The notes under the pieces are model-generated. The model had not been told where the DNA came from, did no database searches, and saw only the letters and a list, made by a program, of their open reading frames with translations. 61,653 bases of DNA, taken from Eubacteriaceae bacterium (GTDB lineage: Bacteria > Bacillota > Clostridia > Lachnospirales > Lachnospiraceae). The translations under genes and the position numbers were made by a program. The DNA lies in the NCBI GenBank assembly GCA_902362455.1, contig CABIWJ010000012.1:1-61653 (forward strand), given 5' to 3'. Below, in pieces: positions 1-61,653 of the stretch; positions within the stretch are counted from its first letter, which is position 1; every line of letters starts with the position of its first letter.

Positions 1-179
1 TTTTGGAAATCGTTTACACGATGTTCGCTGAAAATTTTTAGAATTTTCAGGGTTGGATTTATGTTACTGTTCAGTTATCAATGTTCATTTCTTCGAACTT
101 TTAAAATCTGTTATCTTTATGATTCCCGACTTCAAATGTTCGTTTTGTCCTCTCTGCTCTTTAGCAGTAGAACTTCTCA
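1..179 (-). other. 5' leader of an rRNA operon running out of the window
   Basis: This stretch lies directly downstream, on the minus strand, of two strong tandem promoters and contains no reading frame. Its RNA would carry a small hairpin (CTGCT/AGCAG arms at 154-167, loop AAAG) and a motif like the TTGAaAACTgAACA tracts seen near rRNA genes in Firmicutes. The expected 16S gene would start left of position 1 and is not visible, so assignment to an rRNA operon is inference. A tRNA cluster would be the main alternative. Confidence 0.55.
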
Positions 180-208
180 ATAATATCATACTTCGTTGTG
201 TTTGTCAA
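180..208 (-). promoter_or_regulatory. Proximal rRNA-type promoter P1
   Basis: On the minus strand a perfect TTGACA -35 (203-208) is separated by exactly 17 bases from a TATTAT -10 (180-185). An A/T-rich tract resembling an UP element lies just upstream (209-235). Together with P2 about 95 bases further up, this is the tandem arrangement typical of rRNA promoters. Confidence 0.75.
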
Positions 209-274
209 CAACTTTTTTGATTTATTTTTTTGTCGTTGTTGTGAATGTCTTACTGTCTCACAAGCGACTTGAAT

Positions 275-303
275 ATATTATCACTATGGTTTGGTTTTGT
301 CAA
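275..303 (-). promoter_or_regulatory. Distal rRNA-type promoter P2
   Basis: On the minus strand TTGACA (298-303) and TAATAT (275-280) are 17 bases apart. Phased A-tracts immediately upstream (304-345) look like an UP element. The GTTGTTGACAAA context is shared with P1, suggesting that the two promoters arose by duplication. Confidence 0.75.
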
Positions 304-345
304 CAACTTTTTTTAACTTTTTTTGACTTTTTTTCATTTTATAGA

Positions 346-764
346 ATTCTTTTTATTCCAACATATTTTTTATTATTAATACTTTGTATTATTAGAGTAA
401 TTTACCCTCTTAACATGCTAAGTCTTTCAATTAAGTCTTATTATCTTATCAACTTTTTGATTATATAAATATTTTTTCACATTTTTTTCATACAATGTAC
501 ATTTTTTCATCATATTTATCTTTTAGTATATATAGTATCAAAAGTAATTTACTTTTGAGCATTTTTCTTTTTCATATTTTTCCTATATTTCATTAATATT
601 TTTTAGATACGTGCTACAGAATGAAATAATAGGTTTTGAAAAAATTATATTTCTTTTTTATATTTCCTTTTTTATATAATTTTTTCATTTTCTCCTTATA
701 CATTGTTTATACCAATACATTTTCGTTGCGGTATACATTACATTTTCCTCATCGTTGTAATGTT
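346..764. other. AT-rich intergenic region without a recognised gene
   Basis: About 420 bases of very AT-rich sequence lie between the tandem promoters and the terminator of radA. The short open frames here have no convincing ribosome-binding site or protein-like composition. No RNA gene or clear third promoter was recognised. Confidence 0.5.
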
Positions 765-804
765 AAAAAAATAAGTGTCTCATTATCCGGACACTTATTT
801 TTTT
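765..804. terminator. Bidirectional intrinsic terminator
   Basis: A 15-bp perfect stem (765-779 with 790-804) encloses a 10-base loop. The arms begin with seven A and end with seven T, so the hairpin can stop transcription in either direction. It lies about 50 bases past the radA stop codon and insulates radA from the rRNA promoters. Confidence 0.85.
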
Positions 805-852
805 AATCTTTCTATATAATATTTTCTTATCCATAACGTTATATTGTTTTGT

Positions 853-2214
853 TTATATCAAACTAATAGCCTCTGCGATGTTTTTAACTCCGATAAGTTT
901 TATATTATGTTTATTCTGTATGCCATCTAGCGATGCCTGTGGCAATATACATATCCCGAAGCCTAACTTGGCTGCCTCTGCAATTCTTTGTTCTGCCATA
1001 CTTACAGCTCTTACCTCACCCGATAATCCTACTTCACCAAATACAATTGTCTTGCTATCAATTACACTATTTTTATAACTTGACACGATTGCCATAATAA
1101 TTCCCAAATCTAATGCAGGTTCGTTTAATTTTATTCCTCCTGCAATATTTACATAGGCATCGCAATCATTTATCTGAATTCCGATGCGCTTCTCTAATAC
1201 TGCCATAAGCAGATTTACCCTGTTGAAATCAGTACCTGCCGCTGTTCTTCTTGGTATTCCGAAATTTGTTCTACATACTAATGCCTGTATCTCAATAAGT
1301 ATTGGTCTGGTTCCTTCTATTGAGCACGCAATTACAGAACCTGATGCGCCCTCTGGTTTTCCATTCAGCATAAATTCTGATGGGTTTTTTACTTCGTTTA
1401 ATCCATTTTCATGCATTTCAAATACACCTATTTCATTTGTAGAACCAAACCTGTTCTTTACACCTCTTAATATTCTATATGCTGCGTGTCTGTCACCCTC
1501 GAAATAGAGAACAGTATCAACCATATGCTCAAGAACTCTTGGTCCTGCCACTACACCCTCTTTTGTAACGTGTCCTACAATGAATATTGTTATAGACAGC
1601 TTTTTAGCCAGCTGCATAAATACATTGGTAGACTCTCTTACCTGACTTACGCTGCCCGGTGCTGATGAAATGTCATTTTTAAACATAGTCTGTATTGAAT
1701 CAATCACTACTACATCAGGACTAAACTTTTTAATTATCTCTTCTATTATATCTAAATCTGTTTCACATAGAAGTGTCAAGCCATCTTTAAATTCTCCAAT
1801 TCTGGTTGCTCGTATCTTAATCTGTTTTAATGATTCTTCTCCTGAAACATATAATATGTTTTTACCGTATTCACTAAGATTCCTACATACCTGTAATAAT
1901 AGTGTAGATTTACCAATTCCAGGGTCGCCGCCTACAAGTATCAGAGAACCTTTCACGATACCTCCACCAAGCACTCTGTCTAGTTCCTCCATACCTGTTT
2001 TCGTTCTGTCCTCATTATCTAATGAAATATCTGATAACTGTGTCGGAGTCGGAATATCAGCAATTGTCCTTACAACACTGTTACATTTCTTAATAACCGG
2101 TTCTTCAACAAATGTATTCCATTCTCTGCAACCTGGGCATTGTCCTAACCACTTTGAGGACTCGTATCCACACTCCTTACAGAAAAATATACTTCCTTTT
2201 GTCTTTCCTGCCAT
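853..2214 (-). CDS. radA: DNA repair protein RadA (Sms)
   Basis: RadA is a RecA-like ATPase that processes recombination intermediates and drives branch migration during repair. The 453-residue protein shows the full family layout: a four-cysteine zinc finger (C12, C15, C26, C29), a Walker A motif GDPGIGKS near residue 97, the RadA-specific KNRFGS motif near residue 250, and a Lon-protease-like C-terminal domain. The start has a good AAAGGA site. It is the last gene of the gntR-clpC unit, although a hairpin with a T-rich tail just upstream suggests it is partly uncoupled. Linkage to clpC is common in Firmicutes. Confidence 0.97.
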   Translation of the reverse strand: MAGKTKGSIFFCKECGYESSKWLGQCPGCREWNTFVEEPVIKKCNSVVRTIADIPTPTQLSDISLDNEDRTKTGMEELDRVLGGGIVKGSLILVGGDPGIGKSTLLLQVCRNLSEYGKNILYVSGEESLKQIKIRATRIGEFKDGLTLLCETDLDIIEEIIKKFSPDVVVIDSIQTMFKNDISSAPGSVSQVRESTNVFMQLAKKLSITIFIVGHVTKEGVVAGPRVLEHMVDTVLYFEGDRHAAYRILRGVKNRFGSTNEIGVFEMHENGLNEVKNPSEFMLNGKPEGASGSVIACSIEGTRPILIEIQALVCRTNFGIPRRTAAGTDFNRVNLLMAVLEKRIGIQINDCDAYVNIAGGIKLNEPALDLGIIMAIVSSYKNSVIDSKTIVFGEVGLSGEVRAVSMAEQRIAEAAKLGFGICILPQASLDGIQNKHNIKLIGVKNIAEAISLI

Positions 2215-2249
2215 ATATAATCCTTTCGTTTTAAATACTAAACCTATGT

Positions 2250-2284
2250 AAAATTAAAACCTGCCACATATCATATGCGGCAGG
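2250..2284 (-). terminator. Intrinsic terminator after the 137-aa gene
   Basis: CCTGCC (2260-2265) pairs with GGCAGG (2279-2284). The stem continues past one mismatch to a very short loop. On the minus strand the stem is followed by GTTTTAATTTTA. It would limit read-through from clpC and the 137-aa gene into radA. Confidence 0.7.
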
Positions 2285-2299
2285 CCTCTTGTATACAAA

Positions 2300-2713
2300 T
2301 TATTCTTTTACTAATCTTACTTTTGATGTTTCACCTTTATTAATTTCTACACTTATTACTAATTTCCCGCCAAGATTTGCTGTTACCTTACCTACATTTA
2401 TATCATTTACATATACTTTATATGTTGCACCATCTTCAGCTTCTACTGTAATCTGTGCATCATCTTCACCTTCAATCGTGAAGCATACTTCTGTATCTGA
2501 TTCATAGAAATTATTAACTGCTGTTCCTGGAACTGATTCATATACGAACATTCCATTTCTCTCTAACTTAGTTATCTCTTTAAAGGTTTTGACTTTATAC
2601 ATATCACCTTTGTGTTCAAAGTCTGATAATTTAGACTTCTCTCCTAACTCATAGTTACCAAAACTAAGTGTTCCATCTGCCTCTGCACGCAATAATTCTT
2701 TTACTACTGACAT
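2300..2713 (-). CDS. Conserved 137-aa Clostridia protein, often labelled endosialidase
   Basis: This small acidic soluble protein has no signal peptide or membrane segment. Its N-terminal half contains DGTLSFGNYEL and KVKTFKEITKLERNGMFVYE. Its C-terminal half looks like an all-beta domain (KVYVNDINVGKV, GGKLVISVEI). I recall near-identical proteins across Lachnospiraceae annotated as endosialidase, but nothing here shows a glycosidase active site and I would not trust that label. It sits 28 bases after clpC and is probably co-transcribed, so a role near protein quality control is possible but unproven. Confidence 0.75.
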   Translation of the reverse strand: MSVVKELLRAEADGTLSFGNYELGEKSKLSDFEHKGDMYKVKTFKEITKLERNGMFVYESVPGTAVNNFYESDTEVCFTIEGEDDAQITVEAEDGATYKVYVNDINVGKVTANLGGKLVISVEINKGETSKVRLVKE

Positions 2714-2741
2714 ACTATATCCTCCTGCATTTTGTGTATTT

Positions 2742-5225
2742 TTATTTTATCTTGTTACCAGATACTTCAAATTTCAGTTTTTTGCCACTTACACCTATAC
2801 TTACTTCGTCACCACTTTTAACATTGCCATCTAATATTTCTTCTGCTAGTTTATCTTCTATCATAGTCTGGAGTTTACGTCTAAGTGGTCTGGCACCATA
2901 CTTCTTGTCAAAGCTTTCATCTATTATAACATTTTTTGCCGCTCCGGACACCTTAATTTTTATATTAAGCTGTTTTTCTGCACGGTCATAAATCTCATTA
3001 AGCATAATATTTAATATCTGCTTCATATTCTCTTTCTGCAATGAATGGAATACAATTATTTCATCAATTCTGTTAAGGAGTTCAGGCTTAAATAATTCTT
3101 TTATTTCTTCCATAACACCTTTCTTCATTAATTCATAATTCTTCTCTTCACTTACATCTGTTACAAATCCTAAATGCTTTGGCTCTATTATCTTCTGAGC
3201 ACCAACATTTGAAGTCATTATGATGACTGTATTCTTAAAATCAACTTTCCGTCCTGTACTGTCTGTAATATGTCCTTCGTCGAGAATCTGTAATAATACA
3301 TTGAATACATCGGGATGTGCTTTCTCTATTTCATCAAATAATATTACTGAATAAGGATTTCTTCTTACTCGTTCACTTAATTGTCCACCATCATCATATC
3401 CAACATAGCCAGGTGGTGAACCAATCAACTTAGAAACGCTGTGTTTCTCCATATATTCCGACATATCTACTCTTATCATAGAGTTCTCGTTACCAAATAC
3501 AGCTTCTGCCAATGCTTTTGATAATTCTGTCTTACCAACACCTGTAGGTCCTAAGAAGAGGAATGATCCAATTGGTCTGCGTGTATCTTTAAGTCCAACT
3601 CTGCCTCGTCTTATTGCATTTGCAACTACCTTGACAGCTTCCTCTTGTCCGACTACTCTATTTGTAAGTGTTGCCTCTAATTTCTTTAATTTAGCTGATT
3701 CTTTCTCTGTAAGTTTAGAAACTGGAATCTTTGTCCATATAGATACAACTTCTGCTATATCATTCTCATGGACAACAGGTACATTTTTATTGTCTCTGTT
3801 ACGTCTGTTATTTATCTCTTCATATTTAGTTTTAAGTTGCTCTTCTTTTGCCATAATCTGTTTGACATCTTTGAATTTTCTACTTCTTATAGCTGCAATT
3901 TTGTCCTGTTCTAAATTATCAAGTTCCTTTTTTATATCAATTGTTGATTCTTTAACTGTTAATTTAGCCAGCTTAACTTTAGCCGCTGCTTCATCCATTA
4001 AATCTATAGCTTTATCAGGCAGATATCTGTCATTAATGTATCTCTCCGACATATTTACTGCTGCTAATATGGCCTCATCACTTATAATAACATTATGATG
4101 TTCTTCATATTTCTCTTTCAATCCATTTAAAATGGCAATTGCCTCTTCTGTCGTAGGTTCATCAACATTTACAGGCTGAAATCTTCTTTCAAGTGCTGCA
4201 TCTTTTTCAAAATATTTTCTGTATTCATTAACAGTTGTCGCACCGATGATCTGTATCTCACCTCTGGCAAGTGCAGGCTTTAAAATATTAGCTGCATCAA
4301 TCGAACCCTCTGCACCACCGGCACCGATAATCGTATGGATCTCATCTAAAAATAATAAGACATTTCCGTCTTCTTTAACTTCGTTAATAATCCTTTTAAT
4401 TCTCTCTTCGAATTCGCCACGATATTTTGAACCGGCTACCATTGCTGCTAAATCAAGTGTAATAAGTCGCTTATCTTTAACTGTATCTGGAACATTTCCA
4501 TCTACAATTCTTCTGGCTATGCCCTCAACAATTGCAGTCTTACCAACACCAGGCTCCCCGATAAGACATGGATTATTCTTTGTTCTTCTGCTTAGAATCT
4601 GAATTACTCTAGATATCTCATCATCTCGTCCCACTACAGGATCTAATTTGCCATCTAATGCATTCGCAGTTAAATCTACTCCAAATTGTTCTAATGCAGA
4701 TGTCCCCTGACCACCTCGTTGTTTTCTGTCATTTGACACCTGTTGCCCGCCGAATGCTATAGCTATTTCATCTTTAAACATACTCGCTGGTATTCCCATG
4801 GTCTCTAATATCTGTGCGTATACATTTTTAAGATTTATATTCATTGTGTTAAGAAGCCTTACTGCAATACAGTCACGCTCTCTTATTAATGCAAGCAATA
4901 TATGTTCTGAACCAATCAATTCATCGTTAGTCCTTGCAGCATATTTTTCTGCATTTTCTAATACTCTTTGAGCTTTTGGCGTGTATGACGGTTCATCTAT
5001 TACCAATGTTGTGCTTGTCGGAGTTGTAATGGACTCAATGTATCTTTCAATTTTATCACGTTTAACATTATTATCTCTTAAAATTATTCCTGTTACAGAT
5101 GATACGTCTTCTAATAATCCCAACAATAAATGTTCTGTTCCTATATATCCATGGCCGCAATTTTCAGATTTATTTTTTGCATAATTTAAAGCCTTCTTAG
5201 CTACTTTAGTGTATTTTTCCTTCAT
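2742..5225 (-). CDS. clpC: ATP-dependent Clp protease ATP-binding subunit ClpC
   Basis: ClpC is a hexameric AAA+ unfoldase that delivers substrates to ClpP in the cytoplasm. The 827-residue protein has two N-terminal Clp-N repeats (residues 1-145), a first AAA+ module with Walker A GEPGVGKT near residue 223, a coiled middle region with a UVR-like segment (about 415-470), and a second AAA+ module with Walker A GPTGVGKT near residue 560. A C-terminal D2-small domain follows. The length fits ClpC and not ClpB or ClpA. No ctsR, mcsA or mcsB precede it. Instead a YtrA-type GntR gene ends 43 bases upstream with no terminator between them. Confidence 0.97.
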
Positions 5226-5268
5226 GTACTACCTCCACTTTCTTACTAATCATTTTCCCTAAGTACAA

Positions 5269-5637
5269 TCAACGAAACTCATTATATATCTCATTAACAA
5301 TTTCATGAGCTTCTTCTTCAGTAATATTTTTGCAAATAGCCTTGGCTAAAATGACCTTCATCTCGAATTTCATCTCATCCAAGGCTCTTAATTTGTCAAT
5401 ATCCAATGCAATTATAGCACCATGTCTTCTGTCCAGTTTAAGAAATCCTTCCTGTCTTAGAACTGAATATGCTTTATTAACAGTATGCATATTCACTCCA
5501 ACATTATCTGCCATTCTTCTTACCGAAGGTAAGGAATCACCTTCCTTTATCTCATCTGTCGCTATGGCAAGAATTATCTGATTTCGCAACTGCATATAAA
5601 TAGCTTCATCACTATTAAAATCAATTTCTAATACCAT
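5269..5637 (-). CDS. YtrA-subfamily GntR transcriptional regulator
   Basis: This 122-residue repressor-type protein has an N-terminal winged-helix GntR domain (DEAIYMQLRNQI, then LPSVRRMADNVGVNMHTVNKAY as recognition region). Only a short helical C-terminal tail follows, as expected for the YtrA group, which lacks a large effector domain. It is the first gene of the unit leading into clpC. A long inverted repeat overlaps its own promoter, so autoregulation is likely. The effector is unknown. YtrA regulators usually sit next to ABC transporter genes, so this placement is unusual. Confidence 0.92.
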   Translation of the reverse strand: MVLEIDFNSDEAIYMQLRNQIILAIATDEIKEGDSLPSVRRMADNVGVNMHTVNKAYSVLRQEGFLKLDRRHGAIIALDIDKLRALDEMKFEMKVILAKAICKNITEEEAHEIVNEIYNEFR

Positions 5638-5656
5638 ATAATCACTAACCTTTCAC

Positions 5657-5695
5657 AGTCACATTTGTTATACTTAGAATATAACAAATGTGACT
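5657..5695. promoter_or_regulatory. Probable GntR operator: 16-bp perfect inverted repeat
   Basis: Arms 5657-5672 and 5680-5695 are perfect reverse complements around a 7-base centre. The repeat lies between the -35 hexamer and the gntR start codon and covers the -10 element. YtrA-type regulators bind extended dyads of this kind, so autorepression is the natural reading. No T-tract follows, which argues against a terminator. Confidence 0.75.
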
Positions 5696-5704
5696 ATTTG
5701 TCAA
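5676..5704 (-). promoter_or_regulatory. Promoter of gntR-clpC unit
   Basis: On the minus strand TTGACA (5699-5704) and TATTCT (5676-5681) are 17 bases apart. The -10 sits inside the inverted repeat described at this site, so repressor binding would block polymerase. No CtsR-type or CIRCE-type heat-shock operator was seen. Confidence 0.75.
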
Positions 5705-5709
5705 GCTGA

Positions 5710-7638
5710 CTATTTAGTATCATCTCCATCATTTAAGTCTACAAATTCTATTTCAAATGGATCATCCTCTTCCATATTTATAAGATATGGTTCATTTTCA
5801 TCTGATTTTTTTGATGGATTTTCTAATTTTGCTTTGTTAGCTGTTACTTTATCATCTTTTGAAGAAGCATTTTCTTCATTTACTGCCTTGCTATCCGTTG
5901 CATCAGCATTTTCTTCTACTGAAGCATTTTCTTCATTTTCCGCCTTGTTATCCATTGCGTCAGTATCTTCTTCCAGAACCTCTTCATTATCTTCTGACTC
6001 GGACTCATTCATCATTTCATTTACCTGGGCTGCGAGTTTTTCAGCTTTCATTTCATTTACCTGAGCTACCATATCAAGCTTTAATTCTTTCTGAGCCTGT
6101 TCACTTCCGATTTCTTCTAATTCATCTTCATCTTCTTCATCTTCATCATTTTCGTCGATAAAATCTGATTTCTTTGTACGAAGTCTGTATATTAATGCTG
6201 CAATACCAATTGCGGCACCGATTACAATAATTCCAAGTATAATAATAATTCTGTTTTTCTTTGAATGATCATTAACATATTCATCATACATATCATCATA
6301 TTTTCTCTTCATAGCAAGATATTCCTTATTCTCCTCATCCGGCTCATCATCTACTGATTCTGATTTAGCGCCTTCAATAAATCTCTGCATAGTCTGTTCT
6401 TTTGAATCATATATGTAGAGTGCTTTCTCGCCATCCCAATTCATTGCATATACAACGTAAAATCCTGAATCTGGTGTTTTAACCCATGCACTTACCTTCT
6501 CACCATTTATATCTAATTCTGTCTTTGTATATCCTTCCGGACCAACATAATCATCACCTGTTGGTATAATTGTATAGATTTTCTGTGATGTAGTAATATT
6601 AATCATCTTATTTATAGTACCTGAAATTTCATTATAAATATAGAACGATGCATTAGAACCTTGTGCATCATCTGCCAGGCATAAAAGTGTAAGTTCTTTT
6701 GCAATTCCCTTTACTGCCGCCACTGTTTCTCCATTATATGTTGTGATGCATTCTTCAAATCCCTCAGGTACAGATACCAATGAAAAATCCTGAATTATAT
6801 ATTTATTAATATCACTTATTAACTTTGGCGAACGATCAAAATCTGTAGTCTGTAATTCACTTGAACTCTCCTGTGGTGATTCAGGATTAGCTGTAGTCTC
6901 ATTTTCACTTGGTCTTTTTGTATACAGAGTGTATTTACTCTGAGAACCATCTTCCGCAACAACGGTTATCGTTGTCTTATTGTCACCCGGGTCAATTCGT
7001 GTTCCTGAAACTTTTGTTGTCGAATTCTTATCTGAAAGTGTCGTTGAAATGACTAATTTAACTGTATTTGCCGGCAAATCAGCTTTATAATCAAATACTT
7101 CAGGTGAAAATGAAGGTGAATAACTTACAGTCTGGCTATCTCCACTCTGACTTACAGCCTGAACTACAAGTCCTGACAGGCGACTATCACTTGAAGCTGT
7201 AGTTGTTGCATTTATAGTTACTGAGCCATCTGTTTTGTTAATATTAAGTTCCGAATCATCTGCTGTCGCAGCAATACTTGTGCTTGCATTTGAAATCGTA
7301 ACTGCTGCTGTTCCTGCTTTCTTTAATCTAAATGAAATAGACATCTTGCCTGATGAACCTTCAGCTATATCAAGTATATCCATAACTATTCCGGCAGTTC
7401 CACCATTTCCACCACCTACACATTCAAGATAGTTAGTATCATATGCTACCGCTATTTGTGCTACAGCAGCAACTTCTGGTGTAACTGTTACATCAACTGT
7501 AACTGTATCACCAACAGAGCCACTTGCAGAAGATACATTAACATTTGCGTTTGCAGCATTTGCCTTGATATTACTCATCATCATGATTGCAAAGCATACA
7601 ATAATCCCCGCCATAATTTTGCTTAATTTTGATTTCAT
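5710..7638 (-). CDS. Membrane-anchored cohesin-domain surface protein
   Basis: The protein has a signal peptide, then a cohesin-type domain (about residues 30-145, with SGSVGDTVTVDVTV and YDTNYLECVGGG). A cadherin-like beta-sandwich (LSGLVVQAV, about 155-245) and a beta-rich domain follow. One transmembrane helix (IIIILGIIVIGAAIGIAALI) precedes a very acidic, low-complexity tail of about 170 residues that should lie in the cytoplasm. I place the start at the second ATG (7638) because GGAG is well spaced before it, whereas an ATG 12 bases upstream has no site. It follows a dockerin-bearing glucosaminidase by about 40 bases, so it probably tethers that enzyme to the cell. Confidence 0.85.
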   Translation of the reverse strand: MKSKLSKIMAGIIVCFAIMMMSNIKANAANANVNVSSASGSVGDTVTVDVTVTPEVAAVAQIAVAYDTNYLECVGGGNGGTAGIVMDILDIAEGSSGKMSISFRLKKAGTAAVTISNASTSIAATADDSELNINKTDGSVTINATTTASSDSRLSGLVVQAVSQSGDSQTVSYSPSFSPEVFDYKADLPANTVKLVISTTLSDKNSTTKVSGTRIDPGDNKTTITVVAEDGSQSKYTLYTKRPSENETTANPESPQESSSELQTTDFDRSPKLISDINKYIIQDFSLVSVPEGFEECITTYNGETVAAVKGIAKELTLLCLADDAQGSNASFYIYNEISGTINKMINITTSQKIYTIIPTGDDYVGPEGYTKTELDINGEKVSAWVKTPDSGFYVVYAMNWDGEKALYIYDSKEQTMQRFIEGAKSESVDDEPDEENKEYLAMKRKYDDMYDEYVNDHSKKNRIIIILGIIVIGAAIGIAALIYRLRTKKSDFIDENDEDEEDEDELEEIGSEQAQKELKLDMVAQVNEMKAEKLAAQVNEMMNESESEDNEEVLEEDTDAMDNKAENEENASVEENADATDSKAVNEENASSKDDKVTANKAKLENPSKKSDENEPYLINMEEDDPFEIEFVDLNDGDDTK

Positions 7639-7679
7639 TTTAATCTCCATTCCGTTTGCACTTATCGTACCTTACTCTG

Positions 7680-9821
7680 TTATTGACTAATTTTCTTTAT
7701 TCCTAATATATCTCTCTTAATCTGTGTCATATCTCTTATATCTATTCCATTATTTTTATTAACATCTCCCGCTATCAGCGCTGCACCTGACAGTTTACTG
7801 ATTCCGAGAATATCTCTCTTCTGACGAGTCATATCTAAAATAGATATCTTACCATCTCCATTGGCATCTCCATATATAACACATATGAATTCCCTTAACT
7901 TCTTGCCACTATTATCCGCAATAATGACTCTGTTACCTGTTCCGATAATTCCGTCATTCTTCGTCTTTCCGTCAGACTTATATACAGTCAGTTTGCAATT
8001 GCTAAGTGTAAATCTCTGTGAAAGTCCTGCAGCCGTAGTTCCCACTTCTATACCCGTAAGATAATCATTATTAAGTATCTTATATGATGTCGTATAATTT
8101 GCTGTCTGTGGTATCGTGGTCGGCTGTGTTGTTTCCTGTGGCTTTGTAGTCGGCTGTGTTGTAGGTTGTGTCGGCTTCGTAGTCGGTTTAGTTGTAGGAT
8201 TGTTATTATTATCCGCCGCCTTACGGACAACGTTTAATGTATAGGTTCTATTATTACCATTCTTAGCAGTAACCACAACTTTAATCGTATTATTTCCGAC
8301 TTTAAGTGCTATCTTACCTGTTCCGCTAATACTTGCCTGACTATCAATTGCGGAAGCACTTATCTTAATGCTGTCTACATTATTAGCCACTATAAGATCA
8401 TAATTCTGTGTGAACTTATCAAATGTAGGAGTTAATGTATATCCATCAATAATTAATTTATCAAGTATGTTATTAGGACTTCCATCACCTGTCGGACAAC
8501 TGCATGTATTAGCCGGCATATTCTTAAATACCGGTATCTTAAACACCAACGATACACTGTTTTTCATAGAAGAACTGTAAGCCTTTGACATACTGACTGA
8601 TTCAGATTTAGGTGCTAATATATTAGTCATATACTGATGTGTATATGGAGTCCCTGCGAAGTCGAATTTCTCATAATATACTGTATCCTGGCCAATATTT
8701 ATATAACCTTTGCCGATATAAATTGCACCACCGACAATTGCATTATACTTAGTATTCCATGGTCTTAACGTTGTACTGTCTGTTTTAGATGCCCATATCA
8801 GACCATTTTCTACTGCGCCCCTGCCATTTGCAGTATATGCTCCAATATTGTAGAAATTATAAACATTTCTATATACATTACCGGTTGATGGTGCATAATA
8901 TCCTGTCACACCACCTGTTGTTCCTGCCGTACCTACCTCCTGTTTAACTCTTGCAGCAAGATGGTATGGACTAACTCCAGACTTCTGGCCGGCTTCCATA
9001 AATATTGTTGAATATAATTTACCACTCTGTATCTCAGTCCCACTCATAAATGTACCACTGAGTAATGTATCTACATTGGATTTTTTATGTATACTAGAAT
9101 TATACGACAGCATTTCAAACTGGAATATATAAGTCTCATCTAAGAAATTACGTGGGTCCATACAATATGCCACTAATTCTTCAGATGCTGCCACCCATGA
9201 ACTTCCGTCAAATGTAGCCCACTTACCTGTTTCCCAGTTATATGCTCCTCTTGCTAATGATTTCCATGAACTGATTGAACTTGTGTGAACAAGACTTCTT
9301 CCAAGTACACTTTCATTCTTAACAACATCGTTCCAGTCATATGATAAATTATCTGCTACAAATATCCAATTCGGATACTTGGCATGAAGTTGTCTTAATT
9401 TAACTTTATAACTTTCCGGAAAGCCTTGTTTAGTAAGATATGATTCAAAATCAGCATCAGGAGTATATATAACATTATCAACATCTATATATGCACTATG
9501 TACATATCCGGTAAGTTCTACTCCATTGCCTTTGGAATAATTAAATTTTATCTTATACCATACCGCGCCATCACTTGCCTTAGCTTCGTCAATAATGGTA
9601 ACCTTCTCAGCATTTACAAGCTGGACATTTCGCCCATTATATGAGAGTTTTCCATTATTAGTTCCAGCTCCGGTTCTTACATTTAATACGTCAGCATTAA
9701 CCGTTCCTGATTTCTCATTATATGCTAATGTCTTAGAATACTGAAATATCAGAACACCTAACATTGACATCATCAATGCTAGGGAAGCAATAAGCATTTT
9801 TCTTTTCTTAGATATTGCCAC
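7680..9821 (-). CDS. Secreted SH3/glucosaminidase autolysin with C-terminal dockerin
   Basis: This 713-residue peptidoglycan hydrolase starts with GTG and a signal anchor. A bacterial SH3 domain follows (VLNVRTGAGTNNGKLSY), then a GH73-like N-acetylglucosaminidase domain with the probable catalytic Glu in ARVKQEVGTAG and a typical NVYNFYNIGAY segment. Next come a cadherin-like domain (LDKLIIDGYTLTPTFDKF), a Thr/Pro-rich linker with TTKPTQPTTQPTTKP, and a type I dockerin with two calcium-loop repeats (GDANGDGKISILD and GDVNKNNGIDIRD, each followed by KRDILGI). The next gene encodes a cohesin, an obvious binding partner. It should cleave glycan strands during growth or separation. Confidence 0.9.
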   Translation of the reverse strand: MAISKKRKMLIASLALMMSMLGVLIFQYSKTLAYNEKSGTVNADVLNVRTGAGTNNGKLSYNGRNVQLVNAEKVTIIDEAKASDGAVWYKIKFNYSKGNGVELTGYVHSAYIDVDNVIYTPDADFESYLTKQGFPESYKVKLRQLHAKYPNWIFVADNLSYDWNDVVKNESVLGRSLVHTSSISSWKSLARGAYNWETGKWATFDGSSWVAASEELVAYCMDPRNFLDETYIFQFEMLSYNSSIHKKSNVDTLLSGTFMSGTEIQSGKLYSTIFMEAGQKSGVSPYHLAARVKQEVGTAGTTGGVTGYYAPSTGNVYRNVYNFYNIGAYTANGRGAVENGLIWASKTDSTTLRPWNTKYNAIVGGAIYIGKGYINIGQDTVYYEKFDFAGTPYTHQYMTNILAPKSESVSMSKAYSSSMKNSVSLVFKIPVFKNMPANTCSCPTGDGSPNNILDKLIIDGYTLTPTFDKFTQNYDLIVANNVDSIKISASAIDSQASISGTGKIALKVGNNTIKVVVTAKNGNNRTYTLNVVRKAADNNNNPTTKPTTKPTQPTTQPTTKPQETTQPTTIPQTANYTTSYKILNNDYLTGIEVGTTAAGLSQRFTLSNCKLTVYKSDGKTKNDGIIGTGNRVIIADNSGKKLREFICVIYGDANGDGKISILDMTRQKRDILGISKLSGAALIAGDVNKNNGIDIRDMTQIKRDILGIKKISQ

Positions 9822-9856
9822 CTAAAACACCCTTTCGTATATTCAAGCTAAACCTT

Positions 9857-11128
9857 TTATGCCTCGTCTATAGCTTTTCCAATGTCGTTTCTCATATATT
9901 TATTATCGAAATCTATCCATTTTGTTGCTTCATAAGCATTGGCTCTTGCCTCTTTTAAATCTCTTCCTGTTGCTGTTACACCGAGAACTCGTCCGCCGTT
10001 TGTAACAATCTTTCCATCTGATAACTTTGTTCCTGCATGGAATACAAAATATGAATCTTTGTCTTTGAAATTATCAAGTCCCTTGATTTCAAAACCTTTC
10101 TCATAAGATACCGGATATCCATCTGATGCAAGAACTACACATACAGCAGCATTGTCTTCAAACTGTAACTCAATCTTGTCAAGTGTTCCATCTATACATG
10201 CTTCGAATACATCTACTATATCGTTCTTCATTCTTGGTAATACAACCTGTGTCTCAGGATCACCAAATCTTGCGTTGTATTCAAGGACTTTAGGTCCATC
10301 CTCAGTAAGCATTAATCCAAAGAATATTATTCCTTTAAATTCTCTGCCCTCTGCTTTCATCGCATCTACTGAAGGCTGATATATGTATTTCTTACAGAAT
10401 TCATCTACTTCTTTAGTATAGAACGGACTTGGTGAAAATGTTCCCATTCCGCCTGTATTAAGACCTTTATCACCATCTTTGGCTCTCTTATGATCCTGTG
10501 CAGAAGTCATTATCTTAATTGTGTTACCATCAACAAATGATAATACTGATACTTCTCGTCCTGTCATAAATTCTTCAACAACGATTGTATTTCCTGCCTG
10601 TCCAAACTGTTTATCAAGCATAAGTGTCTTAACACCGTCCATCGCTTCCTCTTTAGTATTACAGATCAATACACCTTTACCAAGGGCAAGTCCGTCAGCC
10701 TTTAAAACAATTGGATACTTAGATGTTTCTAAATATTGCATTGCTTTCTCTGCTGAATCGAATGTCTCATATGCTGCTGTTGGAATATTATATTTCTTCA
10801 TTAAATCTTTTGAAAATGCTTTTGAACCCTCAAGTATGGCTGCATTCTTTCTAGGGCCAAATACTCTTAATCCTGCTTTCTCAAATTCATCTACTACACC
10901 ACCTACTAAAGGATCATCCATTCCGATAATAGTTAAATCAATAGCTTTCTCTTTTGCAAATGCTACTAATTTATCAAATTCCATGGCTCCGATATCTACA
11001 CATTCAGCAATCTCTGCAATTCCTGCATTGCCAGGTGCACAGTAAATCTTGTCAACCTTACTGCTCTTAGCTACTTTCCATGCTATTGCATGTTCTCTTC
11101 CGCCACTTCCTACTATTAATACTTTCAT
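9857..11128 (-). CDS. purD: Phosphoribosylamine-glycine ligase
   Basis: PurD makes glycinamide ribonucleotide from phosphoribosylamine, glycine and ATP, the second step of purine synthesis. The 423-residue length is normal. The N-terminal GSGGREHAIAWK motif, the ATP-grasp core (DGLALGKGV, SAQDHKRAKDGD, NTGGMGTFSPSP) and EYNARFGDPETQ are all present. The start is supported by GGAGG. It is the last pur gene of the cluster, 171 bases after purN, and is followed 35 bases later by the glucosaminidase gene. Confidence 0.97.
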   Translation of the reverse strand: MKVLIVGSGGREHAIAWKVAKSSKVDKIYCAPGNAGIAEIAECVDIGAMEFDKLVAFAKEKAIDLTIIGMDDPLVGGVVDEFEKAGLRVFGPRKNAAILEGSKAFSKDLMKKYNIPTAAYETFDSAEKAMQYLETSKYPIVLKADGLALGKGVLICNTKEEAMDGVKTLMLDKQFGQAGNTIVVEEFMTGREVSVLSFVDGNTIKIMTSAQDHKRAKDGDKGLNTGGMGTFSPSPFYTKEVDEFCKKYIYQPSVDAMKAEGREFKGIIFFGLMLTEDGPKVLEYNARFGDPETQVVLPRMKNDIVDVFEACIDGTLDKIELQFEDNAAVCVVLASDGYPVSYEKGFEIKGLDNFKDKDSYFVFHAGTKLSDGKIVTNGGRVLGVTATGRDLKEARANAYEATKWIDFDNKYMRNDIGKAIDEA

Positions 11129-11299
11129 ATGACTAACCTCCGTATGATGTGAATTTTATATTGTCAACCTGATTCTTATTACTCAGTTTTATTTCTATCA
11201 TTATTTTCCGGTACACCATTTTGCAATTAACTCTACTAATAATACAAAATATTTTATTTGATTATTTAGAAATTAATATTCTGGTATACCAGTCCTTAA

Positions 11300-11926
11300 T
11301 TACTCCGAAATAATAACTTTATTATCCTTAATGGATACTTTACCGTTAGCAATCAGATTAATTGCCTCAGGCATTATCTTCCATTCTGCTTCTTCCATTA
11401 CTCTTCTCTGAAGTATCTCTGGTGTATCATCATTTTTTACTTCTACAGCTTTCTGAAGAATAATAGGACCTGTATCGGTTCCCTCATCTACAAAATGCAC
11501 TGTAGCACCTGTTAACTTAACACCACGTTTTAATACCTCTTCATGAACATGAAGTCCATAGAAACCTTTTCCACAAAATGCTGGAATTAATGCCGGATGG
11601 ATATTAATAATCTTATTTCTATATTTCTCAATAAGTTTTGCAGGAAGTACAACCATACAACCTGCTAAAACTATTAAATCAAGATTACACTCATCAAGTC
11701 TGTTAATAAGTGCATCGTTAAATTCTTCTCTTGACTCAAAGTCCTTAGGCGAAATACACTCTGCATTTATTCCATTGTTCTTTGCTCTTTCTAAAGCGTA
11801 TGCATTAGGATTATTACTGATAACTATCTCTATTGAAGCATTTGTAATAATTCCTGCTTTTAACGCATCTATTATCGCCTGGAGGTTTGTTCCTCCACCT
11901 GATACTAATACGCCAATTCTTAGCAT
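11300..11926 (-). CDS. purN: Phosphoribosylglycinamide formyltransferase
   Basis: PurN transfers a formyl group from 10-formyl-tetrahydrofolate to GAR. The 208-residue protein shows the substrate-binding [11 protein letters not shown] motif at the N-terminus, the catalytic [10 protein letters not shown] segment, and the conserved EGTDTGPII loop with its catalytic Asp. Its start overlaps the end of purM by 7 bases, indicating translational coupling. A short palindrome, CTGGTATACCAG (11281-11292), lies just past its stop and has no T-tract. Confidence 0.96.
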
Positions 11927-12945
11927 AATGTAACTCCTTTTTCGCCTGCAACTGTCTGTCCGATTACATATGCTGTTTCGCCTGCTGCTTCAATTGCTTT
12001 AACTGTAGCATTAACATCTTCAGGAGCAATTGCAAGCACCATACCGATACCCATATTAAATGTATTATACATCATTTCTTCTGCGATATCTCCGTCCTGT
12101 GATAACATCTTGAAAATCGGTGGAATCTCATAGCTGTCTTTCTTAACTTCTGCTCTTATTCCATCAGGTAACATTCTTGGAATATTTTCATAGAATCCAC
12201 CACCTGTAATATGGCTGCAGCCTTTAATCTTAACACCAGCTTCTTTGATATTTCTTAATGTCTTAACATATATCTTAGTAGGTGCAATTAATGCTTCTCC
12301 TAATGTCTTACCTAATGAATCATAATATGTATTTAAAGATTCCTGTGTCATATTGAATACTTTTCTTACAAGTGAGAATCCATTACTATGTACACCTGAC
12401 GAAGCGATACCAATTAATGTATCTCCTGCTTTAATATCTTTACCTGTAATTAAGTCTTTTTCATCCACAACACCAACTGCAAAACCTGCAAGGTCATATT
12501 CATCAACTGGATAGAAACCAGGCATCTCTGCTGTCTCGCCACCGATTAATGCTGCATTAGACTGTTTACATCCCTCTGCTACACCGCTTACTATTGTAGC
12601 AATCTTCTCAGGTTCATTCTTACCACATGCAATATAATCAAGGAAGAATAATGGTTCTCCACCTGCACATGCGATATCGTTTACACACATTGCAACACAG
12701 TCAATACCTACTGTATCATGTTTATCTAAAAGAAATGCTATCTTAAGTTTTGTACCTACACCATCTGTTCCTGATACTAATGTTGGTTTCTCCATATTCT
12801 TAAATGCTTCCATGGAAAATGCTCCTGAGAAGCCTCCGATATTAGTTAAAACTTCAGGTCTCATTGTACCTTTAATATGCTCTTTCATTAATTCTACTGA
12901 TTTGTATCCAGCTTCAATGTCAACTCCGGCTTTCTTGTAATCCAT
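11920..12945 (-). CDS. purM: Phosphoribosylformylglycinamidine cyclo-ligase
   Basis: PurM (AIR synthetase) closes the imidazole ring using ATP. The 341-residue protein has the expected N-terminal [12 protein letters not shown] motif, [15 protein letters not shown], and [15 protein letters not shown] in the central fold. It also has [16 protein letters not shown] near the C-terminus. It sits between purE (76 bases upstream) and purN (overlapping by 7 bases) in the same direction, so it belongs to one pur transcript. Confidence 0.97.
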
Positions 12946-13021
12946 TGTAATATACCTCTTTCTGTTTTATTTGCATTATATTTTCAACACATTACTGTCT
13001 GTAACATTAACATGTTTTAAT

Positions 13022-13534
13022 CTACATCTGTTTTAAATATTCTTTATAGCCTATCTCTTCTAATTTAGCAGCTTTTGCACTTACTTTATCTTTAAGTCCC
13101 TGCTTGTAGTCTTTCAATTTCTTTAAAAGCTCATCATCTGATACTGCTAAAATCTTAGCTGCCATAAGTCCTGCATTAGCTCCACCATTAATAGCTACTG
13201 TTGCAACAGGAATTCCCTGTGGCATCTGAACGATTGAATAAAGTGAATCAACACCACCTAATGATTTAGTATGAATTGGGACACCTACAACCGGTAACTG
13301 GAATATAGCCGCTGCCATTCCCGGCAAATGCGCTGCACCGCCTGCACCTGCAATGATAACCTTTATACCTCTTTCTTCAGCATGTGTCGCATAATCATAA
13401 AATACATCCGGCATTCTGTGAGCTGATATAACTGTCATCTCATAATCAATACCAAACTCTTCTAAAATCTCTGCTGCCTTGCTCATTACGTCAAGATCTG
13501 AATCACTGCCCATTAATATTCCAACTTTTGCCAT
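13022..13534 (-). CDS. purE: N5-carboxyaminoimidazole ribonucleotide mutase (PurE)
   Basis: PurE acts at the carboxylation step of AIR. The conserved GSDSDLDVM, SAHRMPD and GAGGAAHLPGM motifs are clear. I start it at the ATG at 13534 because AAAGGAG lies 11 bases upstream. The in-frame ATG seven codons earlier overlaps that site and has none of its own. This gives about 170 residues, normal for class I enzymes. No purK is in the window, so whether the cell uses N5-CAIR or CO2 directly cannot be told here. It is the first pur gene after the small membrane proteins. Confidence 0.95.
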   Translation of the reverse strand: MAKVGILMGSDSDLDVMSKAAEILEEFGIDYEMTVISAHRMPDVFYDYATHAEERGIKVIIAGAGGAAHLPGMAAAIFQLPVVGVPIHTKSLGGVDSLYSIVQMPQGIPVATVAINGGANAGLMAAKILAVSDDELLKKLKDYKQGLKDKVSAKAAKLEEIGYKEYLKQM

Positions 13535-13581
13535 TGTAATAATATCTCCTTTCATATATGCAAGTTATATTCTTATATAGT

Positions 13582-13908
13582 CTACCACAACATAAAACCT
13601 TTCGCAATAATAAGACACATTCCTAACCATAAAATACCATTAGAAATTGTTCCAATCCAAGAAAATATATAAAATTTATCTTTTTCCTTAAAACTCTTTA
13701 ATCCACTTATAAGTCCTGCTGTGGCAAATAGAAATGACATAGTTCCTAAGCCGCCTGCTAATGTTCCCGCAGCTCCGGACTTCTTATAAGAAATAATAAC
13801 ACCTGCGACAACTGTAACTAATGCTATAATTGCAAGTATTACTGAAATAATTCCACCACGTGTATTATTCTTATTCGTAAATTTATATCCATGTCTCTCA
13901 GTTCTCAT
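13582..13908 (-). CDS. Small membrane protein, function unknown
   Basis: This protein of about 108 residues has a charged N-terminus (RTERHGYKFTNKNN) and roughly three hydrophobic segments (IISVILAIIALVTVVAGVII, MSFLFATAGLISGL, IGTISNGILWLGMCLII). The better start is the ATG at 13908, one base after the VanZ-like stop and behind a GAGGA site, which indicates coupled translation. It may belong to a DUF6142-like family, but that is from memory. It lies 47 bases before purE in the long pyr-pur run. Confidence 0.7.
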   Translation of the reverse strand: MRTERHGYKFTNKNNTRGGIISVILAIIALVTVVAGVIISYKKSGAAGTLAGGLGTMSFLFATAGLISGLKSFKEKDKFYIFSWIGTISNGILWLGMCLIIAKGFMLW

Positions 13909-13909
13909 A

Positions 13910-14368
13910 TTAATCCTCATTTCTAATTTTATTTAATACCGCATATACCACATAGCCTAATGCTCCACCAATTGTATTAAGAATTAAATCGTCTACATCA
14001 AATATGCCAATCATAAAATACAACTGGATTACTTCTATACACAAGCTAAACATAAATGTTGTAAAAACAACTTTAATAAATGAAATCCTACGTTTAAATA
14101 TATATGGCACAAATAAACCAAACGGCATAAAGCACGCTATATTTCCAAATAGATTCAAAACTGCCTTGTAAGTTCTTGTGCCACCTAACATATTATAAAA
14201 TCGCTTTATCTCAGCAAGCGGTTCTAAGTTATATCTGTAAACTCCTCCATTTGTTCTTCCAAATCCTTCTGATACAAGTAAGAAGTACAGTACACATAGC
14301 ATATATAATACAAATAGCAAACGACTAACTATTATCAGCCGTTTGCTCTTTTCTTTCTTCTTTCTCAT
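13910..14368 (-). CDS. VanZ-like membrane protein
   Basis: The 152-residue protein has a basic N-terminus and about four membrane helices. Its VanZ-family features are RYNLEPLAEIKRFY, LNLFGNIACFMPFGLFVPYI, CIEVIQLYF and the acidic FDVDDLILNTIGGALGY motif. VanZ proteins are linked to low-level teicoplanin resistance in some bacteria, but most family members have no known role. It follows the 49-aa gene by one base and precedes another small membrane gene, so the three form a coupled cassette between pyrE and purE. Confidence 0.88.
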   Translation of the reverse strand: MRKKKEKSKRLIIVSRLLFVLYMLCVLYFLLVSEGFGRTNGGVYRYNLEPLAEIKRFYNMLGGTRTYKAVLNLFGNIACFMPFGLFVPYIFKRRISFIKVVFTTFMFSLCIEVIQLYFMIGIFDVDDLILNTIGGALGYVVYAVLNKIRNED

Positions 14369-14369
14369 A

Positions 14370-14519
14370 TTAAAAAGTTATGTCCGATTTATCTCTTAGA
14401 AGCTTTGCACCACCGATTATTGTCATAATACCGGCTGTCACCCCTGTTATTATCATAATGATACCAAGAGCTATATTTCCTGCACCAACACTTTTCATAG
14501 ATTTATAAATTCTTTCCAT
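14370..14519 (-). CDS. 49-residue single-pass membrane peptide
   Basis: A small gene starts at an ATG (14519) preceded by GGAGG with 5-base spacing and ends at a TAA (14370-14372). It encodes a short basic head (MERIYKSMKSVGAGN), one long hydrophobic helix (IALGIIMIITGVTAGIMTII), and a charged end (GGAKLLRDKSDITF). It fills the 12-base to 1-base gaps between pyrE and the VanZ-like gene exactly, which supports real translation. Function unknown. The Gly-rich helix resembles small membrane adaptor peptides. Confidence 0.75.
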   Translation of the reverse strand: MERIYKSMKSVGAGNIALGIIMIITGVTAGIMTIIGGAKLLRDKSDITF

Positions 14520-14531
14520 GTCAACCTCCAT

Positions 14532-15212
14532 TTATTTAACGCCATACTGTTCATAATATGCATCTATTGCTTTCTTTAATTCATCATCGATAATTACTTT
14601 GCCTTCACATTCTCTGTTGTATAAGTGTTCAACAACTTCTTCCATTGTAACAATTGCCTTGCCCTCGAAGCCGTATTTATCCTTAATCTCATCTAATGCG
14701 CTCTTTGTTCCTCCTAAACCTACTTCCATACGGTTAAGTGAAACCATAAGCCCGATGATTTCAACATTTGCTGCACCCTTAACCTTTGGAACTGTTTCTT
14801 CCATAGATTTTCCTGAAGTTGTAACATCTTCAATCATAACAACTCTGTCGCCATCTTTAAGCTTTGTGCCTAAAAGTCCGCCTTTATCTGCGCCATGATC
14901 CTTCTCTTCTTTTCTGTCAGAGCAATAGCGAATCTCTTTACCATATAATTTACTATATGCAATTGCTGTTACTACTGCAAGAGGAATACCTTTATATGCA
15001 GGTCCAAAAAGAACATCAAAATCATCTCCGAAATTATCATGAATGGCTTTGGCATAATATTCACCAAGTCTTGACAACTGACTTCCTGTAACATAAGCTC
15101 CTGCATTCATAAAAAATGGTGATTTTCTTCCACTCTTTAATGTGAAATCGCCAAATTTTAAAACATCACTTTCCACCATAAATTCTATAAACTCTTTTTT
15201 ATATTGTTCCAT
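14532..15212 (-). CDS. pyrE: Orotate phosphoribosyltransferase
   Basis: PyrE joins orotate to PRPP to give OMP. FGPAYKGIPLAV, the catalytic-loop RKEEKDHGADKGGLLG and the PRPP-binding MIEDVTTSGKSMEET identify it firmly. I prefer the ATG at 15212 (MEQYKKEF), with GGAG upstream, over the ATG five codons earlier. Length is about 226 residues. A promoter of its own lies about 40 bases upstream, so it can be expressed apart from pyrC-pyrF-pyrK-pyrD. Confidence 0.96.
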   Translation of the reverse strand: MEQYKKEFIEFMVESDVLKFGDFTLKSGRKSPFFMNAGAYVTGSQLSRLGEYYAKAIHDNFGDDFDVLFGPAYKGIPLAVVTAIAYSKLYGKEIRYCSDRKEEKDHGADKGGLLGTKLKDGDRVVMIEDVTTSGKSMEETVPKVKGAANVEIIGLMVSLNRMEVGLGGTKSALDEIKDKYGFEGKAIVTMEEVVEHLYNRECEGKVIIDDELKKAIDAYYEQYGVK

Positions 15213-15248
15213 TCCGACCAGCTCCATTCTTCTTTTATATTTTTGAAA

Positions 15249-15277
15249 ATTCTATCATATAATTTTTCTATTTTCAA
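15249..15277 (-). promoter_or_regulatory. Promoter upstream of pyrE
   Basis: On the minus strand TTGAAA (15272-15277) and TAGAAT (15249-15254) are 17 bases apart in an AT-rich gap of 87 bases between pyrD and pyrE. It would act as an internal promoter for pyrE, the three small membrane genes and the pur genes. No PyrR-type attenuator fold was seen. Confidence 0.55.
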
Positions 15278-15299
15278 GATACGATTAAGAAAAGTTATT

Positions 15300-16205
15300 T
15301 TATCTGTTTACTATGCCAATCAGTTCATTAATATCATCACAGTTATGTGCCTGCATATATTTCTCTATGCCGTCAACTATCTCAACTGTTGTATAAGGAT
15401 TGAAGAAATTAGCTGTTCCAACTGATATAGCTGTCGCACCTGCTAATATGAATTCAACCGCATCTTCGTAATTAGCAATACCGCCCATACCTATAATAGG
15501 TATCTTTACGGCATTAGCTACCTGGTTAACCATTCTTACTGCAATAGGTTTGATTGCAGGACCTGAAAGGCCACCAGTCTTATTAGCTAATGCAAAGGTC
15601 TGTCTGTTAATGTCAATCTTCATACCTGTTAATGTATTAATAAGTGATACCGCATCAGCTCCGGCATCTTCTACTGCTTTTGCCATAACTGTTATGTCAG
15701 TAACATTAGGACTTAATTTCATTATTACAGGTTGTTTTGCAATCTTCTTAATCTCTTTAGTTATTGCATATGCTGTTTTAGCATCCTGTCCAAAACCTAT
15801 TCCACCCTCTTTAACATTAGGGCAGGAAATATTTATCTCTAACATATCAACTGGCTCATCGCTTAATTTTTCCACTACATCAAGATATTCTTCTGTGGTT
15901 TTTCCACATACATTTACGATAATCTTTGTGTCATATTGCTTTAGAAATGGAATGTCTCTTTTAACAAACACATCAATTCCGGGATTCTGAAGCCCGATTG
16001 CATTCAACATTCCACCATGAGTTTCTGCAATACGTGGTGTAGGATTACCAGGCCATGGCACGCTTGCCACACCTTTTGTTACTACTGCACCTAATTTATT
16101 CAAATCTACAAACTGACTGTATTCCATTCCTGAACCAAATGTTCCTGAAGCTGTCATAACAGGGTTCTTAAATTCTACTCCTGCAATATTTACTGTTGTA
16201 TTCAT
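15300..16205 (-). CDS. pyrD: Dihydroorotate dehydrogenase B, catalytic subunit
   Basis: The class 1B enzyme oxidises dihydroorotate in the cytoplasm and passes electrons through PyrK to NAD+. The 301-residue protein has ASGTFGSGMEY near the N-terminus, the catalytic cysteine in NISCPNVKEGG, SLINTLTGMKID, and a C-terminal phosphate site (GMGGIANYEDAVEFILAGA). A Cys base and the adjacent pyrK mark it as 1B, which suits an anaerobe. Its start codon overlaps the pyrK stop by one base. Confidence 0.97.
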   Translation of the reverse strand: MNTTVNIAGVEFKNPVMTASGTFGSGMEYSQFVDLNKLGAVVTKGVASVPWPGNPTPRIAETHGGMLNAIGLQNPGIDVFVKRDIPFLKQYDTKIIVNVCGKTTEEYLDVVEKLSDEPVDMLEINISCPNVKEGGIGFGQDAKTAYAITKEIKKIAKQPVIMKLSPNVTDITVMAKAVEDAGADAVSLINTLTGMKIDINRQTFALANKTGGLSGPAIKPIAVRMVNQVANAVKIPIIGMGGIANYEDAVEFILAGATAISVGTANFFNPYTTVEIVDGIEKYMQAHNCDDINELIGIVNR

Positions 16206-16972
16206 TAGATTTCAACCTCCCTTGCTTCAAAAACCGGACCATCTGTGCAGATTCTTGTATTATTCACATGTGTATGCTTATCTTTATCCTTAGTCTTACA
16301 TACACAGCCAAGACAGGCACCTATTCCACACGCCATTCTCTCTTCAAGTGAAATCTGCGCTTCAATGTCTTTATCAATAGCAAACTGTTTAACTGCCCTA
16401 AGCATCGGCATTGGTCCACAGGCATAAATAATATCACCTGAAATATTATTTTCTCTGATGGCATCTAATATATTTCCCTTAACACCTGCTGAACCGTCTT
16501 CTGTAGATATAAATACATCTCCATACTGTTTCAATTCATCTAAGAGGAATAATTCATTTCTATATCCGACTACAATATTTATCTTGCAATTATATTTTCT
16601 TTTAAGTTCTTTAGCAAGTTCAACGATTGGTGGTACACCTATTCCACCTGCTGCAAGTATTGCAGTCTTATTCTTAAGTGTGTATCCGTTTCCCAAAGGT
16701 CCTAATATCTTAACCTTTTCATCACTTAATAACTTAGAAAATTCATCTGTTCCTTTTCCGACAACTCTGTATACAATTCGCAGCTTAGTCTTATCCTCAC
16801 TTATTTCGCAGATGCTTATGGGACGAGGTAATAATGTTGCACCATTCTTAGAATATACTGATATAAACTGTCCTGCTTTAGCTTCTTTTGCTACTTCTGT
16901 CTTAATCCACATACTGTAAATGTCTGTGGATATTTCTTCCTGTCTTATGACAATAGCTTCTTCTACTTTCAT
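16205..16972 (-). CDS. pyrK: Dihydroorotate dehydrogenase B, electron transfer subunit
   Basis: PyrK carries FAD and a [2Fe-2S] cluster and links PyrD to NAD+. The 255-residue protein has the flavin-binding LLPRPISICEI motif, the NAD-binding AAGGIGVPPIVELAKEL region and ACGPMPML. The C-terminal cysteine cluster (ERMACGIGACLGCVC, then RICTDGPVF) ligates the iron-sulfur cluster. It overlaps pyrD by one base and follows pyrF by 27 bases. Confidence 0.96.
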   Translation of the reverse strand: MKVEEAIVIRQEEISTDIYSMWIKTEVAKEAKAGQFISVYSKNGATLLPRPISICEISEDKTKLRIVYRVVGKGTDEFSKLLSDEKVKILGPLGNGYTLKNKTAILAAGGIGVPPIVELAKELKRKYNCKINIVVGYRNELFLLDELKQYGDVFISTEDGSAGVKGNILDAIRENNISGDIIYACGPMPMLRAVKQFAIDKDIEAQISLEERMACGIGACLGCVCKTKDKDKHTHVNNTRICTDGPVFEAREVEI

Positions 16973-16999
16973 ATTTCCTCATTTCTTTGCAATCTGATA

Positions 17000-17917
17000 T
17001 TAAATGTTTTCTGTTATATCTTTAATCATAAATTCTACTGCTGCTCTTGATGCATCTGCATAATTCAATTCGCCAAATGATGCATACTGTTCCTGCTTGT
17101 ATGCTGCAATAATTCCTCTTGAAGAATTTACAATTGCACCAAGTCCATCTTCGTTAAAGTATGGTGCAAGATCTTTGGCTTTTCCACCCTGTGCGCCATA
17201 ACCAGGTACAAGAATATATGTCTTTGGCATAATCTTTCTTAAAATCTTACCCATCTCAGGATAAGTTGCACCTACAACGGCACCAACATAGCTATAAGAA
17301 TCACCCATATGACTCTCGCCCCATTCAGCAACTTTTTCGCCTACTAATTCATATAAAGGTCTGCCATCTACTAATCTGTCCTGAAATTCTCCACTTGATG
17401 GGTTAGATGTCTTAACAAGGACAAATATACCTTTCTTAGTCTCCTTACACACATCGATAAATGGATTAACTCCGTCACTTCCAAGATATGGATTAACTGT
17501 TACAAAATCTTCATCAAAAGGTGTTATAACTTTACTTCCGACTTTAACATTTCCAACGTGTCCAACTGCATAAGCTGCTGATGTTGAACCAATATCTCCA
17601 CGTTTAATATCTCCGATTACTACTAAATCTTTTGACTTTGCATAGTCAACAGTCTTCTTAAATGCTTTAAGACCCTCTATTCCAAACTGTTCGTACATAG
17701 CTATCTGAGGCTTAACAGCAGGAATGAGGTCATATGTTGCATCAATAATTCCTTTATTAAACTGCCATATTGCTTCTGCTGCACCCTCTAATGTCTCACC
17801 ATATTCGTCAAATGCTTTCTTCTGAATGAATTCAGGTACATAATTAAGCATAGGATCAAGTCCTACTACCATAGGTGCATTTAATTTTTTAATTTTTTCT
17901 ACAAGTTTGTTAATCAT
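17000..17917 (-). CDS. pyrF: Orotidine-5'-phosphate decarboxylase (type 2)
   Basis: PyrF decarboxylates OMP to UMP. At 305 residues it belongs to the longer type 2 group. It has APMVVGLDPML at the N-terminus, the catalytic Asp/Lys motif in VVIGDIKRGDIGSTSAAY, VNPYLGSDGVNPF, and a late LVPGYGAQGG phosphate loop. It is followed by pyrK after 27 bases and preceded by pyrC after 55 bases, all in one direction. Confidence 0.96.
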   Translation of the reverse strand: MINKLVEKIKKLNAPMVVGLDPMLNYVPEFIQKKAFDEYGETLEGAAEAIWQFNKGIIDATYDLIPAVKPQIAMYEQFGIEGLKAFKKTVDYAKSKDLVVIGDIKRGDIGSTSAAYAVGHVGNVKVGSKVITPFDEDFVTVNPYLGSDGVNPFIDVCKETKKGIFVLVKTSNPSSGEFQDRLVDGRPLYELVGEKVAEWGESHMGDSYSYVGAVVGATYPEMGKILRKIMPKTYILVPGYGAQGGKAKDLAPYFNEDGLGAIVNSSRGIIAAYKQEQYASFGELNYADASRAAVEFMIKDITENI

Positions 17918-17972
17918 TACTAATTCCTCCTGTTACTTATAAGTTAATCTCATTCTATGTTATTGCTGATTA

Positions 17973-19262
17973 TTACTGTCTATATACGATTTGTCCATGG
18001 TGAATTGTGCATTCAACAACACCTGTTACTTTCTTGCCATTAAATGGTGTATTCTTACCTTTTGATGCGAAATCATTCACATCAATGACATATTCTTTAT
18101 CAGGATTGAAAATCATAATATCTGCAATCTTACCCTCTTCTATGCTTCCTCTGTCTATTCCTAAGACTTTGGCAGGATTATAGCTCATCTTCTCTACCAT
18201 CTGCATAGGTGTAAGATATCCTTTTAATACTAATTCTGTATGTGTAAGAGATGCTGAAGTCTCTAATCCGACTATACCAAATGGTGATTTTTCAAATCCT
18301 CTGCTCTTCTCTTCTTCACTATGTGGGGCATGGTCTGTTGAGATAACGTCCATAATTCCATTCATAAGTCCCTCTCTTAATGCCTCAACATCAGCTTTGC
18401 TTCTAAGAGGTGGATTCATCTTGTAATTGCCGTCATCTTCCTTAATATCATCTGTTGATAATATAAAATGATGTGGGCAAACCTCACCTGTTACTGATAT
18501 ACCATCTTCCTTTGCTTCCTTAATCATTCGTACACTGTCAGCAGTTGAACAATGGCAAAGATGTAATTTAGCTTTAGTCTCCTTAGCAAGTAAGATATCT
18601 CTTGCAACAATAATGTCCTCTACAGCATTACTTATTCCTTTTAGGCCAAGTTCTTCTGCCTTAGAATCCTTATTCATTACACCGCCTGCCACAAGGTTAA
18701 TATCTTCGCAGTGGGCCATAACAGGTATATCGCATTTTCTTGCTAAATTCATCGCATCACGATATATATTAGAGTCCATAACTGACTTGCCATCTTCACT
18801 TATGGCACATATTCCTGCTTTCTTCATTCCCTCTATGTCAGTAAGTTCCTTGCCCTCCTGACCTATTGTGATTGCACCAACAGGCAGAACAGTAATTACT
18901 GCTTCTTTAGCAGCTCTTCTTACTATCTCTTCTACTTTTCCAGGGTTATCCGTAGGTGGCTTAGTATTAGGCATAGGACATATAGTCGTAACTCCACCTC
19001 TTGCCGCTGCCTTTGCTCCTGTTTCTATTGTCTCTTTATATGTTAATCCCGGGTCTCTTAAATGTACGTGTAAATCTATTAAGCCTGGCATTACATAACA
19101 GCCTGCTACATCTATTACCTCTGTATCTTTTGCAACTTCATTTTCTTCTATCTTCTTACATATTCTAGATACTTTGTCATTCTCAATATAGATGTCTGTT
19201 ATCTCATCTATTTTATTCTTAGCATCAATTAATCTTCCATTTCTGATTAATAATCCTGACAT
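17973..19262 (-). CDS. pyrC: Dihydroorotase (class I)
   Basis: PyrC closes carbamoyl aspartate to dihydroorotate. Zinc ligands of the amidohydrolase fold are visible as DLHVHLRDPG, MAHCED, LHLCHCSTADS and STDHAPHSEEEK. The start at 19262 is chosen because AAAGGAG is well spaced there. A 12-codon longer frame would run into the end of the upstream HD-domain gene. The corrected length is about 429 residues, typical for the class. It lies 13 bases after the HD gene, so they are probably co-transcribed. Confidence 0.96.
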   Translation of the reverse strand: MSGLLIRNGRLIDAKNKIDEITDIYIENDKVSRICKKIEENEVAKDTEVIDVAGCYVMPGLIDLHVHLRDPGLTYKETIETGAKAAARGGVTTICPMPNTKPPTDNPGKVEEIVRRAAKEAVITVLPVGAITIGQEGKELTDIEGMKKAGICAISEDGKSVMDSNIYRDAMNLARKCDIPVMAHCEDINLVAGGVMNKDSKAEELGLKGISNAVEDIIVARDILLAKETKAKLHLCHCSTADSVRMIKEAKEDGISVTGEVCPHHFILSTDDIKEDDGNYKMNPPLRSKADVEALREGLMNGIMDVISTDHAPHSEEEKSRGFEKSPFGIVGLETSASLTHTELVLKGYLTPMQMVEKMSYNPAKVLGIDRGSIEEGKIADIMIFNPDKEYVIDVNDFASKGKNTPFNGKKVTGVVECTIHHGQIVYRQ

Positions 19263-19275
19263 ATTACTCCTTTCA

Positions 19276-20364
19276 TTAATCACGTATTGCTTCTTCAAGT
19301 GTTTTCTTATCTATTATGGTTCTGTTATCCATAGTCTTCATAATGTCTTTAATCTGTACCGACTCATTGGTCTGTTCTAAATTATAGACTTTATTATTGT
19401 TAAAGCCAAGAACCACAGGCTTTAATAGGTTGTCCCTGTTCTCAGTAAGTACAAGCCCTTTTTCTCCATTAGTAAGTTCTACGCACACACCAGGGTTAAG
19501 TATATTTATAGATGCAGTCAAAGCATTTATAAGTTTACGGTCCACCGAATTACCCTCATACAGACTCTTAACAACTCTGAATTCTGAAGTTGGCTCTTCA
19601 TCTAACTTCATAGCTGTAAGCCGGTCATAAGTATCAGCTAAAATAAGTATCTTAGCCTGGGTAGTCAGATTCTTCTCTCTGCCCTCATAGACATTACTGC
19701 CAAGTCCGTATACTTCTCTCTGTACAGTCGCAATTATACGTCTTATTCCCTGAGGTATGTTAGCCATCTCTAACATATTATTCTCCTCTGCAAACGCAAT
19801 TCTTACAGATTCCCTGTCATCATCATTATATTCGTTACTGCATGCTATCTTATTATTGACTAATAATAACAAGACATCATGAATAAGTGCTGCCATAACT
19901 AATTCTCGCATATCGTTAGAGCTTTCATTCATATTTCTGCCAATCAATGCACATAGTATTGCTACATTTAACGAATGTTTATATACATAATCTTCAGGAC
20001 TCCTGAGATTCTGTGTGAAATTAATCTTCTTGTATCCTCTTCCATATGTAGCTATTATTAAATCAGCCATTTTCTCTAAATTCTTTGGTTCTTTTCTACT
20101 TACTAATGCCTGTAAGTCTTCTTTAATTCCAAACACAGCCATTGCCTGAAATCTTTCAAATTCCACATCTTCATCAGACATAGGTGGTAATGGTTCTGCC
20201 GGCTCTAATATATATATTCCAATCAAATCAAAATTCTTTATACTGGCTATACCCTGCTCTGTTAATTTCGTATCCCTACCATACAACAATACGCCTGTTT
20301 TACTATATATTGGTTTAGCCAGACGCATTCCCTGCTTTAATTCTTCTGTCTTTACAAAAAGCAA
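19276..20364 (-). CDS. HD-GYP-like protein with degenerate GYP motif
   Basis: This 362-residue soluble protein uses a TTG start behind GGAGG. It has the N-terminal beta segment common to HD-GYP proteins (LKQGMRLAKPIYSKTGVLLYG). An HD domain follows with the first His in YVYKHSLNVAILCALIG and the HD pair in AALIHDVLLLLV. The usual HHE..DG.GYP motif is replaced by VQREVYGLGSNVYEG, so several metal and substrate residues are missing. ADTYDRLTA is kept. It may bind but not cleave cyclic-di-GMP, or have another role. It heads the pyr gene run. Confidence 0.8.
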   Translation of the reverse strand: MLFVKTEELKQGMRLAKPIYSKTGVLLYGRDTKLTEQGIASIKNFDLIGIYILEPAEPLPPMSDEDVEFERFQAMAVFGIKEDLQALVSRKEPKNLEKMADLIIATYGRGYKKINFTQNLRSPEDYVYKHSLNVAILCALIGRNMNESSNDMRELVMAALIHDVLLLLVNNKIACSNEYNDDDRESVRIAFAEENNMLEMANIPQGIRRIIATVQREVYGLGSNVYEGREKNLTTQAKILILADTYDRLTAMKLDEEPTSEFRVVKSLYEGNSVDRKLINALTASINILNPGVCVELTNGEKGLVLTENRDNLLKPVVLGFNNNKVYNLEQTNESVQIKDIMKTMDNRTIIDKKTLEEAIRD

Positions 20365-20431
20365 TTGTATACCTCCAATTTTTCATTTGGAATAATTATA
20401 ACCTAATTCTTATTAAAAATAAATATTTATT

Positions 20432-21397
20432 TTAAATATAACCCATTGTTCTCAATATAAATATCCATGCCGTTATGGTAAATGCTGACATAAGTGTTGT
20501 TAATACTACAATACTTGATGAAAGCACACCTTCATGATTCATATTTTTAGCCATTATGTAACTCGTCGCTGTTGTTGGTGCTCCAAGCATTATAAGTGCA
20601 GCTACAATCTTCTCAGGTTCAAAACCCATCGCTACTGCTACTGGTAAGAATATCAATGGCTGTATTACTAACTTAATCGTTGTGGCAATTATGGTAGGTT
20701 TTAATTTCTTAATTGCTTTTCTTCCCTCAAAACCTGCACCAATTGCAATTAATGCCATAGGCGAGGTAAGTGAGCCGATACTGTTAATAGTCTTATACAT
20801 TATCTTTGGAAATGTAATATCGAAATATGATAAAATCATTCCGCCAAGTATACTAAGTATAATAGGATTCGTACAAATTCCCTTTACCGCTTTCTTAAGA
20901 TTCTTACCAAGTTCATTTTCTTTCATATCGGGTGATTCAAACGTCAGTACAATTACCGCAAATATGTTATATAGAGGAACTGAACCAAGCATCATAAGCG
21001 GTGCCATCTTAGCATTTCCACTTATATTCTGTAAAAGTGCGATTCCAAGTATGGCAGCACTTCCACGATATGCCCCCTGGACAAATTCACCAACTATATT
21101 TTTATCAGAAGCATTTTTCTTCTTGCAGAAAAGCTTCGCAAGTGTCCAGATAACAGTTATGCATATTATGGTTGAAAACGCACAATATAGAACATATTTG
21201 CCATCAAATGTATTTTTGATATCACAATCCATCATATTAAGAAGCAAAAGACATGGTAGTGTTACATTAAAATTAAATTTATTCGATACCTTTATATATT
21301 CTTCATTTAACATTCCAGTTCTTCTTAAGAAATAGCCTACAACCATAACTAAGAATACTGGCATAGTTGCATTCAGGCTGTATATGAGATTACTCAA
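20432..21397 (-). CDS. AEC-family carrier (auxin efflux carrier-like)
   Basis: The 321-residue integral membrane protein has about ten hydrophobic helices in two halves and matches the AEC family. Supporting motifs are MPVFLVMVVGYFLRRTGML, FNFNVTLPCLLLLN, GSVPLYNIF, and a C-terminal ALIMLGAPTTATSYIMA with the conserved Pro. Bacterial AEC members move malate, other organic acids or amino acid derivatives, and the substrate cannot be read here. It lies 15 bases after the second ABC gene and is likely the last gene of the cysE-ABC transcript. Confidence 0.88.
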   Translation of the reverse strand: MSNLIYSLNATMPVFLVMVVGYFLRRTGMLNEEYIKVSNKFNFNVTLPCLLLLNMMDCDIKNTFDGKYVLYCAFSTIICITVIWTLAKLFCKKKNASDKNIVGEFVQGAYRGSAAILGIALLQNISGNAKMAPLMMLGSVPLYNIFAVIVLTFESPDMKENELGKNLKKAVKGICTNPIILSILGGMILSYFDITFPKIMYKTINSIGSLTSPMALIAIGAGFEGRKAIKKLKPTIIATTIKLVIQPLIFLPVAVAMGFEPEKIVAALIMLGAPTTATSYIMAKNMNHEGVLSSSIVVLTTLMSAFTITAWIFILRTMGYI

Positions 21398-21412
21398 TTT
21401 GTTTCCTTCTTT

Positions 21413-23182
21413 CTATTTTGCGAACTGGCTATTATAAAGATTAGCATAAAATCCATTCTTCGCTAACAATTTCTCATGATTACCCTGTTCGATTACGCTA
21501 CCGTCTTTCATAACTAAGATTGTATCTGCTTCCTTAATGGTTGAGAGACGATGTGCAACTATGAAGCTTGTTCTTCCTTTCATCATCTTTGCAAATGCAC
21601 TCTGTATCTTCTGTTCAGTTCTGGTGTCTATTGATGATGTTGCTTCATCAAGTATAAGCATTGGTGGTAAGCAGAGCATTACTCTCGCTATACATAAAAG
21701 CTGTTTCTGTCCCTGTGAGAGACTTCCACCATCTTCTGTAATATATGTGTCATATCCATCTTTTAATCTCTTAATAAAGCTATGGGCATGTGATGCTTTA
21801 GCTGCCACTATCATTTCTTCCTCTGTAGCATCAGGTTTACCCATACAGAGATTTTCACGAATAGTTCCCTCTTTTAACCAGGTTTCCTGTAATACCATTC
21901 CATATGAACTTCTAAGGCTGTCTCTTGTGATATTTCTTATGTCTGTCCCCTCTACCTTAATGCTTCCACTATTCACATCATAGAAACGCATAAGCAGGTT
22001 AATTACAGTAGATTTACCACAACCTGTAGGTCCTACTATCGCCACTCTCTCACCAGGTTTGACTGAGAGATTGAAATTCTCAATGAGTTTCTTCTCAGGA
22101 ACGTATGAGAAATATACATTTTCTAATTCTAACGCGCCATCTACATCTGTATCCTTAAGAACCCTTGCATCCTCATTATCAGGAATCTGTGGTTCTTCTT
22201 TAATAAGTTCAAATATTCTTGCCGCACACGCAAGTGCATTCTGGAGTTCTGTTACAACACCAGAGATTTCATTAAATGGCTTTGTATACTGGTTAGCATA
22301 ACTTAAGAAGCAAGATAACTGTCCAACCGTAAATGCAGGATTAGTAATTACCGTAAATGCACCTGTTATTCCGACACCTGTATATACTAAACTGTTTACA
22401 AATCTTGTTGATGGATTAGTAATTGATGAGAAGAATATTGCCTTTAAAGACCATTTCTGTAAACGTCCATTAATCTCATCAAACTGTTCTAAAGCTTCAT
22501 CTTCGTGTCCAAATGCCTGAACAACTTTCTGGTTACCAATCATTTCATCAATAAGCGCAGTCTGTTCACCTCTTGTTTCAGACTGAAGTCTGAACATTCG
22601 ATAAGTTTTCTTCGCTATAAAACTTGCAACAAATAATGATATAGGTGTAATAAGTACAACTACAAAAGTTATCTTGACATTTATGGTAAGCATAAATATA
22701 AGAGTTCCAAGAATCGTAATAACACCTGTGAATAGCTGTGTAAATCCCATTAACAAACCATCTGCAAATGTATCAACGTCTGTAATTACACGACTCACTA
22801 TATCTCCGTGTGAATGTGAATCAATGTATTTTAATGGAAGAATCTCTAATTTCTCGAATGCATCCTTTCTTATATCTCTGATTACTCCATAAGTTATCTT
22901 ATTATTGCAAATGTTCATTATCCATTGTGACAATGCTGTTAAACCGACTACTATTATTATCTTCTTAACAATTGCATATACTGCCGAAAAATCTACATTT
23001 CCTTTTCCAACAATCAAATCTATGGCATCACCTGTAAGGATAGGTACATAAAGTGTCATAGCTACCGTAGCTGCTGCAAATATCACAGACAAAACTACAT
23101 AAAACATATATTTTTTGATATATTTAAGCACTTCTTTAAGTGTTTTAGACTGTGAATAGCCTGATTTATTATTCTTAGCCAT
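21413..23182 (-). CDS. ABC exporter half-transporter, catalytically complete ATP site
   Basis: This 589-residue protein has an N-terminal six-helix type IV exporter domain and a C-terminal nucleotide-binding domain. Walker A is GPTGCGKST, Walker B is MLILDEATSSID with the catalytic Glu, and the H-loop is IVAHRLSTI. The signature motif is the variant LSQGQKQ. It starts two bases after its partner gene stops. In the heterodimer its Walker motifs should pair with the partner's canonical LSGGQ to make the working site. Substrate unknown; such pairs often export drugs, lipids or peptides. Confidence 0.95.
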   Translation of the reverse strand: MAKNNKSGYSQSKTLKEVLKYIKKYMFYVVLSVIFAAATVAMTLYVPILTGDAIDLIVGKGNVDFSAVYAIVKKIIIVVGLTALSQWIMNICNNKITYGVIRDIRKDAFEKLEILPLKYIDSHSHGDIVSRVITDVDTFADGLLMGFTQLFTGVITILGTLIFMLTINVKITFVVVLITPISLFVASFIAKKTYRMFRLQSETRGEQTALIDEMIGNQKVVQAFGHEDEALEQFDEINGRLQKWSLKAIFFSSITNPSTRFVNSLVYTGVGITGAFTVITNPAFTVGQLSCFLSYANQYTKPFNEISGVVTELQNALACAARIFELIKEEPQIPDNEDARVLKDTDVDGALELENVYFSYVPEKKLIENFNLSVKPGERVAIVGPTGCGKSTVINLLMRFYDVNSGSIKVEGTDIRNITRDSLRSSYGMVLQETWLKEGTIRENLCMGKPDATEEEMIVAAKASHAHSFIKRLKDGYDTYITEDGGSLSQGQKQLLCIARVMLCLPPMLILDEATSSIDTRTEQKIQSAFAKMMKGRTSFIVAHRLSTIKEADTILVMKDGSVIEQGNHEKLLAKNGFYANLYNSQFAK

Positions 23183-23184
23183 AA

Positions 23185-24921
23185 TTATTTACCTCCCTTT
23201 TCATCTTTAGATATCTGAGAATAATGAATTTCTCTGTATTCCTCACATTTTTCAAGAAGTTCTTCGTGAGTTCCAATCATAACGATTTGTCCGTCATCTA
23301 ATACTACTATTTTATCTGCATGCTGAATGGAAGATGTTCTCTGTGATACGATAAATACTGTCATCTTACCTTCCATAGATGCAATGGCTTTTCTGAGCTT
23401 CGCATCTGTAGCAAAGTCAAGTGCTGATGCACTGTCATCTAATATAAGAATCTGTGGTTTCTTCACTAATGCTCTTGCAATTGTAAGTCTCTGTTTCTGA
23501 CCGCCTGAAAGGTTCTTACCGCCCTGTTCAATCATTTCATCTAATTTATCAGGCTTCTGTTCAACGAATTCTCTGGACTGTGAAATGTCTAATGCATCAT
23601 AGATTTCTGCATCTGTTGCATTTTCATTTCCCCATTTCATATTATCTCTGATTGTACCTTTGAACAGAACAGCTTTCTGCATAACCATTCCGACAATATC
23701 TCTTAACTTCTCTACAGGCTGGTCTTTGACATTTACACCATTTACCTTAACTTCTCCGCCTGTTGCATCATAGAAACGCGGAATCAGATTAACGATTGAA
23801 GATTTACCACAGCCTGTACCACCTATGATACCAACTGTTTCACCACGTTTAACCTTGAAGTCAATATTACTAAGTGCATCTTCACCTGCATCTTTGTATT
23901 TAAGATATACATTATTAAATTCTACTGCGTATTCTGATGAATTGTCACCAAGCATAACTTCTGTCTTATCGCATACTGATGCTTTTACATCGAATATACT
24001 CTCTATTCTGTTAGCACTCGCAAGTGCTTTTGTACACGAAATAATTAAGTTCGCAACCTTGACAACTTCTACAAGTATCTGTGACATATAGTTTACAAGT
24101 GCGACAACCTGTCCCTGACTTATTGCACCGCTGTCTACTCTTATCGCTCCAACATAGATAAGTGCCACGATACCGCCATTAATAATTATATAAGTAATTG
24201 GATTCATCAATGCTGAAATGCGTCCAACATACATCTGTATCTTAGTAAGTGCCGCATTGCTTTCATTAAATCTTTCTACTTCATCTTTCTCTTTATTAAA
24301 TGCTCTGATTACTCTTACACCTGTAAGATTCTCTCTTGTTCCAAGTAATACTCTGTCAAGTCCTGCCTGAACTTTCTTATATAATGGAATACTTACAAAC
24401 ATTATTGCAAATACAACAATACAAAGTAATGGAATTGCCACAACAAATATTAATGCAGCTTTCACATCTATTGTAAATGCCATTACCATCGCACCAACAA
24501 CTACGAATGGTGAACGAAGTAACAGACGAAGAACTAAGTTAACACCATTTTGTACCTGATTAACATCACTCGTCATTCTGGTTATAAGTGTTGATGTCCC
24601 GAGAGTATCTATCTCTGAAAATGATAATGACTGGATATGTCCAAATAATGAATGACGTAACTTTGTTGCAAAACCTACTGCTGCCTTTGCTGCAAAGAAC
24701 TGTGCCGTAATAGAGCATACAAGTCCGATTATACCTAAAGCAATTAAGACAAGACACATCTTAACTATATATGGCTTATCTGCATGCCCGATACCTTTGT
24801 CAATTACTGCCGCCATTACTAATGGCACAAATAATTCAAATGTTGCTTCTAACAACTTAAATAAAGGACTTAATACACATTCTTTCTTATAATCCTTTAA
24901 GTATTTCATTAATGATTTCAT
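23185..24921 (-). CDS. ABC exporter half-transporter, degenerate ATP site
   Basis: The 578-residue partner has six membrane helices and a nucleotide-binding domain with Walker A GGTGCGKSS and a canonical LSGGQKQR signature. Walker B reads LILDDSASALD, with Asp in place of the catalytic Glu, and the H-loop His is Gln (IVSQRTSSI). These changes mark the degenerate half of a heterodimeric exporter. It follows cysE by 21 bases and is coupled to the next ABC gene by a 2-base gap. Confidence 0.95.
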   Translation of the reverse strand: MKSLMKYLKDYKKECVLSPLFKLLEATFELFVPLVMAAVIDKGIGHADKPYIVKMCLVLIALGIIGLVCSITAQFFAAKAAVGFATKLRHSLFGHIQSLSFSEIDTLGTSTLITRMTSDVNQVQNGVNLVLRLLLRSPFVVVGAMVMAFTIDVKAALIFVVAIPLLCIVVFAIMFVSIPLYKKVQAGLDRVLLGTRENLTGVRVIRAFNKEKDEVERFNESNAALTKIQMYVGRISALMNPITYIIINGGIVALIYVGAIRVDSGAISQGQVVALVNYMSQILVEVVKVANLIISCTKALASANRIESIFDVKASVCDKTEVMLGDNSSEYAVEFNNVYLKYKDAGEDALSNIDFKVKRGETVGIIGGTGCGKSSIVNLIPRFYDATGGEVKVNGVNVKDQPVEKLRDIVGMVMQKAVLFKGTIRDNMKWGNENATDAEIYDALDISQSREFVEQKPDKLDEMIEQGGKNLSGGQKQRLTIARALVKKPQILILDDSASALDFATDAKLRKAIASMEGKMTVFIVSQRTSSIQHADKIVVLDDGQIVMIGTHEELLEKCEEYREIHYSQISKDEKGGK

Positions 24922-24942
24922 TTTCCTTAAAACTCCTTTTTA

Positions 24943-25899
24943 CTATATTTCCCAAGGAGTATTTTCCTTGCTATCTTTATTGCCGTCTTTCATCTTTAAT
25001 TCAGGATTAATTACACTAACCTTAGTATTAGCAGGAATTGATGCAGTTATGAATGCATTTCCCCCGATTACCGTACCTTTTCCAATTACTGTTTCTCCTC
25101 CAAGAACCGAAGCACCTGAATATATTGTAACATTATCTTCTATTGTAGGATGTCTCTTCACGTCTCTAAGCTGCTGGCCACTTCTGGTAGATAATGCACC
25201 AAGAGTAACACCCTGATATAATTTAACATAATCACCTATTATAGTCGTCTCTCCGATTACCACTCCTGTACCATGGTCGATGAAGAAATATTTGCCAATT
25301 GTTGCACCTGAGTTAATATCAATTCCTGTCTTGCCATGTGCATACTCTGTCATAATTCTAGGTATGAAAGGAACATTCTGAACATAGAGTTCATGTGCAA
25401 GTCTGTATACATATATTGCAAATAATCCCGGATAAGATGAGATTATTTCCTCTTTACTCTTAGCCGCAGGGTCACCGTCAAAGCCTGCCTGAACATCCAT
25501 AAGAAGCATATTCTGTATGTATGGTAATTTCTTAATGAAATTAAGTGATATGGTTTCTGACTGTTTCTCAATCTCTTCATCACTTAATCCCTTTTCATTC
25601 TCGTAGCTCATCGCTAATAAGACCTGTTTATTAAGTCTGTCTTTTATATTTACTAATTCATTTCCAACAAAATAATCTGCAAATGAATAACTAAGATTAA
25701 AGTCCTCGAAATATCCCGGGAAAATGATTCTTCTTAAATCTTTGATTATTCCTATAATTTCATTTCTGCTAGGCAGACGCATTGTCTTATTAAGGCAAAG
25801 TAATTCTGAATTTCTATAATTATCTGTAATCTTTGCAACTGTGTCAATTAGCTGCTGTTCGTTTTCTGTTATTTTATTATTTTTGCATGAATTATCCAT
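24943..25899 (-). CDS. cysE: Serine O-acetyltransferase (EpsC-type)
   Basis: The enzyme acetylates serine for cysteine synthesis. The 318-residue protein has a helical N-terminal domain and a left-handed beta-helix domain with hexapeptide repeats. ATIGKYFFIDHGTGVVIGE contains the catalytic His/Asp region, followed by YQGVTLGALS and a closing ASVLGGETVIGKGTVIGG coil. Length and sequence style fit the longer EpsC form. The ATG at 25899 has GAGGA before it, while an ATG four codons up has no site. It is the first gene of the transcript that continues into the ABC exporter. Confidence 0.92.
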   Translation of the reverse strand: MDNSCKNNKITENEQQLIDTVAKITDNYRNSELLCLNKTMRLPSRNEIIGIIKDLRRIIFPGYFEDFNLSYSFADYFVGNELVNIKDRLNKQVLLAMSYENEKGLSDEEIEKQSETISLNFIKKLPYIQNMLLMDVQAGFDGDPAAKSKEEIISSYPGLFAIYVYRLAHELYVQNVPFIPRIMTEYAHGKTGIDINSGATIGKYFFIDHGTGVVIGETTIIGDYVKLYQGVTLGALSTRSGQQLRDVKRHPTIEDNVTIYSGASVLGGETVIGKGTVIGGNAFITASIPANTKVSVINPELKMKDGNKDSKENTPWEI

Positions 25900-25990
25900 A
25901 TTAATCCTCATTTCTGAAAATATATTTTAATATACGCTAAACAAATACAAAATATATGGAAGATAGCCATAATTTCACAAATGTCTAATA

Positions 25991-26019
25991 AGTATACTAC
26001 ATAAGTAGGAAAATATCAA
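25991..26019 (-). promoter_or_regulatory. Promoter of the cysE-ABC transcript
   Basis: On the minus strand TTGATA (26014-26019) and TATACT (25991-25996) are 17 bases apart, about 90 bases before the cysE start. No T-box or SAM-riboswitch core was recognised in the leader. Confidence 0.65.
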
Positions 26020-26296
26020 AGAATTTAGCTAAAAAGAATATACTATACAATATTATATGCCACTTTAAGCAATGTTCTCCTGTCAAATAAACAAAAAGTG
26101 GCAAGACATAATATAACGTCTGATTAAATGTAAAGTCTATTGAAATCTATTCACTTAATCAGCATATATTAATATCTTAACCACTCTTTAAACCGCTCTT
26201 TAAACTAATTTTATATCAGATAAACCAAGCATAATCTTAACGAAGCTGAATACTAATCCGGATATCATTTATTTAAAATTATAGTTTCTGTAATTT
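26020..26296. other. Intergenic region between the antiporter gene and cysE promoter
   Basis: No gene is visible in these 277 bases. An 8-bp stem pairs GCCACTTT (26059-26066) with AAAGTGGC (26095-26102) around a 28-base loop upstream of the cysE promoter. It has no T-tract, so it may be a regulator site and not a terminator. AACCACTCTTTAAACCGCTCTTTAAA (26177 onward) contains an imperfect direct repeat of no known role. Confidence 0.4.
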
Positions 26297-27250
26297 CTAA
26301 CCCACTATAAGATATGCAAAATATCCTGCATAAGCGATTAACATTATTATTCCCGCCATTCTGCCTAGCTGTTTCTTTCTCACTACTCCTAAGAATAATA
26401 ATACCGCTGCTGCAATCGCAACAATTCCATCAATTACAAAGTTCGTGCTGTATGGTACTGATTTGATAAGACTGGTTGTACCTAATACAAACAGAATGTT
26501 AAATATATTACTTCCTACAATATTACCTATGGCAATATCAGCTTTTCCCTTTATTCCTGCTGTCACTGATGTGATTAATTCAGGAAGTGATGTACCAAAT
26601 GCAACTATTGTAAGTCCGATAATTCTGTCGCTTATACCAAGAATCTTAGCTATTTCTGTTGCCCCATCAACTGTCAGGTCACTACCTATAACAATTGCTG
26701 CCATACCGGCTAATGTAATAAATATTAATTTTATCATTGAATCTTTCTTTCCATCGTAGGCTTCGCCCTCTTCTACGATTCCGTCTGACTTGCCACTCTT
26801 AGCCATTTTAATCAGATATACAAAGAAAAGAATAAATAATGCCCATAAAATTATTCCTGATATGAAACCTAACTTACCCTGAGTTCCACCTATAACAACT
26901 AAAACAGTTGTTATAAATATTACAAAAGGAATCTCATAATAAACTGTAGACTTAGCTACTTTAAGGACCGTTATACAAGATGTAATACCAAGTATCAGAA
27001 GAATATTCATTATATTACTTCCTATTATATTACCAATTGCAATTCCCGTATTTCCTTTAATTGCTGAACTTATACTTATAGCAGCCTCTGGTGCTGATGT
27101 ACCAAATGCTACTATTGTAAGTCCTATTACTAACTGTGGTATTCCTAATTTATCAGCAATTTTAGATGCACCCTCTACGAAATAATCTGCACCCTTAATA
27201 AGCAGGACAAAACCCACAACCAATAGAACTAAATTGATTAAGAAATTCAT
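26297..27250 (-). CDS. Calcium/sodium antiporter-family exchanger (CaCA, YrbG-type)
   Basis: This 317-residue membrane protein has the two inverted alpha repeats of the CaCA family: VAFGTSAPEAAIS with GNIIGSNIMN in the first half, and VAFGTSLPELITS with GNIVGSNIFN in the second. Each repeat carries the acidic ion-binding residue. About ten helices are present and a hydrophilic loop separates the halves. A yybP-ykoY-like manganese riboswitch in its leader suggests that it may export Mn2+ as well as, or instead of, Ca2+. The start follows GAGGT closely. Confidence 0.92.
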   Translation of the reverse strand: MNFLINLVLLVVGFVLLIKGADYFVEGASKIADKLGIPQLVIGLTIVAFGTSAPEAAISISSAIKGNTGIAIGNIIGSNIMNILLILGITSCITVLKVAKSTVYYEIPFVIFITTVLVVIGGTQGKLGFISGIILWALFILFFVYLIKMAKSGKSDGIVEEGEAYDGKKDSMIKLIFITLAGMAAIVIGSDLTVDGATEIAKILGISDRIIGLTIVAFGTSLPELITSVTAGIKGKADIAIGNIVGSNIFNILFVLGTTSLIKSVPYSTNFVIDGIVAIAAAVLLFLGVVRKKQLGRMAGIIMLIAYAGYFAYLIVG

Positions 27251-27423
27251 ATTTTACCTCTTTCCCGGGCGACTTGTCAGCGATTTAGCTTTGAGAAATT
27301 CATAAATTCATATAACTGATTTTCCACTTGCCATAATACTAATTGAATACTAATTGTTTTCGCCCTGAAACAATCATTCATCTAAAAATCAGCAACTTCC
27401 AAAATAAAATTGAATTGAAAATG

Positions 27424-27575
27424 CAAAAAACGAGACTTCATAAAATCTATGATTATCATCACTGTCACTCATAAATTTTATCAAAGTCTCGCCATTTAAT
27501 TACGATACGGATATTTTCATATCGGGTATGTCGACATCGTACACACAACATTTGTATGCCGGCTACTCCCTTTTA
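27424..27575 (-). promoter_or_regulatory. yybP-ykoY-like manganese riboswitch with terminator
   Basis: Read on the minus strand, the leader begins AAAAGGGAGTAGCCGGC (to about 27575), the hallmark 5' motif of this riboswitch class. Paired segments follow, then the closing GGCGAGACTTT (27481-27493). The same GAGACTTT strand forms a long hairpin with 27431-27450 followed by GTTTTTTGC, so the aptamer helix and terminator share sequence. The family senses Mn2+ and controls metal exporters, matching the antiporter gene downstream. The three-way fold was judged by eye. Confidence 0.75.
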
Positions 27576-27627
27576 CAGGTATTCTATTCAATTGTCATTT
27601 GTAATTTCTGTCATCACTTAGTTATGT

Positions 27628-27656
27628 ACTATATCAGTTTTGAAATATTCTGTCAA
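27628..27656 (-). promoter_or_regulatory. Promoter of the antiporter/riboswitch transcript
   Basis: On the minus strand TTGACA (27651-27656) and TATAGT (27628-27633) are separated by 17 bases. Transcription would start near 27620, about 45 bases before the riboswitch 5' motif, leaving a leader of about 370 bases before the antiporter start codon. Confidence 0.7.
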
Positions 27657-27731
27657 TTACTTCTAATGCTATTTTTCATTATGTAATAAAAACTCTTGGA
27701 TTTTTAACGTTTCTTCATAATGTATACCAAT

Positions 27732-27806
27732 TTACTCAACAAGTTCAATATCATAACGCAAAAAAACATATATTCTTTTTAAATTGTTCCACTTTATTTC
27801 ATTCAT
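27732..27806 (-). CDS. Possible 24-residue peptide or truncated gene
   Basis: A short frame starts at ATG (27806) after GAGGAG and ends at TAA (27732-27734). It encodes MNEIKWNNLKRIYVFLRYD plus five residues. It directly follows the first immunity-like gene of the toxin locus. It may be the stub of a deleted immunity gene and not a working peptide. Confidence 0.3.
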   Translation of the reverse strand: MNEIKWNNLKRIYVFLRYDIELVE

Positions 27807-27819
27807 ATCTGAATTCTCC

Positions 27820-28239
27820 TCATATAATATCATCTACTAATTCTAAGGATCCTTCAATATAAACTCTATCATACTTTTTATACATCATTTTATTCTCAAA
27901 CTCTATTAGTATAGATTCATCACATAATGAACTCTGGGCATAAATAGTATACTCATCAACAACTTCCTTCACTTCAATAATGGCTTTTATATTAGGGGAA
28001 TTTTCAAATTCCTGGATAAAACCCAATTTTTTATTCGTAATATACGAATTACTTACTAAATCTATTTTTATATCAGAAACTATTATATCTCCTATATTTT
28101 TTAATGCCGTTTTCTCATTATCCTCCAAAAACTCTGAGTATTCAATATAATGTACAATAAGATTCTTATTGTTTATAATATTAACTACTACAAATCTTTC
28201 ATATCCATCAGTTATAATATTTTGAATTACCATCTCCAT
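27820..28239 (-). CDS. Hypothetical 139-aa protein, candidate immunity protein
   Basis: This acidic soluble protein has no signal peptide or membrane helix. It looks beta-rich at the start (ERFVVVNIINNKNLIVHYIEY) and end (RVYIEGSLELVDDII). I do not recognise the family. Its size, acidity, very low GC and position at the far end of the Rhs locus fit an orphan immunity protein. It is preceded by another such gene with a 122-base gap, and has no toxin fragment of its own that I could see. Confidence 0.6.
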   Translation of the reverse strand: MEMVIQNIITDGYERFVVVNIINNKNLIVHYIEYSEFLEDNEKTALKNIGDIIVSDIKIDLVSNSYITNKKLGFIQEFENSPNIKAIIEVKEVVDEYTIYAQSSLCDESILIEFENKMMYKKYDRVYIEGSLELVDDII

Positions 28240-28361
28240 AACATTTTCTCCTTAATATTGGCTTTAAATGTTTTATCCTCTTCCACTATCAAAATTCAAA
28301 TTTCTTTGATTAACATTTCAGCAAATACAAATTTATGATACTCCTAAAGAAGATATGTTAT

Positions 28362-28859
28362 TTATTTCGTCACTTCTTCATACATCGTAATACATAGCCC
28401 AAGTTCTCCCATAAGCTCATATCCCAATTCAACAACTATATTTTTTTCAGGAAATAATTGATTAACTCTCATTTGCCAGAAATAGCACAAAACCTCACCA
28501 AAATTATAGATAATTTCATCATTATATGGCAATTGCGAATTATCACCAAGAAAAAAATCACCTAATGAACATGAATTTATAATCATTTCAATATCTTTTT
28601 TACAATAATTATATTTTTCCTCCAACCTTTCAACCATCGCAATTAATTTCTCATCATTATCTGAATTTTCCAGAAACATCTTGATAAATACATAATCCTT
28701 AACACAAATTATATCTGGACAAAATAATGCAGCTGCAGCCAAAGTACCATCCATCTGATTTTTAAACAATCCATAATGAACTAAATCCTCTACCCAAGCG
28801 GCATCCTTAATATTTTCCTTGATATTACAATTAACTATGCTACTATATTTCTTTATCAT
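28362..28859 (-). CDS. Hypothetical 165-aa protein, candidate immunity protein
   Basis: The predicted protein is acidic, soluble and mainly helical. Features include NIKDAAWVEDLVHYGLFK, a small hydrophobic AAAALFCPD segment, and a C-terminal ELGYELMGELGLCI stretch. No catalytic motif is visible. It lies directly downstream of a decayed Rhs-core remnant, the position expected for a cognate immunity gene whose toxin gene has been lost. Family unknown. Confidence 0.6.
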   Translation of the reverse strand: MIKKYSSIVNCNIKENIKDAAWVEDLVHYGLFKNQMDGTLAAAALFCPDIICVKDYVFIKMFLENSDNDEKLIAMVERLEEKYNYCKKDIEMIINSCSLGDFFLGDNSQLPYNDEIIYNFGEVLCYFWQMRVNQLFPEKNIVVELGYELMGELGLCITMYEEVTK

Positions 28860-28884
28860 TTAACCTCACCATCCAAATATATAT

Positions 28885-29034
28885 GTCAGCTTTATATGAT
28901 TATCCTGAACATGACTGTCTCTGTTAAGCACACGCTTACATTGATACTTTCAAATATTACATCCTGATTGATAAATCACTTGATATTCACATTATAATAT
29001 TTTACTCTCATATAGTAAAGTCCATCATCGTCTG
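28885..29034 (-). pseudogene. Decayed remnant of Rhs core C-terminus
   Basis: About 150 bases align by eye, with scattered substitutions, to positions 39788-39945 in the intact Rhs gene. The intact region encodes the YYMRARYYN...RFINQD core signature and the following IKLTDPFG. The remnant is interrupted by stop codons and is not translatable as one frame. It is the most diverged of the four Rhs remnants in the locus. Confidence 0.8.
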
Positions 29035-29048
29035 ATATCCATTTATCT

Positions 29049-29168
29049 TCACAATCCTCTTATACCCTCTACATTCTTATGTACAGCCTCTATAAGTTTT
29101 TCAAATATGATTCGGCTTGAACGTATATCTGAATAGATTAAGAAAAATATTTCTATTCCATAATCCTT
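29049..29168 (-). pseudogene. 3' fragment of an immunity-like gene
   Basis: A frame without a start codon encodes KDYGIEIFFLIYSDIRSSRI and continues to EAVHKNVEGIRGL before a stop at 29049-29051. It has protein-like composition and sits between a candidate immunity gene and an Rhs-core remnant. It is best explained as the tail of a gene cut by recombination. Confidence 0.45.
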
Positions 29169-29169
29169 A

Positions 29170-29580
29170 TTAAATACAATTTATACCATTTTCTTCACAA
29201 AACTTATTCATATCCTCTTTAAAAAGCTTAAAATCTATCTTAGCTCTCGTTTTTATTGCTTTTACAGAATCTACAACATTTTTTATTATCAATGCCTTTT
29301 TTTCATCCATATTCGATTCAACATACGTTTCGTAATCGATTTGCAAACTTACAGATGCAAAGCCAGATTTTATTTCACATTTTTTTGTTTCTTTCCACAA
29401 CCCTTTTTCTATTTCTTTCTTAGGTGCAATTATTGGTACAAGACCTATAATTTTAATAACATCACTATAATTTTTTTCTTTTACATAATATGATAATTTA
29501 CGACAAAACCAATATATTTCATCTTCTACACCAAACTCCCTTGTATAGTACGCTGGCGAGTTAATATTTAATTCCATTTT
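29170..29580 (-). CDS. Imm44-like immunity protein
   Basis: I start this gene at the ATG at 29580 (MELNINSPAYYTREFG), which has GAGGAG upstream. A longer frame would overlap the preceding gene. The product is about 136 residues, soluble, with DEIYWFCRKLSYYV, LVPIIAPKKEIEKGLWKE and FASVSLQIDYETYV. These motifs recall the Imm44 family, from memory and unchecked. It follows another candidate immunity gene by 10 bases, so the two act as a coupled cassette. Confidence 0.6.
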   Translation of the reverse strand, partial: KMELNINSPAYYTREFGVEDEIYWFCRKLSYYVKEKNYSDVIKIIGLVPIIAPKKEIEKGLWKETKKCEIKSGFASVSLQIDYETYVESNMDEKKALIIKNVVDSVKAIKTRAKIDFKLFKEDMNKFCEENGINCI

Positions 29581-29590
29581 ACCAATCTCC

Positions 29591-30004
29591 TCATATAATA
29601 GCCTTAAATGGTGGATGACCTGTTTCAGCATTTCTTAATTGGGATGGTTTTCTAAATCTTAAACTTGTTTCAAAATTAAAAATAATCCAATGATTGCTAA
29701 TATCCATCAATGAAATATTAATCCATATTGGTACAAACGGCGACTGGCATGCCACTAAATTTACTGTTTCCTCAATTGTCAACAATCTATTTCCTATATT
29801 TTTTTCACTCAAAGCGATTAGCCTCATTTGATTATCAAGTCCATTAAATGTTTTATCTTCTTCATAAACAGGTATTATTTTAAATCTAATACTTTTATCA
29901 TCTAATTTGCTATTTCCTGTAATCTCATTTATTGTCAATATTAGATTATTATAGAAAATAGATTTATTCATTTCTTTTAGTTTTATCATATCCTCTTTCT
30001 CCAT
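29591..30004 (-). CDS. Hypothetical 137-aa protein, candidate immunity protein
   Basis: This soluble protein has a conserved-looking C-terminus (RFRKPSQLRNAETGHPPFKA) and a hydrophobic middle (NLVACQSPFVPIWINISLMD). I recall the RKPSQLRN..TGHPPFK ending from small proteins in Firmicutes toxin loci but cannot name the family. Translation should couple to the Imm44-like gene 10 bases downstream. Upstream (30005-30163) is a short region with broken coding-like fragments. Confidence 0.55.
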   Translation of the reverse strand: MEKEDMIKLKEMNKSIFYNNLILTINEITGNSKLDDKSIRFKIIPVYEEDKTFNGLDNQMRLIALSEKNIGNRLLTIEETVNLVACQSPFVPIWINISLMDISNHWIIFNFETSLRFRKPSQLRNAETGHPPFKAII

Positions 30005-30163
30005 AATTAAAACGTATTTTCAGGCCATTATTACTTCATCTATTTACAAGCCTTTCAAATTTAACAATTCAGTAAATTTATTATAAAAAACGTATCTAAA
30101 TATTCTGTACCGTCCCTAATAAGTCTAATTTTTTAGGAGGCACTTCATGCAACTACTCATTTT

Positions 30164-30403
30164 TTAATTCGTTATCTGCGCCTCGATTGCTTTTGCTATT
30201 ATATACATATTGCTATCAATATTAGTACACGATAACCTAAAAATTTGGTTTCCTTGAGTAACACCATACTTTTTATTTAATTCTACAGCTTCATTTTCCG
30301 TAACCAATGACCAAAAATCACCATTGCCTTCATAAGTGAAACAAAATGTACTAATTACCATATACGTTCTATCAAATGTTATTTTAATTTTTTCAACATC
30401 CAT
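30164..30403 (-). CDS. Hypothetical 79-aa protein
   Basis: The short soluble protein has alternating beta-type and helical stretches (KIKITFDRTYMVISTFCFTY, then EAVELNKKYGVTQGNQIFRL). The start has GGAGG upstream. No family was recognised. Its position between other immunity candidates makes an immunity role likely, but nothing in the sequence proves it. Confidence 0.5.
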   Translation of the reverse strand: MDVEKIKITFDRTYMVISTFCFTYEGNGDFWSLVTENEAVELNKKYGVTQGNQIFRLSCTNIDSNMYIIAKAIEAQITN

Positions 30404-30533
30404 TTTTAGTTTCCTCCATTAATTGCAATATGTGTTATTCATGCAATATTTTCATTAGATGTGCCATTTTTAATAATCTCTGCCATATTAACCACTTAAT
30501 ATTCAGTTTTATTAAGCTATCAATAAATTTATA

Positions 30534-31031
30534 CTATTTTTGATTTTGTATCAAAAAATTTACTTCATCCTTAAGCCAACGTTTATTCTTTTCATAAAGG
30601 TAATTATAATTCACATCTGTATAATATTCCACAGGAGATATATTGTTATCCTTGCCTTGAATAATATGTGGTGAATCGGCTGTATAACCTATTTCAAGCC
30701 ATAATTCTGTTAAGCCTATTAAACCATCAATACAATTTGATTTTTCTTTTAGAAAATTATTAACTCGTACAGCCCTTAATTTCCTGTCCTCTAAATCATC
30801 TTGACTTTTTTCTTCATTAGCCAACTCATAAAGGTTATTCATAATATCCTCTAAATCATAATCTCTAGAACCTGCCAGTTCACATATTTCAATTCTATTA
30901 TCTTTTTCAAGCTGTTCCATCGCATATTCTACTATTTCATTTATAGAAATTTGCTTTTCTAATAATCCTCTATATAACATTCTCCAAGTTATATTCAACT
31001 TAAGTTCTTTAATATCTGCAATTTTAATCAT
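30534..31031 (-). CDS. DUF2247-like protein, candidate immunity protein
   Basis: The 165-residue helical protein contains WRMLYRGLLEKQISINEIVE, EYAMEQLEKDN and LTELWLEIGYTADSPHII. This resembles the DUF2247 family, whose members occur in polymorphic-toxin immunity arrays; the match is from memory. It is acidic and soluble with no signal. A decayed 3' fragment of another small gene sits immediately upstream. Confidence 0.6.
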   Translation of the reverse strand: MIKIADIKELKLNITWRMLYRGLLEKQISINEIVEYAMEQLEKDNRIEICELAGSRDYDLEDIMNNLYELANEEKSQDDLEDRKLRAVRVNNFLKEKSNCIDGLIGLTELWLEIGYTADSPHIIQGKDNNISPVEYYTDVNYNYLYEKNKRWLKDEVNFLIQNQK

Positions 31032-31041
31032 AGTTCTATCG

Positions 31042-31174
31042 TTACTCCATTATAAACTTCACACATATCCGAATATCTTTAATACCTTCAGAGTACAATT
31101 CTAATACTTTCATTTCATCTTTACACACTGGCAAACTCTTACCAATAAAGCACTTTTCTATAACCTTGCCAGAA
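31042..31174 (-). pseudogene. 3' fragment of an unknown small gene
   Basis: A frame without its own start encodes SGKVIEKCFIGKSLPVCKD followed by EMKVLELYSEGIKDIRICVK before a TAA at 31042-31044. The composition is protein-like and the piece lies between two intact small genes. It is probably what remains of an immunity gene after a deletion. Confidence 0.4.
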
Positions 31175-31642
31175 TTAAGCAGTAAAAATATATCCCATTT
31201 TCTCCATTTCAATTAGTTCATCATTGGTATATTCTTTTACAAAAAATTCGCCTTTTTTAATATTTTGATATGGCACATTTTTTTTAATCCATTTTGTAAG
31301 ATTATTGTACTCCATAACATAATTTTTACTTTGTTGTATTTGACTATTACAAGATTTATAATAGTCAGATATCCATAATCTGCCTCGTAATATTCTATTA
31401 TCTTTTATCTTTGTTTTACAAAATTCAATAATCGGACTATTAAACACATCAATTAAATTATTTTTTTTTAATAAACAACCAAATTCTCTCTTATACAAAT
31501 AACAATCATTGCAAAAACATAAATCTTGAAATTCTATTTTATTACCTTCATTATTCAGAAACAAAATTTCATTATTTAACATAAAATCAATGAACTGATT
31601 TTGTACATTTTCGCTCATATAAAAATTTATTTGTTTTCCCAT
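31175..31642 (-). CDS. Hypothetical 155-aa cysteine-containing protein
   Basis: The protein starts MGKQINFYMSENVQNQFIDF when the ATG nearer the AAAGGG site is used (31642). A CFCNDCYLYKREFGCLL segment has four cysteines and could bind zinc. The C-terminus has TKWIKKNVPYQN and KGEFFVKEYTNDEL. I do not recognise the family. It is soluble and belongs to the immunity-gene array by position. Confidence 0.55.
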   Translation of the reverse strand: MGKQINFYMSENVQNQFIDFMLNNEILFLNNEGNKIEFQDLCFCNDCYLYKREFGCLLKKNNLIDVFNSPIIEFCKTKIKDNRILRGRLWISDYYKSCNSQIQQSKNYVMEYNNLTKWIKKNVPYQNIKKGEFFVKEYTNDELIEMEKMGYIFTA

Positions 31643-31700
31643 AGCAAACATCCCTTTCGCTAATATTAATAAATTATTTTCATATCATATTTACCATTTA

Positions 31701-31904
31701 TTAAATTCTGTCAATAATCTCAATTTCTGACCATGAATTTGTAATATTATTTCTTTCTGAATAATTTTCAAATGTCGAAATATATTCGTCTGAAATTTCC
31801 TTTGTCCAAATGCTATCACATTCTTCACATATGTAAAATATATCATTACTTTTTTTATTTTTAACTTTTAATATTTCTCCTTGCTCACAAATCGGACAAA
31901 TCAT
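31701..31904 (-). CDS. Small zinc-ribbon protein
   Basis: This 67-residue protein has two metal-binding knuckles, CPICEQGE near the N-terminus and ICEECDSIW about 20 residues later, forming a zinc ribbon. The ATG at 31904 is better spaced from AGGAGG than one two codons earlier. Similar small zinc-ribbon genes accompany immunity genes in Firmicutes toxin loci, but its partner is unknown. Confidence 0.6.
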   Translation of the reverse strand: MICPICEQGEILKVKNKKSNDIFYICEECDSIWTKEISDEYISTFENYSERNNITNSWSEIEIIDRI

Positions 31905-31997
31905 AATCATATCCTCCTTTTTATTCTCTAAGGTATTGCGTAAGCCGATATTTTCTTTTATGCAGAATTTTGAAATATTTCAAATTATAAGTCAAAA

Positions 31998-32300
31998 TCA
32001 AATAATTTTATCTTCATAACATTTAATTTTGCAAAAATCTCCTGAATTAAATTGAAGCTCTATATTTAAAATATTATCTATATAAAAAGCATCACTAGAA
32101 ACAACATATGTTCCTTTTCCCCACTTTTCCTTATTGGTAAACTCAATATCTATAAATCGACTAATTGTAATTTTTTTTATTATATTTTTTAAATTAAGCA
32201 ATTGCAACACAACAGTTCCTTTTGGATAGTCAATCTCCATTTTTTCCATTTTATAATCATGCAAAGCCGAATTTGCAAATACTTTTTCCACATCATTCAT
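31998..32300 (-). CDS. Hypothetical 100-aa beta-rich protein, candidate immunity protein
   Basis: A short acidic/basic mixed protein with mostly beta-type segments (ALHDYKMEKMEIDYPKGTVV, ISRFIDIEFTNKEKWGKGTY). The W-G-K-G-TYVVSSD stretch recalls several small immunity families, but I cannot assign one. The start follows AAAGGA. A broken SUKH-like gene precedes it. Confidence 0.5.
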   Translation of the reverse strand: MNDVEKVFANSALHDYKMEKMEIDYPKGTVVLQLLNLKNIIKKITISRFIDIEFTNKEKWGKGTYVVSSDAFYIDNILNIELQFNSGDFCKIKCYEDKII

Positions 32301-32315
32301 AATTTTTATTCCTTT

Positions 32316-32462
32316 CTATAATTCTTCCCATTCAATACATTTTGGTAATTGGAGTGTTTCAAAAAATTCTTCTATTGAGTTACTTGCGATTGACAAACTC
32401 ATCCAATCATCCTGGTATATTTTTTCTTTCACTTACATAAACTTCATTATTGATGTCCATAA
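32316..32462 (-). pseudogene. SUKH (SMI1/KNR4)-like immunity gene fragment with frameshift
   Basis: One frame gives MDINNEVYVSERKNI, and after a one-base shift the next gives QDDWMSLSIASNSIEEFFET and ends LQLPKCIEWEEL. This is the C-terminal pattern of SUKH-family immunity proteins (valine/tyrosine strand, DDW, then a helix with EEFF). The N-terminal two thirds are missing. It is therefore a relic. Confidence 0.5.
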
Positions 32463-32467
32463 TATCA

Positions 32468-32875
32468 TTAACATTTATATACATATATCCATTCAATAGG
32501 TGCAGTTAGTTCATCCCAATTATCAACATCCTCCAATTCAAAACATAATCCTTCTATGCCTGGTATTGCATATACATCTCCATCGTTTTCAATTCCACCA
32601 AACTTGTTTACAACATCTTTCATTGTACTTCCAATACAAATAGACATAAAATCACCATAAAAGTCTTTTGTGACCCCAATTTGCACTAATTCTCCATTAA
32701 CATTAAACCATAATTTAAAATTATCCAATGTATATATGCAAAAGCCATCTCCCCTTTCCCATATTTGGTAATTATCTTCTAAATTATTAAGTATATTTTC
32801 TTTCTTTGAACCAATTATATAATTACTTATTCTTATTCCAGGTTCTATTATTCCATTAATAAGTTTCATCACCAT
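32468..32875 (-). CDS. Hypothetical protein of about 135 aa, candidate immunity protein
   Basis: The protein begins near MVMKLINGIIEPGIRISNYI and contains GDGFCIYTLDNFKLWFNVNG, IGSTMKDVVNKFGGI and a C-terminal PIEWIYVYKC. The alternating strands and final strand resemble small sandwich-type immunity proteins; no family name is secure. AAAGGG lies just before the ATG at 32875; the ATG two codons later is also possible. Confidence 0.55.
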   Translation of the reverse strand: MVMKLINGIIEPGIRISNYIIGSKKENILNNLEDNYQIWERGDGFCIYTLDNFKLWFNVNGELVQIGVTKDFYGDFMSICIGSTMKDVVNKFGGIENDGDVYAIPGIEGLCFELEDVDNWDELTAPIEWIYVYKC

Positions 32876-32952
32876 TTTACCCTTTCTACATAATATCAAT
32901 TACATTTACATCATAAATCATATCACATCCTTATATTTTCAAACAAAATGGA

Positions 32953-33588
32953 TTAATAATATCCAAATTCATGTGCATACTCTGAGTTCATTCTAATCAA
33001 TTCATCTGATGAAACAATTGTTTTTGAAGCAGTTTCCAAATTACATTCTTTTGACCACAAAAAAGGATATATCAATATCATTTCATCAAATCCTACCTTG
33101 CTACAATCTTCTTTCCAACCATTCCATCTCATACTACTGTAAAATTCATCCGTATTTCCCTGTATTGCCCAGACAACAAATTCTGCGTAATTCATATCCA
33201 TACACTCCCACTGCAAGTTATCAGGTGCAAAATACCACACTTTTTTTAATCCTTCCGGATATTTGCCAATATTTATAGCAAATATTCCCCCTACTACATC
33301 TTGACCAACAATCGTCATACTTTTCATAGTTACATTTTCTTTTTGATAACTCTGATAAGACAGAATTCCCTTATGTATCAAATTTTCCTGTCCCATTATT
33401 CTAATCCAATTATCAATAGAAATACCTGAAGAAAAAGTAACAATTGCACCTAACGTTGACTTTCTTATCAAATTCATTTTTTTCAATTCTGCATATCCTG
33501 CACTCTCATTCCCATCAAAAACACATATTTCTTTCGAAGAATCACTAATCAAATCATATATTTCATCCCACAAATCTCTTTCATCCAT
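32953..33588 (-). CDS. DUF2625 family protein, candidate immunity protein
   Basis: The product (about 211 residues) has the hallmark run of DUF2625: STLGAIVTFSSGISIDNWIR, VGQDVVGGIFAINIGKYPEG, KKVWYFAPDNLQWECMD, DEFYSSMRWNGW and LIYPFLWS. I start it at the ATG at 33588 (MDERDLWDEIY), which has AAAGG before it. The first ATG of the longer frame overlaps the end of the preceding gene. DUF2625 genes occur in toxin-immunity clusters, which fits this location. No active-site residues are evident. Confidence 0.8.
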   Translation of the reverse strand: MDERDLWDEIYDLISDSSKEICVFDGNESAGYAELKKMNLIRKSTLGAIVTFSSGISIDNWIRIMGQENLIHKGILSYQSYQKENVTMKSMTIVGQDVVGGIFAINIGKYPEGLKKVWYFAPDNLQWECMDMNYAEFVVWAIQGNTDEFYSSMRWNGWKEDCSKVGFDEMILIYPFLWSKECNLETASKTIVSSDELIRMNSEYAHEFGYY

Positions 33589-33645
33589 ATTATACATCCT
33601 TTCTAAGTGTTTTATTTTTTGAATAGCCGGAACTAATTTCATCAC

Positions 33646-34362
33646 TCATAATGCCTTCAACAAATTATGCAATATATCATCACTCATAATTTTTATAGCT
33701 CCTTCCGGGTATCCAATATCATCATATGATATAGAATAAATTTCTTTTTCTTCCAGTAAAAAAGATAACACATATTTATCATTATATTTATCATTATATC
33801 TATCAATCTTATTGTACACCCAGCTACTCTTTCTTATAAATTTATCAATAACTTTATTCCTTGGTAAAGACCATGTTGAATCACGATGTGTTACAACTAG
33901 TGTATCGAATTCTTTTGGAAATTGAGGTTTAAAGGTTTCGCTTTTGGGAATGGCAAAATAATATTGTTCATATTTTTTAAACATTATACCATCTTTTACA
34001 GCTTGTTCACATGTTTTTTTTATTAGGTTTCCATCATAATATTCACTATATTGACTTTTACTTTTTTTAATAGTCATCGAAAGTTTCCATGGATCAATAC
34101 CGCACCATCTACTTCTATATCCAAAATCCCAGTCCAAAAAAAATTCTTTATTAAAAGCCCTACAACCTTTACCATGAAGTCTATAACTAATTCCCCTAAC
34201 CTCAAACTCCATATTTGATTTTTTCATTCTATAATCAAAAAAATCTTTCTTTGTTTTCAGATTAAGGTTATCTCTATAATTAATTCCTTCTAATAAAATA
34301 TTACAAGTGTCTTCAACATCTTTTATATACTTTTCCATAATGTTTTTAATTTTTTCTTCCAT
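33646..34362 (-). CDS. DUF6896-like protein, candidate immunity protein
   Basis: The 238-residue protein has a central motif GISYRLHGKGCRAFNKEFF and FLDWDFGYRSRWCGIDPWKL. The HGxGC and DWDFGY parts recall DUF6896, here with a longer C-terminal extension containing a NDKYNDKY duplication. It is preceded by a short tail-like fragment of a possible toxin and followed, 57 bases on, by DUF2625. Soluble, with no signal peptide. Confidence 0.6.
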   Translation of the reverse strand: MEEKIKNIMEKYIKDVEDTCNILLEGINYRDNLNLKTKKDFFDYRMKKSNMEFEVRGISYRLHGKGCRAFNKEFFLDWDFGYRSRWCGIDPWKLSMTIKKSKSQYSEYYDGNLIKKTCEQAVKDGIMFKKYEQYYFAIPKSETFKPQFPKEFDTLVVTHRDSTWSLPRNKVIDKFIRKSSWVYNKIDRYNDKYNDKYVLSFLLEEKEIYSISYDDIGYPEGAIKIMSDDILHNLLKAL

Positions 34363-34389
34363 AATGTCTTCCTTTAACTCTTAAATCAC

Positions 34390-34473
34390 TTAATTTATCA
34401 CCTGAATAAGTTCTATTGTAGTATCAGAATTATTATCATCATTATCAGTAATGATGATAACAGATACGCACTT
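34390..34473 (-). pseudogene. Possible tail of a lost toxin domain
   Basis: A short frame encodes KCVSVIIITDNDDNNSDTTI and ELIQVIN before a stop at 34390, 28 bases ahead of the DUF6896-like gene. A 12-bp perfect inverted repeat (34433-34444 with 34449-34460, loop TCAG) lies inside it. The position fits the C-terminal end of a lost toxin, but the fragment is short. Confidence 0.3.
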
Positions 34474-34517
34474 GTTGTTACCTGTCTATGGTTATCATTT
34501 TGCACCACATTCTATTT

Positions 34518-34790
34518 TCAGTTTTTCCACTCAATATCCCATCCGTCCAAAGTTTTCCATTCAAAAATTTCATTGAAATCCGAATAACAATTTTCACAAA
34601 TACAACATGCACAATCTATAGTTACAAACCACCTTTGATATGGACTATTCATAACTTTATCCAAACAAAATATACACTGTTTTAAATGAGGTGCATTATT
34701 AACTATTTCTTCTCCATCTGTTGGATTTAAATCAACACTTTTTAGATATTCGACATTCTTTTGTAAACGCCAATCTTTGTTATTACTCAT
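34518..34790 (-). CDS. Hypothetical 90-aa cysteine-rich protein, candidate immunity protein
   Basis: The protein has two cysteine pairs, CIFCLDKV and CACCICENC, that could bind zinc, and an acidic Trp-rich C-terminus (FEWKTLDGWDIEWKN). The start has a GGAGG site inside the end of an Rhs remnant whose toxin tip is gone. This gives the arrangement [Rhs linker]-[immunity]. Family unknown. Confidence 0.55.
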   Translation of the reverse strand: MSNNKDWRLQKNVEYLKSVDLNPTDGEEIVNNAPHLKQCIFCLDKVMNSPYQRWFVTIDCACCICENCYSDFNEIFEWKTLDGWDIEWKN

Positions 34791-34799
34791 ATGTTTGTC

Positions 34800-35024
34800 A
34801 CCTCCTCAAAATACTTTTTAAGTCGTCAACCACCACTTCAAGAGGTGATGTCACAGTTCCTTTTCCACTTTTTATTGCTGTAAATGCATTTATTCCTAAT
34901 GCTACAACGTTACTTGCTGTATCAGTCCCAAGCCATTTAATATGGCATGTCCTAAATTCTTCCAGTTAAGTCTGTCAAGTTGTGACAATCCAAACGGGTC
35001 TGTCTACTTTATAGGATTATGTCA
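34800..35024 (-). pseudogene. Rhs C-terminal remnant with internal deletion
   Basis: Positions 34923-35024 match 39709-39800 of the intact Rhs gene (DPFGLSPLDRLNWKNLGHAILN region) with few changes. The segment then jumps to a different linker reading NVVALGINAFTAIKSGKGTV and ends in frame as VDDLKSILRR before a stop. The toxin domain is absent. An internal deletion has removed roughly the part that encodes the AAKIVSTACKVVSNAATF region. Confidence 0.8.
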
Positions 35025-35364
35025 TTTTGTATGCAATGCAAAATCTTACTGCTTCATTCAAAGCATCCATTACATCACTTTTTTGCATATTCTCATCATC
35101 ATAAAAACAATATACCGGTTGTTTCTCTTCTTCATTTGATATTTCAATATCCATAGCTTCAAAATAGACAAATTGATATGGCACAAATTGCGAATTGGTT
35201 ACCGAAAGTTGTGCTATACAATTTTCAAAATCAAAGTCAATAATCAACGCATCATTATTATTTGTGGACACAATAATATTATTTTCATTCTTCATATCAG
35301 ATGAAATTTTTTCATACCATTCCATAACGGATTCTTTAATAATCTCATAATTATAATCACTCAT
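35017..35364 (-). CDS. Hypothetical 115-aa protein, candidate immunity protein
   Basis: The start at 35364 (MSDYNYEIIKESVMEWYEKI) has AGGAGG upstream. The acidic soluble protein has a NDALIIDFDFENCIAQLSVT strand pair and a helical C-terminus. Its last codons run into an Rhs remnant. I do not recognise the family. Small size and location suggest immunity. Confidence 0.55.
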   Translation of the reverse strand: MSDYNYEIIKESVMEWYEKISSDMKNENNIIVSTNNNDALIIDFDFENCIAQLSVTNSQFVPYQFVYFEAMDIEISNEEEKQPVYCFYDDENMQKSDVMDALNEAVRFCIAYKMT

Positions 35365-35459
35365 ATTACTTCCTCCTATCATTAGTACAGTACATCGCAT
35401 TAATCTATGTACTCAGGTATTATGTTTTCACCTATAACACAATCGAACATTTTTATAGT

Positions 35460-35696
35460 TTATATCTCATCCTCATATGGTTGACGAACCATATTTATAA
35501 AACGTTCTTCTGTGGCTCCAAACAACTTATAATTCTTCTTAGCAGTATTCAATGACACCTTATTTGCTCCAATAATTCTATCGGGCATATTTTGAGCCAC
35601 TTCATCATATTCCCAAAAGCAAACATCACAAATATCTGTAATTAATTCATCTGTATCATCAATAGTTAAGTATCCACAACATGGACATTTTTTCAT
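35460..35696 (-). CDS. Cysteine-rich CPCC family protein, candidate immunity protein
   Basis: This 78-residue protein matches the CPCC family: KKCPCCGYLTIDD at the start, ICDVCFWEYDEV about 20 residues later, then GANKVSLNTAKKNYKLFGA and VRQPYEDE. The four cysteines should bind one zinc. CPCC proteins are recurrent immunity-type genes in Firmicutes Rhs and WapA loci. Its ATG overlaps the TGA of an upstream toxin-tail fragment (ATGA), classic toxin-immunity coupling. Confidence 0.8.
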   Translation of the reverse strand: MKKCPCCGYLTIDDTDELITDICDVCFWEYDEVAQNMPDRIIGANKVSLNTAKKNYKLFGATEERFINMVRQPYEDEI

Positions 35697-35843
35697 AAAA
35701 CTCTCTCCTTAAAATTTCTTGATGCATATTTTTTAATTTGCTCTAGCCAATATACCATTCTATTTTCGTGCTTAAAAAGTGTACAGTCAAGCATCTTATA
35801 CATCTGTTCCAACATCTTGTCTACTTTAACAAGCACATTACCT
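35693..35843 (-). pseudogene. Toxin C-terminal tail coupled to the CPCC gene
   Basis: A frame without a start encodes GNVLVKVDKMLEQMYKMLD, CTLFKHENRMVYWLEQIKKY and ends ASRNFKERVL. Its TGA overlaps the CPCC start codon. This helical, basic tail is what one expects at the end of a toxin tip. The rest of that toxin is gone. Confidence 0.5.
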
Positions 35844-35855
35844 GCTTAGCTGATA

Positions 35856-36040
35856 TTACTTTAATGCATCTTTTGCATACAAAATATCTTGCTCTAATTT
35901 TAAATCCAGATACTTGACAACCAATTTTTCTATACATTCAATAAATCTAGAAATTTGTACTTGTTCTGAAATATCTTCAAATATTTCACTTATCCAATCT
36001 ATATTTTCTTTGCAACAACAATTCAAATACACTATAGTGC
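35856..36040 (-). pseudogene. 3' half of an immunity-like gene fused to an Rhs remnant
   Basis: A frame reading STIVYLNCCCKENIDWISEI, FEDISEQVQISRFIECIEKL and ending EQDILYAKDALK runs out of the Rhs remnant in another frame. It lacks a start codon. The join suggests recombination between an Rhs core and the middle of a downstream gene. Confidence 0.45.
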
Positions 36041-36300
36041 TTTCTTCAATTCTTTCGAAGATGATAGCAGGTTATTTCCACTTGTTGCGGCCGTAAATGC
36101 GTTTATTCCAAATGACACCAGATTCTTAGCTGTATCTTCTGAGAATAACTTGCCATTTATCATATTTTTGACTATCGCTTTGGCATTGTTAACGCCTCCG
36201 ATTGCCGCCTGTGTAAATGTTGCCGCATTACTTACCACCTTGCACGCTGTACTTACTATTTTAGCTGCTGTGGTTATTTTCGCTGCTGTCATTATTCCCG
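36032..36300 (-). pseudogene. Near-identical partial duplicate of the Rhs pre-toxin region
   Basis: An 86-residue frame matches the region around residue 4600-4690 of the intact Rhs protein (TAAKITTAAKIVSTACKVVS through SFGINAFTAATSG) with only one or two differences. It ends a few residues after SSKELKK. At DNA level it mirrors 39336-39590 almost base for base. Such identity, among otherwise decayed remnants, points to a recent duplication or gene conversion. Confidence 0.9.
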
Positions 36301-36395
36301 AAGCAATATATGTAATCCTTATTTCATTATTTTTACCGATATCTTTGTATTTTTAATACTATAGTCAATGTTACATTTTTTACAATAACCTCAAA

Positions 36396-36856
36396 TTACT
36401 TTTTCGAAATCACTATATCTTTCGGTTTGATCCAGGATAAACTCTCTTGTAAAATCTTGCAGAACTCTTCCTCATTTTCTATTTCATATCGTTCTTTAAT
36501 TTTTTCATCTTCTCGTAAAAGAAACAAATAAAAACTTGACAATCTAACAATTTTTTCCAAAAAAATTAATAATGAATTTCTAATAAAATCGCCTTGAAAA
36601 TTATTAGCTAAAAATTCCAATTCGGAAAGTTCATTTTCTTTATAAATAAATGCACTATACTTTTGTTCATCTAAATTTTTTCCTAATATATCGCTATAAT
36701 ATTTTAAATTTGTTAACTTTTCAAATACAAGATTTTTGCTAATAAATCTCGCAGGTTCTTGTGAGAATAGCATACCATCCCATTCTACTAATTGTTCTTC
36801 TAAATCAATTTTTTTATTTCATCCTTTGGTATAACAATATCCAATAAAAAATCCAT
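36396..36856 (-). pseudogene. Immunity-like gene split by one-base frameshift in a poly-A tract
   Basis: The ATG at 36856 (GGAGG upstream) opens MDFLLDIVIPKDEIKK and stops early. After a run of seven A on the coding strand (plus positions 36819-36825), the next frame continues DLEEQLVEWDGMLFSQEPAR through to LSWIKPKDIVISKK at 36396. One extra A would restore a 154-residue protein. It lies next to the toxin tip at 36864, so it was probably that toxin's immunity gene. It could be decayed or switched by slippage. Confidence 0.7.
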
Positions 36857-36863
36857 ATTATAA

Positions 36864-37535
36864 TCATCCTCCTTTATGATAATATGGTGTAGGTTCTCTT
36901 CTAACCCAACCACCTCTGTCTGGATTATATTCAAATATATGCTGATGTGGATTAGTATGATGTTTAGGCGTTCCATGATCAGTCCAATGTACTTCACTCC
37001 AAGGAACTGTAAATTATATTCCAACAGTGGCTTATTATTAGCTTTATTGCCCCACTTATTTCCAACATCTGTTCCTATCATTTTCTTGATATCCTTACCA
37101 GATGTCACAGCTCCTTTTCCACTTACTATCGTTGTAAATAAATTTAGTCCTAATGCTGCAACATTACTTTCTGTATCAATCGATAGTAGTTTTCCGCTTT
37201 TGGCATTTCTGAATATGGCTTTTGCATTTTCTAAACCTTATATTGCTGCCTGGGTAAATGTCGCCCTCACAGGCATACCATACTGCGTTTATACCATCGA
37301 ATATAAAGCCATATCCATTTATACATCCCTGTATGTTTAATGCTGAATGTCCAACATTTCTCCAGTTAATTTTATCAAGTGGTGACAATCCGAATGGGTC
37401 TGTCAGCTTTATAGGATTACCCTGGACATAACTGTATCTATTAAGGCTCTAGCTTACATTGATACTTCCATGTGCTACGTCCTGATTGACTAATCGCTTG
37501 ATATTAACATTATAATATCTTGAACCATCTAATCA
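36864..37535 (-). pseudogene. Orphan Rhs core remnant with a different toxin tip
   Basis: Positions 37010-37535 match the intact Rhs C-terminal core (INQD-like end, IKLTDPFGLSPLDKINWRN, and WGNKANNKPLLEYNLQF) but carry stops and a deletion. One base is missing after LEYNLQF. The shifted frame then encodes PWSEVHWTDHGTPKHHTNPH followed by QHIFEYNPDRGGWVRR and a stop at 36864. The HWTDHG..K.H..PHQH pattern is a known style of toxin-tip ending. It is a displaced toxin module, now broken. Confidence 0.8.
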
Positions 37536-37600
37536 CTTTTCTAATTGAAAATGTCACAGAAAATACGCATTATCTCAACAACATATGCTATGATTTTCTT

Positions 37601-38034
37601 TTACCATACATTAATAAAAATATCTATACCCTCTTCTTTCACAAAAAACGCTTCCAACGAATCAGCAATATAAACCATTTCATTAGCATCTAGATTACCA
37701 AATGAAACCATATAAACTCCAAAACCATTGATACCATTTGCATAAATCACTGCATTACTGCATTCATCATCACCTATTGCCAAAGAATTTGGTATATACT
37801 TTTGAATATTATATGCAGAATTCATTTCTATACATCCACTTGCCCCCATATTCGTATATACTTTTCATTTTTGACCATTATCTCAAGTTCTGTTTTCTCT
37901 TTAATAATCTCTATAAATTCAAGAGGAACATCAATTTTTGAGTAATGAATTAATTCATCAATTTCAGTATCACTTGATTTTGCATCACCTACAGCAATTT
38001 CAAATGACTTACTCATTTTACTTAATATACTCAT
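37601..38034 (-). pseudogene. SUKH (SMI1/KNR4) immunity gene split by frameshift
   Basis: The first frame (38034 down) reads MSILSKMSKSFEIAVGDA and VPLEFIEIIKEKTELEIMVK to IRIWG. The second reads ASGCIEMNSAYNIQKYIPNS, LAIGDDECSNAVIYANG and EEGIDIFINVW. Together they form a complete SUKH domain of about 144 residues. The break is at a run of five G on the coding strand (plus 37843-37847) where six are needed. It overlaps the tail of a lost toxin at its start. Confidence 0.75.
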
Positions 38035-38149
38035 TAATATTTTATCCTTTCATACTTAACATCAAGTTTATCTAACATTCTATATTGTTGTTCCATTATG
38101 TCATTTATTACTGCATCCGAGAATCCTGCCTCCCTAAAATCAGAAACAA
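38018..38149 (-). pseudogene. Toxin C-terminal tail overlapping the SUKH gene start
   Basis: A frame without a start reads DFREAGFSDAVINDIMEQQY and RMLDKLDVKYERIKYEYIK before a TAA at 38018. It overlaps the first codons of the frameshifted SUKH gene by about 17 bases. This is another toxin end left beside its immunity gene. Confidence 0.5.
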
Positions 38150-38504
38150 TATTTCGGCGTTATCAGATACGGATAGTTTCAGATTGCTGGTGATTATCCA
38201 TGATTATCTTAGTTGTCTGTATTCATGAGACCCCAGCGAATTGTTTGTAAGCTGTCTTTGAATCTCATAATTCATCTTACAGTAAAACTTAATTACGAGA
38301 AAATCTTAGAAAATGGCTCGATTTCTAAAGAAAAATGGGGTCTCGTAATATCTTTGAAAGTAAAATCAAAAGAATCTGATACCGTCTTTCTGGCAAAAAT
38401 CTGTATGTGATTTACCGTCTTTCAAAGAAATATTCGAATCGAAATTACCTCTTTTTTGACCATTTTTATATCTGAAATACCACTTAAGGAGATTATTTTT
38501 ACAG
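38150..38504. other. Non-coding segment with nested inverted repeats
   Basis: No plausible gene is visible in these 355 bases. GAGACCCCA (38227-38235) can pair with TGGGGTCTC (38336-38344). TTACGAGA (38293-38300) can pair with TCTCGTAA (38341-38348). The two pairings compete for the same strand. TACCGTCTTTC occurs twice (38380-38390 and 38413-38423). I could not match this to any remnant of the Rhs gene or to a known RNA. Confidence 0.4.
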
Positions 38505-38549
38505 AAAAACGCATTGTCTTCATAGCACCAAGTACCATGAAAACAATGC
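38505..38549 (-). terminator. Terminator of the Rhs-immunity transcript
   Basis: GCATTGTCTTCAT (38511-38523) pairs with ATGAAAACAATGC (38537-38549) apart from one mismatch. On the minus strand it is followed by GTTTTT. It lies about 50 bases past the DUF6881 stop codon. Confidence 0.8.
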
Positions 38550-38597
38550 TTTTTTCATCTTTGATAAAAGAATATTTAGTTATAATTTCGGATGTAC

Positions 38598-38885
38598 TTA
38601 AATACCATCTATACTGACAGCCTTATGCCATATCGACTCAAAGTATTCTTTATCAATTTCACAGGCTTCAAATTGTACATCTAAATTAATATCCTCCAAT
38701 GAAGGGATTTCAGTTTTTGACAAAAATGTGCCATTTACACTTTTGTTTTCACAAGCATATCCTAATTCATTATTTTTGTAAACTTCAACCTTTCTAACTT
38801 CATTCCGCATACTATCTAACTCTGAATATAAAAGAATTGGCTCATCTTCAAAATCATGTATCCACTGTACCTTTATATATGTCAT
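38598..38885 (-). CDS. DUF6881 immunity protein of the HYD1-type toxin
   Basis: This 95-residue acidic protein matches DUF6881: YIKVQWIHDFEDEPILLYSE near the start, RNEVRKVEVYKNNELGYA, then FLSKTEIPSLEDINLDVQFE and KEYFESIWHKAV. The ATG at 38885 lies one base after the Rhs stop, so the two are translationally coupled. DUF6881 genes commonly follow ADP-ribosyltransferase (HYD1) toxin tips, so this should be the protein that blocks the attached toxin in the cytoplasm. It is the only immunity gene here paired with an intact toxin. Confidence 0.88.
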   Translation of the reverse strand: MTYIKVQWIHDFEDEPILLYSELDSMRNEVRKVEVYKNNELGYACENKSVNGTFLSKTEIPSLEDINLDVQFEACEIDKEYFESIWHKAVSIDGI

Positions 38886-38886
38886 T

Positions 38887-41800
38887 TTAATCACCCACCT
38901 TTCCGTAAGAAACTATTCTATCCATTAAATCTAAAGGTTCTTGATTTAGAATGACAAATACATTGTCTATTCCATATACTACATCCAAATCTGTAACATC
39001 TATCTCTACATAATAAGCATATTTTGCTCCTTGAAATGGATTATGGATAAAACTTCTCGATAATTGGGCTGGTGATTTGGTACCAGGTACTATATCAGAT
39101 AAATACTGCCCCTCCCCATAAAAACAATCATTAGGATTGTTAGCTTTAAGTGAAGGATTTAATTTCTTCGACTCAACAATTCCATTCATACCTTTCTCAT
39201 TGGTATAATGGTATAAAGTATTAGAAGGACTACCACTCTTATCCGCAAAGAACTGCAAATTACATTCCAACAGTGGTTCTTTCTTTGCTTTCTTGCCCCA
39301 TTTACTTCCAACACTGTCTCCCACCACTTTCTTCAATTCTTTTGAAGATGATAGCAGGTTCTTTCCACTTGTTGCTGCCGTAAATGCGTTTATTCCAAAT
39401 GACACCAGATTCTTAGCTGTATCTTCTGAGAATAACTTGCCATTTATCATATTTTTGACTATCGCTTTGGCATTGTTAACGCCTCCGATTGCCGCCTGTG
39501 TAAATGTTGCCGCGTTACTTACCACCTTGCACGCTGTACTTACTATTTTAGCTGCTGTGGTTATTTTCGCCGCCGTCATTATTCCCGAAGCAATATTTCC
39601 TATCATCGGTAATGCCGACATCATCGACAACACTGCCATTCCATACTCACCGTCGTGTGCATACCATATGGCATTGGCTATATCAAATGCCTCTCCGATT
39701 ACAGGTATCAGTCCCAAGCCATTTAATATGGCATGTCCTAAATTCTTCCAGTTGAGTCTGTCAAGTGGTGACAATCCAAATGGGTCTGTCAGCTTTATAG
39801 GATTACCCTGGACATAACTGTATCTGTTAAGACTCTGGCTTACATTGATACTTCCATGTACTACGTCCTGATTGATGAATCGCTTGATATTCACATTATA
39901 ATATCTTGCTCTCATATAGTAAAGACCATTATCATCTGTCATTACGCCTAGCTGACCATTATATAAGAATGGGGTTATCTTAGTATCTCCACTTAGAACT
40001 TCACCGTAGGCACCATATTCATAGCTTTGGATTACATTTCCATTATTGTCGGTTAACTTTGTGGTACTTCCAATATTATTGTAATGATAGTATGTTGTAC
40101 CATCCGTATCTTTATCTGATGATTTGTCAGATGATAAATCTTGTACTTTGTTATCGGATGTTGTGCTGTCTGCTTCATTATCATTATAACTGTATATCAG
40201 ACCATTGCCATATACATAGACTGTATGTATCTTCTTTCCGTCATTAGTTTTCTCATATGATTCTAATACCTGCGACATTTCGCCTGCCACATCTGTCACA
40301 TATGTAATCTTTTTATCAGTTGTTGTTACTGATGTTCTTGTATTTTCGGCATCGTAGTCGTATGTTACATTTCCTGCACTGATAAGTCTGTTTCGGCTGT
40401 CATATGTAAGGTTACACATTTCTCCATTCACAGGACCATATAACATATTTCCATCTTTATCATATTTTATCTTTTTATTATTATAGCTTATAAGACGGTT
40501 TGCACTGTCATATTCCATTTCTAATGAAGTAGTTACTGTTTCACCATCAGATGTTACGATGCTGTTACTTTCTGCTGCAAGTTTCAATGCTGTCTTGTTA
40601 GCAGTATCCGGTACAGGTAATGTGTAATTATTATCCTCTGTTAAACCATTGGTTGTTTCAGATTCATTTTTTATATCGACTGTTGATTCGTCTAATGTAG
40701 CATCTGTTGTTTTCGCTGATGTATCAGCTGTTACATCTACAACACCTACGATATTTCCTCTGACATCGTATTTATAATGATATTCGTTGATGACCTCACC
40801 TGTGGCGGTTTTTATGTCCTTTTTAGAGATCAGTAAACCAAGCTCATTGTATTCACAATGCTCTTTTGTTCCGTTTGGTCTTTCTGTATCTGTCAGATTT
40901 CCTGTTTTATCATATTTATAGTAGGTTACTCTGCCTTTGCTGTCTGTTACTGTCGCTATCTGACCGCCTGCATAGTATGTATAGCGGATTGTTTCTCCAC
41001 CTGGATATGCTATTGTAAGTATGTTGCCTAATTCATCATAGCCGTATCTTATGGTCTTTCCGTTGGCATCTGTGCATGATGTCACCCTGTTTCGGCTGTC
41101 ATATGTTCTAGTGATGACTTTGATGCTTTTGGCATTTGCGGCTGACATTCCCTTTATTTTGCCTGTGTTTTCCTGCTTTCTCTCTTCTGTTTCTCTTAAC
41201 ACATTGCCGTTTTTATCATATTCATATGTTATCCTGCCTGTTTCATCTTCCTTTGATGTTATTCTTCCGATGGCATCATATGTATATTTTGTCTTTTGAT
41301 TTCTTCCGTTTGTACTTTCCGTAAGAAGTCCTGTTGCATTGTATTCATTTGTCTTTGTTACGCCTATGGCATTTGTCTCTGATACCGGTCTGCACATCTT
41401 GTCATAAGTGTAGGTTGTTGTTCCTCCATTTGCATCGGTTACCGTTGTAACATTTCCTATGTTATCATAAGATGTTTTGGTGATTCCGTCTAATGGATCT
41501 GTTACTTCTGTAAGTCTGCCTGTTTTATCATAATTATATGAGGTTGTTACGCTGTCTTCTGTATTAGTGTATTTATTCTCTTTTATGAGGTTATTGGTAT
41601 TATTATACTCATACGTATTTTCATGACCTGCAGCATCTATTGTCTTTATAAGATTATTGTTTATGTCATATTCATAACGGGTTGTATGTCCCTCTTCATC
41701 TGTTTCACTTATAAGATTGCCAAGTCTGTCGTAACTGTATGTCTTCGCATTTCCTGCTTCATTTATAGTTTTAGTAAGACGTGATAAAGCATCATATTCA

Positions 41801-44800
41801 TATGAAATGGTTATCTTACCATTTGCCTTAGTCTCTGTACTTACTGATATTAATCTTGACAATGCATCATATGTATTAGTCATTATGGTTCCATCAGGTA
41901 ATGTCTTTTCGATACAGTTACCGTTTGCATCGTATTTGTATGAGGTTGTGTTACCATTTTTATCTGTTGTGCTTAGTAAACGTCCGTTTATGCCATACTC
42001 GCATTTCTCTGAATTGCCTAATGCATCTCTGGTCTCAATAATTCTTCCCATTTCATCATATCGATATGTTTCTGAATTATTCTGTGAGTCTGTTTTTCTG
42101 ATTAATTTCCATGTGCTGTCATATGTGTAAAGTGTACGACTATTATCAGGATATATTTCTGCATATAATTTTCCATTTGGATAATATGCATATTTTATCT
42201 TGTCACCAGCTGCATTGGTTTCGCTTATCTTCTGGTTAAGTGCATCATATTCATAAGTTATTACATTGCCTGACTCATCTGTTTCACTAAGCATATTTCC
42301 TTCGGCATCATATGTATAACTTAATTCAGTACCATCAGGTTTAATTATCTTAGTGTTTCTTCCATTTGAATCATATTCATATCTTATCTTTCTGCCGTCA
42401 GGAGTAATGTCTGCTGTCTTATTTCCGATAATGTCATATTCATATGTTGTAGTCTGTCCTGCTTCATTAGTCTCTGTAAGAACATTTCCATATTTATCAT
42501 ATGTATATGACTTTGTTCCTCCGATAGCATTTGTCTTAGTTAATGTTCTTAACAAGGCATCGTGTGTATAAACGGTAGTGCCTCCAAGGGCATCTGTCTC
42601 ACTGACCACACAGCCTGTTCCGTCATAAGTATATGTTTTCGCATTGCCATTATAGTCTGTAGTCTTTACTAACATTCCTTCGGCATATTCATACGTTGTG
42701 CTTCCGATACCTTCTATGGTCTTTCTTAATACCTGTGCATAATCATTATATTCATATGTAGTTACGCATCCTGCATAATCTGTAGTTTTAATAAGCAGAT
42801 TTCTGTCATTATATTCGTATGTGGCAGTATTTCCATTAGCATCTGTTGTTGATGTTACATTGCCATTATCATCATAGGTGAATTTAAGTTTATTACCACT
42901 CTGGTCTCTGACTGATATCTTTCTGTTATGGCTGTCATACTCATTGATGACTGTTCCATCTAATGCATCTTTTTCAAATATCTGATTGCCATTTTCATCA
43001 TAGCCCATCTCCGTAACATTTCCATTTGTATTAACATTCTTAATGGTTCTTCCATTGGAATCTAATACTACTTCACCGACATTGCCTAAACTGTCATAGG
43101 CTTTCACAATAGTATTTTCACCATCATTTTCATATGTCATCTTAAGACTCTGCTTACTCTCATCAGCATCTGACTGTTCTATTACTCTGCCTTTTTCATC
43201 ATAAATATTTTTAACATATGTAACGTTTTCACAATCTGTCTCGCTTATAATTCTGTTTTCTGCATCATAAGTAAATGTAGTGGTTTCTCCCATTACATTT
43301 GTATAGGTCATAAGCTTTCCGTCCTGATATGTGAATGTCGATTTTCTTCCATTATCATCTGCAACAGATGTAATTAATCCCTCAGAATTATAGTTAATTA
43401 TAATTCTCTTTCCACTTGCCTCCTCTGTAATTATTTTCTGTGTATTTCCATATGTAATATATCTGTTTCTTCCGTTAGAATCAGTTATCTGTGTGTTTCT
43501 TCCTGATTCATCGTATAGATATATTTCCTTTGTCGGTGTAATTACCTTATATGTACCATCAGCTTCTTTAAACAGCTTATACTCCTTTGTTAATTCTGAT
43601 ATCGGTATATATTCACCAACATTTGAATTCTCTTCAAGGAATATTTCATCATCAACCACCTTGCCATAATAGGTTCCATCTGCCATTTCCTTATTAATAA
43701 ATGCACCTGTTATGCCTGATGTAAGATTTAGTGATATAACATTATTTTTATCCTCTATTGATGTCTCTAAATTATTATAGAATCCATATCCGTTTTCGCC
43801 TTTTAATGTTGAAAGTCCGGAATTATATTCAAGGTTAAATGCTAACTCTGAAGCAGCGTTTACACTCATAGGTGTCATACTGTCCGTAAATGCACCTGTG
43901 CTTAAATCTACAGGATCACCGAAATAATTCTTAACCTCTACCTGTTCTACTATCGTTTTGGAAATATGACTGTCTATAGGATGTACTTCTATCGTTACAC
44001 CCTCTATATCACCAAATGCCTCTACTAATGATTCTATCAATGTATAATATTCTTTATCCTTATCACCAGAACCTCCAAACTTAGTAAAATATGTTCCATT
44101 TACTGCCTGTCCCGAATATAATACCGGTATTCTAAAAGTATCTCCTCCTTTTAGTACTGTTGCACTTGTGTAACCCGATGGTGCAGAGATTATATTTGAG
44201 CTTCCTCTATGAACTGTTTCGTTTTTATCTTTATCTATGACTAACGTATCACTTCTGGAAGTTTCATAATGATACGGTGGCATTGATGTATGGAAGTTAT
44301 ACAGGTCTTTTCCTGATGTGTTCTTAATCTCGAACTGTATATAATAATTCTCGTCTATATATGCATCTTTTTCCGGATATATGGATACAACTATTCCCTC
44401 TCCTTTGGTTACTTCGAATTCTTTCTCTGTTTCAAAATGTGCATATATATTTCTGTTAAATGGAGACAATTTACCTGTGAAATCTGCCTCCAGCTTATAT
44501 GAGCCTGATTTATCCCCTTTTACAACCCATGTCGCTGTCTTCTGCTGTTGTCCCATAATATTACCCATATCATATGTCAATGACTGTTTGTCCTTAGTCA
44601 CTGCTAAAGATACTCCATCCGGTAATTTTAATTCTGCTTTTGATTCTTTTATAACATATTTTGTCTCTGCTGCATTCAGTATATTCAAATCCACACTATA
44701 CATATCTTTAAGCCAGCTTACTTTATTAGACGTAGAGACTATTGCAATTATAGGCTGGTCTTTCTCTAACAGTTTAGCTTCCGGTACGGGTTCTTTTGCC

Positions 44801-47800
44801 GGCGTATGTGTTCCTGATGAAGTTGACTCTGGCTCCTTCCATTCTCCATGGAAATCTAATGCATTACCGGGTGTTTCTGATATTCCGCCTCCTATATACT
44901 GTATCTGGCGTGGAATAGGCGATTTAGCCAATTTAACCGTTATGGTAAACGCAAATGAATTAATATTATCAGGATCTGATACATCTACTCCTGCATCTAT
45001 AATCTCCTGTAATGTCATTCTCTTAACATCAAGATTACCAACTACAATATTACCCTCTTCAAGCTGTAGATTAATTATCTTCTTCTCATATCTGTCTATG
45101 ACTACTGTAGTGTCTGCTGGTAAATATTTATCATAATAAGCAGCTATCTCATATACACCCTCTGCACCTGCTATTTTTATCTCGCCTTTAGCATCTGCAC
45201 GCATTGTATCTATGCTGCCATCAGGTGATTTTAAATATATATCTACATATGGCAATGGTATACCATTTTTATCTGTTACATTTACGGTTGCAGTTCCACT
45301 ATTTTCATTATTAAGGACTTTTACCGTTGTCTCAGCACTTGAAGTATTTCCTGCCGCATCTTTAACGGTCAGTTTTACCTTATATACACCCTCTTTATTA
45401 TATGTGTATACAGGCATAACTCCCTTTAATACGTCACCATTTCCCATACTCCATGTATAATCTGTTATTCTGACATTATCGGTCGATGCACCGCCATCTA
45501 ATGATATTTCGAAGCCTGTCAGCGTACAGATATTCTCTGTGATTATGGCTGCAGGTGCTTCTGTATCCTCATCTGTAGCATATGATGTAACAACCTCTGA
45601 TTCTGAATAATTGCCATATATATCGTAAGCTAATACCTTATAACAATATATTCTGCCCGGTACTGCTGTTTTGTCTATGTATTTTCTGGCACTAGTAGTA
45701 GCTATACAGCTATATCCGCCTCCTGATACATCAGCCTTATATATTTTATATTCTTTAAAATCTTCTGACTGTTCGCCTGTAATTGCTACTTCTATCTTAT
45801 ATCCTCCCGGAGTACACTCAATTACAGGTGTATCAGGTGGTGTCGTATCTATAGTATAGCTGACTTCTGTATATTCACTGTAATTTCCGAACTTATCTGT
45901 TGCAGATACTCTGAAATCATATTTTCCCTCTGTAAGTCCCACTTCTTTTGGCGAAAACTGTACATATACACTTCTTTCATTTTCTTCTAAATATGTCTTA
46001 GTATATATCTTATTAAATAAGCCTGCATCATCAGCCTCTTTCTTACATTCAACCACTACCTCCTGAATGGCAGAATTATCAATTGCTACTATGTTAATAT
46101 TTCCATTTAATCCGATTACCGAATCTGTCTTTGGAGAAATGCCTTTAATCACAGGTGCCTCTGTATCCTCATCTACTGTAGCAGATACTATTTCACCATA
46201 TTCGCCTGTGTTTCCTGCAATATCTGTTGCGGCTACCCTATATCTGTATGTATGTCCCGGAATTACATTATTATCATAATAGTCTGTGTTTGTACATTTA
46301 TCTGAAATGTTATAAAAGGCTCCGTCCTCACCATCAGCTCTGCTGACAACGTAACAGACAGTATCTCCCTCCTGACCGTCCCACGATATATTAACATATC
46401 CTTTTTCACCATATGCTTTCGTGTTCTCTGGTCTGTCAGGTGCTGTTCTGTCAATTATATATTTGACAATTACTTCATTACCACCTTCTAATAAGGCATT
46501 TTTATTTCCTGACAAATCATATGCCTGGAATCTCACATATACTTCGCCCTCCGGAATATCTGCAGTATTCCATACATACTCAATAGTTTCATTACATAAT
46601 TTTTCCTTTGTCTCAATGCTTGCTAACTTAACATAATTTATACCATCCACAGAGTATGCAAATACTCCATTTTTCACTCCATCATTATCTGATACAGACA
46701 TTGACAGCTCAATTGTATCTCTATATCTTGACTGTATTGGAAGTATACTGTTAATTGATGGTGAAATCTCATCACTTATGGTTGTAACAGTTATTTCATC
46801 AGATGGTATTCCCCGGTTACCAAGCCTGTCATATCCGACTACTCTGAATGTATAAGTTTCTTCAGGTATTAAATTGTTCACATTATAGCCTAATACATCT
46901 TTTACAGTTCCTATTCTCACGAATTCATCTGTATCAGGATTAACTAATTTCTCCACAGCAAAATATGCTAAGTCATCTGCCTTAACATCTTTCCATCTTA
47001 ACTGTACACTTGTTGCCTTTATGGTATGCTTATCTAATTCTATTTTCTCTATACCTGTATTATCTGTTGTATATCTTCTGGTATATAACTCTGTACTTTC
47101 ATTCCCTGCAATATCCATTGCAACTGCAGATAATATATATACTCCATCTTCTAATTTCGTGGTATCAAAATTAAATGCAGCCACACCGTCTACACATTCG
47201 CTTGTACCTATCTTCGTTGTTTTATTATCATCTTCCCTGTTATAATAGAGTGTAATCTGCTTAACTTTCACATTATCTGCTGCAGTAACACTTATTTCTT
47301 TCACTCCTGCTATCTCTTTATCATCAGGTGTTATTCCCTTAATAACAGGAGGTATGTTATCCCTTGTTGTCTGTATTGTTACTGATTCAGTAATACTGCT
47401 TTCATTATTATATTTGTCATATGCTGATATTGCATATTCATATATTTTGCCCTCTTCTACATTTTTATCACTATATCCGGTCTCGAATTTGCCTGGGATT
47501 TTCACATATTGTTTAAATACATTATTATCTTCTGTCTTCCTGTACACTACATAACCTTCGCAGTCAGCACTTACCGATGGTGTAAAATGCAGTATATTAA
47601 CACCGTCTTCACTCTTAACTGTCAGATTCTGTGGTTTCTCCGGTGCTGACTTATCAATGATATATGTAACTGATTTAGTAGAACTGTTACCATCTTCATC
47701 ATATACAGTAATCTTAATTTCATACTCGCCGCCATCATTTATGTTGCTTATATCCCAATTGTATGATGCATATAATCTTCCATAAGATTCTCTTGAGAAA

Positions 47801-50800
47801 TGCAATTTATCCGCAATAGTCTGCCATTCACTGCCATTATATCTATATTCTAATGCTGCTGTATAATTTGAATTATTAATATTATTATTTGCATATATGG
47901 TTATATTAACTTTATCATTGCCTATAGCACTATTATCGCCAGGTGATATACTCTCAATTGCCGGATTACTCACATATGTTTTTACTACACTGGTTTTATC
48001 AGAACGATTACCTGCCCTGTCAACTGCTACTACATAATATTCATATACTGTGTCCTGTTTTAAATCACTGTCTCTGTAATTAATATAATTATCATTTTTA
48101 CCAGCCTTCAATTCATCTATTTTCTTACCATTACGATATATCTCGTATCTATCAACTCCAAGATTATCTGTAGATGCATACCAGGACATTGATACTGAAC
48201 TTCCTGTTCTCTTATATATACTGAACCTATAAGGTATGGTAGGCGGCTCATTATCACCCTCTGTCGTAACTGTAAGAAGTGTTCTGTTAGTCGATTTATT
48301 ATCACAGTAATCATATGCACATACCTCATATGTATAATCTGTTCCCGGCATCAGTTCTATATCTTTATATGTTGTGTTATTAATGTCATCAATTAATTCT
48401 CCATCTCTATACAGATAATATCCACATACTTCCATATTATCAGCAGCTTCATCAAATTTTAACGAAATTGTATCCATCGTAATCTCTGTAGCTGCCAAAT
48501 TCTCTACGTCTGATGGGTTTTCTTTGTCATTATAATCTCTTACTATGACACTACATAATCTGTTAATGTCAATGTCTGATTCATAACCTTTCTCTAATGC
48601 TTTAGTAATTACTAAAACATTAAATAACTGGCTGTTTCTGTAATTATTGACAGTTATCTTCTGTCTTAATTTTCCCTCATTATTGTTTCCGCTTAGTATA
48701 GTCTTATGCGTTCCTGTGGCACAAAAGCTCTCAGGCTTGTCACATATGAAATCACCTTTTACTTCCAATGTACCTGCTGACAGTGTTCCTGTACCTGTCT
48801 TTGTTCCTATGTGCAGGTCACCCTTTACTAATACATAACCCTGTTCGTTGTCCATATTGAGTGAACAACTATAAACATTATTTTTATCCTCATATCCACT
48901 ATCTATTATCGTATTTCCATTACAGATTAACTGACCTGACTCTGCATTGATAATATATTTGTTAATTATATTGTCAGTCTCTAAAGAACCATTATTCATA
49001 TTTAAATGCCCCTGGTTCACGAAGCTTTTAGATATAATTTTACCATTATCAACATTTAGTGTGCCTGAATTATCAAATTCATTTTCAGATATAATTTCTC
49101 CATCATTTACATATGTTGTACCTATATTTGTAATGCTGTCAGCCTTTACTGTATATTTGTCCAATTGCACATATCCCATTTCTAACTTGCCTTTAACACA
49201 AAGGTTATGTTCTAACTTTTTAATTACAGAATTATCTTGCTGAATGTCTGCTTCTATTATTTCATTCTTTATGCTGCCTAACCCCTGTACTTTTATTAAT
49301 GGCTGTCCTTTAAGTTTAGCATCCTTTAAATCTATTTCTTTACGAACACAAAATTCATCCTCCAAAGTAATTTCTGTACTGTTTACAATCATTGTATCAA
49401 CTTCAGCTATAGTATTTTTATCATTATTAACTTTTTCACCATTAAATGTCAATATGGCATATATATATGCTTCAATATATTTTGCATATTTATCGTTTTC
49501 TCTGTGTAATATACTTCCATCAAGATTAACATCTATATATGAATGCCAGCATGATTCTAATATAAGATTTCCCCTTATATCAATTTTCGAATTATCCACT
49601 TCATTAGTTTTTGATATATTATTATAAATCGCATTTACTACATAATTACCTTTTACTTCTATTTTTGTATTTTCAACTCTAATATTGTATCCTTGATACA
49701 AGTTTTCTTTTATTTCTACACTTGCATCATTACAGATAATTTCTCTATCTTGATATAAGTTTCCATATACCAATAATGAGCAAGCATTTATTTCTAAATA
49801 TCCACTTACATATACATCTCCATCTATAGCTGTATCATTTGTGATAGTCTCCCCATCATAGATATATCCCACTCTATGCTTACCATTTTGTAAATCTGTA
49901 ATTTTAATTTTACTGCTTATTTTTACTCCATATACAGAATCATTTAATGATTTTACCATACCAAGATTAGTTGCCTCTTTAGTCCTTATTTCCTGAGTAT
50001 CTTCTCCTGACATAATTATATTACATAAATCTGTTGTTATAAATTTACTGTTTATATCCATATTTCCTGTTATATTTAATGTTCCCTTATCAAGACATGA
50101 TAGATTGTCTGATTCATACTTTAAATTTTTACAATTGATAATTGATTTTTCATCTGTAATCTCTATTTGTGAACCATTCTTAATAATCAGTTCTCCTGCT
50201 GTAACTACACCTCCATTATTTATTAATTTTGATTCCTTACCATTATATCTACTAAGGCATAATTTTTCACCTGCACTTAACGAGCCATCTATGGTAAGGC
50301 TCACGCCTGATATCTCTATATTTCTTGCACTTATTTTACTCTTAATCTTAACATTTCCAGATATTATAATATCACCATTTATATCAATATCTCTTTCCAG
50401 TTCAATATTATCTTTTACTATTACTCTGCCCGAAATACTATTATTTTCCATACTGGTGGTATCATATACGCATAAATTATTTATATTTGTATCATTACCA
50501 TATACTTTTCCTGATGCGCCAAAATTGCCCCAGCCATATATATACACACTTTCACATTCACATTCAAGATTAGGTATAATAAATTCAGAGTCTGTATTAA
50601 TTTCCTGTTTTTTAACTCCATTAAGACATAATGTGAGATTACCATCTAATTTAACTTTTTTTCTTTTTTCAATCGTTATATCTCCCTTAACGCTAATCTT
50701 TCCATTAAGTTCTGCTATCTCTGTGAAATAATTTTCTCCAATGTATAAATTTCCTGATATACTTATGTTATCAATATCTTTTTCCATAACAAGACTACCA

Positions 50801-53433
50801 CTGTTAAATCTACACTGGTCTTCTATTATCACATTTCCGTTATTCAGGCAAAATGTTCCATTATTCTGTATTAAATCTCCCTTGATTGTTAAGTACCCAT
50901 TATCTATTTTTGAATCTCCTGCATACTGGCTGAAATCACCATTAATTATTAGTTTTCCATTATTAATATTTACTGTTCCATTGTTATTTACAAAATCTCC
51001 ATTTACAATTATTGTGTGTCCATTAAGGTCAAGTTCTCCACCTATTAACTCCACATTGTCTAACTCTATATCTTCATTTAGTATCCAGCCATATATTATT
51101 TCTGAATTATCCGCATAGATTCTGTTCTTTGTTTTTTCTATATTATTCAGACTGCCACTTACTATATGAACTTTTCCGGTATTGTTATTATTCTTAATTC
51201 TTCCAATACTTCCTGATATATTAAGTATCTGATCTGATTTTCCATTTAATATGACCAGTAGCTCATCATCTGTTCCCAGACTAATCTCTGAATTTATATC
51301 TCCACCTATCTCAAGTGTACCTTTATACATACTACTAGACTGTGTATCTAAAACATTAAACTTACCATTAACTTTAAAATAATCATTTTCATTATTCATA
51401 CAGATAGAAACCGGTTCACTATAATAACTATAATAATCCTCTATCATTTGATAATCCTCTATCATTTGATAATCCCCTTTTACTTCTAATCTTCCGCCAT
51501 TAAAGATTATAGAGCCATCACAATGATAAAATGAACCATTTATTGTCAGCTTATGCCCATTTAGATCAAGATTACTGTCTAGGGCAAAGTCCCCATCTAT
51601 TACCATATCTCTGTCCAATGTTCCTAAATCATAATATTTAATCCCATTATATGATGGTGTTATTTCTTCATAACGTATGTTTTTTATTTTCGCCTCTTCA
51701 TCTATACTGATTCCATCAATTGATGTATTATTTACTATCAGATTTGAAATGTTTCCGGAAATATTCTGTGTTTTCCATCCACTTAGAATTACTTTTGCAT
51801 TATCATATGTATTTATACTATTATATTTTCCCTTAAGTTCAATAGTTCCATCACAAATGTTTTCAGCAAATCCCAGGTCACATCTGCCATATATGCAGAC
51901 ATAGTCCTCCGGATGACTCATCTTAAGCACAATATTATCTGAAGATGCCCATTGTGTATTAAAATATCCATAAATTATTAATTTTCCCTTGTTCATTATA
52001 ATATCCCCGCCGCCGTAATTATACTCATTGACCTCCACATTACCGCCTATTTCAATTATCCCTTCTATTGAAATTGAATTTGCCCTTATATTATTTGCAA
52101 TATATACATTCTTCGTTATATAAATATCTCCATCCGTACTTATTTCGCCATTATTGAATATATTGTTATCTGTATATATATTTATATATCCCTTAACATT
52201 TATCCTGTCATTATCATTGTCCATAATGATATTGCCTTTGCCTACATAGTCACCAATATCTTCTGAATATGATGCATAATTAACATCAACACTACCATCA
52301 ACATTTAATGTACCGCCATTAATTCTAAGGCTTCCATCTGTTACATTGACATTTCCTTTAACATAAAGGGTATGTCCATTAAGATTAACTTCTCCACCAC
52401 TTATATATAAATCAGCCTCTATTACCTCATCTTTGTCAAGTGTCCAATTATGAACATAAACATCTTCTTTCTTATCTATATTACTTCTATCTTCTCTTCT
52501 GATGTTTCCATTAACCTCACATTTTATTGTCTGATTATAATTCTTCAAAAATATCCCCGCATCACTACTATTATAACTAACAAGATTATCTATTATTATA
52601 TCAGAGGTTATTGTCTGAAGCCCATCTCCTCTCAGATTCATTGTTAATGCATCACTAAATTGCACATCTTTTGCAGCAGTAAAATCTCCATACAAATCAA
52701 TTCGTCCGTTTTTAAACTTATATCTTCTATCATCAGTTTCTGAATTGCAGGTAAGATTTCCTCTGACAATCATTTCATCTGACGAATAAATCATTTTACA
52801 ATCAGAGTTATTTTCAAAGGTAACATTTCCACCACATTTTAATTTTCCCTTGTTAAATAATAAATATCCTTCTTCTGCATTGACATTTCCATAAACAGTC
52901 AAAGTATATCCATTAAGGTCAAGATTTCCTTTCATAATATCAAGATTATAGACAGCTATATCCCTATTCATAGTATAATCTTTATCAATACTTAAATCTC
53001 CGGGCATATCAATACTAACATCCTGACTTGTACCATATACACCATTCTCATCTAAATAAACAATTACTTTATATGTATAATGTCCATCAGATTCAGTATT
53101 ATAGTCAGAATATTCTATATCATTTGTACTGGCAATTATTTTGTTATCTCTGAATATCAGATATGTATAATTCTTTTTATCATTCTGATTATTTCCGTTA
53201 ATGTCATTCCATTTTAAACAAACTTCGCCTTTGTCACCTATCTTACTCTCAAGTGTTATAATGTTTTCAAATGTTTTTACATTTTCCGGTTGTTCTGCTT
53301 CATTAACCACTTCATCCGCATATGTCTTTGAATTATTTTTATTAAAAATTCCTGTATCTACCCATTCACTTACAGGCAGCATAACTATTACCAATACTAT
53401 TGCTACAATTCTTTTTAATGTCTCTCTTTTCAT
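38887..53433 (-). CDS. Giant secreted Rhs/YD-repeat toxin with ADP-ribosyltransferase tip
   Basis: This 4,848-residue protein has a signal peptide (IVAIVLVIVMLPVS) and an Fn3-like domain. A shaft of about 1,500 residues of short repeats (LDLNGHTLTVYGNVN, GTLNVDGSVDV and variants) probably folds as a beta-solenoid. About ten Fn3/Ig-like modules follow (about 1640-2630), then a PKD domain and a carboxypeptidase-regulatory-like module to about 2775. A DUF6531-like start (GDPVDLSTGAFT, about 3170) opens dozens of YD repeats (about 3310-4500), ending in the core YYMRARYYNVNIKRFINQD. A pre-toxin segment precedes the tip. From about 4735 the tip (TLYHYTNEKGMNGI, CFYGEGQYLSDI) matches the HYD1-type ADP-ribosyltransferase family. 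It resembles WapA-like contact toxins of Firmicutes. No sortase motif was seen. Confidence 0.93.
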   Translation of the reverse strand: MKRETLKRIVAIVLVIVMLPVSEWVDTGIFNKNNSKTYADEVVNEAEQPENVKTFENIITLESKIGDKGEVCLKWNDINGNNQNDKKNYTYLIFRDNKIIASTNDIEYSDYNTESDGHYTYKVIVYLDENGVYGTSQDVSIDMPGDLSIDKDYTMNRDIAVYNLDIMKGNLDLNGYTLTVYGNVNAEEGYLLFNKGKLKCGGNVTFENNSDCKMIYSSDEMIVRGNLTCNSETDDRRYKFKNGRIDLYGDFTAAKDVQFSDALTMNLRGDGLQTITSDIIIDNLVSYNSSDAGIFLKNYNQTIKCEVNGNIRREDRSNIDKKEDVYVHNWTLDKDEVIEADLYISGGEVNLNGHTLYVKGNVNVTDGSLRINGGTLNVDGSVDVNYASYSEDIGDYVGKGNIIMDNDNDRINVKGYINIYTDNNIFNNGEISTDGDIYITKNVYIANNIRANSISIEGIIEIGGNVEVNEYNYGGGDIIMNKGKLIIYGYFNTQWASSDNIVLKMSHPEDYVCIYGRCDLGFAENICDGTIELKGKYNSINTYDNAKVILSGWKTQNISGNISNLIVNNTSIDGISIDEEAKIKNIRYEEITPSYNGIKYYDLGTLDRDMVIDGDFALDSNLDLNGHKLTINGSFYHCDGSIIFNGGRLEVKGDYQMIEDYQMIEDYYSYYSEPVSICMNNENDYFKVNGKFNVLDTQSSSMYKGTLEIGGDINSEISLGTDDELLVILNGKSDQILNISGSIGRIKNNNNTGKVHIVSGSLNNIEKTKNRIYADNSEIIYGWILNEDIELDNVELIGGELDLNGHTIIVNGDFVNNNGTVNINNGKLIINGDFSQYAGDSKIDNGYLTIKGDLIQNNGTFCLNNGNVIIEDQCRFNSGSLVMEKDIDNISISGNLYIGENYFTEIAELNGKISVKGDITIEKRKKVKLDGNLTLCLNGVKKQEINTDSEFIIPNLECECESVYIYGWGNFGASGKVYGNDTNINNLCVYDTTSMENNSISGRVIVKDNIELERDIDINGDIIISGNVKIKSKISARNIEISGVSLTIDGSLSAGEKLCLSRYNGKESKLINNGGVVTAGELIIKNGSQIEITDEKSIINCKNLKYESDNLSCLDKGTLNITGNMDINSKFITTDLCNIIMSGEDTQEIRTKEATNLGMVKSLNDSVYGVKISSKIKITDLQNGKHRVGYIYDGETITNDTAIDGDVYVSGYLEINACSLLVYGNLYQDREIICNDASVEIKENLYQGYNIRVENTKIEVKGNYVVNAIYNNISKTNEVDNSKIDIRGNLILESCWHSYIDVNLDGSILHRENDKYAKYIEAYIYAILTFNGEKVNNDKNTIAEVDTMIVNSTEITLEDEFCVRKEIDLKDAKLKGQPLIKVQGLGSIKNEIIEADIQQDNSVIKKLEHNLCVKGKLEMGYVQLDKYTVKADSITNIGTTYVNDGEIISENEFDNSGTLNVDNGKIISKSFVNQGHLNMNNGSLETDNIINKYIINAESGQLICNGNTIIDSGYEDKNNVYSCSLNMDNEQGYVLVKGDLHIGTKTGTGTLSAGTLEVKGDFICDKPESFCATGTHKTILSGNNNEGKLRQKITVNNYRNSQLFNVLVITKALEKGYESDIDINRLCSVIVRDYNDKENPSDVENLAATEITMDTISLKFDEAADNMEVCGYYLYRDGELIDDINNTTYKDIELMPGTDYTYEVCAYDYCDNKSTNRTLLTVTTEGDNEPPTIPYRFSIYKRTGSSVSMSWYASTDNLGVDRYEIYRNGKKIDELKAGKNDNYINYRDSDLKQDTVYEYYVVAVDRAGNRSDKTSVVKTYVSNPAIESISPGDNSAIGNDKVNITIYANNNINNSNYTAALEYRYNGSEWQTIADKLHFSRESYGRLYASYNWDISNINDGGEYEIKITVYDEDGNSSTKSVTYIIDKSAPEKPQNLTVKSEDGVNILHFTPSVSADCEGYVVYRKTEDNNVFKQYVKIPGKFETGYSDKNVEEGKIYEYAISAYDKYNNESSITESVTIQTTRDNIPPVIKGITPDDKEIAGVKEISVTAADNVKVKQITLYYNREDDNKTTKIGTSECVDGVAAFNFDTTKLEDGVYILSAVAMDIAGNESTELYTRRYTTDNTGIEKIELDKHTIKATSVQLRWKDVKADDLAYFAVEKLVNPDTDEFVRIGTVKDVLGYNVNNLIPEETYTFRVVGYDRLGNRGIPSDEITVTTISDEISPSINSILPIQSRYRDTIELSMSVSDNDGVKNGVFAYSVDGINYVKLASIETKEKLCNETIEYVWNTADIPEGEVYVRFQAYDLSGNKNALLEGGNEVIVKYIIDRTAPDRPENTKAYGEKGYVNISWDGQEGDTVCYVVSRADGEDGAFYNISDKCTNTDYYDNNVIPGHTYRYRVAATDIAGNTGEYGEIVSATVDEDTEAPVIKGISPKTDSVIGLNGNINIVAIDNSAIQEVVVECKKEADDAGLFNKIYTKTYLEENERSVYVQFSPKEVGLTEGKYDFRVSATDKFGNYSEYTEVSYTIDTTPPDTPVIECTPGGYKIEVAITGEQSEDFKEYKIYKADVSGGGYSCIATTSARKYIDKTAVPGRIYCYKVLAYDIYGNYSESEVVTSYATDEDTEAPAAIITENICTLTGFEISLDGGASTDNVRITDYTWSMGNGDVLKGVMPVYTYNKEGVYKVKLTVKDAAGNTSSAETTVKVLNNENSGTATVNVTDKNGIPLPYVDIYLKSPDGSIDTMRADAKGEIKIAGAEGVYEIAAYYDKYLPADTTVVIDRYEKKIINLQLEEGNIVVGNLDVKRMTLQEIIDAGVDVSDPDNINSFAFTITVKLAKSPIPRQIQYIGGGISETPGNALDFHGEWKEPESTSSGTHTPAKEPVPEAKLLEKDQPIIAIVSTSNKVSWLKDMYSVDLNILNAAETKYVIKESKAELKLPDGVSLAVTKDKQSLTYDMGNIMGQQQKTATWVVKGDKSGSYKLEADFTGKLSPFNRNIYAHFETEKEFEVTKGEGIVVSIYPEKDAYIDENYYIQFEIKNTSGKDLYNFHTSMPPYHYETSRSDTLVIDKDKNETVHRGSSNIISAPSGYTSATVLKGGDTFRIPVLYSGQAVNGTYFTKFGGSGDKDKEYYTLIESLVEAFGDIEGVTIEVHPIDSHISKTIVEQVEVKNYFGDPVDLSTGAFTDSMTPMSVNAASELAFNLEYNSGLSTLKGENGYGFYNNLETSIEDKNNVISLNLTSGITGAFINKEMADGTYYGKVVDDEIFLEENSNVGEYIPISELTKEYKLFKEADGTYKVITPTKEIYLYDESGRNTQITDSNGRNRYITYGNTQKIITEEASGKRIIINYNSEGLITSVADDNGRKSTFTYQDGKLMTYTNVMGETTTFTYDAENRIISETDCENVTYVKNIYDEKGRVIEQSDADESKQSLKMTYENDGENTIVKAYDSLGNVGEVVLDSNGRTIKNVNTNGNVTEMGYDENGNQIFEKDALDGTVINEYDSHNRKISVRDQSGNKLKFTYDDNGNVTSTTDANGNTATYEYNDRNLLIKTTDYAGCVTTYEYNDYAQVLRKTIEGIGSTTYEYAEGMLVKTTDYNGNAKTYTYDGTGCVVSETDALGGTTVYTHDALLRTLTKTNAIGGTKSYTYDKYGNVLTETNEAGQTTTYEYDIIGNKTADITPDGRKIRYEYDSNGRNTKIIKPDGTELSYTYDAEGNMLSETDESGNVITYEYDALNQKISETNAAGDKIKYAYYPNGKLYAEIYPDNSRTLYTYDSTWKLIRKTDSQNNSETYRYDEMGRIIETRDALGNSEKCEYGINGRLLSTTDKNGNTTSYKYDANGNCIEKTLPDGTIMTNTYDALSRLISVSTETKANGKITISYEYDALSRLTKTINEAGNAKTYSYDRLGNLISETDEEGHTTRYEYDINNNLIKTIDAAGHENTYEYNNTNNLIKENKYTNTEDSVTTSYNYDKTGRLTEVTDPLDGITKTSYDNIGNVTTVTDANGGTTTYTYDKMCRPVSETNAIGVTKTNEYNATGLLTESTNGRNQKTKYTYDAIGRITSKEDETGRITYEYDKNGNVLRETEERKQENTGKIKGMSAANAKSIKVITRTYDSRNRVTSCTDANGKTIRYGYDELGNILTIAYPGGETIRYTYYAGGQIATVTDSKGRVTYYKYDKTGNLTDTERPNGTKEHCEYNELGLLISKKDIKTATGEVINEYHYKYDVRGNIVGVVDVTADTSAKTTDATLDESTVDIKNESETTNGLTEDNNYTLPVPDTANKTALKLAAESNSIVTSDGETVTTSLEMEYDSANRLISYNNKKIKYDKDGNMLYGPVNGEMCNLTYDSRNRLISAGNVTYDYDAENTRTSVTTTDKKITYVTDVAGEMSQVLESYEKTNDGKKIHTVYVYGNGLIYSYNDNEADSTTSDNKVQDLSSDKSSDKDTDGTTYYHYNNIGSTTKLTDNNGNVIQSYEYGAYGEVLSGDTKITPFLYNGQLGVMTDDNGLYYMRARYYNVNIKRFINQDVVHGSINVSQSLNRYSYVQGNPIKLTDPFGLSPLDRLNWKNLGHAILNGLGLIPVIGEAFDIANAIWYAHDGEYGMAVLSMMSALPMIGNIASGIMTAAKITTAAKIVSTACKVVSNAATFTQAAIGGVNNAKAIVKNMINGKLFSEDTAKNLVSFGINAFTAATSGKNLLSSSKELKKVVGDSVGSKWGKKAKKEPLLECNLQFFADKSGSPSNTLYHYTNEKGMNGIVESKKLNPSLKANNPNDCFYGEGQYLSDIVPGTKSPAQLSRSFIHNPFQGAKYAYYVEIDVTDLDVVYGIDNVFVILNQEPLDLMDRIVSYGKVGD

Positions 53434-53489
53434 AACTTTTCTCCTACTTATTTTTACAACATATATAAATTTTTATTGCCTATTTTATA

Positions 53490-54356
53490 TCATGATACTC
53501 TCATAAGCTTTATAAACATTATTATTTTGTATATATACTCATTCATCTTCATCGCTCTGCTATTCACGTTATCTGAAATTTTTTCAAATAACTTCCTTGC
53601 CGTCATATATGGCGTACTTGTTGCGTTATTATTTACACTGAAGCGATTTGTATTATTTGTTTTACTATCTCTATATGTTTTATTAAGTGTGGTATCATTA
53701 CCTGTATTCTTTACAACCTTACTGTCTGTTTCACCATTAACAGAATTTTTGCTCTTATTATTTTCATTATTCTCATCGTACTGTTTTATAATACTCAAAA
53801 CACTATTAAATGGCTGATTTAACACATTGTCATTTCTTGCCTGTGTCCGCTTTGTCTTCTCTATTACCTGTTCTATTCTATTTTCAGCATTGTTCTGCTG
53901 TTTCTTATCCTCATACTTTTTAGTTGTTTCCGACTCTTTCTTTGTTGTTTCCTGGTTCTTCTTTGTTGTCTCTGACTCTTTCTTTGTTGTCTCCTGGTTC
54001 TTCTTTGTTGTCTCTGACTCTTTCTTTGTTGTCTCCGGATTCTTCTTTGTTGTCTCCGACTCTTTCTTTGTTGTCTCTGACTCTTTCTTTGTTGTCTCTG
54101 ACTCTTTCTTTGTTGTCTCTGACTCTTTCTTTGTTGTCTCCTGCTCTTTTTTTGTTGTCTCTTTGTTATACACCTTTACACTAATTAAATTACCATTCTT
54201 ATCATACTTATATTCTGTATAACTTCCATCATCATGTACAACTTTTACTAATCTGTTTAATTTGTCATACTCATAAGTTTCTGCTGATACACATATCCTT
54301 GCAGACACAACAATAATAATTATGACAAAAATCATAATTAATTTCTTATTTTTCAT
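53490..54356 (-). CDS. Secreted mini-YD protein with ETTKKES tandem repeats
   Basis: This 288-residue protein starts with a signal peptide (LIMIFVIIIIVVSARICVSA). Two YD-type motifs follow (TYEYDKLNRLVKVVHDDGSY and TEYKYDKNGNLISVKVY), closely like the Rhs shell. Twelve 7-residue repeats (ETTKKES and variants) span residues 66-149, then an Asn-rich region (NNENNKSKNS) and a hydrophobic-basic C-terminus (YKIIMFIKLMRVS). It is the first gene of the Rhs transcript, 56 bases before the giant gene. It may be a remnant of an Rhs N-terminus or a wall-spanning helper. No function is known. Confidence 0.85.
   Translation of the reverse strand: MKNKKLIMIFVIIIIVVSARICVSAETYEYDKLNRLVKVVHDDGSYTEYKYDKNGNLISVKVYNKETTKKEQETTKKESETTKKESETTKKESETTKKESETTKKNPETTKKESETTKKNQETTKKESETTKKNQETTKKESETTKKYEDKKQQNNAENRIEQVIEKTKRTQARNDNVLNQPFNSVLSIIKQYDENNENNKSKNSVNGETDSKVVKNTGNDTTLNKTYRDSKTNNTNRFSVNNNATSTPYMTARKLFEKISDNVNSRAMKMNEYIYKIIMFIKLMRVS
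53910..54161 (-). repeat. Twelve-copy 21-bp tandem repeat in the mini-YD gene
   Basis: The repeat unit is 21 bases long and encodes ETTKKES or ETTKKNQ-type heptads. Central copies (about 54040-54140) are identical. The reading frame is kept, so slippage would change repeat number by whole heptads. The plus-strand mirror frames are shadows. Confidence 0.9.
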
Positions 54357-54427
54357 AACTAATCCTCATTTCCGGGTGTCTACCCACTCTCTCCAATGTC
54401 TCCTACTTTTCGACATTATTTCCTTGT

Positions 54428-54456
54428 ATATTACCATTTGTCCTTTTTTATGTCAA
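54428..54456 (-). promoter_or_regulatory. Promoter of the mini-YD/Rhs transcript
   Basis: On the minus strand TTGACA (54451-54456) and TAATAT (54428-54433) are 17 bases apart, a near-consensus pair. The start codon lies about 70 bases downstream behind GAGGA. The strength of the elements suggests steady expression of the Rhs genes. Confidence 0.75.
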
Positions 54457-54497
54457 ATAAATTTTAACGGCAAAGCTCTTCTTTCGAACCTTGCCGT
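54455..54497 (-). terminator. Terminator ahead of the Rhs promoter
   Basis: ACGGCAA (54467-54473) and TTGCCGT (54491-54497) form a stem. On the minus strand it is followed by TAAAATTTATTT. It should stop transcripts from mntP just before the Rhs promoter. Confidence 0.65.
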
Positions 54498-54588
54498 CAA
54501 CATTTTTTATATATTTAGTTAAAACAATTACAATTGCAAATGCCTGAAATACTACGACTCATACAAAATTTCAGACACTTTTCTCCAC

Positions 54589-54727
54589 TTAACTTCCTGA
54601 ACTCTCATAATTTCTAAGCCCTCTGCTCCATATAAATGTGCCTACTGCAAATACGGCTGTTGCCGCAAGAATTATCGCAGCACTTTGTACTTTTTATTCA
54701 TCTCTTTAATGGCCTCTCTAATCTTTT
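54589..54727 (-). pseudogene. Broken small membrane-protein gene
   Basis: One frame reads EKIREAIKEMNKKYK. After a one-base shift at an AAAAAG run, the next gives SAAIILAATAVFAVGTFIWS and ends RGLRNYESSGS. Together they form a helix-membrane-tail peptide. The frames do not join and the start is unclear, so I call it decayed. The rest of 54498-54818 holds nothing recognised. Confidence 0.35.
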
Positions 54728-54818
54728 CTCATACTAACACGTCAAAAACTCATTATCAAATATAAAATCACGTAAGTCCTTACTTTTTTGTAAAATATTT
54801 ATAAGCTAAATCTATGCC

Positions 54819-55382
54819 TTAGAAAATACCTAAATGCTCTAAAAGAATTTTTATACCCAGCAAAATAAGTATTATGCCACCAGCTATCTCTGCTTTAGCT
54901 TTGTATTTTGTACCAAATATATTTCCAATGCCTACACCTACTGCCGATAATATAAATGTAGTAATTCCAATAAATGTAACTGCATGAACTAAATTCACTG
55001 ACAGAAATGCAAATGTTATACCAACTGCTAATGCATCAATACTTGTAGCTATAGCAAGCATAAACATTGTCTTAACGTCCAGATTAGCCTTAACTTCTTC
55101 CTCGTCATCTTTTGAACAGGCCTCTTTAATCATATTGGCACCTATTATCCCTAGAAGAACAAAAGCTATCCAGTGATCAATCGCTGTTATCTGGTTCTTA
55201 AACTGTACACCCAGAAAATATCCGATTGTTGGCATTAATGCCTGAAATCCTCCAAACCACAAGCCTACAATCGCCATATTTTTAAACTCTAGTTTCTTCA
55301 TTGCAAGTCCCTTACAGACTGACACAGCAAATGCATCCATTGATAATCCTATAGCTAAAATCAAAAGTTCAAGTATTCCCAT
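54819..55382 (-). CDS. mntP: Manganese efflux protein MntP
   Basis: MntP pumps Mn2+ out of the cell. The 187-residue protein has six helices. Both family motifs carry the conserved Asp residues: [18 protein letters not shown] in helix 1 and [15 protein letters not shown] in helix 4. A short acidic loop ([12 protein letters not shown]) lies between the halves. The start follows GGAGGAAG. A yybP-ykoY-type manganese riboswitch lies in its leader, matching known regulation of this family. Confidence 0.95.
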
Positions 55383-55587
55383 TTTCTTCCTCCGTATCTC
55401 TTCTTTGCTTAGTCTGATTACGGTATAAACTCATATAATGTCTGCCTATATTTATAAGCATAATGTACCTTTTACACCTTAATCTTAATTCCAGAGTTTC
55501 TTAATAGTGTTTTTTTATCATTTAATGTTCAAAAAACAAAGTGGACAAGTCCACCTTAATTTCTCTGTTAAAATTCTTTATCAAATA

Positions 55588-55745
55588 ATAAAAGACTCGA
55601 AGAATCTACAATAGCTAATCATTCTCTGTTAAACGATTAAGATACCACAGATTCCACGAGTCTCGTTATTTAAGATAATACCAGATTTTCATCATTATGT
55701 TGATATTATCACAACTATTGTTGCTAACTACTCCCTCAGTGGGAA
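55588..55745 (-). promoter_or_regulatory. yybP-ykoY-like manganese riboswitch upstream of mntP
   Basis: On the minus strand the element opens CTGAGGGAGTAG (near 55738), followed by a stem with TAGCAACAATAGTTG, and closes with AACGAGACTCGTGG (about 55665). The closing strand pairs with AGACTCGAAGAATCT (55593-55607) to make a terminator hairpin followed by TTTTATTATTTG. The layout parallels the leader at 27424-27575 and precedes the classic target gene mntP. Confidence 0.8.
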
Positions 55746-55774
55746 TATATAAATGAATTTTAACACAGGGCATT

Positions 55775-55803
55775 ATTCTACTATAATTGTCTGTAAATGT
55801 AAA
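55775..55803 (-). promoter_or_regulatory. Promoter of mntP
   Basis: On the minus strand TTTACA (55798-55803) and TAGAAT (55775-55780) are 17 bases apart, about 30 bases before the riboswitch 5' motif. It begins only 10 bases after the CotH stop codon. Confidence 0.65.
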
Positions 55804-55812
55804 GGTCTATTT

Positions 55813-57306
55813 TTATCCCTCTTTATATGCTTCTAAGATTCTCTTGGCATATTCTGAAAATGACATATTAGCATCATCACCACTTGTAAATTTTCCCTCT
55901 AAACTAAATTTAAACATATCATTATCTGCATTTGCAAATTCAATTGATGGAACTACAACAGACTCGTAATTCTGCTTAGCAGTTTCATAGTATTCATTAA
56001 ATTTTGCATCTGTAAGCCAGTCGCTTTCAGCAACTTTCTTCAAAGCATCGGCATATGCATCTTTAAAATATGCATCATCTCCAAGAATTGTTTTTGTAAT
56101 AACAGGATTTACCTGACTCCTGCCTGTTGATTCACAATCTTCAGAGTATGGCGAAACATCTGTCATACCTGCGCCCTCAGGATTCCAGTCATATGTCATT
56201 CCAAAACATCTGTCATTATCATATGGTATAAAAATTGCTTTTCCCGAGTCTTTTAAGAAATATAGATAATGATTATTATAATTATTTCTTATATCATCCG
56301 GATTACCGACGAAATAACTTACTGCTAAAAATTTAACCAGATAATCAGTATCCATTATACTTTCTAAATCTTCCTTAGAAACATCATTTTTATTCAAAAC
56401 ATCCAGCATATTAATAAGTGTGCTATAATCTGAATCTTTCTCATTTGTCTTTAAATCATAATTATAGAATTTACCAGCATCTTTATCCTCTATGCCATAA
56501 GTTACAGATGATTTTATATAGTTAACAGGCCTGAATGTCCAGCCACATTTATATAAATCCCCACCCTGTTCTGATTCAGGAAGATTTCTCTCTATAAATA
56601 TCTTATCCACAGGTTCATAGATATTAACTACACCATAATTCTCACCATTTATCCCTAGTGAACATAAATTTACATGCTGTGATAACACACCCATATCCCT
56701 GAACATGTCATTTGCATATATCTCTCTTATATGGCTGTCATCATAACACCTGTTCCATTTGACCTCCATACCCTTCAAAGTTGCAAATCTTCTGTCTTTT
56801 CTCGCCTGGCGTTCCTCTTCACTATTCCATACTTTCGCATCTTCTCCGTAGTATTCTTCATTATCGAAAGTCTCGTTAAAGCTCAGACGGTAATGTGAAA
56901 GATTAGGTTCTCCGGTCTCTTCATCATATACAGGAACTCTTGATGTATTTCCTTTAAGACGTATGCCCACCTCTTCAATCTCATACACCTCATCACCTAT
57001 TGAAATTACAACTTTCTCTGCCATTCTGTAAATAGGTGATTTTGAGTTCTTCCTATCATATTTCTCATAATCTTCCTGAATCTTATCCAATTCCTCATCA
57101 GATATCTTAATCTGTATCGAAACAGGATTATTTATATCAAATAATTGCTCATACAATTCATTTTCATCAGAAATATCATTATCAACCTCCGTTGAATTAT
57201 CTTTCTTCGTTGGCTTCTCTTTATCATTTTTATTATCTTTCCCACAAGCTGATAACAGACATACCACTAAACACATCACAAGTAAAATCGACACTCTTTT
57301 CTTCAT
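55813..57306 (-). CDS. CotH-like lipoprotein
   Basis: I start this gene at the ATG at 57306 (MKKRVSILLVMCLVV), giving 497 residues; a longer frame adds an unlikely N-terminus. The lipobox LLSAC makes it a probable lipoprotein, followed by a charged low-complexity linker. The CotH kinase-like domain shows GIRLKGNTSR, YRLSFNETFD, MEVKWNRCYDDSHIRE, NYGVVNIYEPVDK and the FIPYDNDRCFGM metal motif. CotH proteins phosphorylate spore-coat proteins in Bacillus. Surface CotH proteins of gut clostridia are of unclear function. It is divergent from the sigma-like gene. Confidence 0.9.
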   Translation of the reverse strand: MKKRVSILLVMCLVVCLLSACGKDNKNDKEKPTKKDNSTEVDNDISDENELYEQLFDINNPVSIQIKISDEELDKIQEDYEKYDRKNSKSPIYRMAEKVVISIGDEVYEIEEVGIRLKGNTSRVPVYDEETGEPNLSHYRLSFNETFDNEEYYGEDAKVWNSEEERQARKDRRFATLKGMEVKWNRCYDDSHIREIYANDMFRDMGVLSQHVNLCSLGINGENYGVVNIYEPVDKIFIERNLPESEQGGDLYKCGWTFRPVNYIKSSVTYGIEDKDAGKFYNYDLKTNEKDSDYSTLINMLDVLNKNDVSKEDLESIMDTDYLVKFLAVSYFVGNPDDIRNNYNNHYLYFLKDSGKAIFIPYDNDRCFGMTYDWNPEGAGMTDVSPYSEDCESTGRSQVNPVITKTILGDDAYFKDAYADALKKVAESDWLTDAKFNEYYETAKQNYESVVVPSIEFANADNDMFKFSLEGKFTSGDDANMSFSEYAKRILEAYKEG

Positions 57307-57381
57307 CTTGAAATACCTTTCCTTTCCTTGATTCTCATAGTCAATCAAAGCATTATACACTATATTTTCACAAATCATTCC

Positions 57382-57410
57382 TTGCTTTATTTTATCATTT
57401 ACGATAGAAT
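57382..57410 (+). promoter_or_regulatory. Promoter of the sigma-70-like gene
   Basis: TTGCTT (57382-57387) and TAGAAT (57405-57410) are 17 bases apart on the plus strand. The site lies in the 164-base divergent gap with the CotH gene, whose own promoter was not clear. Confidence 0.55.
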
Positions 57411-57470
57411 AAAGCAATATTGAAAATATCTGTAATCACGTTTTTATAACCTACAGGATATATTATTCAA

Positions 57471-58352
57471 ATGAAAGGATATGAATCAATTATGAATGAA
57501 AATGAAAAGAAATCTCAATTTCACGAGGCTTTATCATTTCTAGTAGAATCAGCAAATATAAATAATGGCTCACTTACCATAGATGAAATCAAATCAGCTC
57601 TTAATGATGTAATAACTGATGATGAACAATATACGCTTGTATATGATTATTTACTTGAGAATAAAATTTCCATCAAAGGTTATGTTCCTATTGTAAAAAA
57701 ATCTCCTGCTAACATTTCATATAATGAAGCAGAAGATGGTAACGCAGATATATCTGAAATAAATGTCTCCACTTCAGTGGACGATGCCAAAGAAAAGACA
57801 TTTGTAGATATGTATTATGATGACCTTGAAAATATGGTGGTGTTAACAGAAGAAGAGGAACTCATTCTCTTAGAAAAGGTCCTTGCAGACACTTCGGACA
57901 AGTTATCTCTTAACAGTCTTATTGAGGGTAATCTTAAAACTGTCATTGAACTTGCAGAGGATTTCAGAAATAAAGGTGTCTCTCATGGCGACCTCTTACA
58001 AGAGGGTAACTTAGGACTTATGGAGGGAATTCTCACTTATGATGGCAAGCTTCTCCTTGAAGAATTTCATTCTCATCTTGAGAATTCAATACGAAATGCA
58101 ATAAATGATGCTATCCTTGAACAGAATGCTTCAAGCCGAATTAATTTTCATGTTGCTGACAGAGCAAATGAACTTGACCGTGCATCTATCGCATTAAGCA
58201 AAGAATTAGACAGAACTCCTACCCTGGAAGAACTCGCTAAATACCTGTCACTTCCTGAGGATGAAGTCGAACGTATTATGAAAATGTCACTTAATGCTCT
58301 GACAATTGATGAGAGCAATATTGACGGAAATAATATTACACCTGAGGTATAA
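57471..58352 (+). CDS. Sigma-70-like protein lacking region 4
   Basis: The 293-residue protein has a sigma region 1.1-like N-terminus (SLTIDEIKSALNDVITDDEQ). A region 2-like core (LIEGNLKTVIELAEDFRNKG, HGDLLQEGNLGLMEGI) follows, then a region 3-like segment (ANELDRASIALSKELDRTPT, LEELAKYLSLPEDEVERIMK). It stops soon after region 3, with no region 4 helix-turn-helix. The aromatic TYATWWIRQ stretch of region 2.3 is replaced by HSHLENSIRN, so promoter melting is doubtful. The start is uncertain: ATG at 57471 or seven codons later. This is the only sizeable plus-strand gene. It may be a decoy or regulator of RNA polymerase. Confidence 0.8.
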   Translation: MKGYESIMNENEKKSQFHEALSFLVESANINNGSLTIDEIKSALNDVITDDEQYTLVYDYLLENKISIKGYVPIVKKSPANISYNEAEDGNADISEINVSTSVDDAKEKTFVDMYYDDLENMVVLTEEEELILLEKVLADTSDKLSLNSLIEGNLKTVIELAEDFRNKGVSHGDLLQEGNLGLMEGILTYDGKLLLEEFHSHLENSIRNAINDAILEQNASSRINFHVADRANELDRASIALSKELDRTPTLEELAKYLSLPEDEVERIMKMSLNALTIDESNIDGNNITPEV

Positions 58353-58354
58353 CG

Positions 58355-58400
58355 ATGCTAAAACTCCCCGACAAACTCTATGTCTGTCGGGGAGTTTTAA
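58355..58400. terminator. Bidirectional terminator, copy 1 of a 46-bp repeat
   Basis: Arms 58360-58373 and 58385-58398 pair perfectly over 14 bases (AAAACTCCCCGACA). The hairpin serves both the sigma-like gene and the convergent nuclease gene. Exactly the same 46 bases recur at 59497-59542. Confidence 0.9.
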
Positions 58401-58423
58401 AATTATACTAAACTATCATCTAG

Positions 58424-59359
58424 TTATTTATTCTCATCTATAATCGTTCTAACTTCATCAATTGATTTGTCCGTTGCAAGCGCAATCTGTTCTAATGTAA
58501 AATTATTGTTATACATATTTATTATAATCTTTACTGTATTCTTTATAATCGCTCTTTCTTCAATACCCTCGCCAAGATTACACATACTATACACTTCCTC
58601 TCTAATATCATTCTCTATTGAAATATTATATTCTTTCTCTATAATGTTAAGTTTTTCATTCTGTGAAATACTATCCGATAATAAAGCTCCCAATAGACGA
58701 TGAAGCTCATATTTTTTCTCAAATTGCGGCAAATCCTTCGACAGTCCTATTATCACTATATTTAACATATCTAACTTGCCCGACCATTCATAATTTCCTA
58801 ATAGCCTGTCATTAATAAGATGATAGCAATTCATACTGTTTTCTTTCATATTCATACATATCCATATTGATACAACTCGTTTGATATCATCATAATTCAT
58901 ATTTATGAAGTCTCTCTCTTTTTGAGATGAGACCATTCGACACACATAAAATATTGCTCTGTTTAATATATTATAACCTATCGGCACATCTTTTTGTGCT
59001 TCAACATTTACAATAATCTGTGATAATCCATCTTTCATTCTAACATAAAATATAATATCAAACCTTACCAATCCCTCGTTGATTTCTAAATTCTCTGTAT
59101 TTATTCCAATAATTCTTTGTTTTTTAGAATTCTTCTTATCAATATTGGTAAGTCCCGGTTCTACAGGTACGATACCTATATAAGGCTCGCCCTCTATATA
59201 ACTTACTACTTCTTCAGGATTCATCCCCTTGAATTCATCTACTGTATTTACCAGTATATGTGCCAATATACTTTTCTGTGCTAATAAACGTTTAGCCCTC
59301 TCATCATATTGAGTTTTGTCATTAGCTGATTTTAATGCATTTCTTATCTCTGTATTCAA
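58424..59359 (-). CDS. PD-(D/E)XK nuclease family transposase-like (Rpn-type) protein
   Basis: This 311-residue protein starts at TTG behind AGGAGG. It has the fold pattern of the PD-(D/E)XK nuclease transposase family: GLVRFDIIFYVRMKDGLSQI with the catalytic Asp, then IIVNVEAQKDVPIGYNIL with the ExQK motif. A helical C-terminus (KNTVKIIINMYNNNFTLEQI, then ALATDKSIDEVRTII) resembles a small helix-turn-helix. Such genes are mobile or amplified in gut Firmicutes. Identical terminators flank it. Confidence 0.88.
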   Translation of the reverse strand: MNTEIRNALKSANDKTQYDERAKRLLAQKSILAHILVNTVDEFKGMNPEEVVSYIEGEPYIGIVPVEPGLTNIDKKNSKKQRIIGINTENLEINEGLVRFDIIFYVRMKDGLSQIIVNVEAQKDVPIGYNILNRAIFYVCRMVSSQKERDFINMNYDDIKRVVSIWICMNMKENSMNCYHLINDRLLGNYEWSGKLDMLNIVIIGLSKDLPQFEKKYELHRLLGALLSDSISQNEKLNIIEKEYNISIENDIREEVYSMCNLGEGIEERAIIKNTVKIIINMYNNNFTLEQIALATDKSIDEVRTIIDENK

Positions 59360-59422
59360 TAACGTACCTCCTTATAAATCTATTTTCTCCCTAACAAATA
59401 TATAAATTTATTATATGAGTTC

Positions 59423-59451
59423 ATTATAAAACAATTTATTTTTATCATCAA
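59423..59451 (-). promoter_or_regulatory. Promoter of the Rpn-type gene
   Basis: On the minus strand TTGATG (59446-59451) and TATAAT (59423-59428) are 17 bases apart. The start codon lies about 65 bases downstream. Confidence 0.6.
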
Positions 59452-59496
59452 CTTACTTTTTATAATTACACATAATGTTCACAATTAATAAATTAT

Positions 59497-59542
59497 ATGC
59501 TAAAACTCCCCGACAAACTCTATGTCTGTCGGGGAGTTTTAA
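59497..59542. terminator. Bidirectional terminator, copy 2 of a 46-bp repeat
   Basis: The 46 bases are identical to 58355-58400 and form the same 14-bp hairpin. This copy lies after the transketolase genes and before the Rpn promoter, so it ends the transketolase transcript and insulates the Rpn gene. Confidence 0.88.
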
Positions 59543-59625
59543 TTATCAATATATAAATATTACAATATATTTTTTATCTAAATAATATATCATAATATTT
59601 TAACGCCATTTATATTATAATTGTC

Positions 59626-60567
59626 TTATGCTAAAAACTCTTTAACTGATGCATATATACCCTCGCCATCAAGTCCATATTTATGAACTAATTCAACTGC
59701 CGGGCCTGACTCACCATATCTGTCATTTATGCCTATCTTTTTAACCTTTACAGGATATTTCTCTGAAAGTACATCGCATACAGCACTTCCAAGTCCACCT
59801 ATTATTGAATGTTCTTCAACAGTTACAATTTTGCCTGTCTCTTTAGCTGCATTTATAATAGTTTCCTCATCAATTGGTTTAATTGTATGCATATTTATTA
59901 CTTTGGCTTCTATTCCATCTTTAGCAAGCATTTCAGCGGCTTCAAGTGATGTCGAAACTGTAAGACCACTTGCTACTATTGTTACATCTTTTCCTTCTCT
60001 TAATGTAACTGCCTTACCTATCTCGAATTTATAATCAGGAGTATCATTTATTACTGGAACGGCAAGTCTGCCAAATCTAAGATAGCAAGGACCTACATAT
60101 TCATAAGCTGCTCTTACTGCTGCTTTAGCTTCAACATAATCTGATGGATTAATAATTACCATACCTGGAATTGTTCTCATTAATGCGATATCTTCATTAC
60201 ACTGATGTGTTGCTCCGTCTTCGCCTACAGATATTCCTGCATGTGTTGCTCCAATTTTGACATTAAGATGAGGATATCCGATTGAGTTACGAACCTGTTC
60301 AAAGGCACGTCCTGCTGAGAACATTGCAAATGAACTTGCAAAAGGAACCTTTCCTGTAGCAGCTAAACCTGCCGCAATACCCATCATATTACATTCAGCA
60401 ATACCACAATCTATATGTCTCTCTGGAAATGCTTTCTTGAATACACAGGTTTTAGTAGCTTCAGCTAAGTCAGCATCTAAAACAATAAGATTATCAAATT
60501 CTTTTCCTGTTTCAACTAATCCGTCTCCATAGCCTTCTCTTGTTGCTTTCTTAATTACTTCTGGCAT
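59626..60567 (-). CDS. Transketolase, C-terminal half
   Basis: This 313-residue subunit holds the pyrimidine-binding and C-terminal domains. It has DADLAEATKTCVFKKAFPER, the catalytic-type Glu in DCGIAECNMMGIAAGLA, KIGATHAGISVGEDGATHQC, and EEHSIIGGLGSAVCDVLSE. With the N-terminal half it transfers two-carbon units between sugar phosphates in the pentose phosphate pathway. It overlaps the upstream half by 13 bases. Split transketolases are common in Clostridia. Confidence 0.95.
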   Translation of the reverse strand: MPEVIKKATREGYGDGLVETGKEFDNLIVLDADLAEATKTCVFKKAFPERHIDCGIAECNMMGIAAGLAATGKVPFASSFAMFSAGRAFEQVRNSIGYPHLNVKIGATHAGISVGEDGATHQCNEDIALMRTIPGMVIINPSDYVEAKAAVRAAYEYVGPCYLRFGRLAVPVINDTPDYKFEIGKAVTLREGKDVTIVASGLTVSTSLEAAEMLAKDGIEAKVINMHTIKPIDEETIINAAKETGKIVTVEEHSIIGGLGSAVCDVLSEKYPVKVKKIGINDRYGESGPAVELVHKYGLDGEGIYASVKEFLA

Positions 60568-61391
60568 AATGCTGCACCTACCTTTTCTAAATCTTCCATT
60601 GCTACTTTGTACTGTTCATCATTCGGAGCGCTTCCATGCCATTTAGCCTGATTCTCCATAAATGAAACATCTTTACCTTTAATACTCTTAGCAATAATAG
60701 CTGTTGGACAGCCTTTTGTAGCTCTTGCTTCATCAAAAGCTGCTTTTATCTGTTCAAAATTATGTGCATCTATATTGATAACGTGGAAGTTAAATGCTTT
60801 GAATTTCTCATCAATAGGATATGGTGAACATACCTCATCAACTGAACCATCAATCTGAAGATTATTATTATCAACAATAACAACTAAATTATCAAGCTTT
60901 CTAAATCCGGCAAACATTGCTGCTTCCCAGACCTGTCCCTCTTGAATCTCGCCATCACCTAAAAGTGTATACACTCTATAGTCTTCATTAGATAATTTAG
61001 CAGATAAAGCCATACCTGCTGCTACAGATATTCCCTGTCCAAGTGAACCACTTGACATATCAACACCAGGTGTTCCTTTCATATCAGGATGTCCCTGAAG
61101 ATATGAACCAACTTTTCTAAGTGTTGTTAAATCTTCAACTGGAAAATATCCTCTGTGAGCTAATGTTGAATATAATGCTGGAGCAACGTGTCCTTTTGAT
61201 AATACAAATCTGTCTCTGTCTGCTTTCTTAGGATTAGCAGGGTCAATATTCATTTCTTCAAAATATAAATATGTCATTATATCTGCTGCTGATAATGATC
61301 CACCCGGATGTCCCGATTTCGCACTGTGAACAGCCGTTACTATGCCCTTTCTGATTTCATTTGCCTGTTTTTTCAGTTCTAAAACTTCCAT
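60555..61391 (-). CDS. Transketolase, N-terminal half
   Basis: This subunit binds thiamine diphosphate. The motifs GHPGGSLSAADIMTYLYF, SKGHVAPALYSTLAHRGYF, GSLGQGISVAAGMAL and the TPP signature GDGEIQEGQVWEA with VDNNNLQIDG are clear. The start at 61391 (MEVLELKKQANEIRKG) has GGAGG upstream. A longer frame adds an unlikely leader. Length is about 278 residues, typical for the split form. It is first in a two-gene operon. Confidence 0.95.
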   Translation of the reverse strand: MEVLELKKQANEIRKGIVTAVHSAKSGHPGGSLSAADIMTYLYFEEMNIDPANPKKADRDRFVLSKGHVAPALYSTLAHRGYFPVEDLTTLRKVGSYLQGHPDMKGTPGVDMSSGSLGQGISVAAGMALSAKLSNEDYRVYTLLGDGEIQEGQVWEAAMFAGFRKLDNLVVIVDNNNLQIDGSVDEVCSPYPIDEKFKAFNFHVINIDAHNFEQIKAAFDEARATKGCPTAIIAKSIKGKDVSFMENQAKWHGSAPNDEQYKVAMEDLEKVGAALCQK

Positions 61392-61445
61392 GATTACCTC
61401 CATTACTTTTTGAAAAAAGTACCGAATTTGTCTATTCCGCATAAA

Positions 61446-61474
61446 ACTATAACACATAAACTTCCATTTATCAA
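61446..61474 (-). promoter_or_regulatory. Promoter of the transketolase genes
   Basis: On the minus strand TTGATA (61469-61474) and TATAGT (61446-61451) are 17 bases apart. An imperfect hairpin (61458-61493) overlaps it and may end an upstream transcript. The remaining bases to 61653 show no convincing gene. Confidence 0.55.
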
Positions 61475-61653
61475 TGAGATAAACGGAAGTTTTCGTAATA
61501 AATCTATATATTCAATAATCTTTTTTAATTGATTTCCAGTCCCTCTTATTTCTGTCATTTAAATCTAATTTTGCATAAATTATTTATCACTATCTATGCC
61601 TGCTTATTCCTCTATTGTTATTGTGTCTATTGATTTATCCATTATTTCCTTTA

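Follow-up and report, generated by a model that had tools for sequence, protein, structure and literature searches.

How is a Rhs toxin of several thousand residues held at the surface of a Gram-positive cell when it carries no recognizable anchor? The passage of Gram-positive Rhs proteins of more than 300 kDa through the cell wall is described as unresolved in the introduction of a study of S. suis WapA (PMC12704120). The locus reported here lies in a stretch of 61,653 nucleotides from a Lachnospiraceae genome (hereafter the window) and encodes a 4848-aa protein whose mode of anchoring a first-pass annotation had left as unknown. Our profile searches likewise recover no anchoring family in it; however, that annotation had overlooked a small gene directly upstream, which codes for a putatively secreted protein with a single YD hairpin. 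We present this companion gene as a candidate answer to how the giant protein is anchored.

Domain architecture of the giant toxin

The giant gene is a minus-strand ORF whose ends match the first-pass coordinates exactly; the same interval read on the plus strand contains many stops (Table 1). Its product contains a YD array (18 RHS_repeat stretches in Pfam, E 1.2e-119) that follows a DUF6531 domain (residues 3172-3232), a Rhs core (TIGR03696 in NCBIfam, residues 4473-4554, E 4.5e-18) with a DPFGL sequence at about residue 4550 that reads as a DPxG cleavage-type motif, and a tip of the Tox-ART-HYD1 family. Judged by its YD array, its core with the DPxG motif and its known exchangeable toxin family, the protein fits the Rhs/YD polymorphic toxins. 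The region between the shaft and the shell is characterized by Fn3 (best stretch 1734-1813), Big_13 and PKD_4 (residues 2625-2706) matches in Pfam/NCBIfam. The signal peptide reported earlier is borne out by our reading of the sequence, and the Fn3/Ig-like and PKD modules, the YD shell and the ADP-ribosyltransferase tip are recovered as the Pfam families Fn3, Big_13, PKD_4, RHS_repeat and Tox-ART-HYD1.

In Pfam searches at E 0.1 the giant protein gave no match to the sortase signal, LysM, SLH, SH3 or choline-binding families, in agreement with the earlier statement that no sortase signal or wall-binding repeat is recognizable, and none to the NHL or two-partner secretion domain families. Profile scans found no beta-propeller family in either the giant protein or the companion. 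Directly before the shell lies a domain of about 275 residues we termed the lid: for residues 2890-3164 there is no Pfam best stretch, no NCBIfam family and no PDB relative better than E 0.1.

Table 1. Features of the toxin locus in window coordinates.
Feature	Coordinates	Strand	Basis
Giant Rhs/YD polymorphic toxin gene	38887..53433	(-)	ORF translation, Pfam/NCBIfam
Signal peptide region of giant protein, residues 1-40	53314..53433	(-)	Read from sequence
Predicted beta-helix shaft, residues 140-1640, super-repeats of ~190 aa	48514..53016	(-)	Self-matches, super-repeat profile, structure prediction
Fn3, Ig-like and PKD modules, residues 1734-2706	45316..48234	(-)	Pfam
Pre-shell lid domain, residues 2890-3164	43942..44766	(-)	Lid profile
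DUF6531, YD shell, Rhs core with DPxGL motif, residues 3172-4554	39772..43920	(-)	Pfam/NCBIfam
Pre-tip linker, residues 4555-4739, NLQFFA motif near its end	39217..39771	(-)	Translation
Tox-ART-HYD1 tip, residues 4740-4840	38914..39216	(-)	Pfam, E 1.7e-28
Companion gene, putatively secreted 288-aa protein	53490..54356	(-)	56 bp upstream of giant gene
Single YD hairpin of companion, residues 27-62	54171..54278	(-)	Companion-core profile
Candidate immunity gene, DUF6881, 98 aa	38598..38894	(-)	E 3.6e-34; 8-bp overlap with stop of giant gene
Five orphan core/pre-tip pieces (~36035-36309, 36992-37265, 37260-37523, 34919-35019, 28868-29038)	28868..37523	(-)	DNA matches

The shaft is a predicted beta-helix and a recurring module

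The first-pass annotation had interpreted some 1,500 residues of short repeats as a beta-solenoid shaft and had noted that the N-terminal parts of Rhs/WapA proteins are usually shorter. The repeats are real: pieces of the shaft align with other parts of it with E-values down to 7e-18, and a super-repeat profile yields nine matches, some partial, between residues 140 and 1597. The period of hydrophobic residues is weak, at 6, 18 and 24 residues (0.098 at lag 6, where the best lag of shuffled sequences was at most 0.080 in 95% of shuffles and 0.105 in the highest). Two overlapping pieces, residues 130-1165 (mean pLDDT 72.7, pTM 0.42) and 1000-1700 (mean pLDDT 70.9, pTM 0.47), are both predicted as all-beta solenoids with low-confidence stretches, neither disordered nor made of tandem globular domains. 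The best aligned folds are parallel beta-helices, among them pertactin, HMW1, EtpA and tapirin. These predictions support, with moderate confidence, a beta-helix solenoid, and we infer for it a length of very roughly 30-40 nm.

The solenoid part of the earlier interpretation stands. The shaft is nevertheless not confined to this gene: it recurs as a module in giant proteins of Clostridia, some with a YD shell and others lacking one. It is present in 17 of 299 genomes of the family and in 14 of 291 genomes drawn from the class Clostridia, the nearest genome (G001) being counted in both samples. The RHS-repeat Pfam family is listed in 12 of 22 shaft homologues; among the remaining 10, some of them partial, are proteins that carry a lipase, LRR or lectin family. 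Shell-less shaft proteins are encoded at five of the loci (L041, L043, L044, L045 and L048), and hence the shaft may serve more generally as a stalk or an adhesin. Further shell-less examples include P0005 and P0006, and some carry lipase or LRR families. Up to 14 super-repeat matches occur per protein, and high- and low-scoring ones often alternate (P0002, P0016, P0019 and others), which suggests a two-type alternating unit. In three assemblies (L017, L020 and L034) the giant shaft gene, as assembled, is split over two reading frames.

A companion gene with a single YD hairpin precedes the giant gene

The window companion is characterized by a signal peptide (as read from the sequence), one YD pair (RHS_repeat, E 2.2e-7 in Pfam), a polar linker of the TTKKESE type and a weakly hydrophobic C-terminus; apart from the YD repeat, NCBIfam and Pfam return just chance matches in the linker. 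Its core reaches 62.1 bits under a model from which it was left out and which rests on 17 other companions; the best match in a giant protein has 43.3. The order of a small single-YD gene followed by a giant gene repeats across loci, with both genes on the same strand and a gap of -74 to +151 bp where no gene intervenes; one gene lies between them in L049 and two in L034. A gene of 405-501 aa, similar by eye and with TYRAQMAT near its C-terminus, is seen in L034 (12791-17283), L047 (12374-13591) and L049 (5269-6774), where it either separates companion and giant gene or directly precedes the latter; a 1152-aa gene comes next in L034.

When 299 genomes of the family were searched with the companion profile, each of the best 12 small-ORF matches (E <= 5.7e-14) had a YD-shell or shaft gene downstream of it on its own strand; seven of these are rows of the profile itself and five are independent (L034, L049, L074, L075 and L076). 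Of the weaker matches listed, which also include G124:C100, G162:C11 and a few others, those examined comprise L042 (2.6e-12), again a companion, and L077 and L078, both shell debris. In a leave-one-out comparison 17 of the 18 companion cores outscored every YD match in giant proteins (1,043-1,072 background matches per run, including weak ones and near-duplicate proteins); the exception, L029, was beaten by four. The mean identity of the companion core is 0.57 (n=16), and companions occur in many genera. By these scores the companions form a distinct YD subfamily, a separation to which their shared ancestry in part contributes.

The named relatives carrying the shaft-toxin and companion system are all Clostridia; one of them is Anaerosacchariphilus polymeriproducens, whose locus L080 has the same gene as L033. 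On a contig named Oscillospiraceae, a 791-aa protein (L084:4493-6868) that immediately precedes a shaft ORF ends in a companion-like YD pair (59.4 bits); hence, it is possible that companions also exist outside Lachnospiraceae.

Companion tails resemble anchors or adhesins

Outside the YD pair the companions differ widely. Those with recognized domains carry CBM26 with a dockerin, the YD pair then standing at the C-terminus (L020, L042), three CBM25 (L075), six Fn3 (L029) or LRR_5 (L049, L162). Linker-type companions, that is those with no other Pfam family at its cut-off, have their most hydrophobic 18-mer within the last 45 residues in 10 of 11 cases, with modest hydrophobicity for three of them, the window (0.71), L074 (0.92) and L163 (0.04); the exception, L034, ends in a Lys-rich stretch. 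Membrane-helix-like ends are seen in L017, L037 and L046, and amphipathic ends in L016, L018, L033 and L040. The smallest companion (L038, 86 aa) is barely more than a signal and a YD pair; its tail and that of L034 are no obvious anchors, and no tail was recognised in L032 and L076. As a group, the tails look like anchors or adhesins.

Among the 16 Pfam families (E <= 1e-5) listed for 11 companion-bearing giants, five of whose rows are shortened or cut by a contig end, none is a wall-binding or sortase family. The 12 companion-less giants are mostly without recognised anchors too, with SH3_3 in 2 of 12 among the families listed (25 of 31). TEN_YD-shell is found in 2 of the 11 companion-bearing giants scanned, and the window giant is without it.

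The companion is linked to the lid

Companion-bearing giants whose available sequence includes the lid region number 16, and their lids score 281-413 bits. The lid of L047 scores 239 bits, and no other gene with a readable start exceeds 140. Linkage was counted on 73 loci (the window, L016-L079 minus the duplicates L030, L031, L051, L072 and L073, plus L162-L174), a companion being defined as an ORF below 800 aa with one or two core matches, the best of at least 45 bits, on the same strand and at most 7 kb upstream; the shared strand is thus built into the count, and the gene maps show it too. By this definition, 17 giants combine a strong lid with a readable start, and a companion precedes 16 of them. 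The exception is L047, with a strong lid yet no companion in 6.1 kb upstream; L026, L036 and L164 were left out for want of a 5' end, and in L017 and L020 the gene counted is the latter half of a split giant gene, the companion standing before the former half. No companion precedes any of the 16 full-size (>=2,800 aa) Rhs genes without a strong lid, 10 of them from the family and 6 from other Clostridia, with 2.3-11.3 kb of upstream DNA covered. If fragments are included (ORFs of >=700 aa with >=5 YD matches and no strong lid), the count becomes 1 of 21; the one is L074, where the companion is directly followed by a shell that is cut off, and the fragments or halves among the 21 are L074, L078, L174, the 745-aa ORF of L024 and the 1338-aa half in L034.

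These counts carry a bias, as L016, L017, L018, L020 and L075 first came in via companion searches. A search of 397 genomes with the lid found 16 strong places; the 5' end is visible in 13, of which 8 are rows of the lid profile itself, and 12 of the 13 have a companion. New to both profiles are only G696 and G650: their loci L162 and L163, which came solely from the lid search, each carry a companion (at 63.6 and 69.7 bits) and are the cleanest test of the linkage. At the weak-lid places (L041, L165, L166, L167, L168, L169, L171, L172, L173 and L174) a companion is seen in 0 of 10 in the DNA at hand, which for L171 is 1.0 kb upstream; this count leaves out L170, which has no 5' end, and two fragments in G144:C25.

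The linkage follows the lid and not the shaft. The strong-lid gene of L075 has a companion though it is shaft-less, and none is seen upstream of the five shell-less shaft genes, for two of which (L044 and L048) 223 and 670 bp are covered. By profile score the lid marks the Rhs clade that bears the companion. Distances among companion cores and among lids correlate weakly (Mantel r 0.26, p 0.078, 16 pairs), and the two may simply mark one clade.

A candidate immunity gene and orphan core/pre-tip pieces downstream

The DUF6881 gene that overlaps the end of the giant gene is probably the immunity gene guarding the tip; ART-HYD1 stands beside DUF6881 in none of three other loci examined. Beyond it, the five orphan pieces match the core and pre-tip region of the giant gene with 70-98% DNA identity and lie among small genes, four of which belong to the DUF6896, DUF2625, DUF2247 and Imm44 families. 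In polymorphic toxins such orphan pieces among small genes are typical of tip-exchange loci, and we infer that the region at 28.9-37.5 kb has this look. A window-like arrangement of orphan pre-tip or toxin-like ends and small genes is seen downstream of the shaft-less lid-bearing Rhs gene in L075:153-6270.

A proposed docking clip and its alternatives

The seemingly independent signal sequences of the two genes, their common direction and the small gap between them suggest that they are probably co-expressed and that both products are exported. We propose a two-gene, Sec-exported, surface-displayed polymorphic toxin. The giant chain would consist of the beta-helix shaft, the Fn3/Ig/PKD spacers, the lid, the YD cocoon and the ADP-ribosyltransferase tip that would kill the target. 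The separately exported companion, whose sole constant part is one YD hairpin, would use this hairpin to dock at the lid or at the shell's open edge, and its variable tail would hold or place the cocoon at the cell surface: in many cases by way of a polar linker and a membrane or amphipathic helix, and in others through starch-binding and dockerin, Fn3 or LRR domains. We rate this model at slightly under an even chance. Its wider form, in which YD hairpins provided in trans act quite generally as docking clips, completing or capping the lid end of the cocoon while exchangeable tails set where the stalked toxin is held, is more doubtful, if a serious possibility. Three observations together favor a clip that docks the cocoon and keeps or positions it: the hairpin is constant, the companion goes with the lid and not with the shaft, and its tails resemble anchors or adhesins. 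The weak distance correlation is of no help to it.

The main rival to the clip is a chaperone role: the companion would be an export or assembly factor instead of an anchor, its membrane-near hairpin templating or capping the shell as the 4,800-residue chain leaves Sec, after which it would stay or leave. The constant part of the companion is indeed the building unit of the shell, the 86-aa companion holds little beyond it, and the SecF-like and SrtB genes beside S. suis WapA offer a precedent (PMC12704120). Such a factor, however, leaves the starch-binding, dockerin, Fn3 and LRR tails unexplained, and the other full-size Rhs genes do without one (0 of 16); we consider it unlikely, if well short of negligible. 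It is improbable that adhesion or anchoring falls to the shaft itself, in the manner of tapirins or two-partner adhesins, with the companion a separate secreted adhesin sharing the operon. Against this stand the companion of the shaft-less L075 gene, its absence from the upstream DNA covered at the five shell-less shaft genes, and the retention of the YD pair whatever the other domains of the companion.

Shell, core, tip and neighboring candidate immunity gene are all standard, and other bacterial YD-shell proteins are also reported to differ at their N-termini (PMC13018210); the system could accordingly be a Gram-positive Rhs/WapA toxin of the ordinary sort, extended at the N-terminus but with nothing mechanistically new. 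The lack of wall-binding repeats in the Pfam search, the union of a predicted beta-helix shaft and a YD shell in one chain and the conserved companion make this very unlikely. Least probable of all is a relic, in which case the companion would be the decayed remnant of an N-terminus or of a shell, carried along with the giant gene. Rhs loci, the window included, are full of fragments, but the companion's own signal peptide (as read), its conserved core distinct from the YD matches of giant proteins and its spread over many genera already disfavor this.

Returning to the docking clip, the toxin itself is of a known kind, and the new part is the build of shaft plus cocoon together with the clip gene. 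In the literature searched, with subscription papers mostly outside it, none of the matches listed described the companion or a YD-shell toxin borne on a beta-helix shaft. A conserved one-YD companion with an interchangeable tail is a concrete, testable part for the wall-passage step in Lachnospiraceae. Should the clip function as proposed, YD-shell assembly could be studied with single YD hairpins as handles; in its wider form the clip would amount to a dockerin-like anchoring logic for Gram-positive polymorphic toxins.

Comparison with known systems

The window toxin shares with WapA and other Gram-positive Rhs proteins (B. subtilis, S. suis) a Sec-type signal, DUF6531, a YD shell, a core with the DPxG motif, a variable C-terminal toxin and a candidate immunity gene. 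It differs from them in having no LysM or other wall-binding family in the Pfam search and in its predicted beta-helix shaft of about 1,500 aa. Dedicated upstream genes are present in both: in S. suis they are SecF-like and SrtB genes (PMC12704120), whereas here the upstream gene codes for a single-YD, putatively secreted protein and not for a SecF or a sortase. With the bacterial teneurin-like proteins (BiTLP) there is a common YD shell around a C-terminal toxin, variable N-terminal display modules and the PxxxxDPxG cleavage motif; Gram-positive members are reported with predicted S-layer or wall-binding domains (PMC13018210), of which none was found in the window giant by Pfam. The window giant further differs in having no NHL family match at E 0.1 and a lid without a solved relative by sequence (best E 0.1).

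In the Tc toxin pair TcB-TcC a YD cocoon is completed by a second YD-containing polypeptide. Here too a second YD-containing chain accompanies a YD cocoon, its completing role being a proposal; unlike in TcB-TcC, this chain consists of one YD pair and an anchor-like tail, and neither protein has a beta-propeller family. CdiA is a long beta-helix filament whose C-terminal toxin is polymorphic and comes with an immunity gene, and the likeness of the window system to it is functional, its shaft being known by prediction. Clostridia are not expected to have a CdiB-type outer-membrane partner. Unlike CdiA, the window giant has no Pfam match to the two-partner secretion family and possesses a YD cocoon. 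According to a 2012 survey, filamentous-hemagglutinin repeats are confined to type V toxins and RHS repeats occur in all delivery types but type V (PMC3482391); the predicted shaft would thus unite two designs kept apart in that survey, a beta-helix filament and a YD cocoon, in one chain.
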